Positions 1 to 56,526 of a stretch of DNA of 56,526 nt are shown one piece after another. The stretch lies in NCBI GenBank assembly GCA_017470145.1, contig JAFUFB010000014.1, positions 1-56,526 of the forward strand. The letters run 5' to 3'. This DNA is from Clostridia bacterium. GTDB taxonomy: Bacteria > Bacillota > Clostridia > Christensenellales > Aristaeellaceae. The first letter of the stretch is position 1. The number at the start of each line of letters is the position of its first letter. The position numbers and the translations under genes were made by a program. The notes beneath the pieces are model-generated. The model did not search any database, was not told where the DNA came from, and worked only from the letters and a program-made list of their open reading frames with translations.

Positions 1-1104
1 ATTCAGCAGCCTCCCAAAATCATTGAGGGAATAAATATCGTTCTCCCGCAGGAAGGTGAATACGGATGCCTTCTCCTTCAGATCGTTGATGCCGCCTTTG
101 TTCCGGGCACCGTAGTTCCAATCCCAGCGTTCCTTTTCCCGCAGGTCATAGTAAGCCATGAGCACGGAAAGGAGCGGATAATCGCCGGGGCTTTCCAGTT
201 TCTCATGGTCGCTGATGATCTCAGTCAATTCCGTCAGCCATTCCCGCAGGGCTTTCAGTTTGTTCCTGATGGCGGTAAACAGGGCGTTGATGATCTTCAC
301 AGCACGGTTGTGATCGCCCAATTCTGTGTGGATGCCTTTCTTCTCCAGCGCAAAAGCAGCCGGGCCAAGATGAACGGTAGGAGCCAGCTCGATGCCCTGG
401 CGCTCAAAAGATCGCATATCAATGCGTTCCTCCCGGCCCGCTTTTTCCAAGGCAGCGTTTTGCATGACCTCCCATTCATGCCGCCAAATTTCGCAGTTGC
501 CTCGGTCATTCCAGCCGTCCCAGCTGATGCAGCGGCGCTTGTATTTTCCGTTGGCTGTTTGGATGCGCTCGCCGTTTTCATCCAGCACATATTCCGTCCG
601 GGTTTTCGGGTTCCACTCTCCTTGTTCATTCAGGGATCGCATGGTCAGAAGCACATGGGCGTGAGGATTTCCCTCCTCGTCGTCATGAACAGCAAAATCC
701 GCAATCATGCCACGATCCACGAAGGACGTTTGGCAGTAATTGCGGATCAGTTCGATGTTCTGTTCCTGGGTCAGTTCCTTGGGCAGCGCCATGATGATGC
801 GCCGAGCGGTTTGCGCCGTGCTTTTCGGTTCGGACGCATCCACAGCATTCCAAAGCGTTGCCCGGTCACGGTATTTCTCCGGGGCGTTGGGCGGCAGCAG
901 AATTTCCTTGTGGACGATCCTTTCCAGATGGTCGCCGGATTTCCATTCGTGTTCGTACTCGGAATAAAGTTTATCGCCGGATTGATAGGCGGCAGCGCTC
1001 ATAACGGAGCTGCCTTTCACTTTCCCCCGGGCGATGATCGTGATGTTAAAATGTGGACACGGGATGTGTGCCTCGCCTCCTTTTCTTTCGTCGTTCTTGT
1101 TCAA
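1..1104 (-). CDS. MobA/MobL-family (MobQ-type) relaxase, 3' end cut by window edge
   Basis: Conjugative relaxase that would nick the element's oriT and lead the strand into a recipient. The frame is open from the window edge and reads PCPHFNITIIARGK, then SAAAYQSGD (likely catalytic Tyr about residue 40), then NPHAHVLLTMR, the two-histidine metal motif of HUH relaxases (His148 and His150, counted from the TTG). The C-terminal part lies outside the window. The start is unclear: TTG at 1104 is the only canonical start upstream of the conserved PCPHF block, but it has no good ribosome site. A strong AAAGGAGG at about 1076-1083 instead points to an ATC codon at 1065, just before PCPHF. DUF3847 lies upstream and a predicted oriT sits between them. 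Family call is firm; start is not. Confidence 0.85.
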   Translation of the reverse strand, partial: MNKNDERKGGEAHIPCPHFNITIIARGKVKGSSVMSAAAYQSGDKLYSEYEHEWKSGDHLERIVHKEILLPPNAPEKYRDRATLWNAVDASEPKSTAQTARRIIMALPKELTQEQNIELIRNYCQTSFVDRGMIADFAVHDDEEGNPHAHVLLTMRSLNEQGEWNPKTRTEYVLDENGERIQTANGKYKRRCISWDGWNDRGNCEIWRHEWEVMQNAALEKAGREERIDMRSFERQGIELAPTVHLGPAAFALEKKGIHTELGDHNRAVKIINALFTAIRNKLKALREWLTELTEIISDHEKLESPGDYPLLSVLMAYYDLREKERWDWNYGARNKGGINDLKEKASVFTFLRENDIYSLNDFGRLLN

Positions 1105-1152
1105 TGCCTATTGGGGGTAGCCGATGCAATCGGCGCAGGGGCCGCCCCTGCT

Positions 1153-1187
1153 GATGGAGAGAAGCCCGCAAAAGGCTTCTCTCCATC
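1153..1187. repeat. Perfect 14-bp inverted repeat beside the predicted oriT
   Basis: Arms at 1153-1166 and 1174-1187 (GATGGAGAGAAGCC and its exact complement) flank a 7-base loop. The hairpin lies between the relaxase gene and the predicted nick site, where mobilisation origins often carry extra inverted repeats bound by accessory proteins. There is no T-run after it on the minus strand, so it is not a classical terminator. Confidence 0.6.
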
Positions 1188-1211
1188 GAGCCCTTCGCAG
1201 GAGCCCTCGGA

Positions 1212-1252
1212 GAGCGCAATGAATGAACGAAGTTCATATAATTGCGCCCTCC
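1212..1252 (+). other. oriT: Predicted origin of transfer (oriT) with MobQ-type nic core
   Basis: The short inverted repeat ATGAAC-GAA-GTTCAT (1223-1237) is followed by TAATTGCGCCCT (1239-1250). The known nick core of RSF1010/R1162-type oriT is TAAGTGCGCCCT or TAAATGCGCCCT and also sits directly 3' of an inverted repeat. An outer arm GCGCAAT (1214-1220) can pair with ATTGCGC (1241-1247). The site lies upstream of the relaxase gene, as expected for this family. Sequence match and position are seen; nicking is inferred. Confidence 0.65.
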
Positions 1253-1267
1253 GTAAACTCCGGAACT

Positions 1268-1600
1268 TTAGTCAACCGATTCCACCGCTTCGGTTCCCTC
1301 GGCCTTTGCTGCCGCCATCCGTTTGGTTTCCAGCAACTTTTCCAGGGCCTTCTTCGCGTACGGGGTATTGAGGGCATAGTCCAGATACCCGTACACTTCC
1401 TCATCCGTAAGCTCCGTCGCTCCAAGGGTTTCCAGCAGCTTCTCCAGATAACCGCCACGATTGCACAGACGATGGGTCCGTTCGTTCCGCTTAAGCTCTG
1501 CAATCCGCTTTTTGAGCTGCTTCTCTTCCTCTTGTGCCCGACGCAGCTTCTCCTGTGTTTTCTCCTGGGCAGCCAACAACTTTTCCATCTGGGTACTCAT
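1268..1600 (-). CDS. DUF3847 family protein of mobilisable elements
   Basis: 110-residue protein, mostly coiled coil at the start (EKLLAAQEKTQEKLRRAQEE...), then the typical RTHRLCNRGGYLEKLLE segment and a short helical C-terminus. DUF3847 proteins are regularly encoded just before MobA/MobL relaxases in Clostridia elements; their role is unknown, and a relaxosome accessory role is an inference from position. I chose ATG 1600 because AGGAGGT lies about 10 bases upstream; a longer frame back to 1726 has no ribosome site and crosses a terminator-like hairpin. Confidence 0.8.
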   Translation of the reverse strand: MSTQMEKLLAAQEKTQEKLRRAQEEEKQLKKRIAELKRNERTHRLCNRGGYLEKLLETLGATELTDEEVYGYLDYALNTPYAKKALEKLLETKRMAAAKAEGTEAVESVD

Positions 1601-1653
1601 AGGTTTCTTCACCTCCTTCCTGCCGCCGCTATCCAACGGCGTTTTTCTGCACA

Positions 1654-1680
1654 CAAAAAAACCACCGGCAGCACCGATGG
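1654..1680 (-). terminator. Intrinsic terminator or attenuator ahead of the DUF3847 gene
   Basis: On the minus strand a GC-rich stem, CCATCGG pairing with CCGGTGG, is followed by seven T. It lies between the sigma-like gene and the DUF3847-relaxase pair, so it could limit read-through into the mobilisation genes. Confidence 0.55.
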
Positions 1681-1760
1681 CGTTCTTGGTTGCGGGAGGG
1701 AAATATTCTCCCCCTTCAATATTCATTGGCTTGAGAATGGCCGTTTTTTTCTAGGATACA

Positions 1761-1782
1761 AAAATTTTTTTGAAAAAATTTT
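1761..1782. repeat. AT-only 22-bp palindrome at the end of the sigma-like gene
   Basis: AAAATTTTTT (1761-1770), two spacer bases, then AAAAAATTTT (1773-1782). It overlaps the stop codon of the sigma-like gene. As RNA it would be a weak hairpin; function unknown. Confidence 0.4.
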
Positions 1783-2887
1783 AGGGCCGCTTTTTCTCCG
1801 GTTTGGCCCGTTCCCCACCGTCGGGCAGCGGATTGATAAATGCTTCATATTGCTCTGCGATTCGGTCGATGCGTTTCTTCACGGCGCTGGGCGTTTCATA
1901 ATCCACAATATCCGCAATTTCCTGTAACGTCCGCCCCTTCATCCGCAAATCCAGGATGGTCTTATCCTTCTGGGACAGCGTGGCTTCAAATTGTTCGACG
2001 AGCTGCTCAGACAGAACCTTCCTGTCAAACGCCATTTGCGTATCGGGCACGTCGATTTCGTCCTCGATCAGTTTCTCTACGGAAGCGTGCTGATAGTACC
2101 GGCTGTGATTCCACCTGCGCAGGAATTCACCCCGCTTGAGGTTATACCCGGTATAATCCTCCGGCTGCCGATGGTTCCACACCTCGTCAATGACCGGCTG
2201 CAATTTCTGTTCCCGTACGATCATTTCTGTCAGGTTGAAAATCAGATTGGAAAAGTGCGGCCAATCCATCCAGGGAAGCTCCACATTCCTGAATTCTGTG
2301 AATAGCCGCTGGAAGCTCCATTCCATCCTCGTTTCATACGTCATACGGAAGAGACTGACAATGTGATAGCTCATTCGCCAGATGGGAAAATAGCCGGAAT
2401 AGTTTTGCCAACTGCCAGGCACTTCCTTATAACCGCCCTTGCCGTCCGGCACCTGGATCGCCTGCCAGATTGCCCACGCATAGCAGTCCCATACCAACTC
2501 AAGGAAAGCGTCCTCCTCGATAAGCTTCATGTACTTTTCGCTTTCCATCAGCTTCACGATATTCCGGGGCAATTCCAGATACGCGGGCCGCTTCTCCACC
2601 AGTTCCCTGGGCAGGGCATAGAACATGGTCATCCAGGAAAGGTTGCTGGTCTGCGGAATGCGGATGATCTCGCCGGGGAGCAGCACAATGAAATCTGTTT
2701 TCAGGTCATACACGACGCTGCTTTCATCATGTTCAACAGTTTCGGGGTAGCCGTCATCTTCGTTTTCTTTGTTGGTTTCATCCGATTCCTCGCCATGATA
2801 TTCGTAGGAGCTGTCTTCCGCTTTTCGCATCCGGGCGTATTCATCATCGTCTATATCGTTGCTGTTTCTGTACATATCGTTTTCCAT
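1781..2887 (-). CDS. Sigma-70 region-4-like DNA-binding protein of the mobile element
   Basis: 368-residue protein with a very acidic N-terminus (about residues 1-60), a long middle part I do not recognise, and a C-terminal helix-turn-helix resembling sigma-70 region 4 (about residues 295-350: LSQKDKTILDLRMKGRTLQEIAD). No region 2 is evident, so it is unlikely to be a complete sigma factor. Proteins with a lone region-4 HTH are common regulators in Clostridia mobile elements. Start ATG 2887 has AGGAG 8 bases upstream and a near-consensus promoter at 2941-2969. Likely a regulator of the mobilisation genes downstream; targets unknown. Confidence 0.7.
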   Translation of the reverse strand: MENDMYRNSNDIDDDEYARMRKAEDSSYEYHGEESDETNKENEDDGYPETVEHDESSVVYDLKTDFIVLLPGEIIRIPQTSNLSWMTMFYALPRELVEKRPAYLELPRNIVKLMESEKYMKLIEEDAFLELVWDCYAWAIWQAIQVPDGKGGYKEVPGSWQNYSGYFPIWRMSYHIVSLFRMTYETRMEWSFQRLFTEFRNVELPWMDWPHFSNLIFNLTEMIVREQKLQPVIDEVWNHRQPEDYTGYNLKRGEFLRRWNHSRYYQHASVEKLIEDEIDVPDTQMAFDRKVLSEQLVEQFEATLSQKDKTILDLRMKGRTLQEIADIVDYETPSAVKKRIDRIAEQYEAFINPLPDGGERAKPEKKRP

Positions 2888-2940
2888 TTTCTTCGCTCCT
2901 ATTCATTTATGTGGAGATGTTATCCGGGTCAAACACCTTT

Positions 2941-2969
2941 ATTATATACAGGAACATACGTTCTGTAAA
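2941..2969 (-). promoter_or_regulatory. Sigma-A-type promoter for the sigma-like gene
   Basis: Minus strand: TTTACA (2964-2969), 17-base spacer, perfect TATAAT (2941-2946). It stands about 55 bases before the start codon at 2887. Confidence 0.75.
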
Positions 2970-3234
2970 GAGAAAGAAAATATATCATGCTTTCCTGATC
3001 GTGTTTTTTGCTCTATAAGGTGTGTTATAATCATGATGGGCCAATCAAAACTGCGCCACACACTATGGAAAATGGCGTGAATCCTATTGATAGTGATCCC
3101 CGTGATCATCATGTCAATTGAGTCTGATATGAAGCATTATTTTGAGATGGGATGAAACAAAAGCGATCAATGGTTCGTCTTTATATTGGAAGCCCAATGG
3201 CAATGAAGCAACCAGCAATGGGGGAGGAATCGAA
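2970..3234. other. Intergenic stretch between mobile-element genes and the secreted-protein cluster
   Basis: With the upstream part this is about 350 bases without a gene. A possible plus-strand -10 (TATAAT at 3026-3031) has no good -35. No ORF with a ribosome site, RNA gene or integration repeat was recognised. The right boundary of the mobile element may lie here, but I see no att site. Confidence 0.3.
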
Positions 3235-3516
3235 ATGAAACGAAAGATCGTCATTGTTCTACTGATAGCCCTTCTGTGCGGCCTATGCGCACCCTGCACA
3301 GCGGAAAACAACAACCGAAATTCCGATAATTTTGCTTATACTTATCTGGAAGATGGGACCATTTGCATCACAGCTTATCACGGCAGCAAAGCAAAAATCA
3401 ATGTTCCGGCGTATATGGGTGGTGTTTGCGTGACCAAGATCGACGAAATGGCCTTTGCCGAATATGCGGCAGAGAATGGAATCCGCGTCGAATTTCAGGA
3501 GGAAATGGGACGATGA
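3235..3516 (+). CDS. Short exported protein with a single LRR_5-like unit (possibly truncated)
   Basis: 93 residues: signal peptide (MKRKIVIVLLIALLCGLCAPCTA), then one unit, YTYLEDGTICITAYHGSKAKINVP...VTKIDEMAF, that resembles the first repeat of BspA-like leucine-rich repeat proteins (LRR_5). Such proteins usually carry many repeats; here the frame stops right after the first, so it may be a truncated remnant. GGGGAGG stands 7 bases before ATG 3235; the in-frame start at 3142 lacks a ribosome site. The stop overlaps the next start (ATGA at 3513-3516), implying translational coupling. Confidence 0.6.
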   Translation: MKRKIVIVLLIALLCGLCAPCTAENNNRNSDNFAYTYLEDGTICITAYHGSKAKINVPAYMGGVCVTKIDEMAFAEYAAENGIRVEFQEEMGR

Positions 3517-5156
3517 AAAGGATAGGGTTCGTATGCGCATTTTTCTTGCTTCTTATGGCGTTTAGCTTTCCGGCAGATGCCGAGGATTGGGATGATGCTG
3601 TAGCTGTTTATGCTCCGGTGTTGGCCCAATATGAGGCGGCATTTATCGGGGATGAGGATGCTCTCATGGCCTGTGAATCTGCCGAAGACGCTTACCGCTT
3701 TGCGCTGTATGCTCAGCGTGATCCTCGGGACGTGATCGGTTACTCCATGATGGATCTAAACAGAGACGGCGTACCGGAGCTGGTGATCGGCACAGTAGCC
3801 AATGAGGGCAATGCGGAGGATCAGCTCATTTTTGAAATCCTGACCCTGAAAGATGATGCACCCGTCACAGTGATACGAGGCTGGGAAAGGTTCCGGGTGC
3901 AGTTAACCATGAACGAAAACGGCGTGCCGGATGCCTACGGCTACTATGCGGAGGGCTCCTCCGGCGCATCCAATTCCGTTTATGAGCACGGAATCGCCGG
4001 GGCGGACATAACCCAATGGGAGGATGCCCACAGCCTTGAGGTCAATTATGATGAAAGTCTCCAGGCCCATTGGGCGCTCAACGGCGAAAACATCCGTGAA
4101 GACGAGGCTAAATCGCTGATCGCCTCCTGGCGTAAGCGCGTGTTCTGGCTACCTTTGACGTCTTTCATGGAGGATAATAGCCACCGGGATACTGGCTTCA
4201 CCGATGCACAGACACCGGACGCAGCGCATGGATTCTGCCGTTCCTACAGAATCACCCCGGCAGGACCCATTGTGGATTTGGTGATTGCCGATACCGGCCG
4301 AAGAAATGCCCCTGAGGCCCGGCATGAAAATATCCTCAGTGTAGAAATTACGGTGCGGGAGACTGGCCAAATCCAGCACTTTGACTATGATGGTACAGAA
4401 ACCCCAGCTACTGATTCCATGAGCTGCCTGGCCTGGCTTCAGGATATAAACTTTGATGGATACGGCGATCTCGTGCTGTGCACGGCCCGAGGCGCGTCCA
4501 ATGAATACAGCGTTTTTTGCCTTTGGAACCCGGAAACGGGGCGGTTTGACAGCATTGAGACGCATTGCGCCTTTGATCTGGAAAACGAGCGCGCTTCCGC
4601 CCAGGTCACACCCTTGGAATTGGTCAATTTTACTTTGCAAAAAGGCAGAAATGACGAAGGTTACGTCATTTCTCATGATCAAGATGGAGCTGCTTGCTAT
4701 ACCCAGTTTGTATATCGTTGGGAGGGAAATGGCCGTTTGCCTGAGCTTACCCAGGTGCATGATGTGTCCAGCGTCAGCCGAACGCTAATTCGGGATCAGG
4801 TCTTTCTCTTTTTTTCCCAGGGAGAGAAGGTGTGGGATCATATTTATCCGGAGGAATGGTATTACGGCGCAACGAAACCTTACCGGGCCTTTGAGACAGC
4901 GGCGGATTCCCTCTGGCAAGGCTGCGACATGGTGTCGAAGCATGTGGCCAACGTGGATTGGGTGAACCTGCGGGAAAGGGACAGCAAGCAGTCCAAATCG
5001 CTGGCCCACTTGGATCGTGGCACGGAGGTGCAGGTGCTCAAAGAAGACTGTGCCGATGGCTGGACGCTGGTGCTGTGGGATACCGGGGAGCCGCAGGAGA
5101 AATGGTTTGGTAATCAAACAGAGATCGGCTATATTTGGCATAGCTTTTTGGAGTGA
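3513..5156 (+). CDS. Exported protein with FG-GAP/EF-hand-like calcium motifs and a C-terminal SH3-like domain
   Basis: 547 residues with a signal peptide ending near FPADA. Two DxNxDG-type loops are visible: DLNRDGVPELVIG (about 81-93) and DINFDGYGDLVLC (about 312-324), typical of FG-GAP/VCBS or dockerin-like calcium sites. The last about 75 residues (VNLRERDSKQSKSLAHLDRG...GYIWHSFLE) look like a bacterial SH3 domain, which often binds peptidoglycan. Probably a cell-wall-associated protein. AGGAGG precedes ATG 3513, which overlaps the stop of the preceding gene. No enzyme motif recognised. Confidence 0.7.
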   Translation: MKRIGFVCAFFLLLMAFSFPADAEDWDDAVAVYAPVLAQYEAAFIGDEDALMACESAEDAYRFALYAQRDPRDVIGYSMMDLNRDGVPELVIGTVANEGNAEDQLIFEILTLKDDAPVTVIRGWERFRVQLTMNENGVPDAYGYYAEGSSGASNSVYEHGIAGADITQWEDAHSLEVNYDESLQAHWALNGENIREDEAKSLIASWRKRVFWLPLTSFMEDNSHRDTGFTDAQTPDAAHGFCRSYRITPAGPIVDLVIADTGRRNAPEARHENILSVEITVRETGQIQHFDYDGTETPATDSMSCLAWLQDINFDGYGDLVLCTARGASNEYSVFCLWNPETGRFDSIETHCAFDLENERASAQVTPLELVNFTLQKGRNDEGYVISHDQDGAACYTQFVYRWEGNGRLPELTQVHDVSSVSRTLIRDQVFLFFSQGEKVWDHIYPEEWYYGATKPYRAFETAADSLWQGCDMVSKHVANVDWVNLRERDSKQSKSLAHLDRGTEVQVLKEDCADGWTLVLWDTGEPQEKWFGNQTEIGYIWHSFLE

Positions 5157-5258
5157 TTTTTTTCGGCGCGCACATCAGAATTTCTTTCTCCATGAAACAA
5201 TTCCGCCCGTTGAAGTGTCAATATCATTGAAACCAATCATGAAGGGAAGGATCATCCC

Positions 5259-6863
5259 ATGCGCAAAAGGATCGCTTTGATTCTCTTTTTCCTGCTGCCG
5301 CTTCTGCTCGTTTGGCCCGCGCTGGCCGACGCGAAAGCGCCTGCGCTGCCCGAGGGTGATTTGCAGGTAATGGACGTCAAACTAAAGACCAACAAAGTAT
5401 GGGAGGTGTATACCGGGCCGGGCCGGGATTATGGCATCGCCAATGACGGAAAAGCCAGGGTAAGCACCAAGGATTGGGTGCAGGTGCTGGGCGGCGAAGG
5501 TGGGGGCAGGATTTTGGTTCAGTATGCGATTAACGATCAGCGGCTGAGGATTGGGTGGATCGACGCGGACGCTCTGGTTGAGGAAGATCGCACCTATGAA
5601 GTATGCTACGCGCCGGGAGACAACTATCTTTGGCGGCCTTGCCATGTAAACAGGGCATGCGCTGTTACCGATGATCCGCTGCTCAGCCAATCGCCCGTTG
5701 TGAGCTTGCCTGCCCTGACGAAAGCCAGCTATCTTTGCTGCATGGGCGATTGGGCCATGATCGACGTGGCTACAAACAAAGGCCGCATGCGGGGATTCGT
5801 GCCCATGGATGCGGTCGCATTGGATGAAATCGACCTGAACCAAAATCCCAACTTCGCCGACGCGGCGGCGCTGCTGGAGCGGGCGGACATCGCGGCCGCG
5901 CCCCGGGGCATCAAGGACAAAGAGATCTATTTTGATCTGCAAAACGGCGGCGTTTTCTGGTATTACTACTATAATGAGGACTACAATGCAGTGCTGACGC
6001 CGTTGGAATTCAACTGCAGGCTGGAGCACGCCACGGATGAGGATGTGGGAAAGTATCTCACGGAAGCGCTGACCATGCTTTCCCGGGTGTACGACGGAGT
6101 CATCGACAACGCGCCGCCTTACCCATGGGCGGATGTGGAGCGGGCCCGCGAAACCACCATTAGCAATGGGTTGCTCTACCAAGAATACCTGGGCGAACAA
6201 GGTTTGCGGGTGCTACTGAATCAGCTGGCTGCCCACGACGGCAACGACCGTGTGAATAGTCTGCGAGCACAGCTGGCGTCGCGGCTGCTAGGCGTCCGAG
6301 ACAACACCCGAGTAGATCCGACTGAGGGCTGCGCCTGGTATGACGCACTGCAAATTGCACATCAGAATACCCTAAAGCCTGCCGACGCGGGGGTGTACGT
6401 GCAAGAGCCCATCCTGCGGGCAGCGACGCAACTTTTGATCGATCATTACGGCACAGAATACGCCGGTTATCCCAACAACCCAGAGGTCGACAGATCAAAG
6501 TGCGTCACGGTGGTAGCGCTGGGCGAATGTGCCCGGGAACAGAAAGGGAATCAAGTGACGCTTTGGGCAAACGGCGGCTATGAACTGATCGCGCTGTACA
6601 ACGACAAAGAAATCAAGCTGAGTTCGGGCAGCTGGTATCCCGTGCGTTTGACGATGGATCAGCGGACGGATGGAACCTGGCGGCTAATAGAGCTGATCGA
6701 GCCGGAGGATGGCGATTTATACGAATCCAGCATTTTGCGAATGTGTAATGGGAATCGGCAGCTTGCGGAGAGAATGTATACTGAACCTTTTCCCATGGAT
6801 GAAGCGGTGCAAAAGGTACTGGAAGCCCAGGGATACCCGGACGCAGTGAGGATTGACCGATGA
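5259..6863 (+). CDS. Exported protein with N-terminal SH3-like segment, function unknown
   Basis: 534 residues: signal peptide (MRKRIALILFFLLPLLLVWPALADA), then an SH3-like start (VWEVYTGPGRDYGIANDGKARVSTKDWVQVLG...IGWIDADAL, about 45-105) and a second weaker copy that ends GRMRGFVPMDAV. The rest has no family I recognise. Same strand and style as its neighbours, 102 bases after the preceding gene, with GAAGGGA before the start. The stop overlaps an ATG at 6860 that is a possible start for the next gene. Probably extracellular or wall-bound. Confidence 0.65.
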   Translation: MRKRIALILFFLLPLLLVWPALADAKAPALPEGDLQVMDVKLKTNKVWEVYTGPGRDYGIANDGKARVSTKDWVQVLGGEGGGRILVQYAINDQRLRIGWIDADALVEEDRTYEVCYAPGDNYLWRPCHVNRACAVTDDPLLSQSPVVSLPALTKASYLCCMGDWAMIDVATNKGRMRGFVPMDAVALDEIDLNQNPNFADAAALLERADIAAAPRGIKDKEIYFDLQNGGVFWYYYYNEDYNAVLTPLEFNCRLEHATDEDVGKYLTEALTMLSRVYDGVIDNAPPYPWADVERARETTISNGLLYQEYLGEQGLRVLLNQLAAHDGNDRVNSLRAQLASRLLGVRDNTRVDPTEGCAWYDALQIAHQNTLKPADAGVYVQEPILRAATQLLIDHYGTEYAGYPNNPEVDRSKCVTVVALGECAREQKGNQVTLWANGGYELIALYNDKEIKLSSGSWYPVRLTMDQRTDGTWRLIELIEPEDGDLYESSILRMCNGNRQLAERMYTEPFPMDEAVQKVLEAQGYPDAVRIDR

Positions 6864-6883
6864 GACAAGAAAGGACAGTTCCA

Positions 6884-8644
6884 ATGATGAAAAAGTGGAT
6901 GATCGTATTTTTCCTTCTGTTCTTTACCCTTTTGTCTTTCAGCCCGGCTCTGGCGGATGCGAATGGTTTTTGCGATCCCGTGCCGGACTCTCTCACAACG
7001 TTGCTGGACAGCGACCCTAATGACTGCGTGGTGTTTTCCGCCCCGGATGGGACGACAAGAGTGTTTTTGATCCTGGATGAGGGATGGAGCTTAAAAGGAT
7101 ATACACAAAAAGACGGTCAATGGATTCGTGATGTGGATTCCACGCCCATGGAAGGCTATCGGGACGTGCATTTTGTACGTCATCAGGCGGGGCAGCTTCG
7201 CCCGGACGGAAGCGCGTACATGGACGATCAGGGTTTCGATGTGGTCAGCAAAAGCGGTCCATATCAAAGCTTTCACTGGAGCGGGGAATACTATACGCTT
7301 TGCGGTTGGAGCGATCCTGACCGGTATCTTGGCACGGTGATGATCGATGGCACGGTCATAAGGTATTTCCCTGACGGAAGCCGCACGCCTGAATACATGG
7401 TTGATGTCGGCGACGAACTTACCCTGTATGACTGGACGTGGAACTTTGAAACCCTTCCCGCCACGCCCGAGAATGCACGGAAGCGGGCGGCGATCCTGCC
7501 GGACGCAATCCGAAGCGATTTCCCCGGCTATGAATTGGTAGAACGGTATAACAGCAGCACCATGGCCGACGCCGTGTTCGCCCAGGTGGCGGAGGATAAG
7601 GAAAAGGGCGGCGTCCTGCTGCGTATCATCAAGGCAACGTATACCTGGGACAAGGGCCAAACCCATGTTAACCCCCTCATGGATATCCCTTTGTCGGACC
7701 GCCTGAGGGATATATCTGCCACTGTTCTATGGACGGATATGCACAAGCTGTTCACCCAGTGTGATGCCCTGGACACCGTTAAAGTGCCGCTGCCGGGCAG
7801 GATCGTTGACTTGCATCCCCAGAAGGAACAATTGGTGCTGGTGGTGGAGGACGAAGATGAGAATAGCCGGGCGGTGATAGTCACCCAGGATGAAAACCGG
7901 GATTACCACTTAGCCCTCTCGCCCATACTGCCGAAAGGCTCAAGCCTGGATGACTTTCACGCCGGGGAAAATGAAATCATCTTGTATCTCGGCGGTGATT
8001 CCTTCATAGCTGGATATGTGAAGCAGGCAGACGGGGCCTGGCGGCTCTCCTGGGTCATGAGCGAAACGGACTACGTAGTTTATTGGTGGGGCGTCAAATG
8101 GGACGATCATCGTTTGATCGGCGCTTTGGAAGGCTCCGATCTATTCACCGCCAATTTCAGCGCCATCCCCGGAACGGAAGAAGCGCTGAAAAAGAATCTG
8201 GATGCTGCCGGATGGGCGGCGGTGAATAATCCCAATCCCAAGGACAGGCTGCATTTGCGAACAAGGCCTGATAAAAAAGCTGATTCTCTGGGTAAATTCT
8301 ATAATGGAACGCCGGTGCGGGTCCTGGAAACAAAGGGCAATTGGTGCCGCGTCGCTATCGGAATAGACGGTTTGGAAGGCTGGATGATGAAACAATACCT
8401 GGCCTTTTCGCAAAATGCAAATGCTGTAGAGCCAGTCTTTCCTGATCTTTTCCTGCGAGAAGAATATGAGGATCGGGATTTGACCGCTTGGGCAGACAGT
8501 GCTAAAAAAATCCCCAAGACTCTCTCAAGTGAAGAAGATTGGGAAATCATGGGCGTTATGAACGATCTGTATATCTTGGTCAGCCGAAGCAGCGGCGCCG
8601 TGGTATATGCGCCTATGGACTGGTTCTGGGAAGGAAACGGATAA
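6884..8644 (+). CDS. Exported protein with a C-terminal-half SH3 domain, function unknown
   Basis: 586 residues if started at ATG 6884, which has AAAGGA 8 bases upstream and leads straight into a signal peptide (MMKKWMIVFFLLFFTLLSFSPALA). ATG 6860, overlapping the preceding stop, is an alternative adding eight residues. A clear SH3_3-type domain lies at about 440-510 (RLHLRTRPDKKADSLGKFYNGTPVRVLE...GLEGWMMKQYL). The N-terminal 430 residues look beta-rich and match no family I know. Last member of a run of exported proteins; it converges on the ABC permease gene with an 11-base gap. Confidence 0.65.
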   Translation: MMKKWMIVFFLLFFTLLSFSPALADANGFCDPVPDSLTTLLDSDPNDCVVFSAPDGTTRVFLILDEGWSLKGYTQKDGQWIRDVDSTPMEGYRDVHFVRHQAGQLRPDGSAYMDDQGFDVVSKSGPYQSFHWSGEYYTLCGWSDPDRYLGTVMIDGTVIRYFPDGSRTPEYMVDVGDELTLYDWTWNFETLPATPENARKRAAILPDAIRSDFPGYELVERYNSSTMADAVFAQVAEDKEKGGVLLRIIKATYTWDKGQTHVNPLMDIPLSDRLRDISATVLWTDMHKLFTQCDALDTVKVPLPGRIVDLHPQKEQLVLVVEDEDENSRAVIVTQDENRDYHLALSPILPKGSSLDDFHAGENEIILYLGGDSFIAGYVKQADGAWRLSWVMSETDYVVYWWGVKWDDHRLIGALEGSDLFTANFSAIPGTEEALKKNLDAAGWAAVNNPNPKDRLHLRTRPDKKADSLGKFYNGTPVRVLETKGNWCRVAIGIDGLEGWMMKQYLAFSQNANAVEPVFPDLFLREEYEDRDLTAWADSAKKIPKTLSSEEDWEIMGVMNDLYILVSRSSGAVVYAPMDWFWEGNG

Positions 8645-8655
8645 TGACGTTTTCA

Positions 8656-9435
8656 TCATTTTACATCCTTTTTGTCAAAGATCCTGATGGCCGGCAGCAA
8701 AAAGATGAATCCCGCCACAATGGCAACCGCCAGCGCTTTCAGGGTATCCAGGGGTTTTTCGTTCATGACGGTGTCCGGCATAATGGAGCTGATATCCGTA
8801 TTCTGGCCGAAGATCGGTTTCAGGCCTTCGTTGATGCCCATGTAAATCAGCGAGGTCAGCCCCAGACCGAAAAGGACAGCCAGGATCATGCCCAGGGACT
8901 TGCTGCGCAGCGTGGATACCACCAGCACCAGCATAGCGCAGAGGCTCTGGACCAGAAGCAGCTTCAGCACAAGCACGCGGATGCTGTCCGCCACGCCCGC
9001 GTCCATGACGATCCGCTGAACGAGCACGGTACCGATCAGGTTCCCGATGATGCCGGCCGCGGCAAAGCACAGATTGTGCAAGGCGGAAGCCGTGAACTTT
9101 GAAAGCACCGTAAAGCCCTTCATGGGCATTTGCCCGGCGATATTCTTGACGTATCCGTTTTCCACGTCCGCATAAAAGAAGAAACACAGGGACAACAGGG
9201 CCAGCATCAGGCCTATCATCGGGAAGGGATCGCTGAGAATGCCGGAAAGGTTCACCTCTGCCGGGAAGGTTTCATTGATCTCGGTCGAAAGCGAATTGGC
9301 CAGCGTATACATCAGCTTGGCCACCGGCGCGTTCACCAGTGCCAGCACAAACGCGATTGCGAGGCAGACCAGGAACGATTTGGATTTCAGCATCCGGTAC
9401 AGGTCCATTCTGATCAGCTTACCCATTGTGCTCAC
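8656..9435 (-). CDS. ABC-2 type transporter permease
   Basis: 259-residue membrane protein with about six hydrophobic segments, a short cytoplasmic N-terminus (LIRMDLYRMLKSKSF) and a large loop after TM1, the layout of bacitracin/lantibiotic-type ABC-2 permeases. Its start overlaps the end of the ATPase gene by 17 bases, so the two form one exporter: probably two copies of this subunit with two ATPases. Substrate not deducible; antimicrobial-peptide self-protection or efflux is plausible. Confidence 0.8.
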   Translation of the reverse strand: MSTMGKLIRMDLYRMLKSKSFLVCLAIAFVLALVNAPVAKLMYTLANSLSTEINETFPAEVNLSGILSDPFPMIGLMLALLSLCFFFYADVENGYVKNIAGQMPMKGFTVLSKFTASALHNLCFAAAGIIGNLIGTVLVQRIVMDAGVADSIRVLVLKLLLVQSLCAMLVLVVSTLRSKSLGMILAVLFGLGLTSLIYMGINEGLKPIFGQNTDISSIMPDTVMNEKPLDTLKALAVAIVAGFIFLLPAIRIFDKKDVK

Positions 9436-10336
9436 CTCCGGTCATGCCCAGGTAATATTCCTCCAGCGTCATCGTGCGCAGGTAGATCTCCTCCAGGCCG
9501 ATGCCGGCGTTGACAATCGCCCTGGAAATTTCCTTGCACTGATCCATGCCTCTTCCAGCTCGCAGGCTGCCGTCCGGCTCGTGGATTACCCTGCGGATCC
9601 CCATGTTTTCAAGAATCTGCAGCGTTTCCGGCGTGTTGTCCGTACGCAGGATCAGGCTCTTGCCGCAGCGTTCGTGCAGCTCCTCCGCGCTGAATTCGTC
9701 CAGCAGCGTTCCCTCATGGATGATGCCGTAGGCATCCGCCACCTTGGCCAGTTCGTCCAGGATGTGGCTGGAGATCATGATGGTGATGCCCCGCTCATCC
9801 CGAAGCCTCGAAAGCATTTCACGCACTTCGACGATACCCTGCGGATCCAGGCCGTTGATCGGCTCATCCAGCACAATCAGTTTGGGATCTCCAACAAGTG
9901 CCAGGGCGATTCCCAGCCGCTGGCGCATACCCAGGGAATAGGAACCGGCACCTTTTTTGGCATCCGTGTTTTCCAGGCCGACAGTCTTCAGCAGGTCCTC
10001 CACGTAGCCCTTCGGTTTGATTCCCATGCCGATGCATTTGATCTTCACGTTCTCGTAAGCCGAGAGCCGCGGGTACAGGCCGGGGTGCTCGATCAGCACG
10101 CCCACGTTTTTCAGCTGTTTCTGCATCGCCATGCCGGTTTTCCCGAAAAGGGAATAGCTGCCCCGGGTGGGCCTGGACAGCCCGCTGATCATACGCATGA
10201 TCGTGGTTTTCCCGGCGCCGTTCCGGCCGATCAGTCCGTAAATCTGTCCTTGCTGAATATGCAGATTTACATCTTTGGCGGCCTCCTTCTGACCGTAAAC
10301 CTTGGTCAGGTTGTTGGTTTCCAGGATGTATTCCAT
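9419..10336 (-). CDS. ABC transporter ATP-binding protein (bacitracin/lantibiotic exporter type)
   Basis: 305 residues. Walker A GRNGAGKTT (about 38-46), signature YSLGMRQRLGIALAL, Walker B LIVLDEPINGLDP and a C-terminal accessory domain of about 90 residues typical of the BcrA/NatA subgroup. It energises the permease encoded next. ATG 10336 is preceded by AAGGAGAATAAGGAAG. An S41-peptidase remnant lies directly upstream, suggesting the ancestral operon was longer and has been broken. Confidence 0.85.
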   Translation of the reverse strand: MEYILETNNLTKVYGQKEAAKDVNLHIQQGQIYGLIGRNGAGKTTIMRMISGLSRPTRGSYSLFGKTGMAMQKQLKNVGVLIEHPGLYPRLSAYENVKIKCIGMGIKPKGYVEDLLKTVGLENTDAKKGAGSYSLGMRQRLGIALALVGDPKLIVLDEPINGLDPQGIVEVREMLSRLRDERGITIMISSHILDELAKVADAYGIIHEGTLLDEFSAEELHERCGKSLILRTDNTPETLQILENMGIRRVIHEPDGSLRAGRGMDQCKEISRAIVNAGIGLEEIYLRTMTLEEYYLGMTGGEHNG

Positions 10337-10436
10337 TTTCTTCCTTATTCTCCTTTCGCCCGGGGGTTCCCGCGTATATGAATGGAACCTCCGCTTTCTT
10401 CAGGTTGCTTGTAATGTGCTGCCCTGCGCAGGCCTG

Positions 10437-10557
10437 TCAGCGCAGCCCGTTGATGAGTTCCGTCAGCGCGTTCCGGTTATAGAAATTCGCGTAGTCCCGG
10501 ATGAAAACATCCGGTTCAACACCCTGATCCACGTCGTAGTACGCGCCGTTTTTTAGG
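10437..10557 (-). pseudogene. C-terminal remnant of an S41-family peptidase
   Basis: In one minus-strand frame about 40 residues read LKNGAYYDVDQGVEPDVFIRD and YNRNALTELINGLR then stop, the usual C-terminal end of S41 (C-terminal processing-type) peptidases. The frame meets a stop within the adjacent repeat array and nothing upstream continues the protein. The rest of the gene, including its catalytic Ser-Lys, has been deleted or replaced. Confidence 0.6.
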
Positions 10558-10560
10558 GTA

Positions 10561-10752
10561 TCCGCAATAACTGGGGGAATTATCCGTTAACATTCGGACA
10601 AGAGCCAGTTTGAGCGTCTGGTTGAATTATATCATTCCGCTAATGTTCGGACAATATTCGAATCGTCGTTTTCCGCAATTTGTGGGGGAATATTCCGCTA
10701 TCATTCGGACAAACGGCGATCTTTTATTTTCCGCAATAATTGGGGGAATGCG
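10561..10752. repeat. Array of degenerate direct repeats at a recombination scar
   Basis: Two full copies (10561-10602 and 10671-10713) and two half copies (10633-10660 and 10729-10752) of a unit built from TTCCGCAATAATTGGGGGAA and TTCCGCTAACATTCGGACAA. Multiple related sub-repeats of this type occur at the termini of some insertion sequences (IS21-like, for example) or as recombinase-binding arrays. No transposase gene remains beside them. They directly abut the broken peptidase on one side and lie near a serine recombinase fragment on the other. Confidence 0.5.
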
Positions 10753-10830
10753 AATTAGCGATTTGGGAAAATAAAAAATAAATAATATATAAACAGGATT
10801 TGATTCAGACGTTATGAAGTCAATAACATT

Positions 10831-10949
10831 TGTGATCACCACAGCCACATGGCCCGCTTCGATCTCAGCCAGCATGCCTTGAAAGCCTGGCCGATCAAAA
10901 CTGATGCCGCTGTAACCGTCGTCCACAAAGAAAGTGGGATTAGGGAACT
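10831..10949 (-). pseudogene. Fragment of a large serine recombinase catalytic domain
   Basis: About 40 residues, FPNPTFFVDDGYSGISFDRP and GFQGMLAEIEAGHVAVVIT, match the middle of the resolvase domain of large serine recombinases of Clostridia transposons (Tn4451/Tn5397-like). The catalytic Ser region and the KDxSRxGR segment are absent; downstream the sequence turns AT-rich and stops. It is fused in another frame to the tail of a truncated hydrolase, so this is debris from a lost element. Confidence 0.65.
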
Positions 10950-11294
10950 GCTGCCAAAGACTGGTGCAATCAATGCATTTTTCAGCTTCGACGGAATCAC
11001 AGCTGCGCTTTCAATCAAAGCATAGGAGCAGATATCTTTGCGTTGTGACAGCATTTCAAGCAGAATCTGTCCGCCCAAAGAAAGACCGCCGATCAGCAAT
11101 ACAGCCCCGCGAAAGTGTTCATAGATGAAATCAATAATCTCGGACGCGTTTTCTTCGATTGTTGTAAAAGGGCGATCACTTCCGGCATGTCCATCCAAGA
11201 TTGGAAGGATGACATGGTACTCTTTCTGGAGATGCTCTGCCACTTCCCGATAGTTCCACCACGACAATCCACCACCGTGAAGCAAAAGGATCAC
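10950..11294 (-). pseudogene. Alpha/beta hydrolase, truncated by recombination debris
   Basis: The frame reads ILLLHGGGLSWWNYREVAEH (oxyanion-hole HGGG motif), later GLSLGGQILLEMLS (nucleophile elbow) and LKNALIAPVFGSS, where it runs into the serine recombinase fragment. The catalytic Asp/His half is missing. The true N-terminus seems to lie in another frame further upstream (to about 11370, LERYGSHEVSG), implying a frameshift as well. The call starts at GTG 11294 only because the frame opens there. Confidence 0.55.
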
Positions 11295-11489
11295 ATTCTT
11301 TTGTTTTGTCCCTTATTCCTGAAACCTCATGGCTTCCATACCTCTCCAAATGCAGATTTAGCAGGCCAATAATCGCAGACAGAGCATACCATATTTCCCG
11401 AATCTCTTGCAATCAAAGAGCACTGAAATTTATGACAGAAACCCTGTGCGAATTGGAGGCTGCGCTGCCGCGGGATCTTCCATGTACGC

Positions 11490-12212
11490 TTAATGATCGT
11501 TAAGGTCTACGGCATTCCCGGCTCTGATCATCCTGTAACCAATACCCACATGGGTCTGAATAAAGGCCTGCCCTTCCTGTGACGTTTCCAGCTTTTTTCG
11601 CAGGGTGGCCATGAATACGCGAAGGGAAGCCACGTTGTTTTCCCAGGCTGTTCCCCATACCTGCTGCGTGATGAATTTATGGGTCAACACTTTGCCGCAG
11701 TTGCGAGCCAGGACGCACAGCAGCTTATATTCGATGGGCGTCAAATGCAGCTCCTTTTCCGAGAGGAAAGCGCAGCCTGCCGAATAGTCGATCCGAAGCG
11801 GTCCGTTGATAAATACGGACGTTTCCTGGCTGTCGCTTTGCATCTGGTTCAGCCGCCTGATCGTAACGCGAAGCCGGGCCAGCAGTTCATCCACGGAAAA
11901 GGGCTTGATCAGATAATCGTCCGCTCCGGCGTCCAGCGCTTCGATCTTGTCGCTGTCATCGCTGCGGGCGCTGATGACAATAATGGGCAGATTGGACCAG
12001 GAACGGATTTTTCGGATCACCTCCACGCCATCCAGATCGGGCAGGCCCAAATCCAACAGCATAATGTCCGGGTTATGAGAGGAAGCTTCCATGATAGCCG
12101 TTCCGCCGTTGGAAGCGGAAAGGAAACGGTAATCATGGGTTTCCAAGGCAACGGAAATCAGATTGCGGATGGGTGGATCATCCTCCACAATCAAAATCAG
12201 CGGCTTATTCAT
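11490..12212 (-). CDS. kdpE: KdpE-type response regulator
   Basis: 240 residues: receiver domain with the acidic pair EDD (10-12), phospho-acceptor Asp54 (MLLDLGLPD) and Lys in IKPF, then an OmpR/PhoB winged-helix DNA-binding domain (about 140-230, HLTPIEYKLLCVLARN). Overall sequence matches KdpE. Its start overlaps the end of the sensor-kinase gene by 8 bases. No kdpFABC pump is nearby; the genes upstream encode Ktr/Trk uptake, so it probably controls that system in response to potassium or turgor. Confidence 0.85.
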   Translation of the reverse strand: MNKPLILIVEDDPPIRNLISVALETHDYRFLSASNGGTAIMEASSHNPDIMLLDLGLPDLDGVEVIRKIRSWSNLPIIVISARSDDSDKIEALDAGADDYLIKPFSVDELLARLRVTIRRLNQMQSDSQETSVFINGPLRIDYSAGCAFLSEKELHLTPIEYKLLCVLARNCGKVLTHKFITQQVWGTAWENNVASLRVFMATLRKKLETSQEGQAFIQTHVGIGYRMIRAGNAVDLNDH

Positions 12213-14172
12213 TCAGGCTCACCTCCGCTTTGGGAAAAGTCAGTTCAAAAACAGCGCCATGGGGCATGTTGTCGTGGACGGTGATGGCGCTGCTGTGCGC
12301 TTTCATAATGGATTGGCACAGCGCAAGGCCCAGGCCCAATCCTCTCCGGCTGTCGCCGGTGAGATTGTTTCCGGAATAGAACAGATCGAAAACATGCGGC
12401 TTTTGATCATCCGGGATTCCCGGGCCTTCATCCGCAATGCGAACCAATACGTTTCCGTGTTCTTCCCGCGTGTCGATTTCAATGCCTGTTCCTGCCGGAG
12501 CATACTTGATGGCATTGTCCAAAAGGTTGATGATCACTTGTACAATCAGTCGGGCATCTGCGTGAACGAACAAAAGCGATTTGGATTTGAAAACATTCAA
12601 GCGGAAGCCGTCCAATCGTCTGCCCATGTGCCGCACAGCTTCGGCGATCATATCATCTATGAGTTCTGTGTTCATGTTCAGCATCAGGCTTCCATCTTCC
12701 ATTCGGCTGGCAGATAAAAGGTTTTCCACCATACCGGTCAGCCATTGGGCGTCTGTATAAATGTCATTGTACAGTTGGCATTGGGTACTGCGATCCATGT
12801 TTTCCCCGCTGGTCAGAAGATTATCCGCGTTTCCCATGATAGAGGTCAGCGGCGTGCGCAAATCATGGGAAACAGCCCTGAGCAGATTGGCACGCAAGCG
12901 CTCGTTCTCCGCCAGTACCATGGATTCCTCTTTTTCCCGCACGTTCCGGGCGTTTTCCAGGGCCAGGGAACATTCGCCCACCACGGAGGCAAGCATGCTT
13001 TCCTCCGAAGCATCCAATGGAGAACCGTGCACCGCCACGCCTACGACGCCATATACATGCTCCTGCACACGCATACTGTAATACAAATAACTGCTCTCGG
13101 GATACCTGTCTGTGGTTGCGCCGGCGCGCTTTCGCTGGGTAAACGCCCATTCCACCGCTTTTCTTTCCTGATCCATGCGGTAGGGCGCCGTGTCCTCTGC
13201 GGCGGGATAGAATACGGGATCGCCCAAACGGCCGTCCGCCGCCGGATATACCACCAGGCTCCTTTTCAGAAGCTGTGTCAATTGCCCCGCCAACACCGAA
13301 AGGATTTCCTCTTCGGATTTTGCTTTGGAAAGCTGCCGGTCTGTTTCCAGCACGACGCTCACCCGGCGGGCCGTTTGGGCCGACTGTTTGGCGTTTCGCT
13401 TCAGGCGGATCGCCAAGGTACTGATCAGGAAAGCGGCGGCAAACATGACCAGAAAGGTAACGGGATAGCCTGTGCCGTAAGCATAGAAGGTGAAGCGCGG
13501 CGTGGTAAAAAGAAGATCGAACAGCAGCACGCTGACCACGGCCCAGACCAGGCTGAACGCCCGGTGCGCCGTGCTGATGGACACAATCAGCAGCCCCAGC
13601 AGATAAACCATGATGATGTTGGCGTCGGTAAACCCCAAATGGGAAAACAGAAAACCGATCAGCGTGCAAAGGCCCAAAGCAACCAAAGAAATCCCAGTAT
13701 CTATCACAGCCCGTTTTCGATTGCTTTCCGGCGCTTTCCGGGCCACATACACCCTGGTTCCGTGGTCGGGAATGATGAAATAGTCCAGATCGGGCGCATA
13801 GTTGATCAAACGGTCTGTCAGAGACCGCTTCCTGCGGAGCAGGCCGCCCACCGTATTGGTCTGGCCGATCACGATACAGGAAACATCGGACAATCGGGCA
13901 TATTCAGCAATTTGATAGGGGACATCGTCGCCAATCGCCGTTTCTATTTTGGCGCCCAGCTTTTCCGCCAGATTCATGTTGCTGCGCAGGCGCTTTTTGT
14001 CATCGTCGGATAGCTGCGCATAGCCAGGCGTTTCCACAAACAATGCGGAAAAAGTGCCCTGAAAGGCAGCGGCGATCCGGGCAGCGGCGTGGATCACTTT
14101 GGCGTTGGAGGTCGATGAAGAAAGGCAGACCAGGATGTGGCTGTTTTGCCGGTTATTTTTGCTGCTGCTCAT
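12205..14172 (-). CDS. KdpD-like sensor histidine kinase lacking the N-terminal KdpD domain
   Basis: 655 residues. Order: Usp-like domain (about 11-137), four membrane helices (about 158-257, DUF4118), GAF-like region, then HisKA (RAVSHDLRTPLTSI) and HATPase (NLLDNAIKYAP, ADEGPGIP, GLGLGLALC). Full KdpD is about 890 residues and begins with a 210-residue KdpD domain holding a P-loop; that part is absent. Start is ATG 14172, with GAGGAGG 6 bases upstream, rather than GTG 14190. It overlaps the small membrane-protein gene and the kdpE start. Likely senses potassium/c-di-AMP-type signals through its Usp domain, by analogy with Gram-positive KdpD. Confidence 0.85.
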   Translation of the reverse strand: MSSSKNNRQNSHILVCLSSSTSNAKVIHAAARIAAAFQGTFSALFVETPGYAQLSDDDKKRLRSNMNLAEKLGAKIETAIGDDVPYQIAEYARLSDVSCIVIGQTNTVGGLLRRKRSLTDRLINYAPDLDYFIIPDHGTRVYVARKAPESNRKRAVIDTGISLVALGLCTLIGFLFSHLGFTDANIIMVYLLGLLIVSISTAHRAFSLVWAVVSVLLFDLLFTTPRFTFYAYGTGYPVTFLVMFAAAFLISTLAIRLKRNAKQSAQTARRVSVVLETDRQLSKAKSEEEILSVLAGQLTQLLKRSLVVYPAADGRLGDPVFYPAAEDTAPYRMDQERKAVEWAFTQRKRAGATTDRYPESSYLYYSMRVQEHVYGVVGVAVHGSPLDASEESMLASVVGECSLALENARNVREKEESMVLAENERLRANLLRAVSHDLRTPLTSIMGNADNLLTSGENMDRSTQCQLYNDIYTDAQWLTGMVENLLSASRMEDGSLMLNMNTELIDDMIAEAVRHMGRRLDGFRLNVFKSKSLLFVHADARLIVQVIINLLDNAIKYAPAGTGIEIDTREEHGNVLVRIADEGPGIPDDQKPHVFDLFYSGNNLTGDSRRGLGLGLALCQSIMKAHSSAITVHDNMPHGAVFELTFPKAEVSLNE

Positions 14173-14290
14173 CCGCTTCCTCCTCTTCACCCTTCACGTG
14201 TTCATTCAGAAACCGATCCACCCGATCCATGATCCAATAGCCATAGATGCCTGTGAGCAGGAAGATCACGATCAAAAGCGCGTCCGTCAT
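14153..14290 (-). CDS. 45-residue single-helix membrane protein in the potassium operon
   Basis: ATG 14290 has AAGGAAGTG upstream. The protein starts MTDALLIVIFLLTGIYGYWI (one membrane helix) and ends in a charged tail rich in Glu and Gln. It fills the gap between ktrA and the kinase gene and overlaps the kinase start by 20 bases, as expected for a coupled gene. It resembles KdpF only in size and hydrophobicity; I do not recognise a family. A small regulatory subunit of the transporter or kinase is the simplest guess. Confidence 0.6.
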   Translation of the reverse strand: MTDALLIVIFLLTGIYGYWIMDRVDRFLNEHVKGEEEEADEQQQK

Positions 14291-14321
14291 ACACGGATCA
14301 CTTCCTTATGGGAAGCATCTT

Positions 14322-14969
14322 TTATATTCGGAAACATTTTTGTATATCCTTCCATTTTCCGAGCACCAGGATCGTCTGATTCTGTTTTAATTGTGTATCG
14401 CTGGTCACTGCCATGCTGGGCGTTCCATTGTTTCGCACGGCCAGTAGATTCAGATTGTATTTTTTCCGAATGTCCAGCCCGCCCACGGTTTTCCCGTCCC
14501 ATTCCGCCGGAACGGATACATCGTAAATGGCGAATTCATCATCCAAAGCAATATAATCCAGAATATGATCGGATGTATATCGAATGGCCGTCCAGGCCGC
14601 CAGCTGCTCCTCCGGGTACACCACGCCGTCCGCGCCGTTGCGAAGCAGAAATTGCCGCTGCACATTCCTGGAAGCCCGGGCGATCACCTTTTTCGCGCCC
14701 AATTCCTTCAGATAGGAGGTAACGATCAGGGAGCTTTGAAAGTCATCCCCGATAGCCACAAAGCATACGTCATAGTTATCTACCCCCAGGGAACGCAGAA
14801 AGGCTTTGTTGGTCGCGTCCCCGATCTGCGCGTCTGTGACCAGCGGCAGCGCGTCATTGATCCTTTGCTCGTTTTTATCAACGGCCATCACCTGATGATG
14901 CAGTTCGTTCAGCTTTTCCGCGATATGGTTTCCAAAACGTCCCAAACCAATCAGCAAAATGGATTTCAT
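14322..14969 (-). CDS. ktrA: KtrA/TrkA-type potassium uptake regulatory subunit
   Basis: 215 residues: RCK N-domain with the Rossmann motif GLGRFGNHIAEKL (8-20) and Asp after strand 2 (AVDKNE), followed by an RCK-C domain (about 135-215, DVSVPAEWDGKTVGGLDIR). Forms a cytoplasmic ring that gates the KtrB pore with ATP/ADP and, in many Firmicutes, c-di-AMP. Lies 13 bases after ktrB. Single RCK copy, as in KtrA rather than the doubled E. coli TrkA. Confidence 0.88.
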   Translation of the reverse strand: MKSILLIGLGRFGNHIAEKLNELHHQVMAVDKNEQRINDALPLVTDAQIGDATNKAFLRSLGVDNYDVCFVAIGDDFQSSLIVTSYLKELGAKKVIARASRNVQRQFLLRNGADGVVYPEEQLAAWTAIRYTSDHILDYIALDDEFAIYDVSVPAEWDGKTVGGLDIRKKYNLNLLAVRNNGTPSMAVTSDTQLKQNQTILVLGKWKDIQKCFRI

Positions 14970-14982
14970 GGTTTTTCCTCCT

Positions 14983-16314
14983 TTAGCCTACTGTGATTTT
15001 TTCCAATGGCAGCGTGCTTTGAGTTCCTTTTTTAACTGACTGCGCGGCATAGATCAGCGTAAGCCCGCCAACCCTGCCCAGGAACATCAATACGATCAGG
15101 ATCAGCCTGGAAGCAACGGAAACATGACTGGTGATCCCCAGGGTGAGCCCGACGGTTCCAATGGCGGAGGCCGTTTCAAACAGACAGCTCATGAGGGGCA
15201 GCCCTTCGATCCGGCTGATGATCAGGCCGCTTCCGAAAAAAAGCAGCAGATACATCATCAGGATGGCGATTGCTTGCCGGACCGTATCGTCTGCGATCCG
15301 TCTGCCTCCAAAGGTCACCTGCTCTTTTCTTCGAAAAACTGCAAACGCGGTGGTGAGCAGCACCGCCAGCGTGGTAGTTTTCATGCCGCCCGCCGTGGAG
15401 CCGGGCGAGCCGCCTACAAGCATGCAAACGATCATCAACGCCTGGCCCGATCTGCTGATATGGTTCAAATCCACGGTATTGAAGCCTGCCGTGCGCAGGG
15501 TGACGGATTGAAACAGGGCGGGCAGAATACGTTTTCCCGCTGGAATCTGCTCCATTTCAAAGAAGAAAAGCCACAGCGCCGGCAAAATCACCAGCCAGGC
15601 GGAGGTAAAAAGCGCGGCTTTGCTTTGCAATCGGTACTGTTTCCAATGGAAGCCATGTTCCCTCACGTCGTTCCACACCAGAAAACCGATGCCGCCCACT
15701 GTAATCAGCATCATTACTGTAACATTTACCAATCCATTTTGGCTGAATCCAGTCAGGGATGAAAAGGGCTCCTGCGCGCCCATCAGGTCAAAGCCCGCGT
15801 TGCAGAAGGCGGAAACAGAATGAAAGACAGCGTACCAAATCCCTTTTCCAACGCCAAAGTGGGGAATCATGGAGGGGATCAGCGGCAGCGCGCCAACGGC
15901 CTCCATCCCCAGGGACGAAAGGACAATAAAGCGGGTCAACCGCACAATGCCGCCGACCTGCGGCGCGGAAATGGATTCCTGCATCACACTGCGCTGCATA
16001 AGACCGATCTTCCTGCCGGACAAAAACGCCAGGGAAACGGCAGCCGTCACCACGCCCACACCCCCGATTTGAATGAGCGTCAGGATCACAGCCTGACCAA
16101 AGGGCGACCAGCATGCAGCCGTATCCTGCACGACCAATCCCGTAACGCATACGGCGGAAGTAGCGGTAAACAGGCAATCCAAAAACCCCACGCTTCCCGC
16201 TTTTCTGCTGGCGAAAGGCAAGGAAAGCAGCAGCGTGCCAATCAGGATCAGCGCAATGAAGCCAAAGGCAATGATCTGAAATGTGGTCATTCGATACTTT
16301 CCAAAGAGCCGCAC
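14983..16314 (-). CDS. ktrB: KtrB/TrkH-type potassium channel subunit
   Basis: 443-residue membrane protein made of four M1-P-M2 repeats; the first pore loop reads TATSAVCVTGLVV and later ones contain FCNAGFDL, LRTAGFNTVD and TASAIGTVGLTLG, the conserved selectivity-filter glycines of the SKT superfamily. I chose GTG 16314, which follows AAAGGGGGT with 6 bases spacing; the frame runs further upstream to 16431 without a ribosome site. First gene of the ktrB-ktrA-small protein-kinase-regulator unit. Imports potassium with KtrA. Confidence 0.88.
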   Translation of the reverse strand: MRLFGKYRMTTFQIIAFGFIALILIGTLLLSLPFASRKAGSVGFLDCLFTATSAVCVTGLVVQDTAACWSPFGQAVILTLIQIGGVGVVTAAVSLAFLSGRKIGLMQRSVMQESISAPQVGGIVRLTRFIVLSSLGMEAVGALPLIPSMIPHFGVGKGIWYAVFHSVSAFCNAGFDLMGAQEPFSSLTGFSQNGLVNVTVMMLITVGGIGFLVWNDVREHGFHWKQYRLQSKAALFTSAWLVILPALWLFFFEMEQIPAGKRILPALFQSVTLRTAGFNTVDLNHISRSGQALMIVCMLVGGSPGSTAGGMKTTTLAVLLTTAFAVFRRKEQVTFGGRRIADDTVRQAIAILMMYLLLFFGSGLIISRIEGLPLMSCLFETASAIGTVGLTLGITSHVSVASRLILIVLMFLGRVGGLTLIYAAQSVKKGTQSTLPLEKITVG

Positions 16315-16454
16315 GCTTTTACCCCCTTTCTGATATGATGCAATTATAGGATAGATCAAATAAGAACGGTGTAAGGATATCTTCTGTGTATGTAAAGATC
16401 GTGCAAAGATTTTTGTCGGCTGTACAAGCATTGATCAACATATTTTTCTTATAC

Positions 16455-16494
16455 ACAAAGAAAACCGCTGGCACGGCCTATCATTTACCAGCGG
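16455..16494 (-). terminator. Intrinsic terminator after tnpV
   Basis: Minus strand: CCGCTGG (16488-16494) pairs with CCAGCGG (16465-16471), followed by TTTTCTTTG. It lies just 3' of the tnpV stop codon and insulates the potassium operon. Confidence 0.65.
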
Positions 16495-16504
16495 CTGCAC
16501 TTGC

Positions 16505-16882
16505 TCATAATTTATTGATTATTTCTTCTCTGACGATTTCTTCGGCACGGCTGTGAATATTGTTCATCCTGCCAACCCAAACCATGGGCTGTTCTGCCTT
16601 GAGATGCTCAGTAATGCCTTCTTGTTTAACCATCTGCGCGATCAGTCTTTCGAGCATTGCTGTCGCTCTTCCGTCTGCATGGGCAAGATGCCTGCCCAAA
16701 GATCCGTTTAGAATGAGTCGCTGATAGAGGCTCGGGTGCTGCTCCTTCAGGTATTCCCTGTGCATCCGTCCCCATTTCCCAATGGAGCGCTGATCAGTTT
16801 TCTCAATCGCCAGGCTCGGGTAGTACATACCGTCTTTGCCCAAGGTATAAGTGCTGCCAAGCTCTTCAAACAGGGATTTCAT
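16505..16882 (-). CDS. tnpV: TnpV family transposon-encoded protein
   Basis: 125 residues: starts MKSLFEELGSTYTLGKDGMY, then GKWGRMHREYLKEQHPSLYQ and a helical C-terminus, characteristic of TnpV proteins from Tn4451/Tn4453-type Clostridia transposons. Role unknown. ATG 16882 has GGAGG 7 bases upstream, and that ribosome site lies inside a stem-loop. No tnpX recombinase remains intact, although a serine recombinase fragment lies at 10831-10949, so this looks like a stranded gene from a decayed element. Confidence 0.8.
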   Translation of the reverse strand: MKSLFEELGSTYTLGKDGMYYPSLAIEKTDQRSIGKWGRMHREYLKEQHPSLYQRLILNGSLGRHLAHADGRATAMLERLIAQMVKQEGITEHLKAEQPMVWVGRMNNIHSRAEEIVREEIINKL

Positions 16883-16889
16883 TGTATTT

Positions 16890-16946
16890 TCCTCCATAAT
16901 TCAGTATTGCCAATCCTGCATTGGAGGCCATTTATTCTGAATTATG
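16890..16946 (-). promoter_or_regulatory. Stem-loop covering the tnpV ribosome site (putative translational attenuator)
   Basis: Perfect 10-bp arms CATAATTCAG (16937-16946 on the minus strand) and CTGAATTATG (16895-16904) enclose an inner CCAAT/ATTGG stem. The second arm ends right at GGAGG of tnpV, so the folded RNA would hinder its translation. A 15-codon ORF lies just upstream. Confidence 0.5.
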
Positions 16947-16958
16947 TTTTACGGACAA

Positions 16959-17006
16959 TCAGTCAAGGATGTAGAAATCTCTGAGATGATTTGTCTTTGT
17001 TTTCAT
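16959..17006 (-). CDS. 15-codon putative leader peptide upstream of tnpV
   Basis: ATG 17006 follows AAGGAG by 8 bases and encodes MKTKTNHLRDFYILD then TGA. The stop lies 12 bases before the stem-loop that masks the tnpV ribosome site. This is the layout of leader peptides in translational attenuation, for example before erm genes. Too short for homology; the call rests on ribosome site and position. Confidence 0.45.
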   Translation of the reverse strand: MKTKTNHLRDFYILD

Positions 17007-17263
17007 TGTCTTTGCTCCTTATCAATTTATTTCTTTGATGAACGAGCAAAGCCTGAGGAATAAGCAATTCCTCCATACAGATTCCTCAGACTCTGCATGG
17101 AGCGGATACAATGATGAGTAACATCGATGTCCCCCCCTTCCGATCTGTCAGCATTCTACCTGACATCAGTATCATCATAGCACAGAGTCGGCCTTTCTTC
17201 TACCATAACATTTTTCTCGCTTACAACTCACAGCGTTGTCGATTCAGGCCATTCATCGAGGAA
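17007..17263. other. Intergenic stretch with an inverted repeat
   Basis: Part of a 380-base stretch between tnpV and the GH43 gene. It holds a perfect 9-bp inverted repeat, CTGAGGAAT (17053-17061) and ATTCCTCAG (17081-17089). This could be a hairpin in the leader-peptide transcript or an operator. No other gene-like feature with a ribosome site was seen. Confidence 0.35.
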
Positions 17264-18103
17264 TCACAAGTCCACGGGAAGGAAGATGGGATGCTCCTTT
17301 AAATGTTCATTGGGGCGATGCAGCGTCAGCATCAGCTGGCCCTTCTTATCCCGAAAAAGCATGCCATGGCCCCCATCCTCCCGAAACAGCGGAGGCAGCT
17401 GGATGAATTTTCCATCCACTTCCCCGTTCTCCGAGATCGCCAGGCCCTGGGTATATCCCGTTTCCGACAAAGAAGACCAGAGCAACAGCAGCCGATCGTT
17501 CTCATCCCGCCACAGGAAGGGGCCATCCGTAACATAACCCGTCTGGCCGCTGGAATGATGCACCTCCTTGGCCCAAGCAGCTTCCGAAGCCCGGAACAGG
17601 AGTCTGGGCTCTCCCGCACTCTCCTTCAGATCCTCTGTCAGCGGCATGGCCAGGATTTCTCCATCCCCTACCTGCACCCATTCATGACAAAAGATGATCC
17701 AGGGCCGTCCCTGTCGATCGACATAGAAGGTTCCATCCAAGCATTCCCAGTCTTCCGGGGTCACCGGTCCCTCTGACCAGGGCTGGAAGGGACCTGCAGG
17801 GCTCTCCGCCCGCAAAATGGCAGTACCCCGATGCTTTTCCTCGCTTTTAAAGCTGGCGAACATATACCATGCTCCCCGCCAGGGATGCACCTCCGGCGCC
17901 CAGTAGTTCATGGTCGCCCAGAAGGCTCCATCATTCTCGAAGCAAGGCTGGGGGGCCGACCAATTCTCCAAATCCTGACTCTGATAGACGTCAAACCCCG
18001 TCGCCGGCCCCCAGCAGGTGGCACCCCGGGTGCCATAGAGATAGTAGGTATCCTTCCACAGCAGTACAAAGGGATCCCGGATGTTAATTTCTTCTGTCCT
18101 CAT
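17264..18103 (-). CDS. Glycoside hydrolase family 43-type enzyme
   Basis: 279 residues, no signal peptide, so probably intracellular, acting on imported oligosaccharides (arabinose- or xylose-type linkages are typical). Five-bladed beta-propeller motifs are visible: NIRDPFVL with the likely catalytic base Asp10, WAPEVHP (69-74), LDGTFYVDRQGRPWIIFCHEW (122-142), TDGPFLW and DGGHGMLFRD. Exact linkage cannot be assigned. Its promoter and an unusually long palindrome lie just upstream, and a large predicted carbohydrate-active gene precedes it. Confidence 0.8.
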   Translation of the reverse strand: MRTEEINIRDPFVLLWKDTYYLYGTRGATCWGPATGFDVYQSQDLENWSAPQPCFENDGAFWATMNYWAPEVHPWRGAWYMFASFKSEEKHRGTAILRAESPAGPFQPWSEGPVTPEDWECLDGTFYVDRQGRPWIIFCHEWVQVGDGEILAMPLTEDLKESAGEPRLLFRASEAAWAKEVHHSSGQTGYVTDGPFLWRDENDRLLLLWSSLSETGYTQGLAISENGEVDGKFIQLPPLFREDGGHGMLFRDKKGQLMLTLHRPNEHLKEHPIFLPVDL

Positions 18104-18140
18104 GTTCTTCTCCCTTTACCAAAAACGTATTCACTGAAAT

Positions 18141-18172
18141 CAATTTGGCCGAAATGTATTTCGGCCAAATTG
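18141..18172. promoter_or_regulatory. Perfect 14-bp-arm palindrome, likely operator of the GH43 gene
   Basis: CAATTTGGCCGAAA (18141-18154), four bases, and its exact complement (18159-18172). It abuts the -10 box at 18174-18179 on the downstream side, so it covers the expected start of transcription near 18167. There is no T-run for a terminator. A repressor site is the best reading. Confidence 0.55.
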
Positions 18173-18173
18173 T

Positions 18174-18201
18174 ATTATAGGCCTGTTTCACGCAAATGCA
18201 A
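18174..18201 (-). promoter_or_regulatory. Promoter of the GH43 gene
   Basis: Minus strand: TTGCAT (18196-18201), 16 bases, perfect TATAAT (18174-18179). The -35 is weak. About 70 bases before the start codon. Confidence 0.5.
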
Positions 18202-18216
18202 GGCCGTCCTTTTGAT

Positions 18217-20649
18217 TTATAAATACTGCGTGGCGTCCTGGCCAGGGGTCCAGGCGAGGGCAAAGCCTTCGGCGGAGAGGAGGCCTTCGGCGCTGTTCCA
18301 CGCGGGGGATAGGCCCTGGGCATAGCGGGCAAAGCTTTCCAAGTTTTCAAACTCCCGGCCGCCGCAGACGCACAGGCAGGCGGTTTCATCGCCCCACATC
18401 CGCCGTTCGCAGTGGAAATTCATGCCATGCCATGGCTCCATGGGGGCGCTGGCCCACAGGCCGAGATAGCCCTGGCCCTTGCGGAGGAAGAGCCAGGCTC
18501 CTTCCTGCCGCACCTCGTCGAACCGGGCTTCCGGGCAATACAGATGAATATAATGAATCGGATGAGCTTGCGGAATTCGATAAACCAGGCCCAGCAGATT
18601 TTTTTGCTGTTTCAGGGCGGGGAAAACCCCATTGCCATGCCAGTATCCCGGGCGCAGGTCGCCGCCTTCGGAGGTGGAGCCGGGATGATTGATAAAGATC
18701 ACCGCTTCCCCGTCCAGCGCCGCATACCATAAATGCTGCTGATAGCCATAGACCCCGGGCTGGAAGCAGGTGGTGCCATGGAAGCACTCGTTAAAGGATT
18801 TGACGAAGGCATGGCTGGCGGGGTCTGCCTCTGGATTCCGGGCGATGTTGGGCCACCTGGAGAAAGGTTCCCGGGGAATCTGGACGCTGGTCAGGCACCA
18901 GTCCGCGTGCTTTTCCAGCAGGATGCGGGCGTTGCCGGAGGTGTAGGACAGCTTTGCCTCCTGGGCCATGAGGGATGCCATATCCTGGGGAAATTCATAT
19001 TTGCTGGTGGCCAGGAAGGCCAGCCAGCCCTCTCCCAGATCCCAGGGCTGGGCGGGATCCGCCGCGTTCATCAGTGCCATGGCGCCGGCCTGGAAGGGGT
19101 ACAGGGCGCCGCGATAGACCCGGCCCTGGGGGGCGATGATGCCGCCCCGGAAGGTGTGGGTGGCCAGTAGGCGCAGCATGCCGTCCGTCACCTGGGCGGC
19201 GCGGCGGGAGATTTCTTCCTCTGCATAGTCGATGACGTTCAGCAGGGCGGCCAGGGTGACGCACATATACACCGTGCTGTGGAATTCCTCAAAGCCAAAG
19301 GCCTCCACATCCTCCAGCCAGCGGAGAATCATCTCCCGGCCCCAGGCCTGGAGCTGGCGTCCCGTGCGGCGGGCCAGGGGGAAATCCGCCTCGGGATACA
19401 TTTCTCCGGCCAGCAGGGCGCTGGCATAGAACATGAGGCAATGGTTTTCGCTCCAGAAGCACATGCCGTCAAAGCCGTCCTGATCCATCCAGTATCGCCA
19501 GCCGGTGAGGGTTTCCTTTACCCGGGCGGCCTGGGCGGGGGACAGGGGATAATTTTTTAGATAGCGCAGCAGGCCGCAGACCAGGAAGTCCGCGCAGTCC
19601 ACCCGCTTGGCGATGAGCTCCAGCATGCTGTCGAACAGCTGATCATCCTGGGGCAGAGGCGCGTTCAGAGCCTTTCGGGCCAGGAGATTGCAGATGGGGA
19701 AGCCGAAATCTTCTCCCCGATCGAAGTTTTCGATATCGGCAATGCGCCGCAGGATCAGGCGGAAGTTTTCCTCCCGAGAGAGGGTGGCGTCGCCGGGCTG
19801 GGGAAGGATGTTTTCCGCCCGCTCCAGCCGGCGGGAAACAAAGCCGCCGCCAGCCCGGACCCGCACCGTTAGATAGGTAACGTCCGGAGGCAGAGGCAGG
19901 CTGGAAATCCCCGCGATCTGCTGCCAGGGCCGGGGCCGGTGGGCCTTGGCATGGTCCGGCTCATATCCGCCGTGGAAGGACAGCTCCGCTCCCTCCGGGG
20001 CGGGGGAGGGGAAGAAAAGGCTGGTTTTTGTCAGGGCCATCCCCTCCAGGAAGGCCAGGGCGGGATGAATCTCCGCCGCCAGGGCGGGATCCGGTAGGGT
20101 AACGGCGATGTCGGGGGCGTTCAAAATCTGCAGGCCCACCACGCTGCGGGTGTCCCGCACCCCCAGGGTTTCGCAGGCCAGATAGATCTGGTTTTCCCCT
20201 GACCGCAGGGGCAAGGAGACCTCCAGCCGCTGGATGGGCTTATACACGGGTTGAGCCAGCTGGGCCAGGGGAAGGCCGTTGCAGTAAACATCCACCGCCG
20301 CGTAGCTCCAGATCAGCGCGGAAACGGTTTGATCCGCGGGGGAAAATAGTGTGGCCACCGCGTCGAAACGCACCCGCTGCATGGTGGAATAAAAGGAGGA
20401 AAGATTGACGAAGGCGGTGTCCGCGCCCCCCTGGAAACGCCAGGGCAGGCCCAGGCGGCTGCTTTCCCGGGGCTTGATTTTTCCCGCCTCCGGCACCGGG
20501 GCGTGGGTGGCGATGTGCTTCCGCAGAGCGCCCTCGAATCGCAAAAGGTTGGCGTCCCGGAATTCGCTTTCATAGGGTTCGACCCGGGGACCGGAAACCA
20601 GATAATGACAGGCAAAACCCTGTCGATCCAATGGCCAAGTATTCATCAT
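18217..20649 (-). CDS. Large uncharacterised protein, probable six-hairpin-type carbohydrate-active enzyme
   Basis: 810 residues from ATG 20649, which follows AAAGGAG by 7 bases; the frame extends upstream into a repeat but without a start signal. No signal peptide. The N-terminal third looks beta-rich, with a jelly-roll-like segment (VDVYCNGLPLAQL...LPLRSGENQIYLACE). The centre (about 330-620) is helical with Trp- and His-rich segments (DGMCFWSENHCLMFYASALL, GFEEFHSTVYMCVTLAALLN) reminiscent of (alpha/alpha)6-barrel glycosidases. I do not recognise a named GH or PL family. Lies upstream of a GH43 gene, which supports a role in carbohydrate breakdown. Function unproven. Confidence 0.55.
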   Translation of the reverse strand: MMNTWPLDRQGFACHYLVSGPRVEPYESEFRDANLLRFEGALRKHIATHAPVPEAGKIKPRESSRLGLPWRFQGGADTAFVNLSSFYSTMQRVRFDAVATLFSPADQTVSALIWSYAAVDVYCNGLPLAQLAQPVYKPIQRLEVSLPLRSGENQIYLACETLGVRDTRSVVGLQILNAPDIAVTLPDPALAAEIHPALAFLEGMALTKTSLFFPSPAPEGAELSFHGGYEPDHAKAHRPRPWQQIAGISSLPLPPDVTYLTVRVRAGGGFVSRRLERAENILPQPGDATLSREENFRLILRRIADIENFDRGEDFGFPICNLLARKALNAPLPQDDQLFDSMLELIAKRVDCADFLVCGLLRYLKNYPLSPAQAARVKETLTGWRYWMDQDGFDGMCFWSENHCLMFYASALLAGEMYPEADFPLARRTGRQLQAWGREMILRWLEDVEAFGFEEFHSTVYMCVTLAALLNVIDYAEEEISRRAAQVTDGMLRLLATHTFRGGIIAPQGRVYRGALYPFQAGAMALMNAADPAQPWDLGEGWLAFLATSKYEFPQDMASLMAQEAKLSYTSGNARILLEKHADWCLTSVQIPREPFSRWPNIARNPEADPASHAFVKSFNECFHGTTCFQPGVYGYQQHLWYAALDGEAVIFINHPGSTSEGGDLRPGYWHGNGVFPALKQQKNLLGLVYRIPQAHPIHYIHLYCPEARFDEVRQEGAWLFLRKGQGYLGLWASAPMEPWHGMNFHCERRMWGDETACLCVCGGREFENLESFARYAQGLSPAWNSAEGLLSAEGFALAWTPGQDATQYL

Positions 20650-20664
20650 CGTGTATCTCCTTTT

Positions 20665-20731
20665 GAAACAGGGGGACGGTCTTTTTTGTTTCATTTCGTT
20701 CGTGAAACGAAAAAGACCGTCCCTCCGTTTC
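20665..20731. repeat. Palindromic REP/MITE-like element
   Basis: Long imperfect inverted repeat, arms 20665-20693 and 20703-20731, built from GGGACGGTCTTTTT and TGTTTCA blocks around a 9-base loop, with outer GAAAC/GTTTC ends. It overlaps the stop codon (20730) of the SpoIID-type gene and sits just before the next ribosome site, so it may also end transcription of the upstream gene. No transposase is nearby. Confidence 0.55.
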
Positions 20732-22478
20732 ATTTCTTTTCCAGGAAGGATACCATAACGTAGCCTTCCGCGCTGTCGGTTTTGACATGAACCCAGGAGG
20801 GATCCTCGCATTCCTCCAGCACCAGCAGCAGCTGATGCTTGTACAGCCGCATCAGAATCTCCCCGGCGGCGGAGGGCTCCGCCCGCAGGTTCAGGCTGCT
20901 GTCATCCTCGATACCCTCCACGCTGGCCAGCCAGGCGCCCTCCGGAATTTCCGCGGTGGAAACGGGCATCAGGGTGGGCCGGGGCGTGGGGGTGGCTGCG
21001 GGACCAGGGGTCTCCGCCAGCAGGGGATCCGGGGTGGGCAGCAGGGCCGCGCCGGAGGCGGCCTTTTTCAGCGCCATGCCGGGATAATAGAATTCCAGAA
21101 TTTCCTGGAAGCTTTTGCCATATTTGGCGGCCATCCACTGGGCGCCCCGCTGGCTCATGCCGACGCCGTGGCCGTAGCGCCCGGAGGTCAGCAGGAAGCC
21201 ATCCTTCTCTTCCGAAACGGTGATGATCTCGTTGTCCGCCCCATAGATGCTGAGCCCCAGGGCACGCACTGCCTGGGGAAAGAGGGGCAGGGAAAGGGTA
21301 AAGAGGCCCGCGGGCTCGAAATCCCCCAGCCGCAGGATGGGCTCCGGGGTGGACGTAGGGGCTGGGGAAGGAGAAACCGATTCCCCCTCCTCTGCCTCAT
21401 AGGTCAGGGCGGGCTCCGGCGTCTCCACCGGCAGATATTTCCGGCTGCTGACGGCGATTTTAATTTCCAGGCGGGTCATGAGCCGGCTGGGCTCCGGAAA
21501 GCGGGGCTGGGAAAGGGCGATGGAAGAGATTTCCTCCACGCGGAAGGCCTCTGGCAGGGGGGCGAAATCCTTCATCTCCGGTTGGGCGAAGACCGCCTCC
21601 CTCAACAGGGAGAGGAAATCCTCCGGAATTTTCGTGCCATCCTTCCGCAGGGTGGCTTTTTTCAGGATGGATTCCGGGTTTTCCAGATCATAGGGGTCCT
21701 CCATGATGGCATAGCAGGTGGCGCTCTCCGCCCCGCTCCATACATGGGCGGGCAGCTCCGTCTGGCCACCGTTGGAGGCGCTGTAATAGCAATTGGCCAG
21801 GGCGCCGCTGGAGGTGACCACCAGACCGGCGGTTTCCGAAACGGCCTGGGCGGTGCGGGCCCGGGAGGTCAGGATGGGCCGGAAAACCTGATCGTTGGTG
21901 GTGTCCACCAGGTCGTAGGCCTTCTTGGCGTCCACCCGGGAAAGGGCGTAGGTTCGGGCGCAAACGGCCTGGGCCTTCAGGGCCTCCAGGGGAAAATCGT
22001 CGCTCATTTCATAGGGCACGACCCCCAGCAGATAATCCTCCACATTGAGGGTCAGCACTGGCTGCAGCTGTCCGCCGCTGATGGTCAGGCTCAGATCCCC
22101 GGGATAGATGCCCTCCCAGGGGGCGATGGTGAGGCCGGGGAGGGCGGCCGAGCTCCTCTCCCGGGACAGGGTCAGGGAAGCGCCGCAATCCAAAGACGCC
22201 CCCTGATAAAACAGAATCAGCCGATCCTGCCGAATCTGGAGAGCGATTTCGCTGCCGGAGGGCAGGAGCATCCGGCTGTCCTTGCCCCAGGCGGCCTGAT
22301 AGGGGCCTGTGAGCTTCAGATCGATGCGATCCGTCAGGTTCAGCCGCCGCAGCAGCACCCGCACATTGGGGGCGGGGGCTGCGGCCGCCGCTTCCGCGAA
22401 GACGGGGGCGGGCAAAAGGGCGGCACAAAGCAGGACGCATAAAAGCAGGGAAAGGGCGGTCCGTATTCGAAAGCGCAT
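20730..22478 (-). CDS. SpoIID/LytB-domain exported protein with C-terminal SH3 domain
   Basis: 582 residues from ATG 22478, which leads straight into a signal peptide (MRFRIRTALSLLLCVLLCAA...VFA); AAGGAG lies 12 bases upstream. The SpoIID core is clear: VEDYLLGVVPYEMSDDFPLE, ALKAQAVCARTYAL, SASNGGQTE and, near residue 440, GRYGHGVGMSQRGAQWMA. SpoIID proteins are lytic transglycosylases acting on denuded glycan strands. Pro/Thr-rich linkers follow, then an SH3 domain (SLNLRAEPSAAGEILMRLYK) for wall binding. Not part of a sporulation operon here, so a general wall-remodelling role is likely. Confidence 0.85.
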   Translation of the reverse strand: MRFRIRTALSLLLCVLLCAALLPAPVFAEAAAAAPAPNVRVLLRRLNLTDRIDLKLTGPYQAAWGKDSRMLLPSGSEIALQIRQDRLILFYQGASLDCGASLTLSRERSSAALPGLTIAPWEGIYPGDLSLTISGGQLQPVLTLNVEDYLLGVVPYEMSDDFPLEALKAQAVCARTYALSRVDAKKAYDLVDTTNDQVFRPILTSRARTAQAVSETAGLVVTSSGALANCYYSASNGGQTELPAHVWSGAESATCYAIMEDPYDLENPESILKKATLRKDGTKIPEDFLSLLREAVFAQPEMKDFAPLPEAFRVEEISSIALSQPRFPEPSRLMTRLEIKIAVSSRKYLPVETPEPALTYEAEEGESVSPSPAPTSTPEPILRLGDFEPAGLFTLSLPLFPQAVRALGLSIYGADNEIITVSEEKDGFLLTSGRYGHGVGMSQRGAQWMAAKYGKSFQEILEFYYPGMALKKAASGAALLPTPDPLLAETPGPAATPTPRPTLMPVSTAEIPEGAWLASVEGIEDDSSLNLRAEPSAAGEILMRLYKHQLLLVLEECEDPSWVHVKTDSAEGYVMVSFLEKK

Positions 22479-22619
22479 GATTTCCAATGGCTCCTTCCTT
22501 GGGGATCGTTTCATTCGATGAATGCGAGGTAGGGACTGGATCAGGGGGAAAACGCAGAGCGCTCCAAAGCGCGAGAAGCGAGCAGCCGTCTTTTAACTCC
22601 ACCGCTCCGGGGAAAAGCC

Positions 22620-23969
22620 TTACTCAGCCTTCCCCTTGGCCCGCTGGGTTTCCTTCCAGGCGAGGATCTGTTCCAGCCGCTCCTTGTAGCGGGCCTCCTG
22701 GCCCTGGTCGGTGGGATGATAGAAGCGGCGGCCCGTGAGGTTCTCCGGCAGGCAGGCCATGGCGGTCATCTTTTCCGCGTAATCATGGGCGTATTGATAT
22801 CCCTTGCCGTAATCCAGGTTTTTCATCAGGGTGGTGGGGGCATTCCGGATATGCAGGGGCACGGGGGCGTCCGGCTCCTTCTGGATGGCCTCCCGGGCCT
22901 CAATGGTGGCCATCTCCATGGCGTTGGATTTGCTGGCCAGGGACATATAGACCACGGCCTCCGCCAGGTGCACATTGCATTCCGGCACGCCGATGAAATG
23001 GCAGGCCTGATAGGCAGCGACCCCCACCTCCATGGCCCGGGGGTCCGCCAGGCCCACGTCCTCGGCGGCGAAGCGCAGCACCCGCCGGGCGATATACAGG
23101 GGATCCTCGCCGCCCTCCAGCATGCGCATCATCCAATACACCGCCGCGTCCGGGTCGGAATTCCGCATGGATTTATGCAGGGCGGAGATCAGATTATAGT
23201 GCTCCTCCCCATCCTTGTCGTACATGAGGCTCTTTTTCGACAGACACTGGGCCATGGTTTCATCGGTGACGGTGATGCCGTGCTCATCCACGTCTCCGTT
23301 CAGCACCACCATCTCCAGGGTGCTCAGGGCGCTGCGGGCGTCCCCGTTGCTGAAATCCGCAATGGCCCCCAGGGCCCGGTCGGAAATGGTGACGTGATCC
23401 TGGCCGAAGCCGCGATCATCCTCCAGGGCCCGGCGCAGCAGGGAGAGGATATCCTCCCGAGTCAGGGCCTGCAGCACGAAAACCTTGCACCGGGACAGCA
23501 GCGCGCTGTTGATCTCGAAGGAAGGATTCTCCGTGGTGGCGCCGATGAGAACGATGCTGCCCTTTTCCACATAGGGCAGGAAAGCATCCTGTTGGGCTTT
23601 GTTGAAGCGGTGAATTTCGTCCACAAAGACGATGGTCCGGGCGCCATAAAGCCGGTTTTCCTCCGCCTGGTTCATAACCTGGCGGATTTCCTTGATGCCG
23701 CTGGTGACGGCGGAAAAGTTGATAAAGGTGGCCCGGGTTTGCTGAGCGATGATTTGCGCCAGGGTAGTCTTTCCCACGCCGGGAGGGCCCCAGAAAATCA
23801 TGGAGGAGATGGCGTCGGAGGCGATGAGTCGGCGGAGTACCTTGCCCTCGCCGATGAGATGCTTTTGCCCGGCGAATTCATCCAGGGTCAGGGGGCGCAT
23901 CCGGGCGGCCAGGGGCTGGCTGGCAAAGGCGGCGGAATCCGGGGGAAGCAGGGGAGTCATTTCAGGCAT
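22620..23969 (-). CDS. rarA: Replication-associated recombination protein A (RarA/MgsA AAA+ ATPase)
   Basis: 449 residues. Walker A GPPGVGKTT (61-69), Walker B VFVDEIHRFNK, sensor 1 GATTENPSFE, followed by the RarA C-terminal tetramerisation part (CHFIGVPECNVHLAEAVVYM, PLHIRNAPT, YAHDY). Clamp-loader-like ATPase acting at stalled replication forks. GGAGG lies 6 bases before ATG 23969. A divergent promoter pair separates it from the isomerase gene. Confidence 0.93.
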   Translation of the reverse strand: MPEMTPLLPPDSAAFASQPLAARMRPLTLDEFAGQKHLIGEGKVLRRLIASDAISSMIFWGPPGVGKTTLAQIIAQQTRATFINFSAVTSGIKEIRQVMNQAEENRLYGARTIVFVDEIHRFNKAQQDAFLPYVEKGSIVLIGATTENPSFEINSALLSRCKVFVLQALTREDILSLLRRALEDDRGFGQDHVTISDRALGAIADFSNGDARSALSTLEMVVLNGDVDEHGITVTDETMAQCLSKKSLMYDKDGEEHYNLISALHKSMRNSDPDAAVYWMMRMLEGGEDPLYIARRVLRFAAEDVGLADPRAMEVGVAAYQACHFIGVPECNVHLAEAVVYMSLASKSNAMEMATIEAREAIQKEPDAPVPLHIRNAPTTLMKNLDYGKGYQYAHDYAEKMTAMACLPENLTGRRFYHPTDQGQEARYKERLEQILAWKETQRAKGKAE

Positions 23970-24065
23970 GGGGAGCCTCCAAAGCGCGAGATAGTCAGCC
24001 GCGGAGTCAGGGCGCGAAAGCCCTTTTTCAAGGCCGGCGCGCCGGGGATGCCGCGGTACAGAGGC

Positions 24066-24094
24066 ATTATACCCTATTCACAAAAATTTGACAA
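24066..24094 (-). promoter_or_regulatory. Promoter of rarA
   Basis: Minus strand: TTGTCA (24089-24094), 17-base spacer, perfect TATAAT (24066-24071). About 95 bases from the start codon. Confidence 0.7.
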
Positions 24095-24114
24095 AATTTC
24101 CAGAGCGGCGAATA

Positions 24115-24143
24115 TTGATATCGTCTGTTTTTTCTGGTAGAAT
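24115..24143 (+). promoter_or_regulatory. Promoter of the isomerase gene
   Basis: Plus strand: TTGATA (24115-24120), 17-base spacer, TAGAAT (24138-24143). Divergent from, and 20 bases away from, the rarA promoter; a TTGACA at 24088 is a less well placed alternative. Confidence 0.65.
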
Positions 24144-24222
24144 AAATCCACTTCCAGTACAATTCAGTCTGCCTGGAATTTTTGAAGAAATGGATTTTAT
24201 TTGAAGAAGGAGGATCCCTACC

Positions 24223-25698
24223 ATGCAAAACATCCCAGAGGTAAAGCTGGGCATCATTGCGGTGTCCCGCGACTGTTTCCCCATCGGCCTGTCCATCCGC
24301 CGCCGGGAGGCCATCAAGGCCGCCTACAAGGGCGAGCTGTACGAGTGCCCCGTGACGGTGGAAAATGAGAAGGACATGCTGAAGGCCGTGGCCGATGTCA
24401 AGGCCGCCGAGTGCAACGCCCTGGTGGTTTTCCTGGGCAACTTCGGCCCGGAAACCCCCGAAACCCTGATCGCCAAGAATTTTGACGGCCCCTGCATGTT
24501 TGTGGCCGCCGCCGAAGGCGATGGCGACCTGATCAACGGCCGCGGCGATGCCTATTGCGGCATGCTGAACTGCTCCTACAACCTGGGCATGCGCCATCTG
24601 AAGGGCTACATTCCGGAATATCCGGTGGGGACCGCGGATGACATCGCCAAGATGATCGGCGACTTCGTGCCCGTGGCCCGGGCCATCATCGGCGTGCAGA
24701 ATCTGAAGATTATTACCTTTGGTCCCCGGCCCCAGGATTTCTTCGCCTGCAACGCGCCCATCAAGGGCCTGTACGAGCTGGGCGTGGAGATCGAGGAGAA
24801 CTCCGAGCTGGATCTGCTGGTCTCTTACAAGGAGCATGCCGGCGATCCCCGCATCGCCGACGTCTGCAAGGATATGGCTGCGGAAATGGGCGAAGGTCGC
24901 TATTTCCCCGACATGCTGGAGCGGATGGCCCAGTTTGAGCTGACGCTGCTGGATTGGGCGGAGGCCCACAAGGGCGCCCGGAAGTATGTGGCCTTTGCGG
25001 ACAAGTGCTGGCCCGCCTTCCCGGAACAGTTCGGCTTTGAGCCCTGCTATGTGAACTCTCGCCTGGCCTCCCGGGGCATCCCGGTGTCCTGCGAGGTGGA
25101 TATCTACGGCGCGCTGAGCGAATACATCGGCTCCTGCATCTCCGAGGATTCCGTCACCATCCTGGACATCAACAACTCCGTGCCGGCCCAGATGTGGGAA
25201 GAGCAGATCAAGGGCAAGTTCGATTACACCCTGACGGATACCTTCATGGGCTTCCACTGCGGCAACACTCCCAGCTGCAAGATGTGCGATTCCCGCGCCA
25301 TTAAGTATCAGCTGATTCAGCACCGCCTGCTGGAGCCGGAAGGAAGCGATCCGGACTTCACCCGCGGCACCCTGGAAGGCGACATCGCTCCCGGCGAAAT
25401 CACCTTCTATCGCCTGCAGTGCGACAGCGAGGGCAACCTGCGCTCCTACATCGCGGAAGGCGAAGTGCTGCCTGTGGCCACCACCAGCTTCGGCGGCATC
25501 GGCGTTTTCGCCATTCATGAGATGGGTCGGTTCTATCGTCACGTGCTGATCCAGAAGCGGTATCCGCACCATGGCGCTGTGGCCTTCGGCCATCATGGCA
25601 AGACCCTGTTCGAGGTGTTCAAGTTCCTGGGCGTGCAGGACATCGCTTATAATCAGCCCAAGGCCCTGCCGTATCCTACGGAGAATCCTTTCGCGTAA
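24223..25698 (+). CDS. L-fucose/L-arabinose isomerase family protein
   Basis: 491 residues, cytoplasmic. Resembles the FucI/AraA-type ketol isomerase superfamily: N-terminal Rossmann-like part (VKLGIIAVSRDCFP...ALVVFLGNFGPE), a middle with CEVDIYGALSEYI carrying acidic metal-ligand candidates, DTFMGFHCGN, and a C-terminal HHGAVAFGHHGK segment. These enzymes use Mn2+ to interconvert aldoses and ketoses. The exact sugar cannot be read. AAGGAGG lies 8 bases before ATG 24223. Single-gene unit with its own promoter. The last nine codons (PYPTENPFA) are repeated downstream together with a palindrome. Confidence 0.8.
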   Translation: MQNIPEVKLGIIAVSRDCFPIGLSIRRREAIKAAYKGELYECPVTVENEKDMLKAVADVKAAECNALVVFLGNFGPETPETLIAKNFDGPCMFVAAAEGDGDLINGRGDAYCGMLNCSYNLGMRHLKGYIPEYPVGTADDIAKMIGDFVPVARAIIGVQNLKIITFGPRPQDFFACNAPIKGLYELGVEIEENSELDLLVSYKEHAGDPRIADVCKDMAAEMGEGRYFPDMLERMAQFELTLLDWAEAHKGARKYVAFADKCWPAFPEQFGFEPCYVNSRLASRGIPVSCEVDIYGALSEYIGSCISEDSVTILDINNSVPAQMWEEQIKGKFDYTLTDTFMGFHCGNTPSCKMCDSRAIKYQLIQHRLLEPEGSDPDFTRGTLEGDIAPGEITFYRLQCDSEGNLRSYIAEGEVLPVATTSFGGIGVFAIHEMGRFYRHVLIQKRYPHHGAVAFGHHGKTLFEVFKFLGVQDIAYNQPKALPYPTENPFA

Positions 25699-25890
25699 TT
25701 TGATTGTGCTCCCCCGCTCCGCGGGGGAGCTAATTTTGTTTTGTACCGTATCCCACAGAGAATCCTTTTGCGTAATCGATTTTGCTCCCCCGCTTCGCGG
25801 GGGAGCAAGTGTTGTTTTTGCCTTATTCTATGGAGAATCCCTTTGCGCAATTGTTTGTGCTCCCCCCGCTCCGCGGGGGAGCGAATTATG
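25669..25890 (+). repeat. Three tandem copies of gene tail plus GC palindrome
   Basis: Period 75-77 bases, starting at 25669, 25746 and 25821. Each unit holds the end of the isomerase coding sequence, then a palindrome with core CCCCCGCTCCGCGGGGG. Copy 2 still encodes PYPTENPFA and stop, with only third-base changes against the real gene; copy 3 encodes PYSMENPFA without the stop. A shorter related hairpin follows at about 25895-25917. As RNA each palindrome is a strong hairpin and may stop transcription or protect the mRNA 3' end. Confidence 0.85.
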
Positions 25891-25928
25891 TTTTACCCTC
25901 CCCTTCGGGGGGAGGGATTTTTGATGCT

Positions 25929-25963
25929 CAAAAAACCTGCAGGAGATCCCTGCAGGTTTTTTT
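25929..25963. terminator. Bidirectional intrinsic terminator
   Basis: AACCTGCAGG and CCTGCAGGTT arms with a short loop, A6 on the left and T7 on the right. Serves the isomerase gene on the plus strand and the His-rich gene, whose stop is at 25962, on the minus strand. Confidence 0.8.
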
Positions 25964-26240
25964 ACACATGTTCTGTGGCTTCCTGGCGGGCATGGGGATG
26001 CTCATGACCATGGTGATGACCGTGCTCGTGGCCGTGACCATGTTCCCCATGCTCTCTGTGTCCGTCGTGATCCCCGTGGCTGTGGGCGGCGGAACCGGCG
26101 GCCTCCGCGGGGGAAATCTCATCCGATAGCAGCTTCTGAACCAGTTCCTGACCGCGAGGGCAGCTGGTCTGGTCAATGGGGCAATGGCGTCCGCAGCGAG
26201 GACAGTTGGGAAGCGCTTCTTTGATTTCTGGCATCTGCAT
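25962..26240 (-). CDS. Small zinc-ribbon-like protein with a histidine-rich tail
   Basis: 92 residues. N-terminal part has four Cys in CPRCGRHCPIDQTSCPRG (Cys13, 16, 20, 27), a likely zinc site; the last 42 residues hold 16 His (GHGHEHGHHHGHEH). Tails of this kind store or deliver Ni2+, Zn2+ or Co2+ in chaperones such as HypB, SlyD and UreE, but no such domain is present. AAAGGAG lies 11 bases before ATG 26240. Single gene, facing away from the MATE operon. A metal buffer or chaperone is the best guess. Confidence 0.6.
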   Translation of the reverse strand: MQMPEIKEALPNCPRCGRHCPIDQTSCPRGQELVQKLLSDEISPAEAAGSAAHSHGDHDGHREHGEHGHGHEHGHHHGHEHPHARQEATEHV

Positions 26241-26324
26241 GATGCTTCAGGCTCCTTTCCGTGAATGTTGAGGAAAGGATATCAAAGGGAGCGGGGGAAG
26301 TCAATTCAGAATCAATTGCGATCT

Positions 26325-26389
26325 ATTCCAAAATGGAAAGAATCCTTTTTAAATTGGATTTGATGCGCTGGAAAGGTCCATGCTATAAA
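26325..26389 (+). promoter_or_regulatory. Shared regulatory element plus promoter of the MATE-hydrolase operon
   Basis: 21-base element at 26325-26345 containing ATTCCAAAATGGAAAGAAT (ATTC-N11-GAAT dyad), then 14 bases, then TTGATG (26360-26365), 18 bases, TATAAA (26384-26389). Element and 14-base spacing recur at 31014 and 39284. An upstream GAATCAATTG (26309-26318) is close to the reverse complement of the GAATTGATTC found over the other two -35 boxes. Likely activator-binding site. Confidence 0.6.
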
Positions 26390-26435
26390 GGGGCTGGATA
26401 CCGGATTTGAATGGACGAAAGCAGGAGGAAAACAC

Positions 26436-27812
26436 ATGGCAAGAATGATCAGCGAAGAGAAAAAACAACGAATGCTGACAGAAAAGATGAGCACGCTCAT
26501 TCCGGCAATGGCGGTGCCTACCATCGTAGCGCAGCTCATTACAACGATTTATAACCTGGTGGATACCTATTTTGTAAGCACATTGGGTACCAATGCCACC
26601 GCCGCGGTGGGAGTAAACGCCTCCCTGGAGCGGTTGATTACGCTGATCGGATCCCTGATTGGCGCCGGCGCTTCCAGCTATATTTCCCGGAAGCTGGGCG
26701 CGAAAAAGGATGAGGACGCCCATCGGGTGCTTTCCACTTCCTTCTTTACGGGCGTGGCGCTGGGCTTGGTGCTGCTGGCCGTGGGCAAGATCTGGATTGA
26801 GCCGGTGGTTTATCTGCTGGGCGCGACGAAGGAATGCGCGGAATATTCCATGCAATACGCCAGCTACGTGCTGTACGCGGCTCCCTTTATGGTGGGCAGC
26901 TTTATCCTGAACATGTGTCTGCGCAGCGAAGGCAGCGCCACCTTCTCCATGGTGGGCATTGGCATTGGCGGTGTGCTGAACTGCTTCCTGGATCCCCTGT
27001 TCATTTATACCTTGAACCTGGGGGTGGCTGGCGCGTCCATGGCAACGGCGATTTCCAAGGTGGTCAGCTTCTGCATTCTTCTGTGGCCCTACATCAAGCA
27101 GAAGAGCTCCGTGCGGATTAGCGCGCGGTACATTCGCTTCGTGGGGGAGGATGTGCGCAGCGTGCTGTCCATTGGGTCCACCTCCTTTTTCCGCTCTGCA
27201 GGCGCGGTGGTTTGCTCCACGCTGATTAACCGCATTGGTGGCAGCTATTCCACCTCGGCGTTGGCCGCGCTGTCCATCTCCAACCGGGTGATGGAATTCC
27301 CCTTCGCGATCATCCTGGGCTTTGGGCAGGGCTATCAGCCGGTGGCTGGGTTCAACTGGGGCGCGAAGCAATGGAAACGGGTGAAGGAGAGCCTGGATTT
27401 CTCCCTGCGGGTTTCCGTCATTGGCGGAATTGCGGTAGGCGCTCTGCTGATCGCTTTTGCGGGGCCGGTGGTACGGGTGTTTAACAAGCAGGCGGACGCG
27501 GAGGTGCTGACCATTGGTATGTACTGCATCCGGGTGCAATCGGCCATGCTGTTTGCTCACGCCCTGAACTCCATCATCAATATGTACTACGCAGGTATTG
27601 GCAAGGCGAAATGGGCGCTGCTGATGAGCACCGCCAGACAGGGCTATCTCTTCATCCCCCTGGTGTTCATCCTGCCGCCGCTGTTCGGAACCTATGGCGT
27701 GGCTTCCGTGCAGGCCGCGGCGGACCTGATTTCGCTGGCTATTTCTATTCCCTTAATGCTCAAGGCTTACAAGATGATCCGGGAGGCGGAGGCAGGCCGG
27801 GAAGCGGCCTAA
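26436..27812 (+). CDS. MATE family efflux transporter
   Basis: 458 residues, about 12 membrane helices in two related halves, NorM/DinF type (IPAMAVPTIVAQLITTIYNLVDTYFVSTLG; the second half with FFRSAGAVVCSTLINRIGG). Exports cationic or aromatic compounds using Na+ or H+. AGGAGG lies 7 bases before the start. First gene of an operon with an alpha/beta hydrolase and two PhlG-type hydrolases, so it may remove toxic aromatic substrates or products. Confidence 0.9.
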   Translation: MARMISEEKKQRMLTEKMSTLIPAMAVPTIVAQLITTIYNLVDTYFVSTLGTNATAAVGVNASLERLITLIGSLIGAGASSYISRKLGAKKDEDAHRVLSTSFFTGVALGLVLLAVGKIWIEPVVYLLGATKECAEYSMQYASYVLYAAPFMVGSFILNMCLRSEGSATFSMVGIGIGGVLNCFLDPLFIYTLNLGVAGASMATAISKVVSFCILLWPYIKQKSSVRISARYIRFVGEDVRSVLSIGSTSFFRSAGAVVCSTLINRIGGSYSTSALAALSISNRVMEFPFAIILGFGQGYQPVAGFNWGAKQWKRVKESLDFSLRVSVIGGIAVGALLIAFAGPVVRVFNKQADAEVLTIGMYCIRVQSAMLFAHALNSIINMYYAGIGKAKWALLMSTARQGYLFIPLVFILPPLFGTYGVASVQAAADLISLAISIPLMLKAYKMIREAEAGREAA

Positions 27813-27848
27813 GCAAGGGATCATCATCCGCAGGAAAGGAGGAGAAAG

Positions 27849-29111
27849 ATGGAATATCAGATCAAAACGACCTTCCAGCGCGTGGGACGAAGGGTGCCGG
27901 GGGTGCTGTACGAACCCGAGGGACTGGACCGGGAAAAGCTTCCTACCGTGCTGGTGATGCATTCGGATGAGGACTATCTGGACTGCCCCACGGGGCCGGA
28001 GCTGGCGAAACGGGGATTTCGGGTGCTTTGTGCCAATCCGATGACCAAAGAGGGGATGTTCTTCTCCCTGGCGGAGAAGCTGTCCGCTGTGCAACAGGCG
28101 ATGGACTATCTGCGAAATCTGGATCGGGTGGGCAGCATTTTCCTGCTGGGCCACAGCGGCGGTGCGACGCTGATGACGGCCTACCAGGCGGTGGCGGAGG
28201 AAGGGCCGGAAATCTTCCGGGCGGGGGAGATGGTCTACCCCTATGACGGCCCGGAAAAGCTTCCGCCCGCGGATGGTGTGATTCTGCCGGACGCCAATTG
28301 GGGCAATGCGGTGATGCAGCTTTTCAGCCTGGATCCGGCAGTGGTGGACGAGGACTCTGGCAAAAAGCTGGATCCCTACTATGACCTGTTTGCGCAGGAG
28401 AATGGATTCCGGGAGGAGGGATCCACCTTCTCGGCGGAATTTGTTCATCGCTTTCTGGAACGGCAGGGGGAGCGGAATAACGACATTCTGGAATATGCCC
28501 GGGCCAGGCTCCGAATGATTCAGGAGGGAAAGGGCAGATACAGCGACGACGAGCCGCTGGTGATTCCCGGGGCGAATCAGGGCTTTTTCAATAACAAGCT
28601 TTACGCCCAGGACGTTCGCCTGATGGCACACACCGCAAAGCCTCAGCGGCTGCTGCATCCGGGCGGCAAAGAAACCGTAGAAATCGTGCGTTCTCTGCGG
28701 GAGCCGGAAAATCCGGTGTCCCTGACCCATTCCCTGGTGGAGGGGGGAAGGATAATGACCATTCGGAATTATCTGAGCTCCTACGCGGTGCGCACCCAGG
28801 TGGATTACGGATACGATGAGGAGCGCGTCTGGGGGATTGATTGGCATTCCACCTTCGCCAGCCCGGTGGGCAATGTGGAGCACATCCATGTGCCGATGCT
28901 GCTGATGGGCATGACGGCGGGATGGGAATTCCTGGCGGCGGAGGAGATTGAAAGGCATGCCGCCAGCCAGGACCGAGAGTTGATCTTCATCGAAGGGGCC
29001 ACGCACAAATTTACACCCAAGCGGGTGAATGGCGTTCCTATGAAGGAATATGGAGATACGATCAAGACGATGCATGATTATCTGGCAGGGTGGCTTGCCA
29101 GAAGAAAATAG
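27849..29111 (+). CDS. Alpha/beta hydrolase, likely esterase of the aromatic-degradation operon
   Basis: 420 residues, no signal peptide. Nucleophile elbow GHSGGA with Ser103; a C-terminal GATHKFTPK supplies a candidate catalytic His. The long insert between the nucleophile and the C-terminal strands (about 130-330) is larger than in ordinary esterases. Lies 36 bases after the MATE gene and 12 before the first PhlG-type gene, all with strong ribosome sites. It might cleave an ester or acyl group of a plant aromatic before or after C-C hydrolysis; substrate unproven. Confidence 0.75.
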   Translation: MEYQIKTTFQRVGRRVPGVLYEPEGLDREKLPTVLVMHSDEDYLDCPTGPELAKRGFRVLCANPMTKEGMFFSLAEKLSAVQQAMDYLRNLDRVGSIFLLGHSGGATLMTAYQAVAEEGPEIFRAGEMVYPYDGPEKLPPADGVILPDANWGNAVMQLFSLDPAVVDEDSGKKLDPYYDLFAQENGFREEGSTFSAEFVHRFLERQGERNNDILEYARARLRMIQEGKGRYSDDEPLVIPGANQGFFNNKLYAQDVRLMAHTAKPQRLLHPGGKETVEIVRSLREPENPVSLTHSLVEGGRIMTIRNYLSSYAVRTQVDYGYDEERVWGIDWHSTFASPVGNVEHIHVPMLLMGMTAGWEFLAAEEIERHAASQDRELIFIEGATHKFTPKRVNGVPMKEYGDTIKTMHDYLAGWLARRK

Positions 29112-29123
29112 GAGGAGACACAG

Positions 29124-29984
29124 ATGCAGGAGATGGATGTATATGCTTATCCGCCGGGAAAGCTGACGGAGAACGAGAAGAAGCTGCCTTGCGCCCGATT
29201 CTTTACGGACTATCCGCTGCATAAGCCCAGCCCGATTTATCAGCAGGCCCTGGATCAGGGGCCCATGGACCCGAAGGACGCGATTCCGGCCCAGGAATGG
29301 CTCAGCCTGCTGGATATCGCTGAGAAGGGATATCGGGATGTGATGTACGGCTATTGCATGATGCCGGATGGATCGGCGTTCTACATTGAGTATTCCACTT
29401 CACCGGTGACCTGGCAGGGAAAATGGCGCAGGTGGTACGGAAATTGGTATAACCGCTACTCCAAATCCACGAAACCGGAGGAAGGAAACATCCGGTACAA
29501 AATTTGGAACCCCATTGAGCACTGGGATCATCGTTTCATCAACGGCAAGGATGATTCGGAGGGCGTCTGGTCCCACGAGACGCTGGATGTGGGCAAGACC
29601 GGAGATCCCTCCAAGGGAATTCCGCAGATTTCCTATCGGATGAATCTGCGGGAGTATGGCCTCAGCGAGGAACGGGAGGCGGAACTGGCGGCGAAGGATG
29701 TGCGGGTAGAGGGCTTCTGGGAGGAATTCCCTGGCCATCCGGGGCATCATCTGGTGCTGCGGTTCAGCAGGCCCTGTCCCCTGGGCGGCCGGGAGAGCGT
29801 GAACTGCGAATGGCTGGGCTATTATCCAAAGGATGGTCAGATTCTGCGGGATGAGAGCACGCCCTGCAGCGAGGAGATGGTGAAGAATATTCTGATTCAT
29901 AACACCATTGAACGGCAGCATCTGTACGAGGTGCTTCCGGATTTGTACGAGGCATATAAGGATAAGGACCTGGACGAGGATTGA
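29124..29984 (+). CDS. PhlG/phloretin hydrolase family protein (DAPG hydrolase), copy 1
   Basis: 286 residues. Matches the family of 2,4-diacetylphloroglucinol hydrolase (PhlG) and phloretin hydrolase (Phy of Eubacterium ramulus), zinc enzymes that cut a C-C bond between an acyl group and a phloroglucinol ring. Visible candidate zinc residues: His133/His136 in IEHWDH, Glu152 in SHETLD, and His259/Glu263 in the HxxxE motif (IHNTIERQHLY). RYKIWNP (124-130) and RPCPLGG (216-222) are other shared blocks. Cytoplasmic. Followed by a paralogue; the two share the same blocks but differ in loops and N-termini, so they may act on different substrates or form a heteromer. Confidence 0.8.
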   Translation: MQEMDVYAYPPGKLTENEKKLPCARFFTDYPLHKPSPIYQQALDQGPMDPKDAIPAQEWLSLLDIAEKGYRDVMYGYCMMPDGSAFYIEYSTSPVTWQGKWRRWYGNWYNRYSKSTKPEEGNIRYKIWNPIEHWDHRFINGKDDSEGVWSHETLDVGKTGDPSKGIPQISYRMNLREYGLSEEREAELAAKDVRVEGFWEEFPGHPGHHLVLRFSRPCPLGGRESVNCEWLGYYPKDGQILRDESTPCSEEMVKNILIHNTIERQHLYEVLPDLYEAYKDKDLDED

Positions 29985-30004
29985 CAGAAAGGAGAGGAAA
30001 ACGA

Positions 30005-30883
30005 ATGGCTTTCGGAACGGTAGAGAAGGAGATTTTGCAAACCAACGATCCCAGCGTGGTGAAGATTCGGCAGAAGCTGTACCCTGAAGAAGAGAAGATG
30101 CCCCTGGCGAAGTATTTCTACAATTATCCGCTGCACTATCCCAATCCAGTGGAGATGCAGCTGATTCAAAAGCCCATGGCGGTGGAGGACGCCATTCGGC
30201 CGGAGAATTTTACGGACCTGCTGAAGCCCGTGGGCTACGACAAGGTAGAGCTGGGCTACTGCATGTTTGAGGATGGTTCTGGCTATGTGGCGACCTATCG
30301 GGTACGGCCGCCTCATATCACGGCGGAGATGGAGCGCTGGTATCGGAACTGGCGGAACCTGAAATCCAAGAGCATGGTGGGCGGACATGGTAATCTGCGG
30401 TACAAGATTTGGAATTACGCGGATCATTACGATCACTATTATGTCAACTGGCAGGAGGGCTCCGATGGCATCCACACGACGGAGAGCCTGGACCTGGGCG
30501 CGGGAGAGCGGATGTACGATACCATCCGTCATCAGTTTGACGTGCGGGATTTTGGCGTGACGGAGGAGCAGCTGCAGGCGCTGCAGGAGGCGGGCTGCCA
30601 GTTCAATGGAAAGGGATCCTATGAGACCTTCGACGAGCCGGGCACCCATCTCTGCCTTTCCTACAATCGGCCCTGCCCCCTGGGAGGCATCGAAACCCGC
30701 AGCCGGGAATGGATCGGCTGGCGGCCAGTGAACGGGAAATTGGTTCGGGATCCCGCGACGAAATGTGACGAGGCGTATTTGAAGAAGGTGGTCATTCATA
30801 CCCTGGTGGAATGGGAGCATCTGTATACCTTCCTCCCCGATCTGTACGAGGAATATAAGGATCAACCGCTGGATGCAGATTAG
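30005..30883 (+). CDS. PhlG/phloretin hydrolase family protein (DAPG hydrolase), copy 2
   Basis: 292 residues from ATG 30005 (AAAGGAGAGG upstream); an in-frame start at 29981 overlaps the previous stop but has no ribosome site. Same zinc-site layout as copy 1: His141/His144 in ADHYDH, Glu160 in TTESLD, His265/Glu269 in IHTLVEWEHLY. It also has PPHITAEMERWYRNW, typical of the family. Expected reaction: hydrolysis of an acylphloroglucinol or dihydrochalcone such as phloretin to phloroglucinol plus an acid. Last gene of the operon; its tail and a palindrome are duplicated downstream. Confidence 0.82.
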   Translation: MAFGTVEKEILQTNDPSVVKIRQKLYPEEEKMPLAKYFYNYPLHYPNPVEMQLIQKPMAVEDAIRPENFTDLLKPVGYDKVELGYCMFEDGSGYVATYRVRPPHITAEMERWYRNWRNLKSKSMVGGHGNLRYKIWNYADHYDHYYVNWQEGSDGIHTTESLDLGAGERMYDTIRHQFDVRDFGVTEEQLQALQEAGCQFNGKGSYETFDEPGTHLCLSYNRPCPLGGIETRSREWIGWRPVNGKLVRDPATKCDEAYLKKVVIHTLVEWEHLYTFLPDLYEEYKDQPLDAD

Positions 30884-30995
30884 GTCAAAAATGTTCCCCC
30901 GCTCCGCGGGGGAACAGAGGTGAGGAAAAACAGATCAGCCGCTGGATGCGATTTGGGTTTGAAACGTTCCCCCGCTCCGCGGGGGAACGGAAGTG
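30860..30995 (+). repeat. Two tandem copies of gene tail plus GC palindrome
   Basis: Units start at 30860 and 30933 (period 73). Each begins with the end of the second PhlG-type gene (GATCARCCGCTGGATGC) and contains a palindrome with core CCCCCGCTCCGCGGGGG flanked by GTT and AAC, then GGTGAGGAA or AAGTGAGGAA. Same organisation as the repeat at 25669-25890 downstream of an unrelated gene. Probably also acts as a transcription or mRNA end. Confidence 0.8.
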
Positions 30996-31013
30996 AGGAA
31001 GGAAATTGGACTG

Positions 31014-31077
31014 ATTCCAAAACGGAAAGAATCCCCGGATAAAAGGAATTGATTCAATATTTTCAACGCGATAAGAT
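31014..31077 (+). promoter_or_regulatory. Shared regulatory element plus promoter of the ABC importer operon
   Basis: Element at 31014-31034 (ATTCCAAAACGGAAAGAAT plus CC), 20 of 21 bases identical to that at 26325. Then 14 bases, TTGATT (31049-31054), 17 bases, TAAGAT (31072-31077). GAATTGATTC at 31046-31055 overlaps the -35. The element would be centred near -60, a usual position for LysR recognition sites. Confidence 0.65.
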
Positions 31078-31188
31078 GTCCATGAAAGAAGGGGGACGCC
31101 CCGAAGGATGGACAGAACTACACACCGACTTTGTAAGCTTTCGGAGAAGAAGGCTTTCAAAAAAATATTGATGAAGGAGAGAAAACCC

Positions 31189-32778
31189 ATGAAAACCAGA
31201 AAACTGTTGGCAATGCTGTTGGCCCTGATGCTGACGATCGGCTGCTTGAGCCTGAGCGCGGTGGCCGAGACCTCCTACCAGGCCGAATCCGTCGTGATCG
31301 CGGCGGACGACGATTCCTTCAACGTGGCTCCCTGGAGCAACTCCCAGGGTGAAGTATCCATGTATCTGCAGAACATCATCTGGACCCATCTGGCTACCCG
31401 GCCTTACACCGGCGCCATGATCGGCGCGGGGATGGAGCTGGCGGCGGCGAAGGAGATCACCAAGGTGGACGACACCACCTGGCATATCGTGCTGAACGAT
31501 ATTACGGACTCCAAGGGCAACAAGATTACCGCCAATGACGTAAAATTCAGCTTCGACAAGAACTACGAGCTGGGCTATTACGCCTATGTGAATAACTACT
31601 ATGACACCATCGAAGTGATCAGCGACAACGAGCTGAACTTCAAAACCAAGACGGGGGACGAAGGCGGCTTTGAGTCCGCTGTGATTAACACCGCCATCTG
31701 CAGCCAGGCCTGGTATGAATCCGCCAGCGAGGATGAGGTGCTGAATGATCCCGCTACTACCGGCGCCTATTATGTGACCAATGTGCAGAATGGCCATTCT
31801 GTGACCCTGCAGGCGCGGGAAGACTATTGGAAGACTGAGGAGCTTAGCACCACGGAAAAGCAGAATGTGAAAACCATTCAGATTCTGTGCATGAGCGAGG
31901 ATGACGCCCGCTCCATCGCCCTGGAAAACGGGGAAGTGGATTACGCGCAGGTCAGCTACATCGCCTATGACCGCATCTTCCGGAATGACCCCAATTATGA
32001 AATCTATCAGATCCCGAAGTTTATGAACGCGATCCTGATCTTCAACTGCGATCCCAGCTCTGTGGCCGCCGACCCCAACGTCCGCAAGGCCGTATCCTAC
32101 GCGCTGGATATTGACCAGGTATTCCTGCTGGGTCAGGGCAATGATTCCTATCAGCTGCATCATGACATCTGCCCGGATGTGACGCCCGACTATGTGAAGG
32201 CCTGGAACGACGAAGACTATTATACCCGGGATCTGGCGAAATCCGCGGAGTATCTGGAAGCCGCCGGATACAAGGCCGGTGAGCTGACCCTGCGGTTCAT
32301 CGTCCGGGCCCAGGCGCCGCAGCAGCCCTACGTGGTGATGCAGCAGCAGTTGGCGGAAGCCGGAATCAACATGGAAATCGTCGCCTATGACCGGGCCGTG
32401 TTCAACACCTACTACGCAGACAACACCGCCTGGGATTTCGCGGAGAGCGGATCGGAAGTAACGGACTTCACCGCCAATTTCTGGAGCCGGATGTTCAGCG
32501 AGGAAGTCTACGGTGAGAAGGGTTCCGAGAACAACATTCATGATGAGAAGCTGCAGGAGCTGCTGAAGGCCGCCGTTGCCACCCGCTCCGAAGCGGACAT
32601 GGACGCCTTCCATCAGTACTACACCTACGAGCAGTGCTACGCCGTCGGTATGTACAATGAAGTGAACTACTTCGTCGCCCGCAAGGGAATCACGGATATC
32701 GCCCTGGGGACGGACAACGCCACCCTGCAGGCCATGACCTTTACCAGCGACTACAGCCCTGTGCCGCTGCAGAAGTAA
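31189..32778 (+). CDS. ABC transporter substrate-binding protein, family 5 (dipeptide/oligopeptide type)
   Basis: 529 residues with an N-terminal signal peptide (MKTRKLLAMLLALMLTIGCL...AVA); no clear lipobox. Family-5 SBP features: WTHLATRPYTG, WHIVLNDITDSKGNKITANDVKFSFDKN (about 100-128), ALENGEVDYAQV, NPDV-equivalent DPNVRKAVSYALDID. Family-5 proteins bind peptides but also glycosides, nickel and other ligands. ATG 31189 with AAGGAGAG upstream; the longer frame from 31108 lacks a site. Heads an operon with dppBCDF-like genes. Co-regulation with the PhlG operon hints at a plant aromatic or its conjugate as ligand. Confidence 0.85.
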   Translation: MKTRKLLAMLLALMLTIGCLSLSAVAETSYQAESVVIAADDDSFNVAPWSNSQGEVSMYLQNIIWTHLATRPYTGAMIGAGMELAAAKEITKVDDTTWHIVLNDITDSKGNKITANDVKFSFDKNYELGYYAYVNNYYDTIEVISDNELNFKTKTGDEGGFESAVINTAICSQAWYESASEDEVLNDPATTGAYYVTNVQNGHSVTLQAREDYWKTEELSTTEKQNVKTIQILCMSEDDARSIALENGEVDYAQVSYIAYDRIFRNDPNYEIYQIPKFMNAILIFNCDPSSVAADPNVRKAVSYALDIDQVFLLGQGNDSYQLHHDICPDVTPDYVKAWNDEDYYTRDLAKSAEYLEAAGYKAGELTLRFIVRAQAPQQPYVVMQQQLAEAGINMEIVAYDRAVFNTYYADNTAWDFAESGSEVTDFTANFWSRMFSEEVYGEKGSENNIHDEKLQELLKAAVATRSEADMDAFHQYYTYEQCYAVGMYNEVNYFVARKGITDIALGTDNATLQAMTFTSDYSPVPLQK

Positions 32779-32789
32779 GCAATCCACAG

Positions 32790-32819
32790 ACTGCTGCCGC
32801 GAGAAACCGCGGCAGCAGT
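32790..32819 (+). terminator. Intercistronic hairpin after the SBP gene
   Basis: 12-bp perfect stem (CTGCTGCCGCG and its complement, closed by an A-T pair), 6-base loop, followed by TTGTTT. Such partial terminators commonly keep SBP mRNA higher than that of permease genes. Confidence 0.65.
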
Positions 32820-32857
32820 TTGTTTCCAGAAACCGTTCGCAGAAAGGATAACAAACG

Positions 32858-33868
32858 ATGGGACGATATGTTCTGAAACGTCTGCTGATCCTCATTCCGA
32901 CGCTCATCGCCGTGACCATCATCGTGTTTACCCTGATGAACTTCGTTCCGGGGGATCCGGTCATGATTGCGCTGGGCTCCGGCACCCATACGCCGGCGGA
33001 GGTGGAGGCCAAGCGGATCGCCATGGGACTGGACCGGCCCTTCCTGGTCCGGCTGGGAGAATATCTGAAAGGCGTGTTCTTCCATTTTGACTTCGGCACC
33101 AGCCTGATCGACGGTACAAGCATCCAGTATCAGCTGGTAACCCGTTTCCCCAATACGCTGAAGATAGCCATTTATAGCATCATTTTCACGGTGGTGATCG
33201 GGATCCCGCTGGGCGTCTTCTGCGCCCAGCACGCCAACTCCGTGGGAGACCGGATCGCTCTGATCATGACCCTGGTGCTGGACTCCATGCCCAGCTTCTG
33301 GCTGGCGCTGCTGCTGATGCTGCTCTTCGCGCTCCAGCTGCACTGGCTGCCATCCACGGGCAGCGGATCCTTCAAGTACTTTATCCTGCCCACCCTGGCC
33401 AACTCCCTGGGCGGCCTGGCGGGATTCACCAGGCAGGTCCGGGCCAGTATGCTGGAGGTCACCAGGTCTGACTTTGTGACCACGGCCCGGTCCAAGGGCA
33501 TCAGCGAGCGGAAGGTGGTCTACGGACACGCCCTGCCCAACGCCCTGATTCCGATCCTGACGCTGGTGGGCATGCGCTTCGGCGGCATGCTGGGCGGCGC
33601 GACGGTGATCGAGGTGATCTTCTCCATCCCCGGCATCGGCCAGCTGCTGGTGAACGGCATCAACAACCGGGATTCCACCGTGGTCACGGGAGGCATCGTG
33701 TTCATCGCGCTGACCTTTTCGCTGATCATGCTGCTGACGGACCTGGCCTACGCGCTGGTGGACCCGCGGATCAAGGCCCAGTATGCGACCCAGAAGAAAA
33801 AATCCGGAGAGGAGGAGAAGCGTCACCATGGCGGGCATCACCATGGAAAGCGCGCTGAAGAAGCATGA
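32858..33868 (+). CDS. ABC transporter permease, DppB/OppB type
   Basis: 336 residues, six membrane helices. Typical N-terminus MGRYVLKRLLILIPTLIAVTIIVF, conserved MNFVPGDP, and the EAA loop VTTARSKGISERKVVYGHALPNALIP. Forms the membrane channel with the next gene's product. Unusual His- and Lys-rich C-terminal tail ([16 protein letters not shown]) not typical of the family. Stop overlaps the next start (ATGA). Confidence 0.9.
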   Translation: MGRYVLKRLLILIPTLIAVTIIVFTLMNFVPGDPVMIALGSGTHTPAEVEAKRIAMGLDRPFLVRLGEYLKGVFFHFDFGTSLIDGTSIQYQLVTRFPNTLKIAIYSIIFTVVIGIPLGVFCAQHANSVGDRIALIMTLVLDSMPSFWLALLLMLLFALQLHWLPSTGSGSFKYFILPTLANSLGGLAGFTRQVRASMLEVTRSDFVTTARSKGISERKVVYGHALPNALIPILTLVGMRFGGMLGGATVIEVIFSIPGIGQLLVNGINNRDSTVVTGGIVFIALTFSLIMLLTDLAYALVDPRIKAQYATQKKKSGEEEKRHHGGHHHGKRAEEA

Positions 33869-34743
33869 GCAAGAAAAACGCAACGGAAATCAACAGCCTG
33901 AAGCCGGGTTCTCTGAAATATGTCTGGCGGAAGCTGCTGAAGAATAAGTCCGCCGTCTTCGGGCTGACGGTGGTGGCGCTGCTGATCATCCTTTCCCTGC
34001 TGTCCCCGCTGATCTGCCGGTACGATTACCGCAGCATGGACGCGCTGAACGCTTACAGCGGCCCCAGCAGCGAACACCTGCTGGGCTGCGATGAGCTGGG
34101 CAGAGACATTCTTTCCCGGGTGCTGTACGGAGCGCGCTATACCTTCATCATCGGCATCCTTTCCACCGCCATCGCCGCGGTGCTGGGCATCGCGATGGGC
34201 GCCGTCGCCGGATACTTCGGCGGCAAGGTGGACAGCATCCTGATGCGGTTCCTGGATATCTTCCAGTCCTTCCCGATGCTGATCCTGGCCATGGCCTTCT
34301 GCGCCGTGTTCGGGACAGGCATTGACAAGTGCATCCTGGCCCTGGGTATCTCCAATATCTCCGGCTTTGCCCGGCTGATGCGGGCGAATATCCTGCGGAT
34401 CCGGAACATGGAGTACGTGGAGGCGGCGACTTCCATCGGCTGCCCCACCCGGAAGATTATCACCGGGCATGTGATTCCCAACGCGATCTCGCCCATCATC
34501 GTGGAGATCGCCATGGGCATCAGCCGGAACGGCCTGGCGTCCTCCTCCTTGAGCTTTCTGGGACTGGGCGTGCAGCAGCCGACGCCGGAATGGGGCGCCA
34601 TGCTGTCCTCCGCCCGCAGCTACATCCGGTATTATCCGCATATGGCTATTATTCCCGGAATTTTCATCCTCATCACCGTGCTCAGCTTTAACCTGATCGG
34701 CGACGCGGTGCGGGATATCCTGGATCCGACGCTGAAAGAGTGA
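33865..34743 (+). CDS. ABC transporter permease, DppC/OppC type
   Basis: 292 residues, six membrane helices; N-terminal OppC segment ([25 protein letters not shown]), [20 protein letters not shown] block and EAA loop [26 protein letters not shown]. Partner of the DppB-type subunit; genes overlap by 4 bases. The ATPase gene follows 10 bases later. Confidence 0.9.
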
Positions 34744-34753
34744 GGGAATCGAC

Positions 34754-35749
34754 ATGAGCGAAAATACAAAGAACAGCGAATTCTTTTCCATCCGGGATCT
34801 GAATGTGCAGTATAAGTCCGGCGACCAGACGGTTTATGCCGTGAACGGCGTCTCCTTTGACCTTGCCCCCGGAGAGACCCTGGGCCTGGTGGGGGAGACC
34901 GGCGCGGGCAAAACCACCATCGCCAAGTCCATCCTGCGCATCTTGCCCGAGCACGCGGTGAAAAAGATGGAGGGCGAGGTGCTGTACGAGGGCCAGGATA
35001 TCTTCCGGATGAACGATACCGAGCTGCGGAAGATCCGGGGCCATCAGATCTCCATGATCTTTCAGGATCCCATGACCGCGCTGAACCCTGTCAAGCGCGT
35101 GAATGAGCAGATCGCGGAAGGCTACATCCAGCACCATCACTGCACCAAGGCGGAAGCGGAGCAGCGGGCGGAGGAGATGCTGGAGCTGGTGGGCATCAGC
35201 AAGGACCGGGCGGGGGAGTATCCCCATCAGTTTTCCGGCGGCATGAAGCAGCGCGTGGTCATCGCCATGGCGCTGGCCTGTTCCCCCCGGCTGCTGATCG
35301 CGGATGAACCCACGACCGCGCTGGATGTGACCATTCAGGCCCAGGTGCTGGACCTGATCAAGCGCCTGCGGGACGAGCTGGGTACCTCCATGATCCTGAT
35401 TACCCACGATCTGGGCGTCGTCGCCGGCATCTGCGACCAGGTGGCGGTGATCTATGCCGGGCGGATCATTGAAAAGGGATCGAAGGCGGAAGTCTTCCGC
35501 CATCCGACCCATCCCTACACGATCGGGCTCTTCGGCGCGCTGCCGGACCTGAAAAAGGACGTGGAGCGGCTGAGCCCCATCGAAGGGCTGCCGCCGGATC
35601 CCACCGTGAAGACGGAGGGCTGCGCCTTCTATCCCCGGTGCGCAAGGCGCTGCGAAAAGTGCAAAACCTATGCCTATGAACCGACGAATCTGACAGATAC
35701 CCATATGATTCTCTGCTGCAATCCGGCGGGAGAGGAGGAAGCGAAATGA
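34754..35749 (+). CDS. ABC transporter ATP-binding protein, DppD/OppD type
   Basis: 331 residues. Walker [10 protein letters not shown] (about 52-60), signature FSGGMKQRV, Walker [13 protein letters not shown], and the OppD/F C-terminal Cys cluster ([14 protein letters not shown]) that can hold a 4Fe-4S cluster. Energises import with the DppF-type ATPase, whose start overlaps the stop. Confidence 0.9.
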
Positions 35750-36702
35750 GCAATCTGCTGGAGATTGAACATCTGAAGAAATACTTCAAAAGCGCCAGGG
35801 GCACGGTGCATGCGGTGGACGACGTCAACCTGACTATCGAGGAAGGGAAAACCGTCGGCCTTGTGGGCGAATCCGGATGCGGAAAATCCACCCTGGGCCG
35901 GACCATTGTCCATCTGCAGGAATCCACGGACGGCGTGATCCGCTTCGCGGGAAAGGACGTCACCCATCTGGACAAAAAGCAGATGCTGGAATTCCGGAAA
36001 AACGCGCAGATCATCTTCCAGGATCCCTATTCCTCCCTGGATCCCCGCCAGACCGTGCAGGACATCATTCAGGAGCCCCTGCGCCTGCTGACCGACATGG
36101 GAAAGGCGGAGATCGAAAAGAAGAGCGAGGAGCTGATGGACCTGGTGGGCATCGAGAAGCGGCTCCGCATGTCCTATCCCCATGAGCTGGACGGCGGACG
36201 CCGCCAGCGGGTGGGCATCGCCCGGGCGCTGGCGCTGAACCCGAAGTTCATCGTCTGCGACGAGCCGGTTTCCTCGCTGGACGTATCCATCCAGGCGCAG
36301 ATCCTGAACCTGCTGATGGACCTGCAGGATCAGCTGGGGCTGACGTATCTCTTCATTACCCATGACATGTCCGTGGTGCGGCACATCTCGGATTACATCT
36401 GCGTCATGTACCTGGGCCAGATGATCGAGAAGACGGATAAAAAGTCCCTCTTTGACAAGCCGCTGCATCCCTATACAAAGGCGCTGCTTTCCGCCATTCC
36501 GACCGTGGATATCGACGCGCAGCCGGAGCGGATTCAGCTGAAGGGGGAGATCAATTCTCCCATCGATCCCAAGCCGGGATGCCGCTTTGCCAAGCGCTGT
36601 CCCTACGCGCAGCACTGCTGCCATGAACCCGTGCCGCTGACGGAGGTCGAGCCCGGCCACTTCGTAGCCTGCCATCGGGTGAAAGAGATCAACCAGCTAT
36701 GA
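35746..36702 (+). CDS. ABC transporter ATP-binding protein, DppF/OppF type
   Basis: 318 residues. Walker [10 protein letters not shown], Walker [14 protein letters not shown]-terminal Cys cluster ([14 protein letters not shown]). The signature motif reads LDGGRRQRV where LSGGxxQR is usual, so the conserved Ser is Asp; the paired DppD-type ATPase keeps a standard motif, so one of the two ATP sites may be degenerate. Overlaps both neighbours by 4 bases. Confidence 0.88.
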
Positions 36703-37343
36703 GCAGGAAATCATGGGACAGCTTCGAAAAGCTGTATGCCAGGGTGGAAACCACCGATCCCCGCACCGGGAAGAAAAACGTCCGGTATGAATATCAGGGA
36801 TCATGGCATGTGCTGGCCAGTGGGGAAAAGACCCTGCGCCTGACCAAATGGATCTGCGGCGCGGCGCTGGCGGCGGACGCGCTGTGCCTCGGATGGGCGG
36901 GAACCCGGACCTCGGCGTTTAACCTGCTGGGCTGGACCTCCCTGCCCGTGGGGCTTGCGCTGGCCGCCTGGGTCTTTATTACCTGCGGCGTATTTCCCCT
37001 GCTGTTTTCCGGGAAAAAGTGGAAAAGCCCGGACCATGACAGGGCGAGCCTGTTCCTGCGGACTGCGACCCTGGCGGAGGCGGGGCTGATGGCCTTCGTA
37101 TTTCTGTACGGCATGGGATGGAAATGGCTGGGAGGCCACCCGGAGGAAAGCGCGCTGCCGCTGGTGGGATACCTGGGCGCGGGACTCTGCGCAATGATGA
37201 TCCGCCAGAGCTTCGGGAAGCTGGAATACCGGGTGGAGAAGCAGGACAGCGGGAGGACCGGCGCAGCCGGCACAGCAGATACAGCCACCCCGGAGAAGCC
37301 CGATCCCATGGCGATCTTTCGGCGGGAAGAGAAAGGAGAGTAA
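36699..37343 (+). CDS. Uncharacterised four-helix membrane protein in the importer operon
   Basis: 214 residues. Polar N-terminus (about 1-48), four hydrophobic segments (about 49-65, 73-104, 119-140, 150-165) and a charged C-terminus. No family recognised. The start overlaps dppF by 4 bases and the SDR gene starts 6 bases after its stop, so it is translated as part of the operon. An accessory to the transporter or a membrane anchor for the next protein are both possible. Confidence 0.6.
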   Translation: MSRKSWDSFEKLYARVETTDPRTGKKNVRYEYQGSWHVLASGEKTLRLTKWICGAALAADALCLGWAGTRTSAFNLLGWTSLPVGLALAAWVFITCGVFPLLFSGKKWKSPDHDRASLFLRTATLAEAGLMAFVFLYGMGWKWLGGHPEESALPLVGYLGAGLCAMMIRQSFGKLEYRVEKQDSGRTGAAGTADTATPEKPDPMAIFRREEKGE

Positions 37344-37349
37344 ACTGCA

Positions 37350-38156
37350 ATGATGTCCCTGAAAGGAAAAACCATGATTATCTCCGGAGCGTCGGGAGAC
37401 CGGCCGGATCCGACCGTGAATATGGCGCTGGAATGTGGAGCGAACGTCTGCTTCCTCAGCGGCAACCATGAGCGGGTGATTCAGGCGATGAAATATATCG
37501 ATCCGAAGTATAAGGACCATATTATCGGATTCGCCCAGAATCCTCAGTTCAAGCTGGAGCTGAACATGCGCCTGGCGCCGGAAATTTATAAAGAGGATTC
37601 CACCTCCCAGGACGTCCTGAAATGGATCTACGATTATTTCGGAAGCATTGATATCATGGTCCACGCTTCCGGCGGCGGGTTCTCCCGGTATACCATGGAG
37701 AACACAGAAAAGGACTACTGGCACCGGACAGCCACGATATCGGAAAACCTGTTCTTCAACACCATGTATGCCCTGCCCTATCTGGAAAAGAGCAAGAGCC
37801 CGGTGGTGATCAATGTGGTTTCGGACGATGGGTATCACGGCGGCTATTTTAACAATCCGGCCTGTGCCGCGGCCCGGGGCAGCGTGTTGACCCTGACCAA
37901 GGAAATGGCAAAGGAGCTGGCGCCCAAGGGCATTCGGGTGAACTGCGTCATGCATAGCTATATCGATGGGGATGGACCGGACGCCACCGCCATTTGGCTG
38001 ACGGAGGAGGAGCGGGAAAAAATCGTTTCCGCTACGCCCCTGCGCCGGCTGTGTACCCGGGAGGACATTGCTGGAATCATCAATTTCCTGGCCAGCGATG
38101 AAGCGTCCTTCATCACTGGGGCTGTGGTGCCGGTGAACGGGGGATTGACACTATAA
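37350..38156 (+). CDS. Short-chain dehydrogenase/reductase family protein lacking catalytic Tyr and Lys
   Basis: 268 residues with SDR fold features: first strand MIISGAS, HASGGG in the NNAG position (105-110), VVINVVSDDG with Ser158, IRVNCV (195-200) and the C-terminal FITGAVVPVNGG. The usual YxxxK reads C172-A-A-A-R176, so Tyr is Cys and Lys is Arg; the cofactor loop reads SGASGDRPDP instead of TGxxxGIG. It may be a non-redox SDR relative, a binding protein, or use other chemistry. Last gene of the importer operon, followed by a terminator. AAAGGAG precedes ATG 37350; 37353 is also possible. Confidence 0.75.
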   Translation: MMSLKGKTMIISGASGDRPDPTVNMALECGANVCFLSGNHERVIQAMKYIDPKYKDHIIGFAQNPQFKLELNMRLAPEIYKEDSTSQDVLKWIYDYFGSIDIMVHASGGGFSRYTMENTEKDYWHRTATISENLFFNTMYALPYLEKSKSPVVINVVSDDGYHGGYFNNPACAAARGSVLTLTKEMAKELAPKGIRVNCVMHSYIDGDGPDATAIWLTEEEREKIVSATPLRRLCTREDIAGIINFLASDEASFITGAVVPVNGGLTL

Positions 38157-38173
38157 GCCATCGGACGGAGATG

Positions 38174-38210
38174 AAAAGGGCCCGCATCGCGTTGGCGGCG
38201 GGCCTTTTCT
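38174..38210 (+). terminator. Intrinsic terminator of the importer operon
   Basis: AAAAGG(G)CCCGC pairs with GCGGGCCTTTT around a 9-12 base loop, ending in TTTTCT; 17 bases after the SDR stop codon. Confidence 0.75.
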
Positions 38211-38215
38211 CCCGC

Positions 38216-38244
38216 TTGCGGGGAAAGGAATCCTTTGATATACT
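38216..38244 (+). promoter_or_regulatory. Possible promoter of the LysR gene with a related half-element
   Basis: TTGCGG (38216-38221), 17 bases, TATACT (38239-38244). Inside the spacer GGAAAGGAATCC (38222-38233) is one base longer than the right half of the shared element, which would suit autorepression. Confidence 0.4.
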
Positions 38245-38336
38245 GACCTTGTGTAAAGCGGATGAATATTTTGGCCCTGCTGGAGGGAGACATATACCTT
38301 TCGAAACGACAGAGACGGAACAAAGGGGATGGCGAT

Positions 38337-39230
38337 ATGGAAATCTCAGTGCTGAGCGAGTTTGTGGAGCTGGCGAAATCCTGCAATTTTCAGATCACGG
38401 CGGATGATATGGCCCTGACGCAGTCCACCCTTTCCAAGCATATTCACAAGCTGGAGGAGGAATTGGGCGTCTCTCTGTTCGACCGAACCACCCGCAGCGT
38501 TACGCTGAATGCCTATGGAGAGCAGTATTTGATCTACGCCCGACAGATCTGCGAGATTCATGAGCAGAGCCTGGCCACGCTGGACAGCATGAAGCGCGGA
38601 AAAAAATATATCGTCAATATCGGCTTTATGGATAAGCACGGCATGTACGGGATTGTGGAAGCCATTTCTCAATTCAGCCGGCTGCATCCGGAAATCAAGG
38701 TGAATATCATCGAGCGGGAGGGCCATGATCTGAAGGGGATGCTGGATGCAGGCAAGGCGGACGTCATCTTTTACGCGGAAAAGGTGAACCCCAGGGAATA
38801 TCATGTGGCCCGCTTTACCACGGACCGATTGGTAGCAGTGGTGCCCAGCGGTCATGCCCTGGCGGAAATGGACGCCACGACGCTGCAGGAGCTGGCGAAG
38901 GAATCGTTGATTGAGCATAAGACCGTTCTGGAGATGCGGTTGATGGCGGAGGCCTGCAAAGAGGAAAAGGTATCCCTGGATTATGTAACCAGCATTTATC
39001 ATGCGTCCACCATCATGAAGATGATTCGAGAGGGAATTGGGGTCAGCATCATGAGCAGGGGCTGCGCCATGGAAAATGCCAGCGCGGATATGGTGGTTGT
39101 GCCCATCGTACCCAGCATTACCTTTGATATCAATGCGTTGAGCAATCGCGGCCAGAGCATGTCGTCCTCCGCGGATGTGTTTATTCGCTACATTCGGGAC
39201 TACTATGGGAAGGAAGTTCATTCGAAGTAG
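38337..39230 (+). CDS. LysR-family transcriptional regulator
   Basis: 297 residues from ATG 38337 (AAAGGGG upstream); a longer frame from 38262 is not needed, because the winged HTH starts right at MEISVLSEFVELAKSCNFQI and continues TLSKHIHKLEEELGVSLFDR (typical LTTR DNA-binding domain). The C-terminal two-lobed effector domain (about 90-290) would bind a small inducer. LysR regulators usually activate neighbouring catabolic genes. It lies between the importer operon and a secreted-protein gene, both preceded by the shared dyad, and is the best candidate regulator of the three-promoter set. Confidence 0.88.
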   Translation: MEISVLSEFVELAKSCNFQITADDMALTQSTLSKHIHKLEEELGVSLFDRTTRSVTLNAYGEQYLIYARQICEIHEQSLATLDSMKRGKKYIVNIGFMDKHGMYGIVEAISQFSRLHPEIKVNIIEREGHDLKGMLDAGKADVIFYAEKVNPREYHVARFTTDRLVAVVPSGHALAEMDATTLQELAKESLIEHKTVLEMRLMAEACKEEKVSLDYVTSIYHASTIMKMIREGIGVSIMSRGCAMENASADMVVVPIVPSITFDINALSNRGQSMSSSADVFIRYIRDYYGKEVHSK

Positions 39231-39259
39231 CGGGGCGGGACACAGAAGCGGATGGGAGG

Positions 39260-39282
39260 AAGCGGCGGGAGGCCGCTTTTTT
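39260..39282 (+). terminator. Intrinsic terminator of the LysR gene
   Basis: AAGCGGC (39260-39266), 5-base loop, GCCGCTT (39272-39278) and T4; ends just before the shared regulatory element. Confidence 0.75.
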
Positions 39283-39283
39283 C

Positions 39284-39348
39284 ATTCGAATTTGGAAAGA
39301 AAGGAGCAAAAAGAAGAATTGATTCTCGGGAAGATCATCCGCTAAAAT
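39284..39348 (+). promoter_or_regulatory. Third copy of the shared regulatory element plus promoter
   Basis: Element 39284-39304 (ATTCGAATTTGGAAAGAA...), 15 of 21 bases as at 26325. Then 14 bases, TTGATT (39319-39324), 18 bases, TAAAAT (39343-39348). GAATTGATTC at 39316-39325 overlaps the -35, exactly as at 31046. Confidence 0.55.
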
Positions 39349-39381
39349 TCAGATAAATTCAAACAAAGGAGGGTCTATCCC

Positions 39382-41475
39382 ATGAAGAAATGGTTTCTGG
39401 TACTTGCCATCGCGCTGGCCCTGATGCTGGCTTCTGGTGCGCTGGCGGATGTGACGGCCGTGCTCGCTGACGCGGGCCAGGCGGAGGAAGGCTTTGTGGC
39501 CATTGTGTCCTCGGAAGGGAAGGTATACAGCCAATTGGCGGTGGAAAGCTTCGCCAGTCTTATTCGGGAGAATGAGCTGGCGGAGGATGAAAGCATTGCC
39601 AAGGTCGCTGTGGTTCCCGCGGGAGAGCAGGAATATCCTTATCTGTATCCAGAAAATGAATGGCAGATTCGCGTCTATGAGGACGCCCTGCCAGCCTGGT
39701 ATACAGAAGAAACGGAAAGCGCGATTCTGGCGGCTTTCGAAGGGTGGAAGACACAGGCTTATTCAATCTTCGATCCCACGGTCATTCTGTCGCTGGTCAA
39801 TCCTCAGACGATTGAGGTAAGCGAGGCGGATGTTACGGAGGATATTCAGGCGGCGCTGGACAAATGGGCAGATGTGGACAGCAACTGGATGGTCTGCTAT
39901 GTGCGCAACGCAGTGCCTACCACGACCCAGGGCGCGGTGGGGAAATCCATCGCCAATGACGCCTGGAACTATGTAGTGAACATGGTTTGGACCCAGACAG
40001 GCGAGGATCTGGCGGGCCATTCCCAGGTGGACCTGATCGCTTCCTATATCGGCAGCGCGTTCCCGGGCATCAGCACCTGGGAAGGATATTTCGGCGCGGA
40101 GACCGGCTATCCCTTTGCTTCGGGCGCTAAGCTATTGGCTGCCGGCTTCCTGTACAATCATGGACTGGTGTCCGCAAAGCAGGTCAAGGAATTCGATGAA
40201 AAATATGATCCGGAGCAGTACAAGGATCTGACGGTGCTGGCCACGCCGCAGGAGAGCGACACTGGCAGCGCGTTCGCGGTGCTGGTGGACGAGGAAGGAA
40301 ATACTTACTGGTCCCTGGGGACGGATTATGTCAGCGGCCTGTACACGGAATTCAATCTGGATCCGACGAAGGTGGTAGCGCTGAATGTGGGCCCGAAGAA
40401 CGAAAGGCAAAACATCTCCGCAGGAACAACCTATACCGCGGAGGGCTGGATTGATCTGGGGAATGGATATTTTGCTACGGGCGCCTGGGAAACCCCTGAA
40501 GCTGAGAAGCCTGATTTCTTCCAAGCGGACGGTACTGCCAATTGGAAAATGAACGAGGATGGTTCCGTTGAACCAGCCGGCGAGGATATGACGGCGCCTG
40601 GCGCGACGGTTAATCCTGGAAAGTATACCTATGCTCAGGAGGATGGCACCAACTGGGAGCTGATGCTCTCCGGAAACGGATCCTGCCGCTTGACTGTGAG
40701 CACGGCAGCGGAGCGGGAGGAAGCTGCCGCCAAGCAGGCGGAACAGGCAGCCGCGCCGAGAACAACCTATTTCAACGTGATGCCGCCCATGACCGAGGTG
40801 AAGTCAATTGGCCCGGTGCCGGCCTGGTATGACGAGAAGAAGGAAGCCACGGATGAAGCCGCTAAGGTAGCCTTTGCGGATTGGCAAAAGCAGATTGTGG
40901 AATTGGTGGATGTGGACGCCCTCAATGGAACCATGAAGGGCCTGAGCCTGGATTTCGCCACGGAACTCAGCGATGAAGTGATGGCCAATTTCAAGGAATG
41001 GGTTCGGATCTGGAACGAGGATGCTGTGGCGGGCAGTATCAATATCAGCATCAGCACGCTGGGATACAAGGCGGTTGGACCGAGCGTGTGGAATGTGATG
41101 GATGACACTGTGCTGGCCAATTATAAGAGCATGGATCATGAGGGGTGCCCTGGCCCCACGACTAGCCCCTCTATCGCGGCTTACGCGCTGGCTACCTATG
41201 GGAAGGTGATTGACGCCGCTACGGATGATTATATGGGATCTACCATGAACGACGTGTATTCTGCTCATGTGGGAAGCTTCATTCGCGGATTGCTGGAGGA
41301 TGAAAACGGAGAGTATGTGTACGCCGTGGCCAACCGACTGTGGGAAGATGGAACGATTCCGTTCTTCGACGGCGAATATTGGTACCTGGTAAGCGGCCCG
41401 GACTTTAACCCGGACGGCAATCCGGCGGTAGAGGTCATCTATTCTGCCACACCGGCAGAATTGCTGGCGGAGTAA
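39382..41475 (+). CDS. Large secreted protein with an internal duplication, function unknown
   Basis: 697 residues with a signal peptide (MKKWFLVLAIALALMLASGALA). Two related blocks are visible: about 105-290, starting ALPAWYTEETESAILAAFEG, and about 475-680, starting PVPAWYDEKKEATDEAAKVA; each goes on with a DVD...NW or IWNED segment, a TTQGAVG or GPSVW part, and a YxGS/HVGS stretch. Between them lies a beta-rich part (GKYTYAQEDGTNWELMLSG). No sortase motif or TM anchor. No family recognised. Its promoter carries the shared element, so it should be induced with the PhlG operon; binding of an extracellular substrate is a guess. Confidence 0.65.
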   Translation: MKKWFLVLAIALALMLASGALADVTAVLADAGQAEEGFVAIVSSEGKVYSQLAVESFASLIRENELAEDESIAKVAVVPAGEQEYPYLYPENEWQIRVYEDALPAWYTEETESAILAAFEGWKTQAYSIFDPTVILSLVNPQTIEVSEADVTEDIQAALDKWADVDSNWMVCYVRNAVPTTTQGAVGKSIANDAWNYVVNMVWTQTGEDLAGHSQVDLIASYIGSAFPGISTWEGYFGAETGYPFASGAKLLAAGFLYNHGLVSAKQVKEFDEKYDPEQYKDLTVLATPQESDTGSAFAVLVDEEGNTYWSLGTDYVSGLYTEFNLDPTKVVALNVGPKNERQNISAGTTYTAEGWIDLGNGYFATGAWETPEAEKPDFFQADGTANWKMNEDGSVEPAGEDMTAPGATVNPGKYTYAQEDGTNWELMLSGNGSCRLTVSTAAEREEAAAKQAEQAAAPRTTYFNVMPPMTEVKSIGPVPAWYDEKKEATDEAAKVAFADWQKQIVELVDVDALNGTMKGLSLDFATELSDEVMANFKEWVRIWNEDAVAGSINISISTLGYKAVGPSVWNVMDDTVLANYKSMDHEGCPGPTTSPSIAAYALATYGKVIDAATDDYMGSTMNDVYSAHVGSFIRGLLEDENGEYVYAVANRLWEDGTIPFFDGEYWYLVSGPDFNPDGNPAVEVIYSATPAELLAE

Positions 41476-41499
41476 ATCCGCTCCGGAATCCATTTTGCG

Positions 41500-41528
41500 G
41501 GGCGCCTTCTTGGAGAAGGCGCCCTTTT
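41500..41528 (+). terminator. Intrinsic terminator of the secreted-protein gene
   Basis: GGGCGCCTTCT pairs with AGAAGGCGCCC around a 3-base loop, followed by TTTT. Confidence 0.8.
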
Positions 41529-41595
41529 CGTGGTGTGGCGGCACGGGAGAAAGCTGGATTGTTGGAAGAGCAGGGAAAAATCACAAGCTTTGCCC

Positions 41596-41623
41596 TTGAC
41601 TTCCCTTTCTGTTTCGGTAAAAT
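41596..41623 (+). promoter_or_regulatory. Promoter of the second MATE gene
   Basis: TTGACT (41596-41601), 16-base spacer, TAAAAT (41618-41623); about 35 bases before the GTG start. Confidence 0.65.
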
Positions 41624-41658
41624 AGGCGGGTATCGATTTTCCAGGAGGAAATTTCTCC

Positions 41659-43044
41659 GTGCTGAAGCGCTTCATTGGTTCCCGAGCTTTCTATCGATCT
41701 GTGCTGACCCTGCTGATTCCCATCATCGTGCAGCAATTTATTACCAATTTCGTGTCCCTGCTGGACAATGTGATGGTGGGCAGCCTGGGGACGGAGGCGA
41801 TTTCCGCCGCGTCCATCGCCAATACGGTGCTGAATGTGTTCATGCTGTCCATCTTCGGCGGCCTCAGCGGCATCAGCATCTATGGCGCCCAGTTCTACGG
41901 CAAAGGGGACATGGAGGGCATGCGACATGCTTTCCGGCTGAAGATGTGCTTCAGCGTCCTGCTGTCCATGATAGGGATCATCATTTATGCCACCTTCGGG
42001 GAGGGCTTCATTCGCAGCTTCCTGCAGGGGGAAAGCAATGGGGGAGACCTGGTCCTGACCCTGCGGGAGGGCCGGGCTTATCTGATGATCATGCTGTGGG
42101 GGCAGCTGCCCTTTGCCATCGTTCAAGCCTATGCCAGCACCCTGCGGGAGAGCGGGGAGACAGTGGTGCCCATGGTGGCGGGGATCTGTGCCATTGCCAC
42201 CAATCTGTTTCTGAACTGGGTGTTGATCTTTGGCCATCTGGGAGCGCCGGCGCTGGGGGTTCAGGGCGCAGCCATCGCCACGGTGGTCTCCCGATATGTG
42301 GAGCTGGCCATTGTGGTGGGTTACGCCCATCGGCATACGGAGAAGTATCCTTATATGAAAGGCGTGTATCACAGCCTGCGGGTGCCGATGCCCCTGATTC
42401 GCCGGGTGATTCCTACGGGGACGCCGCTGCTGGTGAATGAGATCCTGTGGTCCCTGGGCATGACGCTGATCAATCAGTTCTATTCCAGCCGGGGGCTGAA
42501 CGCCGTAGCAGCCCTGAACATTACGGGCACGGCCTGGAACCTGTTCTGCGTCATCATGTTCGCCATGGGCAGCGCGGTTTCCATCATGGTGGGCCAGCGG
42601 CTGGGGGCGGGCAACCTGGAGGAGGCCCGGGAGGTGGATCGGCAGCTGGTTTTCCTGACGGAGGTGATCCATGTGATCATTGGGCTGGCCATGATCCTGG
42701 CGGCGCCCTATGTTCCCCGGCTGTACAATGTGGGGGAAGAGGTGCGGGATTTGACCCGTCAGCTGCTGATCATCGCTGGGCTCTCCCTGCCGCTGCATTC
42801 CTTTGCCCATGTGTGCTATTTCACCATCCGCTCCGGCGGCAAGACGGTGATCACCTTCCTGTTCGATGCGGTGTATACCTGGGTGGTGACGGTGCTGCTG
42901 GCCTTCCTGCTGACCCGGTTTACGGATCTTACCATCGTGCAGATCTATTTCTGTGTCCAGTTTATTGACATCATCAAACTGATCATTGGGCTGCTGATGC
43001 TGCGCAGCGATTTCTGGGCCCAGAATGTGGTGTCGGATATCTGA
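41659..43044 (+). CDS. MATE family efflux transporter, second copy
   Basis: 461 residues, about 12 membrane helices (LTLLIPIIVQQFITNFVSLLDNVMVGSLG at the start; GTPLLVNEILWSLGMTLINQFYSSRG opening the second half). Starts with GTG 41659 after CCAGGAGG, 9-base spacing. Distinct from the MATE gene at 26436: it belongs to the branch with VSLLDNVMVG rather than YNLVDTYFV. Own promoter; function as cation- or proton-coupled drug/metabolite exporter. Confidence 0.9.
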   Translation: MLKRFIGSRAFYRSVLTLLIPIIVQQFITNFVSLLDNVMVGSLGTEAISAASIANTVLNVFMLSIFGGLSGISIYGAQFYGKGDMEGMRHAFRLKMCFSVLLSMIGIIIYATFGEGFIRSFLQGESNGGDLVLTLREGRAYLMIMLWGQLPFAIVQAYASTLRESGETVVPMVAGICAIATNLFLNWVLIFGHLGAPALGVQGAAIATVVSRYVELAIVVGYAHRHTEKYPYMKGVYHSLRVPMPLIRRVIPTGTPLLVNEILWSLGMTLINQFYSSRGLNAVAALNITGTAWNLFCVIMFAMGSAVSIMVGQRLGAGNLEEAREVDRQLVFLTEVIHVIIGLAMILAAPYVPRLYNVGEEVRDLTRQLLIIAGLSLPLHSFAHVCYFTIRSGGKTVITFLFDAVYTWVVTVLLAFLLTRFTDLTIVQIYFCVQFIDIIKLIIGLLMLRSDFWAQNVVSDI

Positions 43045-43178
43045 GAAAACCCTGGGACAGGAAGTCTCCGAAATACGTCGCAAGATTAATCTGGGAAAAG
43101 AATGGACAAAAGAGACAAACTCGAAAATTTAACACTGTAAAGCAATAAAAAAATACAGGAAAGAAACAATAAAATCGC

Positions 43179-43207
43179 TTTACGCGGGGTTTTTGCGTGA
43201 GTATAAT
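43179..43207 (+). promoter_or_regulatory. Promoter of the branched-chain amino-acid transport operon
   Basis: TTTACG (43179-43184), 17-base spacer, perfect TATAAT (43202-43207). Confidence 0.65.
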
Positions 43208-43262
43208 GGCGCGGTAAATCCCTTTGGATTTATATATTACATTTCGGATGGAGGAAAACAAG

Positions 43263-44399
43263 ATGAAGAAGATCGTTGCTTTGGCGCTGGCGCTGGCCAT
43301 GTGTTTGAGCGTGCTGTCCTTTGCGGCCGCTGAGGATCAGATTACGCTGAAGATCGCGCACATTGGTCCGCTGACCGGCGCGGCCGCCGTGTACGGCATG
43401 GCCACCAGCCGGGGCGCCAAGATCGCCGCAGATGAAATCAATGCCGCCGGCGGCAAGTACAAGGTAGAAATCATCGACGAAGACGATACCCATGACGCGG
43501 AAGTGGCCGTGAACGCTTACAACAACGCCATGGACGCCGGCGCGCAGCTGATCGTCGGTACCACCACCACCACTCCCTGCATCGCTGTGGGCGCTGTGGC
43601 CTATGAGGAGCGGGTGTTCATGCTGACCCCCTCTGCCTCTTCCACCGCTGTGACCGCGGACAAGGACAACGTGTATCAGGTGTGCTTCACCGACCCGGCC
43701 CAGGGTTCCGCTTCCGCTGAATACATCGCGGAGCACAACCTGGCGACCAAGGTGGCCGTGATCTACAACAACGCGGACGCCTATTCCACCGGTATCTATC
43801 AGACCTTCGCTGACAAGGCGGCGGAAGTGGGTCTGGAAATCGTTTCCACCACCACCTTCACCGACGATACCACCGACTTCTCCGTGCAGGTGGCGGATGC
43901 CCAGAACAACGGCGCCGAGCTGGTGTTCCTGCCCATCTACTACACCCCCGCTTCCCAGATCCTGATCAAGGCCAACGCCAATGGCTACGCCCCCATCTTC
44001 TTCGGCGTGGACGGCATGGACGGCATCCTGTCCATCGAAGGCTTTGACACCGCTCTGGCGGAAGGCGTCATGCTGCTGACCCCCTTCTCTGCCGATGCCC
44101 AGGACGAGAAGACCCAGAAGTTCGTAGCCACCTATCAGGAGCTGTACAACGAAGTGCCCAACCAGTTCGCTGCCGACTCCTATGACGGCGTGTACGCCCT
44201 GGTGGCTGCCGCTGAGAAGGCAGACGTGCAGGAAGGCGAAGCCGCGGAGGATATCTGCGACCGCATCATCGCCGCGATTCAGGAAATCGAAATCAACGGC
44301 GTCACCGGTACCATGACCTGGTCTGCCAATGGTGAGGTCAGCAAGACCCCCACCGCCGTGATTATCGAGAACGGCGCTTATGTGGGATTCAACAACTAA
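43263..44399 (+). CDS. livK: Branched-chain amino-acid ABC transporter substrate-binding protein
   Basis: 378 residues; signal peptide (MKKIVALALALAMCLSVLSFAAA), then a periplasmic-binding-fold type I domain: IKIAHIGPLTGAAA-like start, GAKIAADEINAAGGKY, VGTTTTTPCIAVG, then FVATYQELYNEVPNQFAADSYDGVYAL. Captures Leu/Ile/Val or related ligands outside the membrane. ATG 43263 after GGAGG; the earlier in-frame codons lack a site. First gene of a complete liv operon, separated from livH by a hairpin. Confidence 0.9.
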   Translation: MKKIVALALALAMCLSVLSFAAAEDQITLKIAHIGPLTGAAAVYGMATSRGAKIAADEINAAGGKYKVEIIDEDDTHDAEVAVNAYNNAMDAGAQLIVGTTTTTPCIAVGAVAYEERVFMLTPSASSTAVTADKDNVYQVCFTDPAQGSASAEYIAEHNLATKVAVIYNNADAYSTGIYQTFADKAAEVGLEIVSTTTFTDDTTDFSVQVADAQNNGAELVFLPIYYTPASQILIKANANGYAPIFFGVDGMDGILSIEGFDTALAEGVMLLTPFSADAQDEKTQKFVATYQELYNEVPNQFAADSYDGVYALVAAAEKADVQEGEAAEDICDRIIAAIQEIEINGVTGTMTWSANGEVSKTPTAVIIENGAYVGFNN

Positions 44400-44432
44400 G
44401 GAAGAGGACGTTTATCACGTCTGATAGCGCGG

Positions 44433-44458
44433 TCCGCTCCCGAATCATCGGGAGCGGA
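44433..44458 (+). terminator. Intercistronic hairpin between livK and livH
   Basis: TCCGCTCCCGA and TCGGGAGCGGA, 11-bp perfect stem with a 4-base loop. Only a weak T-rich tail, so it probably attenuates or stabilises the livK message. Confidence 0.6.
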
Positions 44459-44554
44459 TTCGCTCGTTTTGATGGGCCCATGTTTCATTGCTGGGATGGT
44501 GGAAATATGGCCAAATACGCAATGATCAACCTTCCGTAAGAGAGGACAAGAACG

Positions 44555-45442
44555 ATGATTTTTCTGTCCAACCTGGTTAACGGTATCAGCCTGGGGAGCA
44601 TCTATGCCATTATCGCCCTGGGATACACCATGGTTTACGGCATCGCCAAGATGCTGAACTTTGCCCATGGCGACGTGATTATGGTCGGCGCTTATATCGC
44701 CTTCTGCGCGCTGCAGTACTGGAACCTACCCCCGGTGTTGGCCCTGATTGTGGCCATGCTGGTGTGTACCGCTTTGGGAATTACCATTGAGGGGCTGGCC
44801 TATCGCCCCCTGCGGCAGGCAGCTTCCCTGGCGGTGCTGATTACCGCCATTGGCATGAGCTATCTGCTGCAGAATCTGGCGCTGCTGATCTGGGGCCCCA
44901 ACCCCAAGAGCTTCCCGGCCACGACCATGATGGCCCTGCCCACCTTCTCGCTGTTCGGCGGAAAGCTGAACATCAGTGGGGTGACTCTGGTGGCCATTCT
45001 GGCCAACATCGTGATTATGCTGGTTCTAACCACCTTTATTTCCCGGACCAAGGTGGGGAAGGCCATGCGTTGTGTGTCCGAGGATCGGGGCGCGGCGGAG
45101 CTGATGGGGATCAATGTGAATCGCACCATCTCCACCACCTTCGCCATCGGTTCCGCCCTGGCGGCGGTGGCGGGCATTCTGCTTTGCTCCGCTTATCCGA
45201 CCCTGATGCCTACCACCGGCTCCATGCCCGGCATCAAGGCCTTCACGGCGGCGGTGTTCGGCGGCATTGGCTCCATTCCCGGGGCCATGATCGGCGGCAT
45301 TCTGCTGGGGGTCATCGAGATTCTGGGCAAGGCGTATATCTCCACGGAGCTGGGGGACGCCATCGTCTTCGCGGTGCTGATCATCGTGCTGCTGTTCCGG
45401 CCCACGGGGCTGCTTGGCAAGCCGATTCGCGAGAAAGTGTAA
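44555..45442 (+). CDS. livH: Branched-chain amino-acid ABC permease LivH
   Basis: 295 residues, about eight membrane helices; FLSNLVNGISLGSIYAIIALGYTMVYGI and MLNFAHGDVIMVGAY are hallmark LivH segments, with the EAA-like loop MRCVSEDRGAAELMGINVNR. Forms the channel with LivM. Stop lies 13 bases before livM. Confidence 0.92.
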   Translation: MIFLSNLVNGISLGSIYAIIALGYTMVYGIAKMLNFAHGDVIMVGAYIAFCALQYWNLPPVLALIVAMLVCTALGITIEGLAYRPLRQAASLAVLITAIGMSYLLQNLALLIWGPNPKSFPATTMMALPTFSLFGGKLNISGVTLVAILANIVIMLVLTTFISRTKVGKAMRCVSEDRGAAELMGINVNRTISTTFAIGSALAAVAGILLCSAYPTLMPTTGSMPGIKAFTAAVFGGIGSIPGAMIGGILLGVIEILGKAYISTELGDAIVFAVLIIVLLFRPTGLLGKPIREKV

Positions 45443-45455
45443 GGAGGGCAGCGGA

Positions 45456-46532
45456 ATGAACGCGAAAAAGAAAAAGCTGATCTACAATTCCGTGACCTTC
45501 GGCATTGTGATTCTGGCCTTTGTGCTGTGCAACGTGTTTTACAAGGACATGAGCCGGTCCCTGCGGGGGCAGCTGATTCCCATTACCTGCTGGATCGTCA
45601 TGGCGGTGAGCCTGAACCTGGTGGTGGGCATCTCCGGCGAGCTGAGCCTGGGCCATGCCGGATTTATGAGCATCGGCGCCTTCAGCGGTATCGTGGTCTC
45701 TGGCTGGCTGCTGAACGGCTTCCAGGTAGAAAACGAGACCCTGCGGTTGGTCATCGCGATTGTGGTGGGCGGCGTCATGGCCGGCATCTTCGGGGTGCTG
45801 ATCGGCATTCCAGTGCTGCGGCTGCGGGGGGATTATCTGGCCATCGTCACGCTGGCCTTTGGCGAAATCATCCGCAACGTGCTGAACTGCGTTTACGCCT
45901 CCGTGGATGGGCAGAAGCTGGTGCTGGGCTTTATCAACCCGAACCTGCCTGGCAAGCTGCTGCTGAACGGACCCAACGGTGCGGTGTCGGTGGGCAAGAT
46001 TGCTACCTTCACGGCGGGCTTTGTGTTGATCATCCTTTCGTTGATTGTGGTGCTGAACCTGGTGAACAGCCGCACGGGCCGAGCCATTATGGCTACTCGG
46101 GATAACCGCATCGCGGCGGAGTCTGTGGGCATCAATGTGACCAAATACAAAATGATTGCCTTTGTAACGGCGGCGGTGCTGGCTGGCATGGCTGGCGCGC
46201 TGTATGGGTTGAACTATTCCACCCTGATTCCCGGCAAGTTCAAGTTTGACCAGAGCATCAATGTGCTGGTTTTCGTGGTGCTGGGCGGCATCGGCAACAC
46301 CCTGGGAGCGATTATATCCGCCACGGTGCTGACCATGCTGCCGGAGCTGCTGCGGGAATTCGCCGATTACCGGATGCTGGTGTACGCGGTGGTGCTGATT
46401 CTGGTGATGATCTTCACCAATAATCCCACGGTTCGCGCCATTGCTGAATCCATCTTCGCACCGGTGAAAAAGCTGTTCCAGGGCAAGAAAAACGCGGCGC
46501 CCCAGGGAGCGCAGGGAGGGGTCGGAAAATGA
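45456..46532 (+). CDS. livM: Branched-chain amino-acid ABC permease LivM
   Basis: 358 residues from ATG 45456 (AAGGAGG upstream). About nine helices; MAVSLNLVVGISGELSLGHAGFMSIGAF, LRGDYLAIVTLAFGEIIR and ATRDNRIAAESVGINVTKYK are typical of LivM. Overlaps livG by 4 bases. Confidence 0.92.
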   Translation: MNAKKKKLIYNSVTFGIVILAFVLCNVFYKDMSRSLRGQLIPITCWIVMAVSLNLVVGISGELSLGHAGFMSIGAFSGIVVSGWLLNGFQVENETLRLVIAIVVGGVMAGIFGVLIGIPVLRLRGDYLAIVTLAFGEIIRNVLNCVYASVDGQKLVLGFINPNLPGKLLLNGPNGAVSVGKIATFTAGFVLIILSLIVVLNLVNSRTGRAIMATRDNRIAAESVGINVTKYKMIAFVTAAVLAGMAGALYGLNYSTLIPGKFKFDQSINVLVFVVLGGIGNTLGAIISATVLTMLPELLREFADYRMLVYAVVLILVMIFTNNPTVRAIAESIFAPVKKLFQGKKNAAPQGAQGGVGK

Positions 46533-47407
46533 GCGAAAAGGTAAGACGCAGATCGGATACCCGCATGGTGCCCGTGCCCTCCCATTCCATCGTGCCAGAG
46601 CGGGATGTGAACGATATCCCTGTGCTGGAAACCCGGCATTTAGGAATTCAGTTTGGCGGGCTCAAGGCGGTGGATGATTTCAATCTGACCATTGGACGGA
46701 CGGAAATCGCCGGGCTCATCGGCCCCAACGGCGCCGGAAAGACCACGGTGTTCAACCTGCTGACCAAGGTGTACGAGCCCACCTCCGGGGCGGTGCTGTT
46801 CGACGGGCAGGATCTGAAGGGCATGAACATCGTCCAGGCCTCGAAGCTGGGCCTGGCCCGGACCTTCCAGAATATTCGTCTTTTCGACAAGATGACGGTG
46901 GAAGAGAACGTGCGCATCGGCCTGCACAATCAGATCAAGTACGATATGTTCAGCGGCGTGCTGCGGCTGCCCCGGTATTGGAGCCAGGAGAAGAAACAGC
47001 ATGCGCGGGCGCTGGAACTGCTGCACATCTTCAACATGGAAAACCTGGCGGATGAGGAGGCAGGAAGCTTGCCTTACGGGGCACAGCGCCGGCTGGAGAT
47101 CATTCGGGCCCTGGCCACCAATCCTAAGCTGTTGCTGCTGGACGAGCCGGCCGCGGGCATGAATCCCCGGGAAACCGAGGAGCTGATGGAGACCATCGCC
47201 CGAATCCGGGATGAATTCCAGATCGCTATCCTGCTGATCGAGCATGATATGAGCTTAGTTATGGGCGTGTGTGAGGGAATCTGTGTACTGAACTTTGGGC
47301 GGGTGATTGCGAAAGGAACCGCGGATGAAATTCAGGCGAATCCGGCGGTAATCGAAGCCTATCTGGGCAAGGCCCGGTCCGCCGCGGGAAAGGAGGCCCA
47401 GGCATGA
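46529..47407 (+). CDS. livG: Branched-chain amino-acid ABC ATPase LivG
   Basis: 292 residues. Walker A GPNGAGKTT, signature LPYGAQRRLEIIRAL, Walker B LLLLDEPAAGMNPRE, all as in LivG. It has an N-terminal extension of about 33 residues before the ABC domain (MSEKVRRRSDTRMVPVPSHS...). Pairs with LivF, whose start overlaps the stop by 4 bases. Confidence 0.92.
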   Translation: MSEKVRRRSDTRMVPVPSHSIVPERDVNDIPVLETRHLGIQFGGLKAVDDFNLTIGRTEIAGLIGPNGAGKTTVFNLLTKVYEPTSGAVLFDGQDLKGMNIVQASKLGLARTFQNIRLFDKMTVEENVRIGLHNQIKYDMFSGVLRLPRYWSQEKKQHARALELLHIFNMENLADEEAGSLPYGAQRRLEIIRALATNPKLLLLDEPAAGMNPRETEELMETIARIRDEFQIAILLIEHDMSLVMGVCEGICVLNFGRVIAKGTADEIQANPAVIEAYLGKARSAAGKEAQA

Positions 47408-48126
47408 GCGAGCAGAAATTGCCTTTGCTGAAGGTGAAGGATCTTCATGTGTACTATGGGGCGATTCACGCCATCAAGGGGATTTCTCTGGAGGTTTTTG
47501 AAGGGGAAATCGTGACGCTGATCGGGGCCAACGGCGCTGGGAAGTCCACCACGCTGAACACCATCGCCGGTCTGCTGAAGCCCCGACAGGGGTCCATCGT
47601 GCTGGATGGGGTGCCCGTCGGGGGCACCAGCGCCTCCAAGATGATCTATAAGGGATTGGCGCTCTGCCCGGAAGGGCGGCGGGTTTTCCAGCAAATGACG
47701 GTGAAGGAAAACCTGGAGATGGGTGCTTATAGCCGGCCTAATAGCGAGATCGAGGATTCGCTGGCGGACGTGTTTTCCCGGTTCCCCCGGCTGAAGGAGC
47801 GGGAAAAGCAGATCGCGGGAACCCTCTCCGGCGGTGAGCAGCAGATGCTGGCCATGGGCCGGGCCCTGATGAGCAAGCCGAAGCTGCTGATGCTGGACGA
47901 GCCCTCCATGGGCCTGGCGCCTATCCTAGTGGATCAGATTTTTGAGATCATTCAGGAGCTGCACGCTTCTGGGGCCACTATTCTCCTGGTGGAGCAGAAC
48001 GCCCAGATGGCGCTGTCGGTGGCGGATCGGGCCTATGTGCTGGAAACCGGAGCGATTTCCATCTCCGGCTCCGCCAGCAGCCTGCTGCATGACGATAAGG
48101 TTCGGAAGGCGTATTTAGGAAATTAA
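47404..48126 (+). CDS. livF: Branched-chain amino-acid ABC ATPase LivF
   Basis: 240 residues. Walker A GANGAGKST, signature LSGGEQQMLAMGRAL, Walker B LLMLDEPSMGLAP, typical LivF start LLKVKDLHVYYGAIHAIKGI. Last gene of the liv operon, followed by a terminator at 48226-48269. Confidence 0.93.
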   Translation: MSEQKLPLLKVKDLHVYYGAIHAIKGISLEVFEGEIVTLIGANGAGKSTTLNTIAGLLKPRQGSIVLDGVPVGGTSASKMIYKGLALCPEGRRVFQQMTVKENLEMGAYSRPNSEIEDSLADVFSRFPRLKEREKQIAGTLSGGEQQMLAMGRALMSKPKLLMLDEPSMGLAPILVDQIFEIIQELHASGATILLVEQNAQMALSVADRAYVLETGAISISGSASSLLHDDKVRKAYLGN

Positions 48127-48177
48127 GCCTGAAGGGCTCCCCGGAAGAGGCGACAAGGGAAAATCGGAAAAATGCTG

Positions 48178-48198
48178 CTGGAAGGGGATGCCTTCCAG
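48178..48198. repeat. Short hairpin downstream of livF
   Basis: CTGGAAGG (48178-48185) and CCTTCCAG (48191-48198). Lies before the main terminator; may stabilise the message end. Confidence 0.4.
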
Positions 48199-48225
48199 CT
48201 GATGAGAATTCAACTTAACAGGGAC

Positions 48226-48269
48226 GGAGGAGCGGGAGGAAAAATCCACCCGCTCCTCCTTGAATTTTC
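48226..48269 (+). terminator. Intrinsic terminator of the liv operon
   Basis: GGAGGAGCGGG (48226-48236) pairs with CCCGCTCCTCC (48249-48259), 11 bp, followed by TTGAATTTT. The tail overlaps the -35 of the next promoter. Confidence 0.7.
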
Positions 48270-48288
48270 AAGGCATGTATCGTATACT
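48260..48288 (+). promoter_or_regulatory. Promoter of the epimerase-like gene
   Basis: TTGAAT (48260-48265), 17-base spacer, TATACT (48283-48288); 47 bases before the start codon. Confidence 0.6.
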
Positions 48289-48335
48289 GCTCTTAACCGA
48301 GTTGAGATTCACTATTTTCAGGAGGTGCAATATTC

Positions 48336-49364
48336 ATGAAAGCGTTGTTTATCGGTGGCACGGGCATTATCAGCACGGCCATCGTCCGGAAGCTGGCCCA
48401 GGATCCCCTGTGGGAGGTTTGGCTGCTGAACCGGGGCAACCGGAAGGAAGCGGTGCCCGATGGAGTGCATTCTATCGTGGCGGACATTAACGACGAGGCC
48501 GCGGTGCGAGCGGCCATCGGGGATACGGTGTATGACGTGGTGGGCGAATTCATCGGCTTCACGGTGGAGCAGGTGGAGCGGGATTATCGCCTGTTCCAGG
48601 GCCGGACGAAGCAGTATATCTACATCAGCTCCGCCTCCGCCTATCACAAGCCCGCGGCGGATTTCCGCATTACGGAGGGAACCACCCTGGCCAATCCCCA
48701 CTGGGAATATTCCCGGAACAAGATCGCCTGCGAGGAATTCCTGATGAAGAAATATCGGGAGGAAGGCTTCCCGGTGACCATCGTCCGCCCCAGCCATACC
48801 TACGATGAGCGCAGCATCCCCATGGGCGTCCATGGCGACAAGGGCTCCTGGCAGGTGATTCAGCGGATGCTGGAGGGCAAGCCCGTGCTGATTCAGGGGG
48901 ATGGCACCTCCCTGTGGCATCTGACCTTCAATGAGGATTTCGCCACGGGATATATCGGGCTCATGGGCAACAAGCACGCCCTGGGAGAGGCCTTCCATAT
49001 TACGGGGGATGAAATCCTGACCTGGAACCAGATTTATGCCACCACCGCGGAGGCCCTGGGGGTGGAGTTGAAGCCCTATTACGTTTCCTCCGCTTTCCTG
49101 GCGGAGGCCGGAAAGAAAATGGGATACGATTATGAGGGCAGCCTGATTGGGGATAAGGCGGTCTCCGTCTGCTTTGATAACAGCAAGGTGAAGCGTCTTT
49201 CTCCCGGGATGACAACCACCATTCCCTTCCATCGGGGGGCGCGGATCGCCCTGGATTACATCCTGTCTCATCCGGAATGCCAGACGCCGGATCCGGAATT
49301 CGACGCCTGGTGCGATCGGGTGATTGCAGCCCTGGATAAGGCGATAAACGAAATAAAAATGTAA
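48336..49364 (+). CDS. NAD-dependent epimerase/dehydratase family protein (extended SDR)
   Basis: 342 residues. Rossmann motif FIGGTGIIS (GGxGxI variant, residues 6-13), catalytic-type YSRNK (Tyr125, Lys129) and YISSASAY before it, so the active site looks complete. Resembles the atypical/extended SDR group of NAD(P)-binding nucleotide-sugar or isoflavone-reductase-like proteins common in Clostridia. AGGAGGT lies 8 bases before ATG 48336. Single gene with own promoter; substrate unknown. Confidence 0.82.
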   Translation: MKALFIGGTGIISTAIVRKLAQDPLWEVWLLNRGNRKEAVPDGVHSIVADINDEAAVRAAIGDTVYDVVGEFIGFTVEQVERDYRLFQGRTKQYIYISSASAYHKPAADFRITEGTTLANPHWEYSRNKIACEEFLMKKYREEGFPVTIVRPSHTYDERSIPMGVHGDKGSWQVIQRMLEGKPVLIQGDGTSLWHLTFNEDFATGYIGLMGNKHALGEAFHITGDEILTWNQIYATTAEALGVELKPYYVSSAFLAEAGKKMGYDYEGSLIGDKAVSVCFDNSKVKRLSPGMTTTIPFHRGARIALDYILSHPECQTPDPEFDAWCDRVIAALDKAINEIKM

Positions 49365-49392
49365 CATTTTGTCACAGAGACGACATTTTTCC

Positions 49393-49421
49393 TTGACAAA
49401 ATAAGGCCTTCCGAATACAAT
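49393..49421 (+). promoter_or_regulatory. Consensus promoter with a long leader
   Basis: Perfect TTGACA (49393-49398), 17-base spacer, TACAAT (49416-49421). About 105 bases of leader follow before ATG 49533, containing a small CCTGA-TGT-TCAGG hairpin; no known riboswitch recognised. Confidence 0.8.
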
Positions 49422-49532
49422 AGCCTTGTATTCCTGTAGGTATCATTTTTGTAACAATATCGCAGGAAGGGTTTGACCATCTCCTGATGTTCAGGGAAGG
49501 GGGCAAGGGCCCGGGCGGGTCCTGAATGGTGC

Positions 49533-51431
49533 ATGAACAGAAAGCTTTCTATTTTCGCTTTGGTGGCGGCGCTGCTGCTGGTCTTGTTGTGCGGATCGGT
49601 GGCGCTGGCGGCGGATGATCCGCTGAAGGTTTCCATGGGGCTGGAGACGAATCAGTTTTCCGAGCCGAAGGAGATTACGGTGTCCATCTCCGTCAGCAAC
49701 GTGGGCGAAAGCGATATGCCCGGCCCGGTGACGCTCTATTACCCCAGCGGCAAGCAGGTGGAAGAGTTTGGCTCGCCCACCTTGAGCGTTGGGACAAGCA
49801 AGAACTGGAGCGGGAAATGGAAGGTGACCCAGGCGGAGCTGGATGCGGGCCGGATTACCTTTAAGATCAAGTATTCGATTTATAATGACGAAGGGGAATT
49901 GGTCAATAAAACCAAGAATTTCTCCAAGAAGATCATTTATGCCGGCGCGGCTCCGGAATTGACGGTAAATCGGACCATTAAGCCCACCACCGCTCAGAAG
50001 GATCAGGAAGTGACCGTGACCTACGAGCTGGAAAACACAGGTACGGTGGAAATTACTGGCGTTACCATCAAGGAAAACAGTGGCATCTCCAGCAAGTCCG
50101 GTGCCGTGGAGAAGATCGCGGTGGGGGAGAAGGAGAGCTACACCTTTACCACCAAGATGGGCAAGAAGGATTTGACTTCCGCGGCCACGATTTCCTACAA
50201 GGCGGGAGGTAAAACCTATACGCAGAAGGTAGAATCTGCCACGATCAAGTACGGCGAGGTGAAGCTGAGCGCCACCTTGACGGCGGATAAGAAGGGTGGC
50301 GCCCCTGGAGAGACGGTGAAGCTGACCCTGAAGCTGAAGAACTCCGGCACGGTGGATTTCACTAATGTGACCGTAACGGACGAAAACCTGGGCGAAGTGT
50401 TTACCGGTGTGACGGTGGAAGCGGGGAAAACGGAAACCCTGGAGAAGGATCTGACCATTACGGAGACCCAGGATCTGCAGTTTACCGTGATCGCGGAGGA
50501 CGTCACCGGCGAGCCAGTGGAAACGGCTACTGGTCGAGTGAACGTGATCGCCACCGACCCGACGCAGCAGATCGTGCTGGCGCTGGAAACCACAGCGGAC
50601 CGCAGCGCGGTATATGAGATCCCGGGCAACGTGCGCTTCACCATCACCGTGCGGAACGAGAGCGCGGTGGATGTATCCAATATTCGGATTCGCGCGGTGG
50701 ACACGGTGATCAATACCTTCGATACCATTCCCGCCGGGGAAAGCAGAACCTTTACCCGGGAGATGGCTATCAGCATGCCGGGGATTTTCCAATTCTCCGC
50801 CAGCTGCCAGGATCAGCTGGGACAGACCCTGACCTTTGTCAGCAATTCCCTGCAGATTACCCTGGAGCAGCCTACGCCGGAACCGACGGAAGCGCCCATC
50901 GTGACGCCTCCCGCCCCGCAATATCAGAGCGTGCCGGAGAGCTATGAGGAGCTGCCTGCCTCCCGGAAGTTGCCGGAATGGACGGATCAGGTGGAGACCA
51001 TTGCCGATCAGGCAAAGTACATTCTGGGCGGAATCACAGCCCTGCTGTTCCTGCTGCTGCTGATTGGCTTTATTCGTCGGGGAATTAAGAAGAGCCAGTC
51101 CAACAAGGCCATGGATCATCTGGAGGGCGCCAATTATCGGGATTATGGCACCCAGCCCAAGCGGAACCGGCGCAGCGTAATTCAGTCCGGCAGCGATGGG
51201 AAGGAACCGGCAGCGCCGGAGCAGGAGCTGGAGGAGAACACCTCCCAGGATGGGGAGCTGATGGCGGAGACGCTGAAACGGCTGTACAACGAGGATGGCT
51301 CGGAGACGGCGGCTGAGGAGGCCCCAGCGGCGGAAGAAGCCCAGGGAGAGGATCCCATGGATGCGACGGTCAAAGCGGTGAGTGAGACCTTGAACGCTTC
51401 CGACGCAGCCCGGCGGCGGAGAAATGGATAA
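49533..51431 (+). CDS. Membrane-anchored surface protein with tandem Ig-like (DUF11/CARDB-type) repeats
   Basis: 632 residues: signal peptide (MNRKLSIFALVAALLLVLLCGSVALA), then about four beta-sandwich repeats (about 30-450) with recurring VTVTYELENTGTVEITGVTI, LTLKLKNSGTVDFTNVTVTD and FTITVRNESAVDVSNIRI. A Pro-rich linker follows (PTPEPTEAPIVTPPAP), then one membrane helix (about 496-516) and an acidic cytoplasmic tail of about 110 residues. Bitopic protein with extracellular repeats. The ribosome site is weak, so ATG 49533 is chosen by the signal peptide. Role unknown; adhesion or wall organisation are typical for such architecture. Confidence 0.75.
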   Translation: MNRKLSIFALVAALLLVLLCGSVALAADDPLKVSMGLETNQFSEPKEITVSISVSNVGESDMPGPVTLYYPSGKQVEEFGSPTLSVGTSKNWSGKWKVTQAELDAGRITFKIKYSIYNDEGELVNKTKNFSKKIIYAGAAPELTVNRTIKPTTAQKDQEVTVTYELENTGTVEITGVTIKENSGISSKSGAVEKIAVGEKESYTFTTKMGKKDLTSAATISYKAGGKTYTQKVESATIKYGEVKLSATLTADKKGGAPGETVKLTLKLKNSGTVDFTNVTVTDENLGEVFTGVTVEAGKTETLEKDLTITETQDLQFTVIAEDVTGEPVETATGRVNVIATDPTQQIVLALETTADRSAVYEIPGNVRFTITVRNESAVDVSNIRIRAVDTVINTFDTIPAGESRTFTREMAISMPGIFQFSASCQDQLGQTLTFVSNSLQITLEQPTPEPTEAPIVTPPAPQYQSVPESYEELPASRKLPEWTDQVETIADQAKYILGGITALLFLLLLIGFIRRGIKKSQSNKAMDHLEGANYRDYGTQPKRNRRSVIQSGSDGKEPAAPEQELEENTSQDGELMAETLKRLYNEDGSETAAEEAPAAEEAQGEDPMDATVKAVSETLNASDAARRRRNG

Positions 51432-51446
51432 TTAAAGAGATGAAGA

Positions 51447-51473
51447 TCGCCCTCCCCTTTGGGGAGGGCGATT
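51447..51473. terminator. Palindromic terminator between convergent genes
   Basis: 12-bp perfect stem ATCGCCCTCCCC / GGGGAGGGCGAT with a TTT loop. T-tracts are weak on both sides, but it lies between convergent genes and resembles the hairpin at about 25895-25917. Confidence 0.6.
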
Positions 51474-51493
51474 CTGTATGGGAAGGCGGCGCT

Positions 51494-52198
51494 TCATGGT
51501 TTGGCCCCATTTTTGTAATGCCTCCGGAGGGCCAGAAGGCCAGCCACCAGGAGGGCCAGACCCAGCAGGAAGGCCATTAATCCCTTAATGCCCAGATCGA
51601 TAAACATGCTTTCTGGCATGAGCCGAATCAGCAGATCCGTTCGCGGATTCAGCAGCCAATAATCATTCCGAAAGGCCAGATGATGAAAGGTGATGAACAG
51701 ACCGTCAAAATTGATGATGGCCCATAGCGCCAGCGCCGCCGCGATGATGCTCATGCCCCATAGCGCCTGCCCGGCGCCATGAATCGCCGCCAGCATGGTC
51801 TGTGGCTCCTTTCGATGGCGGATCAGGCGGAGAAAAAGCAGGAGGGCCAGCGCCAGGCAGATCGCCCCAACCCATCCATCCAGCTGAATCAGTCGTCGGC
51901 AGTCCGCCATGTGAATCAGCTCATAATCGTGGAAACAGGGTGAGCTTTCCCCGGAAGGATTTGTCAAATAAAATTGGAAATCATCCGCCCGCCCTGCCAG
52001 GTAGTCCCCTATATGGGCGGCCATGGCGGGATATTCCTGCGGGGGCCAGCCGGTGGACGCGCTGGGGGCGAATCGGGTCATTTCTGCCTCGAAGAGGGGC
52101 CCGCTGCCCGCAAAGACCCAGATGATGCCCGTCAGCAGGGCCAAGGTCAGGCAAAGCAGGCAGATGCCTCCGGTAGGGCGCGCGTGCTTTTCGCTCAA
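51494..52198 (-). CDS. DUF1461 (TIGR01906) integral membrane protein
   Basis: 234 residues, four to five membrane helices, with the family hallmark FHHLAFRNDYWLLNPRTDLLIRLMPESMF and an extracellular loop after TM1. Function unknown; family common in Firmicutes. Starts with TTG 52198, supported by AAGGAGG 6 bases upstream. Confidence 0.85.
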   Translation of the reverse strand: MSEKHARPTGGICLLCLTLALLTGIIWVFAGSGPLFEAEMTRFAPSASTGWPPQEYPAMAAHIGDYLAGRADDFQFYLTNPSGESSPCFHDYELIHMADCRRLIQLDGWVGAICLALALLLFLRLIRHRKEPQTMLAAIHGAGQALWGMSIIAAALALWAIINFDGLFITFHHLAFRNDYWLLNPRTDLLIRLMPESMFIDLGIKGLMAFLLGLALLVAGLLALRRHYKNGAKP

Positions 52199-52232
52199 AG
52201 CAATCCTCCTTCTGTCTTGTGAAAAAATGATG

Positions 52233-52269
52233 GAGAAAGCATACAGCGTGAAAGGTGTGATGCTTTCTC
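52233..52269. repeat. Perfect 10-bp inverted repeat upstream of the DUF1461 gene
   Basis: GAGAAAGCAT (52233-52242) and ATGCTTTCTC (52260-52269), 17-base loop. No T-tract. Could be an operator or leader hairpin of the DUF1461 gene. Confidence 0.4.
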
Positions 52270-52281
52270 AGCTTCCCTTAC

Positions 52282-52314
52282 AAAAAAGGCGGGGCCATTT
52301 GGCCCCGTCCTTTT
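52282..52314 (-). terminator. Intrinsic terminator of prfB
   Basis: Minus strand: GGACGGGGCC, short loop, GGCCCCGCC, then TTTTTTG; 10 bases after the prfB stop codon. Confidence 0.85.
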
Positions 52315-52323
52315 GGATCCATC

Positions 52324-53430
52324 TTACTGCATCTTCAGATACGCTGTGACGAAGCCCTCCAGGTTGCCGTCCATCACGTCGTCAATGTTGCCGCTTTCGA
52401 AATTGGTTCGATGATCCTTGACCATGGTGTAGGGCTGGAAAACGTAGGAGCGAATCTGGCTGCCCCACTCAATCTTCTTCATCTCGCCCTTGATGTCCGC
52501 CATCTGCTGTTCCTTTTCCCGCTCCCGCAGCTCCAGCAGCTTGGCCTTCAGCATCTTGATACAGGTGGCCCGGTTCTGCACCTGATCCCGTTCCGTCTGG
52601 CAGGAGACCACGATGGTGACGTCATCCTTCACATAGGTCATCCGGACAGCGGAGGAGGTCTTGTTTACGTTCTGTCCGCCGGCGCCGCTGGAGTGATAAG
52701 TATCCACCCGGACATACTTCATGTCAATTTCGATTTCGCTGTCGTCCTCCGCCAGCATGGGAGCCACGTCCAGACTAGAGAAGCTGGTATGCCGCCGGGC
52801 GTTGGAGTCGAAGGGGCTGATGCGCACCAGGCGATGAACCCCCTTTTCCCCCCGGAGATAGCCATAGGCATGGTCTCCGCTGACCTCGAAGGTGACGCTC
52901 TTGATGCCCGCCTCGTCGCCGTCCAGCAGGTCCAGCAGCTTTACCTGGAAGCCCATCTTCTCGCAGTAGCGGGTATACATCCGGTACAGCATCTGGGTCC
53001 AGTCCTGAGCCTCGGTGCCGCCGGCACCCGCGTGCAGGCTCAGCACCGCGTCGTTATCGTCGTAATCTCCCCGCATCAGGGTTTCCAGCTCCAGGGCGTC
53101 CGCCTTTTCCTTCAGGGCCTTCAGGCCTTCGCCGGCCTCCGCCACCATATCCTCGTCGTTTTCTTCCTTGGCCAGCTCCATCATGGTTTCGATGTCGTCC
53201 GCGGCGGAGATCAGGCTCTCGTAGTGTTCAATGCGGTTTTTCAGGTGCCCCAGCTTTTGGTTGACGCTGGTGCTGCGGGCGGTGTCATTCCAGAATTCTG
53301 GCTGGTTCATTTCCTCCGTCAGCTCGTCGATCTGCTCCTTCATGTGGTCGATGTGGAGCGCTTCGCCGGCGGCGAGGATGCTCTTGCGGATGCCCGCCAG
53401 GTCTTGGGTGTATTGTTCGAGTTCGATCAT
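52324..53430 (-). CDS. prfB: Peptide chain release factor 2
   Basis: 368 residues. Reads UGA/UAA stop codons: the SPF recognition tripeptide is in RISPFDSNARRHTSF and the catalytic GGQ loop in SSGAGGQNVNKTSSAVRMTY. The whole protein is in one open frame: between GIRKSILAAGEAL and the conserved IDELTEEMNQPEFWND there is no internal TGA, so the usual +1 programmed frameshift site near codon 25 is absent. Lies 185 bases after secA, a common Firmicutes gene order. AGGAGATAAAGAGCA precedes ATG 53430. Confidence 0.96.
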   Translation of the reverse strand: MIELEQYTQDLAGIRKSILAAGEALHIDHMKEQIDELTEEMNQPEFWNDTARSTSVNQKLGHLKNRIEHYESLISAADDIETMMELAKEENDEDMVAEAGEGLKALKEKADALELETLMRGDYDDNDAVLSLHAGAGGTEAQDWTQMLYRMYTRYCEKMGFQVKLLDLLDGDEAGIKSVTFEVSGDHAYGYLRGEKGVHRLVRISPFDSNARRHTSFSSLDVAPMLAEDDSEIEIDMKYVRVDTYHSSGAGGQNVNKTSSAVRMTYVKDDVTIVVSCQTERDQVQNRATCIKMLKAKLLELREREKEQQMADIKGEMKKIEWGSQIRSYVFQPYTMVKDHRTNFESGNIDDVMDGNLEGFVTAYLKMQ

Positions 53431-53615
53431 TGCTCTTTATCTCCTATGTTTGTTCGTCGATATTTGTCGCGGGCGAGCCCCTTTTCCCCAGATCCCTTCC
53501 AAAGAGATTATTCAGGGGAAGGGCTTCGCCCTCCTTCGCCTCCTGCTTTCCCGAAAATGTTTCTTCGTCAACATTTTTTCAGAAAAGCCGACATGTTTTC
53601 GCTCGAATGCACCCT

Positions 53616-56321
<2,706 letters not shown>

Positions 56322-56387
56322 AATCTGTTTTCCTCAATCCGTACTGCTCCGAAACTTGCCTGTCTGTCGGGCACAACAGTACAGCAT

Positions 56388-56395
56388 AGTATACC
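56388..56395 (-). promoter_or_regulatory. Extended -10 promoter of secA
   Basis: Minus strand TGG-TATACT has the extended -10 TG; no good -35 at 16-18 bases. About 67 bases before ATG 56321. Confidence 0.5.
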
Positions 56396-56460
56396 ATTGA
56401 AAGGCCAGCCCGCGCAAGAGCCGGGGAAAATTCGAGGGGGAGCGGATTTTCCCTAAAAAT

Positions 56461-56490
56461 GAAAACAGCGCCGCGGAAAGGGCGCTGTTG
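56461..56490 (-). terminator. Intrinsic terminator of a gene beyond the right edge
   Basis: Minus strand: AACAGCGCC, 8-base loop, GGCGCTGTT, then TTCATTTTT. Confidence 0.7.
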
Positions 56491-56515
56491 TGAATGGATT
56501 CCTGTTGTGGGAGGA

Positions 56516-56526
56516 TTATTTCTTCC
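56516..56526 (-). CDS. Last codons of an upstream minus-strand gene (partial)
   Basis: A minus-strand TAA at 56518-56516, preceded by AAG AAA, just before the terminator. Only two complete codons are inside the window, so identity is unknown; in many Firmicutes the gene before secA encodes a ribosome hibernation factor. Confidence 0.2.

Follow-up and report, generated by a model that had tools for sequence, protein, structure and literature searches.

Three promoters in a 56,526-nucleotide stretch of DNA from a Clostridia bacterium (the window, whose coordinates are used throughout), probably joined by a fourth, very likely form one LysR-type regulon that would switch on import, hydrolysis, export and a secreted protein. 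The sequence evidence gives good support to one LysR regulon. The genes concerned are:

25962..26240 (-), small His/Cys-rich protein with CPxCxxHCP...CxRG and a His-rich tail, a cluster member
26436..27812 (+), MATE-family efflux protein (Pfam MatE, 6.1e-48)
27849..29111 (+), alpha/beta-hydrolase-like protein with a GHSGG motif, assigned from weak Pfam matches and an alignment
29124..29984 (+), PhlG1, DAPG_hydrolase family (PF18089, 1.4e-9, above cut-off)
29981..30883 (+), PhlG2, DAPG_hydrolase family (PF18089, 3e-22, above cut-off)
31189..32778 (+), solute-binding protein (SBP) SBP_bac_5 (Pfam, 4.3e-46)
32858..36702 (+), oligopeptide-type ABC importer, two permeases and two ATPases (Pfam BPD_transp_1, OppC_N, ABC_tran, oligo_HPY)
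36699..37343 (+), membrane-like protein of unknown family (DUF), with a 42% match in the relative G240
37350..38156 (+), short-chain dehydrogenase/reductase (SDR; Pfam adh_short_C2, 1.4e-32)
38337..39230 (+), LysR-type regulator (Pfam HTH_1 and LysR_substrate) with K34 in the recognition helix
39382..41475 (+), secreted protein SEC, 697 aa, of unknown family, with an N-terminus that by eye resembles a signal peptide

The boxes and promoter elements are:

26276..26304 (-), probable divergent promoter of the His/Cys-rich gene, TTGACT-17-TATCCT
26326..26338 (+), LysR box 1, TTCCAAAATGGAA, T-N11-A, 5' of the MATE operon, matrix rank 3 of 112,964
26357..26389 (+), MATE promoter, GATTTGATG, -35 at 26360-26365, -10 TATAAA at 26384-26389
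31015..31027 (+), LysR box 2, TTCCAAAACGGAA, 5' of the importer operon, matrix rank 1
31046..31077 (+), importer promoter, GAATTGATTC, -35 at 31049-31054, -10 TAAGAT at 31072-31077
39285..39297 (+), LysR box 3, TTCGAATTTGGAA, 5' of the SEC gene, matrix rank 2
39316..39348 (+), SEC promoter, GAATTGATTC, -35 at 39319-39324, -10 TAAAAT at 39343-39348

Across 17 promoters from the window genome and seven relatives, the conserved composite consists of TTCC-N5-GGAA, 21 bp, and GA(A/T) followed by TTGAT, the -35 element. The distance from box to -35 is 21 bp in 15 of these promoters, 20 in one and 22 in one. An earlier note on this DNA had described 21-bp elements at 26325-26345, 31014-31034 and 39284-39304; they are present as described, the first two matching at 20 of 21 bases and the third being looser, and all three end 14 bp before TTGAT. 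The dyad register proposed there, ATTC-N11-GAAT, is wrong because neither the third site nor the relatives keep to it; the conserved dyad is TTCC-N5-GGAA. At box 3 the half-site reads TTCG in place of TTCC, and TTC-N7-GAA is present at all three window sites. The distance of the boxes to the -35 element is nearly fixed, and with transcription starts predicted from the -10 hexamers they would be centred ~63–64 bp before the start. A predicted site near -64 combined with another element over the -35 supports the earlier note, which had cited dyads near -65 and a second site near -35 for LysR activators. A simple promoter scan picked up only the SEC promoter among the three, the MATE and importer promoters being unlisted, and promoter-like sites were no commoner than in shuffles (6 vs 7.0). 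Read on the (-) strand, box 1 also lies 21 bp from the TTGAC of the divergent promoter, a geometry found again in the near-identical genome G042 and absent in G240. The His/Cys-rich gene, which the earlier note had left out of its gene set, probably contributes the fourth promoter of the regulon, with the MATE box in common. The single regulon proposed earlier, which groups SEC and the importer operon with the MATE/hydrolase/PhlG genes, is supported at the sequence level, with its dyad register corrected and a fourth promoter added.

We infer that the window LysR would bind these sites as two dimers and would activate rather than repress in response to a phenolic inducer. One dimer would sit on TTCC-N5-GGAA, centred ~63–64 bp upstream of the predicted start, and the second dimer of the same tetramer would occupy GA(A/T)TTGATT, ~30 bp downstream, overlapping the -35. 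The -35 contact would be shifted by a co-inducer, probably one of the plant phenolics that the cluster handles, allowing RNA polymerase to fire. A single signal would thereby lead to uptake by the importer, hydrolysis inside the cell by the alpha/beta hydrolase and the PhlG-family enzymes, efflux through MATE, and production of the secreted protein. It is unlikely that the LysR protein is mainly a repressor whose -35 contact blocks polymerase until the inducer arrives; a second element right on the -35 in 17 of 17 promoters would suit such a block, but an upstream box near -64 combined with a -35 element is the usual geometry of LysR activators, and the promoters here have a -35, TTGAT, that is unlike TTGACA, along with several weak -10 hexamers, both features of activated promoters.

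Among known systems, LysR-type regulators such as BenM and CbnR come closest: the part of PMC12609908 available to us describes a two-site LysR model and a contact, in BenM and CbnR, between residue 30 and the T of T-N11-A. These two regulators share with the present system a T-N11-A palindrome, a second element at -35, the HTH_1 and LysR_substrate domains, and a gene near the targets. Their box, recognition helix and target set differ from those found here (TTCC-N5-GGAA and K34), and, unlike them, the window LysR has no divergent promoter common to a target.

The candidate regulator matches HTH_1 at 2.1e-16 and LysR_substrate at 7e-32 (Pfam). Two LysR proteins were found in the window genome, and K34 occurs only in that of the window; the other has a different recognition helix, SQPSLTSAV. 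Position 34 is K in 10 of 10 box-linked LysRs and R in 15 of 15 others, and H35 is common to both groups, leaving K34 alone as the distinguishing mark of the helix. On the tree this split needs two changes, only one of them forced, and therefore does not amount to many independent events. Whole-protein identity of the window LysR to the other cluster LysRs is 31–35%, so it is no plain orthologue of them, and its HTH is 53–65% identical to those of six cluster LysRs from other genera; for G240, the closest cluster of another genus, the values are 35% overall and 65% in the HTH. A full box lies ~100–165 bp upstream of the LysR gene in G240, G074, G289, G303, G324 and G227, six of the eight further cluster genomes that have such a gene; none was found at the LysR genes of G042 and the decayed G357. 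In six relatives the LysR gene and a target share a divergent promoter, an arrangement that is common for LysR genes and not obligatory. The window gene has a target on either side, both in its own orientation, with no divergent promoter shared with a target, no box found upstream and box 3 directly 3' of it.

We consider it quite improbable that these sites, though real and subject to common control, are bound by another regulator, with the window LysR controlling something else. The low whole-protein identity and the lack of a box upstream of the LysR gene would fit such a situation, as would the genome being ~84% complete, so that a further LysR could be missing. Against this, (i) the search of the genome for LysR proteins yielded just one other, with a differing helix, (ii) the window LysR keeps K34 and the HTH identity to six cluster LysRs, (iii) the T-N11-A form and position of the sites fit a LysR protein, and (iv) the gene directly adjoins box 3.

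We scored the window with a position weight matrix trained on 12 sites from six other genomes only. The three window sites, with scores of 45.0, 41.8 and 28.6, take ranks 1–3 of 112,964 window positions; next in order are box 1 taken on the opposite strand (16.2) and a match in coding sequence at 7367 (13.1). A degenerate pattern fitted to the three window 21-mers retrieves, at up to 3 mismatches, exactly the three sites in the window (shuffle mean 0.06); across the full genome of 2.45 Mb, at 84% completeness, the pattern gives three matches at 0 mismatches and five others, all at 3. TTC-N7-GAA-N21-TTGAT occurs five times in the window, where 300 shuffles gave a mean of 0.05 and at most 2, and two of the five matches (7367 and 12369) are inside ORFs. 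The stricter TTC-N6-GGAA-N18-GAWTTGAT matches only at 26326, 31015 and 39285. In the window genome, 84% complete, every other place is at least 2 bases off the composite, except box 1 read backwards; the spread over many unrelated promoters that the earlier note had named as counter-evidence is not seen. The sequence that the note had reported over the -35 of two promoters, GAATTGATTC, is there in both (two exact copies in the window), but was rejected as a regulon marker by itself, with a non-significant 7 matches at up to 1 mismatch where 6.0 are expected; it carries weight only where it stands at the set spacing from a box.

The composite is conserved at nearly fixed spacing and is strongly linked to the cluster and to box-linked LysR genes. 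In the 17 aligned promoters, two rows of which are shifted by one base, the half-sites hold on average 1.71 and 1.79 bits, GAW 1.56 and TTGAT 1.81, and the upstream flank and spacer 0.08 and 0.06. The relatives' aligned sites read TTC-N7-GAA, with GGAA in 13 of 14 (the SBP site of G303 ends in AGAA). Among 308 genomes searched at 20 positions of the 21-mer, exact copies occur only in the window genome and G042, on which ground the full 21-mer was rejected as the conserved unit, and 14 further genomes have it at 1–2 mismatches. Rearranged copies of the cluster occur in further genera of the family, and promoters there keep the core and spacing, which bears out the conservation the earlier note had called for. 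The exact composite has 18 matches in the 308 genomes. Thirteen fall at cluster promoters, most of which had served to define the pattern; two of the 13, in G289, had not been seen earlier and revealed a new cluster copy. Of the other five, one falls within OppF of G240, and G201, G064, G338 and G340 account for the remaining four. That the similarity reflects chance or a recent promoter duplication within the cluster, with no shared regulation, is highly implausible. The near identity of boxes 1 and 2 would suit it, but the sequences around and within the composite vary from one site to the next outside the core, diverged promoters from other genera preserve the core at its spacing amid flanks that hold almost no information, and five matches were seen against 0.05 expected.

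Allowing one mismatch in the composite proved too loose for a genome-wide detector, with matches in 97 of 308 genomes and 5 in the backward-read control column, and the loose form is therefore not specific. In six contigs picked by eye from among those matches (G289:C217, G303:C113, G178:C20, G226:C108, G226:C174 and G310:C24), a LysR gene adjoins the box in three and none does in the other three. G226:C108 has a LysR-like stretch ~6 kb from the box.

The window PhlG proteins score 38.3 and 79.7 bits against PF18089 (curated cut-off 22.7). For the PhlG equivalog, NCBIfam NF047887, PhlG2 reaches 35 bits, far under the cut-off of 600, and PhlG1 has no match at E 0.01. A profile of 12 PhlG1/PhlG2 relatives matches 5xe5 (1.9e-12), 5xey (2.3e-12) and 3hwp (1.5e-9) over almost the full length; the first two are phloretin hydrolase, which we take to be that of Mycobacterium abscessus, and 3hwp is PhlG. 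One His and a C-terminal HxxxE are invariant in the 12 relatives and align with 5xe5; the zinc ligands of PhlG and phloretin hydrolase are two His and two Glu, of which these residues would supply three. By these profiles the kinship of the window proteins with phloretin hydrolase and PhlG is distant, so phloretin is no more than a candidate substrate. Phloretin or a phloroglucinol is likewise only a candidate inducer. In the order, PF18089 is present in three of 396 genomes, the window's among them; around the PhlG genes of the other two, G631 and G399, neither a LysR relative (E 1e-3) nor the composite was found. A single TTCC-N5-GGAA lies at the PhlG gene of G631, without TTGAT at the spacing.

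Pfam and NCBIfam searches gave no match for the His/Cys-rich protein or SEC, nor did Pfam for the membrane-like protein. Motif relatives of the His/Cys-rich protein occur at six of 11 loci scanned (L052, L054, L055, L056, L057 and L061), and SEC relatives in cluster genomes of other genera are ~67–81% identical over the matched pieces. All five members of the alpha/beta-hydrolase-like family have weak Pfam matches, those of the window copy all below cut-off, and the sole PDB match of the hydrolase profile is a weak one to dienelactone hydrolase (E 0.099). AlphaFold models of PhlG2 and SEC (mean pLDDT 38 and 35) were too low in confidence and were not used. This rare, gut-bacterial cluster probably imports and degrades plant phenolics.

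According to the available part of PMC8003664, a local regulator likewise controls a PhlG-family C-C hydrolase gene in Pseudomonas, where PhlH and PhlF act on phlG and phlACBD; these are TetR repressors, whereas the window regulator is a LysR, and organism, cluster and operator differ. The phloroglucinol-degradation cluster of Clostridium scatologenes, in which the key genes are those for a cyclohydrolase and a lyase, also belongs to anaerobic Clostridia, and a survey places DAPG_hydrolase/phloretin hydrolase beside the phloroglucinol pathway in some bacteria, as far as the accessible text of PMC10470551 goes; the term LysR is absent from its main text. Within the literature searched, partly in excerpt, we found no report of LysR control of a PhlG-type gene, which does not prove that none exists.

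Finally, ten genes shared by the window and G240 are 67–99% identical, and PhlG1 (63%), the His/Cys-rich protein (49%), the membrane-like protein (42%) and LysR (35%) have diverged. The G240 PhlG1 and LysR genes have one divergent box in common, and their products are 88–89% and 71–74% identical to those of other genera. From these comparisons, the window and G240 LysRs seem to combine the same operator with different sensors. It is possible that the cluster is a re-tunable module, in which the operator code and LysR helix stay fixed and lineages have swapped the sensing domain together with PhlG1, acquiring another inducer and substrate in the process; we hold this only tentatively because the membrane-like and His/Cys-rich genes diverged too. 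In G178, a K34 LysR with the same box has a UbiD/UbiX-type decarboxylase pair as its neighbour, a hint that these regulators may belong to a broader LysR subfamily that senses phenolics.

For a gut/rumen cluster that is as yet uncharacterised and has phloretin-hydrolase relatives, the analysis provides an operator code precise enough to be tested, and defines genes that probably act together, proteins of unknown family included. It offers a natural case in which one conserved operator seems to be read by regulators whose sensing halves differ, and may be of use in inducer discovery and in building phenolic biosensors.

The earlier note had placed three 21-mers upstream of the MATE gene (box 1, 26326), the importer and its binding-protein gene SBP (box 2, 31015) and the secreted-protein gene SEC (box 3, 39285); all were found where described, and no other place in the window matches the pattern fitted to them. 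In the 2.45-Mb window genome (~84% complete), the fitted pattern has three exact matches and five more, each with three mismatches. Since the pattern was derived from the three sites, their exact matching is by construction, and the informative part of the scan is that no other place comes nearer than three mismatches. Two genes beside these boxes recur below:

25962-26240, minus strand: small His/Cys-rich protein gene with a CPxCxxHCP...CxRG motif, transcribed away from MATE
39382-41475: SEC, a 697-aa predicted secreted protein

We searched 308 family genomes for relatives of the hydrolase PhlG2 (E 1e-40 or better) and found them in nine, the window genome included; their surroundings hold many of the same genes, differently arranged. 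The upstream regions of these relatives (genomes given as G-numbers) show TTCC-N5-GGAA, 21 bp and then TTGAT, and the ATTC-N11-GAAT dyad of the earlier note is a wider register peculiar to copies 1 and 2. With TTC-N7-GAA at its core, the site follows the T-N11-A pattern of LysR sites. It precedes MATE in G240, G074, G303 and G296; the binding-protein gene in G240, G074, G303, G289 and G324; and SEC in G240, G074 and G289. It also lies in the LysR/PhlG intergenic stretch of G240 and G227, and G042, near-identical to the window genome, has the same three sites as the window. In the upstream regions read, the composite (box and, 21 bp on, TTGAT preceded by GA(A/T)) is absent before SEC in G303 and G296 and before MATE in G324; it is likewise absent on the short G226 contig, which carries PhlG and a weak MATE match but nothing more of the cluster.

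In the window genome the composite occurs exactly at 26326 and 31015, with one mismatch at 39285 and at box 1 on the opposite strand, and with two mismatches at nine places. Across the 308 genomes, the one-mismatch form is present in 97 (the backward-read control column had five hits) and was dropped as a diagnostic because it is so common. The exact form occurs at 18 places. Of these, 13 are cluster promoters, spread over seven genomes, and the majority of the 13 sites had been used in drawing the pattern. Two exact G289 sites, unused in drawing it, exposed a further copy of the cluster, overlooked by the PhlG2 search because its contig lacks PhlG, and through a one-mismatch match in G303 we located the portion of the G303 cluster with LysR and the binding-protein gene, which had been missing.

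As an independent test we built a weight matrix on 12 sites drawn from six other genomes, excluding the window, G042 and two sites with 20- or 22-bp spacing. Over all 112,964 window positions, the three sites rank first to third (31015, 45.0; 39285, 41.8; 26326, 28.6), followed by box 1 on the opposite strand (16.2) and position 7367 inside an ORF (13.1). Among 17 promoters, column information is high in both half-sites, GA(A/T) and TTGAT, and at background level in the flanks and spacer. GA(A/T) is not part of the -35 hexamer, whose fifth base departs from the consensus C: 16 of 17 rows have T there and G296 has A. On these grounds we infer that the GA(A/T)-TTGAT block probably serves as a second LysR contact, more than a -35 box alone.

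Box 1 on the minus strand again stands 21 bp from GAATTGAC, facing the His/Cys-rich gene. A promoter scan reports TTGACT-17-TATCCT at this position; its total of six promoter-like sites does not exceed the 7.0 expected from shuffles, and of the three main promoters it reported only that of SEC. Motif relatives occur in the clusters of G042, G240, G074, G303, G296 and G324 (seven copies with the window's) and in none of the G227, G289 and G357 stretches, and the protein has no match in Pfam or NCBIfam. This divergent promoter is likely a fourth member of the regulon, though less certainly so, because the geometry is kept in G042 and absent in G240.

We compared 25 LysR genes, one of them from G033, to the boxes. 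For seven, the 420 bp upstream contain a full box (G240, G289, G074, G303, G227, G324 and contig C20 of G178); in G303 the box nearest LysR lacks TTGAT at the spacing, and the composite lies further up, closer to the binding-protein gene. In the window, G042 and the decayed G357 cluster, the box is at the neighbouring secreted-protein gene, and no box was found for the remaining 15. Recognition-helix residue 34 is lysine in all 10 box-linked proteins and arginine in all 15 others. This label needs two changes on the tree, only one of them forced, so that K34 is a subfamily mark and not the product of many independent events. A search of the window genome at E 1e-5 or better yields two LysR proteins, the second with a different helix; together with the K34 link, this points to the window LysR as the protein likely to read the boxes. 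A LysR 98% identical to it comes from a roe deer omasum metagenome genome. Related R34 LysR genes adjoin similar importers without a box at loci L062 (G052), L140 (G178 C113) and L114 (G033). The decayed cluster (L139:9142-10962, G357) retains PhlG1 and SEC fragments, an intact-looking LysR (64% to G240) and boxes.

PhlG1 and PhlG2 both exceed the Pfam DAPG_hydrolase cut-off, and a profile of 12 PhlG relatives matches the sequences of the solved phloretin hydrolase and PhlG; in the PhlG equivalog test, PhlG2 falls far under the cut-off and PhlG1 has no match. The importer is of the oligopeptide type. In G178 C20 (L109:2077-5259), a TTCC-N5-GGAA box lies between a K34 LysR and a UbiD plus UbiX-type (Flavoprotein) decarboxylase gene pair, an arrangement compatible with a phenolic-sensing subfamily. 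SEC has no match in Pfam or NCBIfam; among 200 sampled genomes it matches in five (the window genome, G074, G240, G357 as a fragment and weakly G366), and in this sample it was seen only with this cluster save for the G366 match. By eye, window 30865-30990, just before the importer promoter, repeats the 3' end of PhlG2 in imperfect tandem, with a GTTCCCCCGCTCCGCGGGGGAAC hairpin after each copy.

The literature places Pseudomonas phlG under the TetR repressor PhlH (PMC8003664), in contrast to the candidate LysR here, and offers a model in which a LysR tetramer uses a recognition site and an activation site (PMC12609908), as well as a phloroglucinol pathway in Clostridium scatologenes (PMC10470551). 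Among the titles and abstract openings listed, we found no description of LysR control of a PhlG-type gene. The comparative evidence supports well the proposal that one LysR-type regulon spans the cluster promoters; its dyad register, membership and substrate claim needed correction.

As judged by best matching pieces, the window and G240 clusters are a mosaic: identity is higher for MATE (88%), PhlG2 (87%), SBP (88%), SDR (91%), permeases B (95%) and C (99%, 206 aa), OppD (91%), OppF (93%), SEC (77%) and hydrolase (67%), and lower for PhlG1 (63%), His/Cys-rich (49%), DUF (42%) and LysR (35%). G240 PhlG1 shares 88-89% identity with its counterparts in G074, G303 and G296, as does G240 LysR, at 71-74%, with the LysRs of G074, G303 and G289; the window LysR HTH shares 53-65% with six other-genus cluster LysRs. 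The identities indicate that the operator was kept while the LysR sensing half, and less so some other genes, diverged or was replaced on one side; fast divergence in place may account for the change. Retention of the operator with a changed sensor is the most unusual feature of the system.
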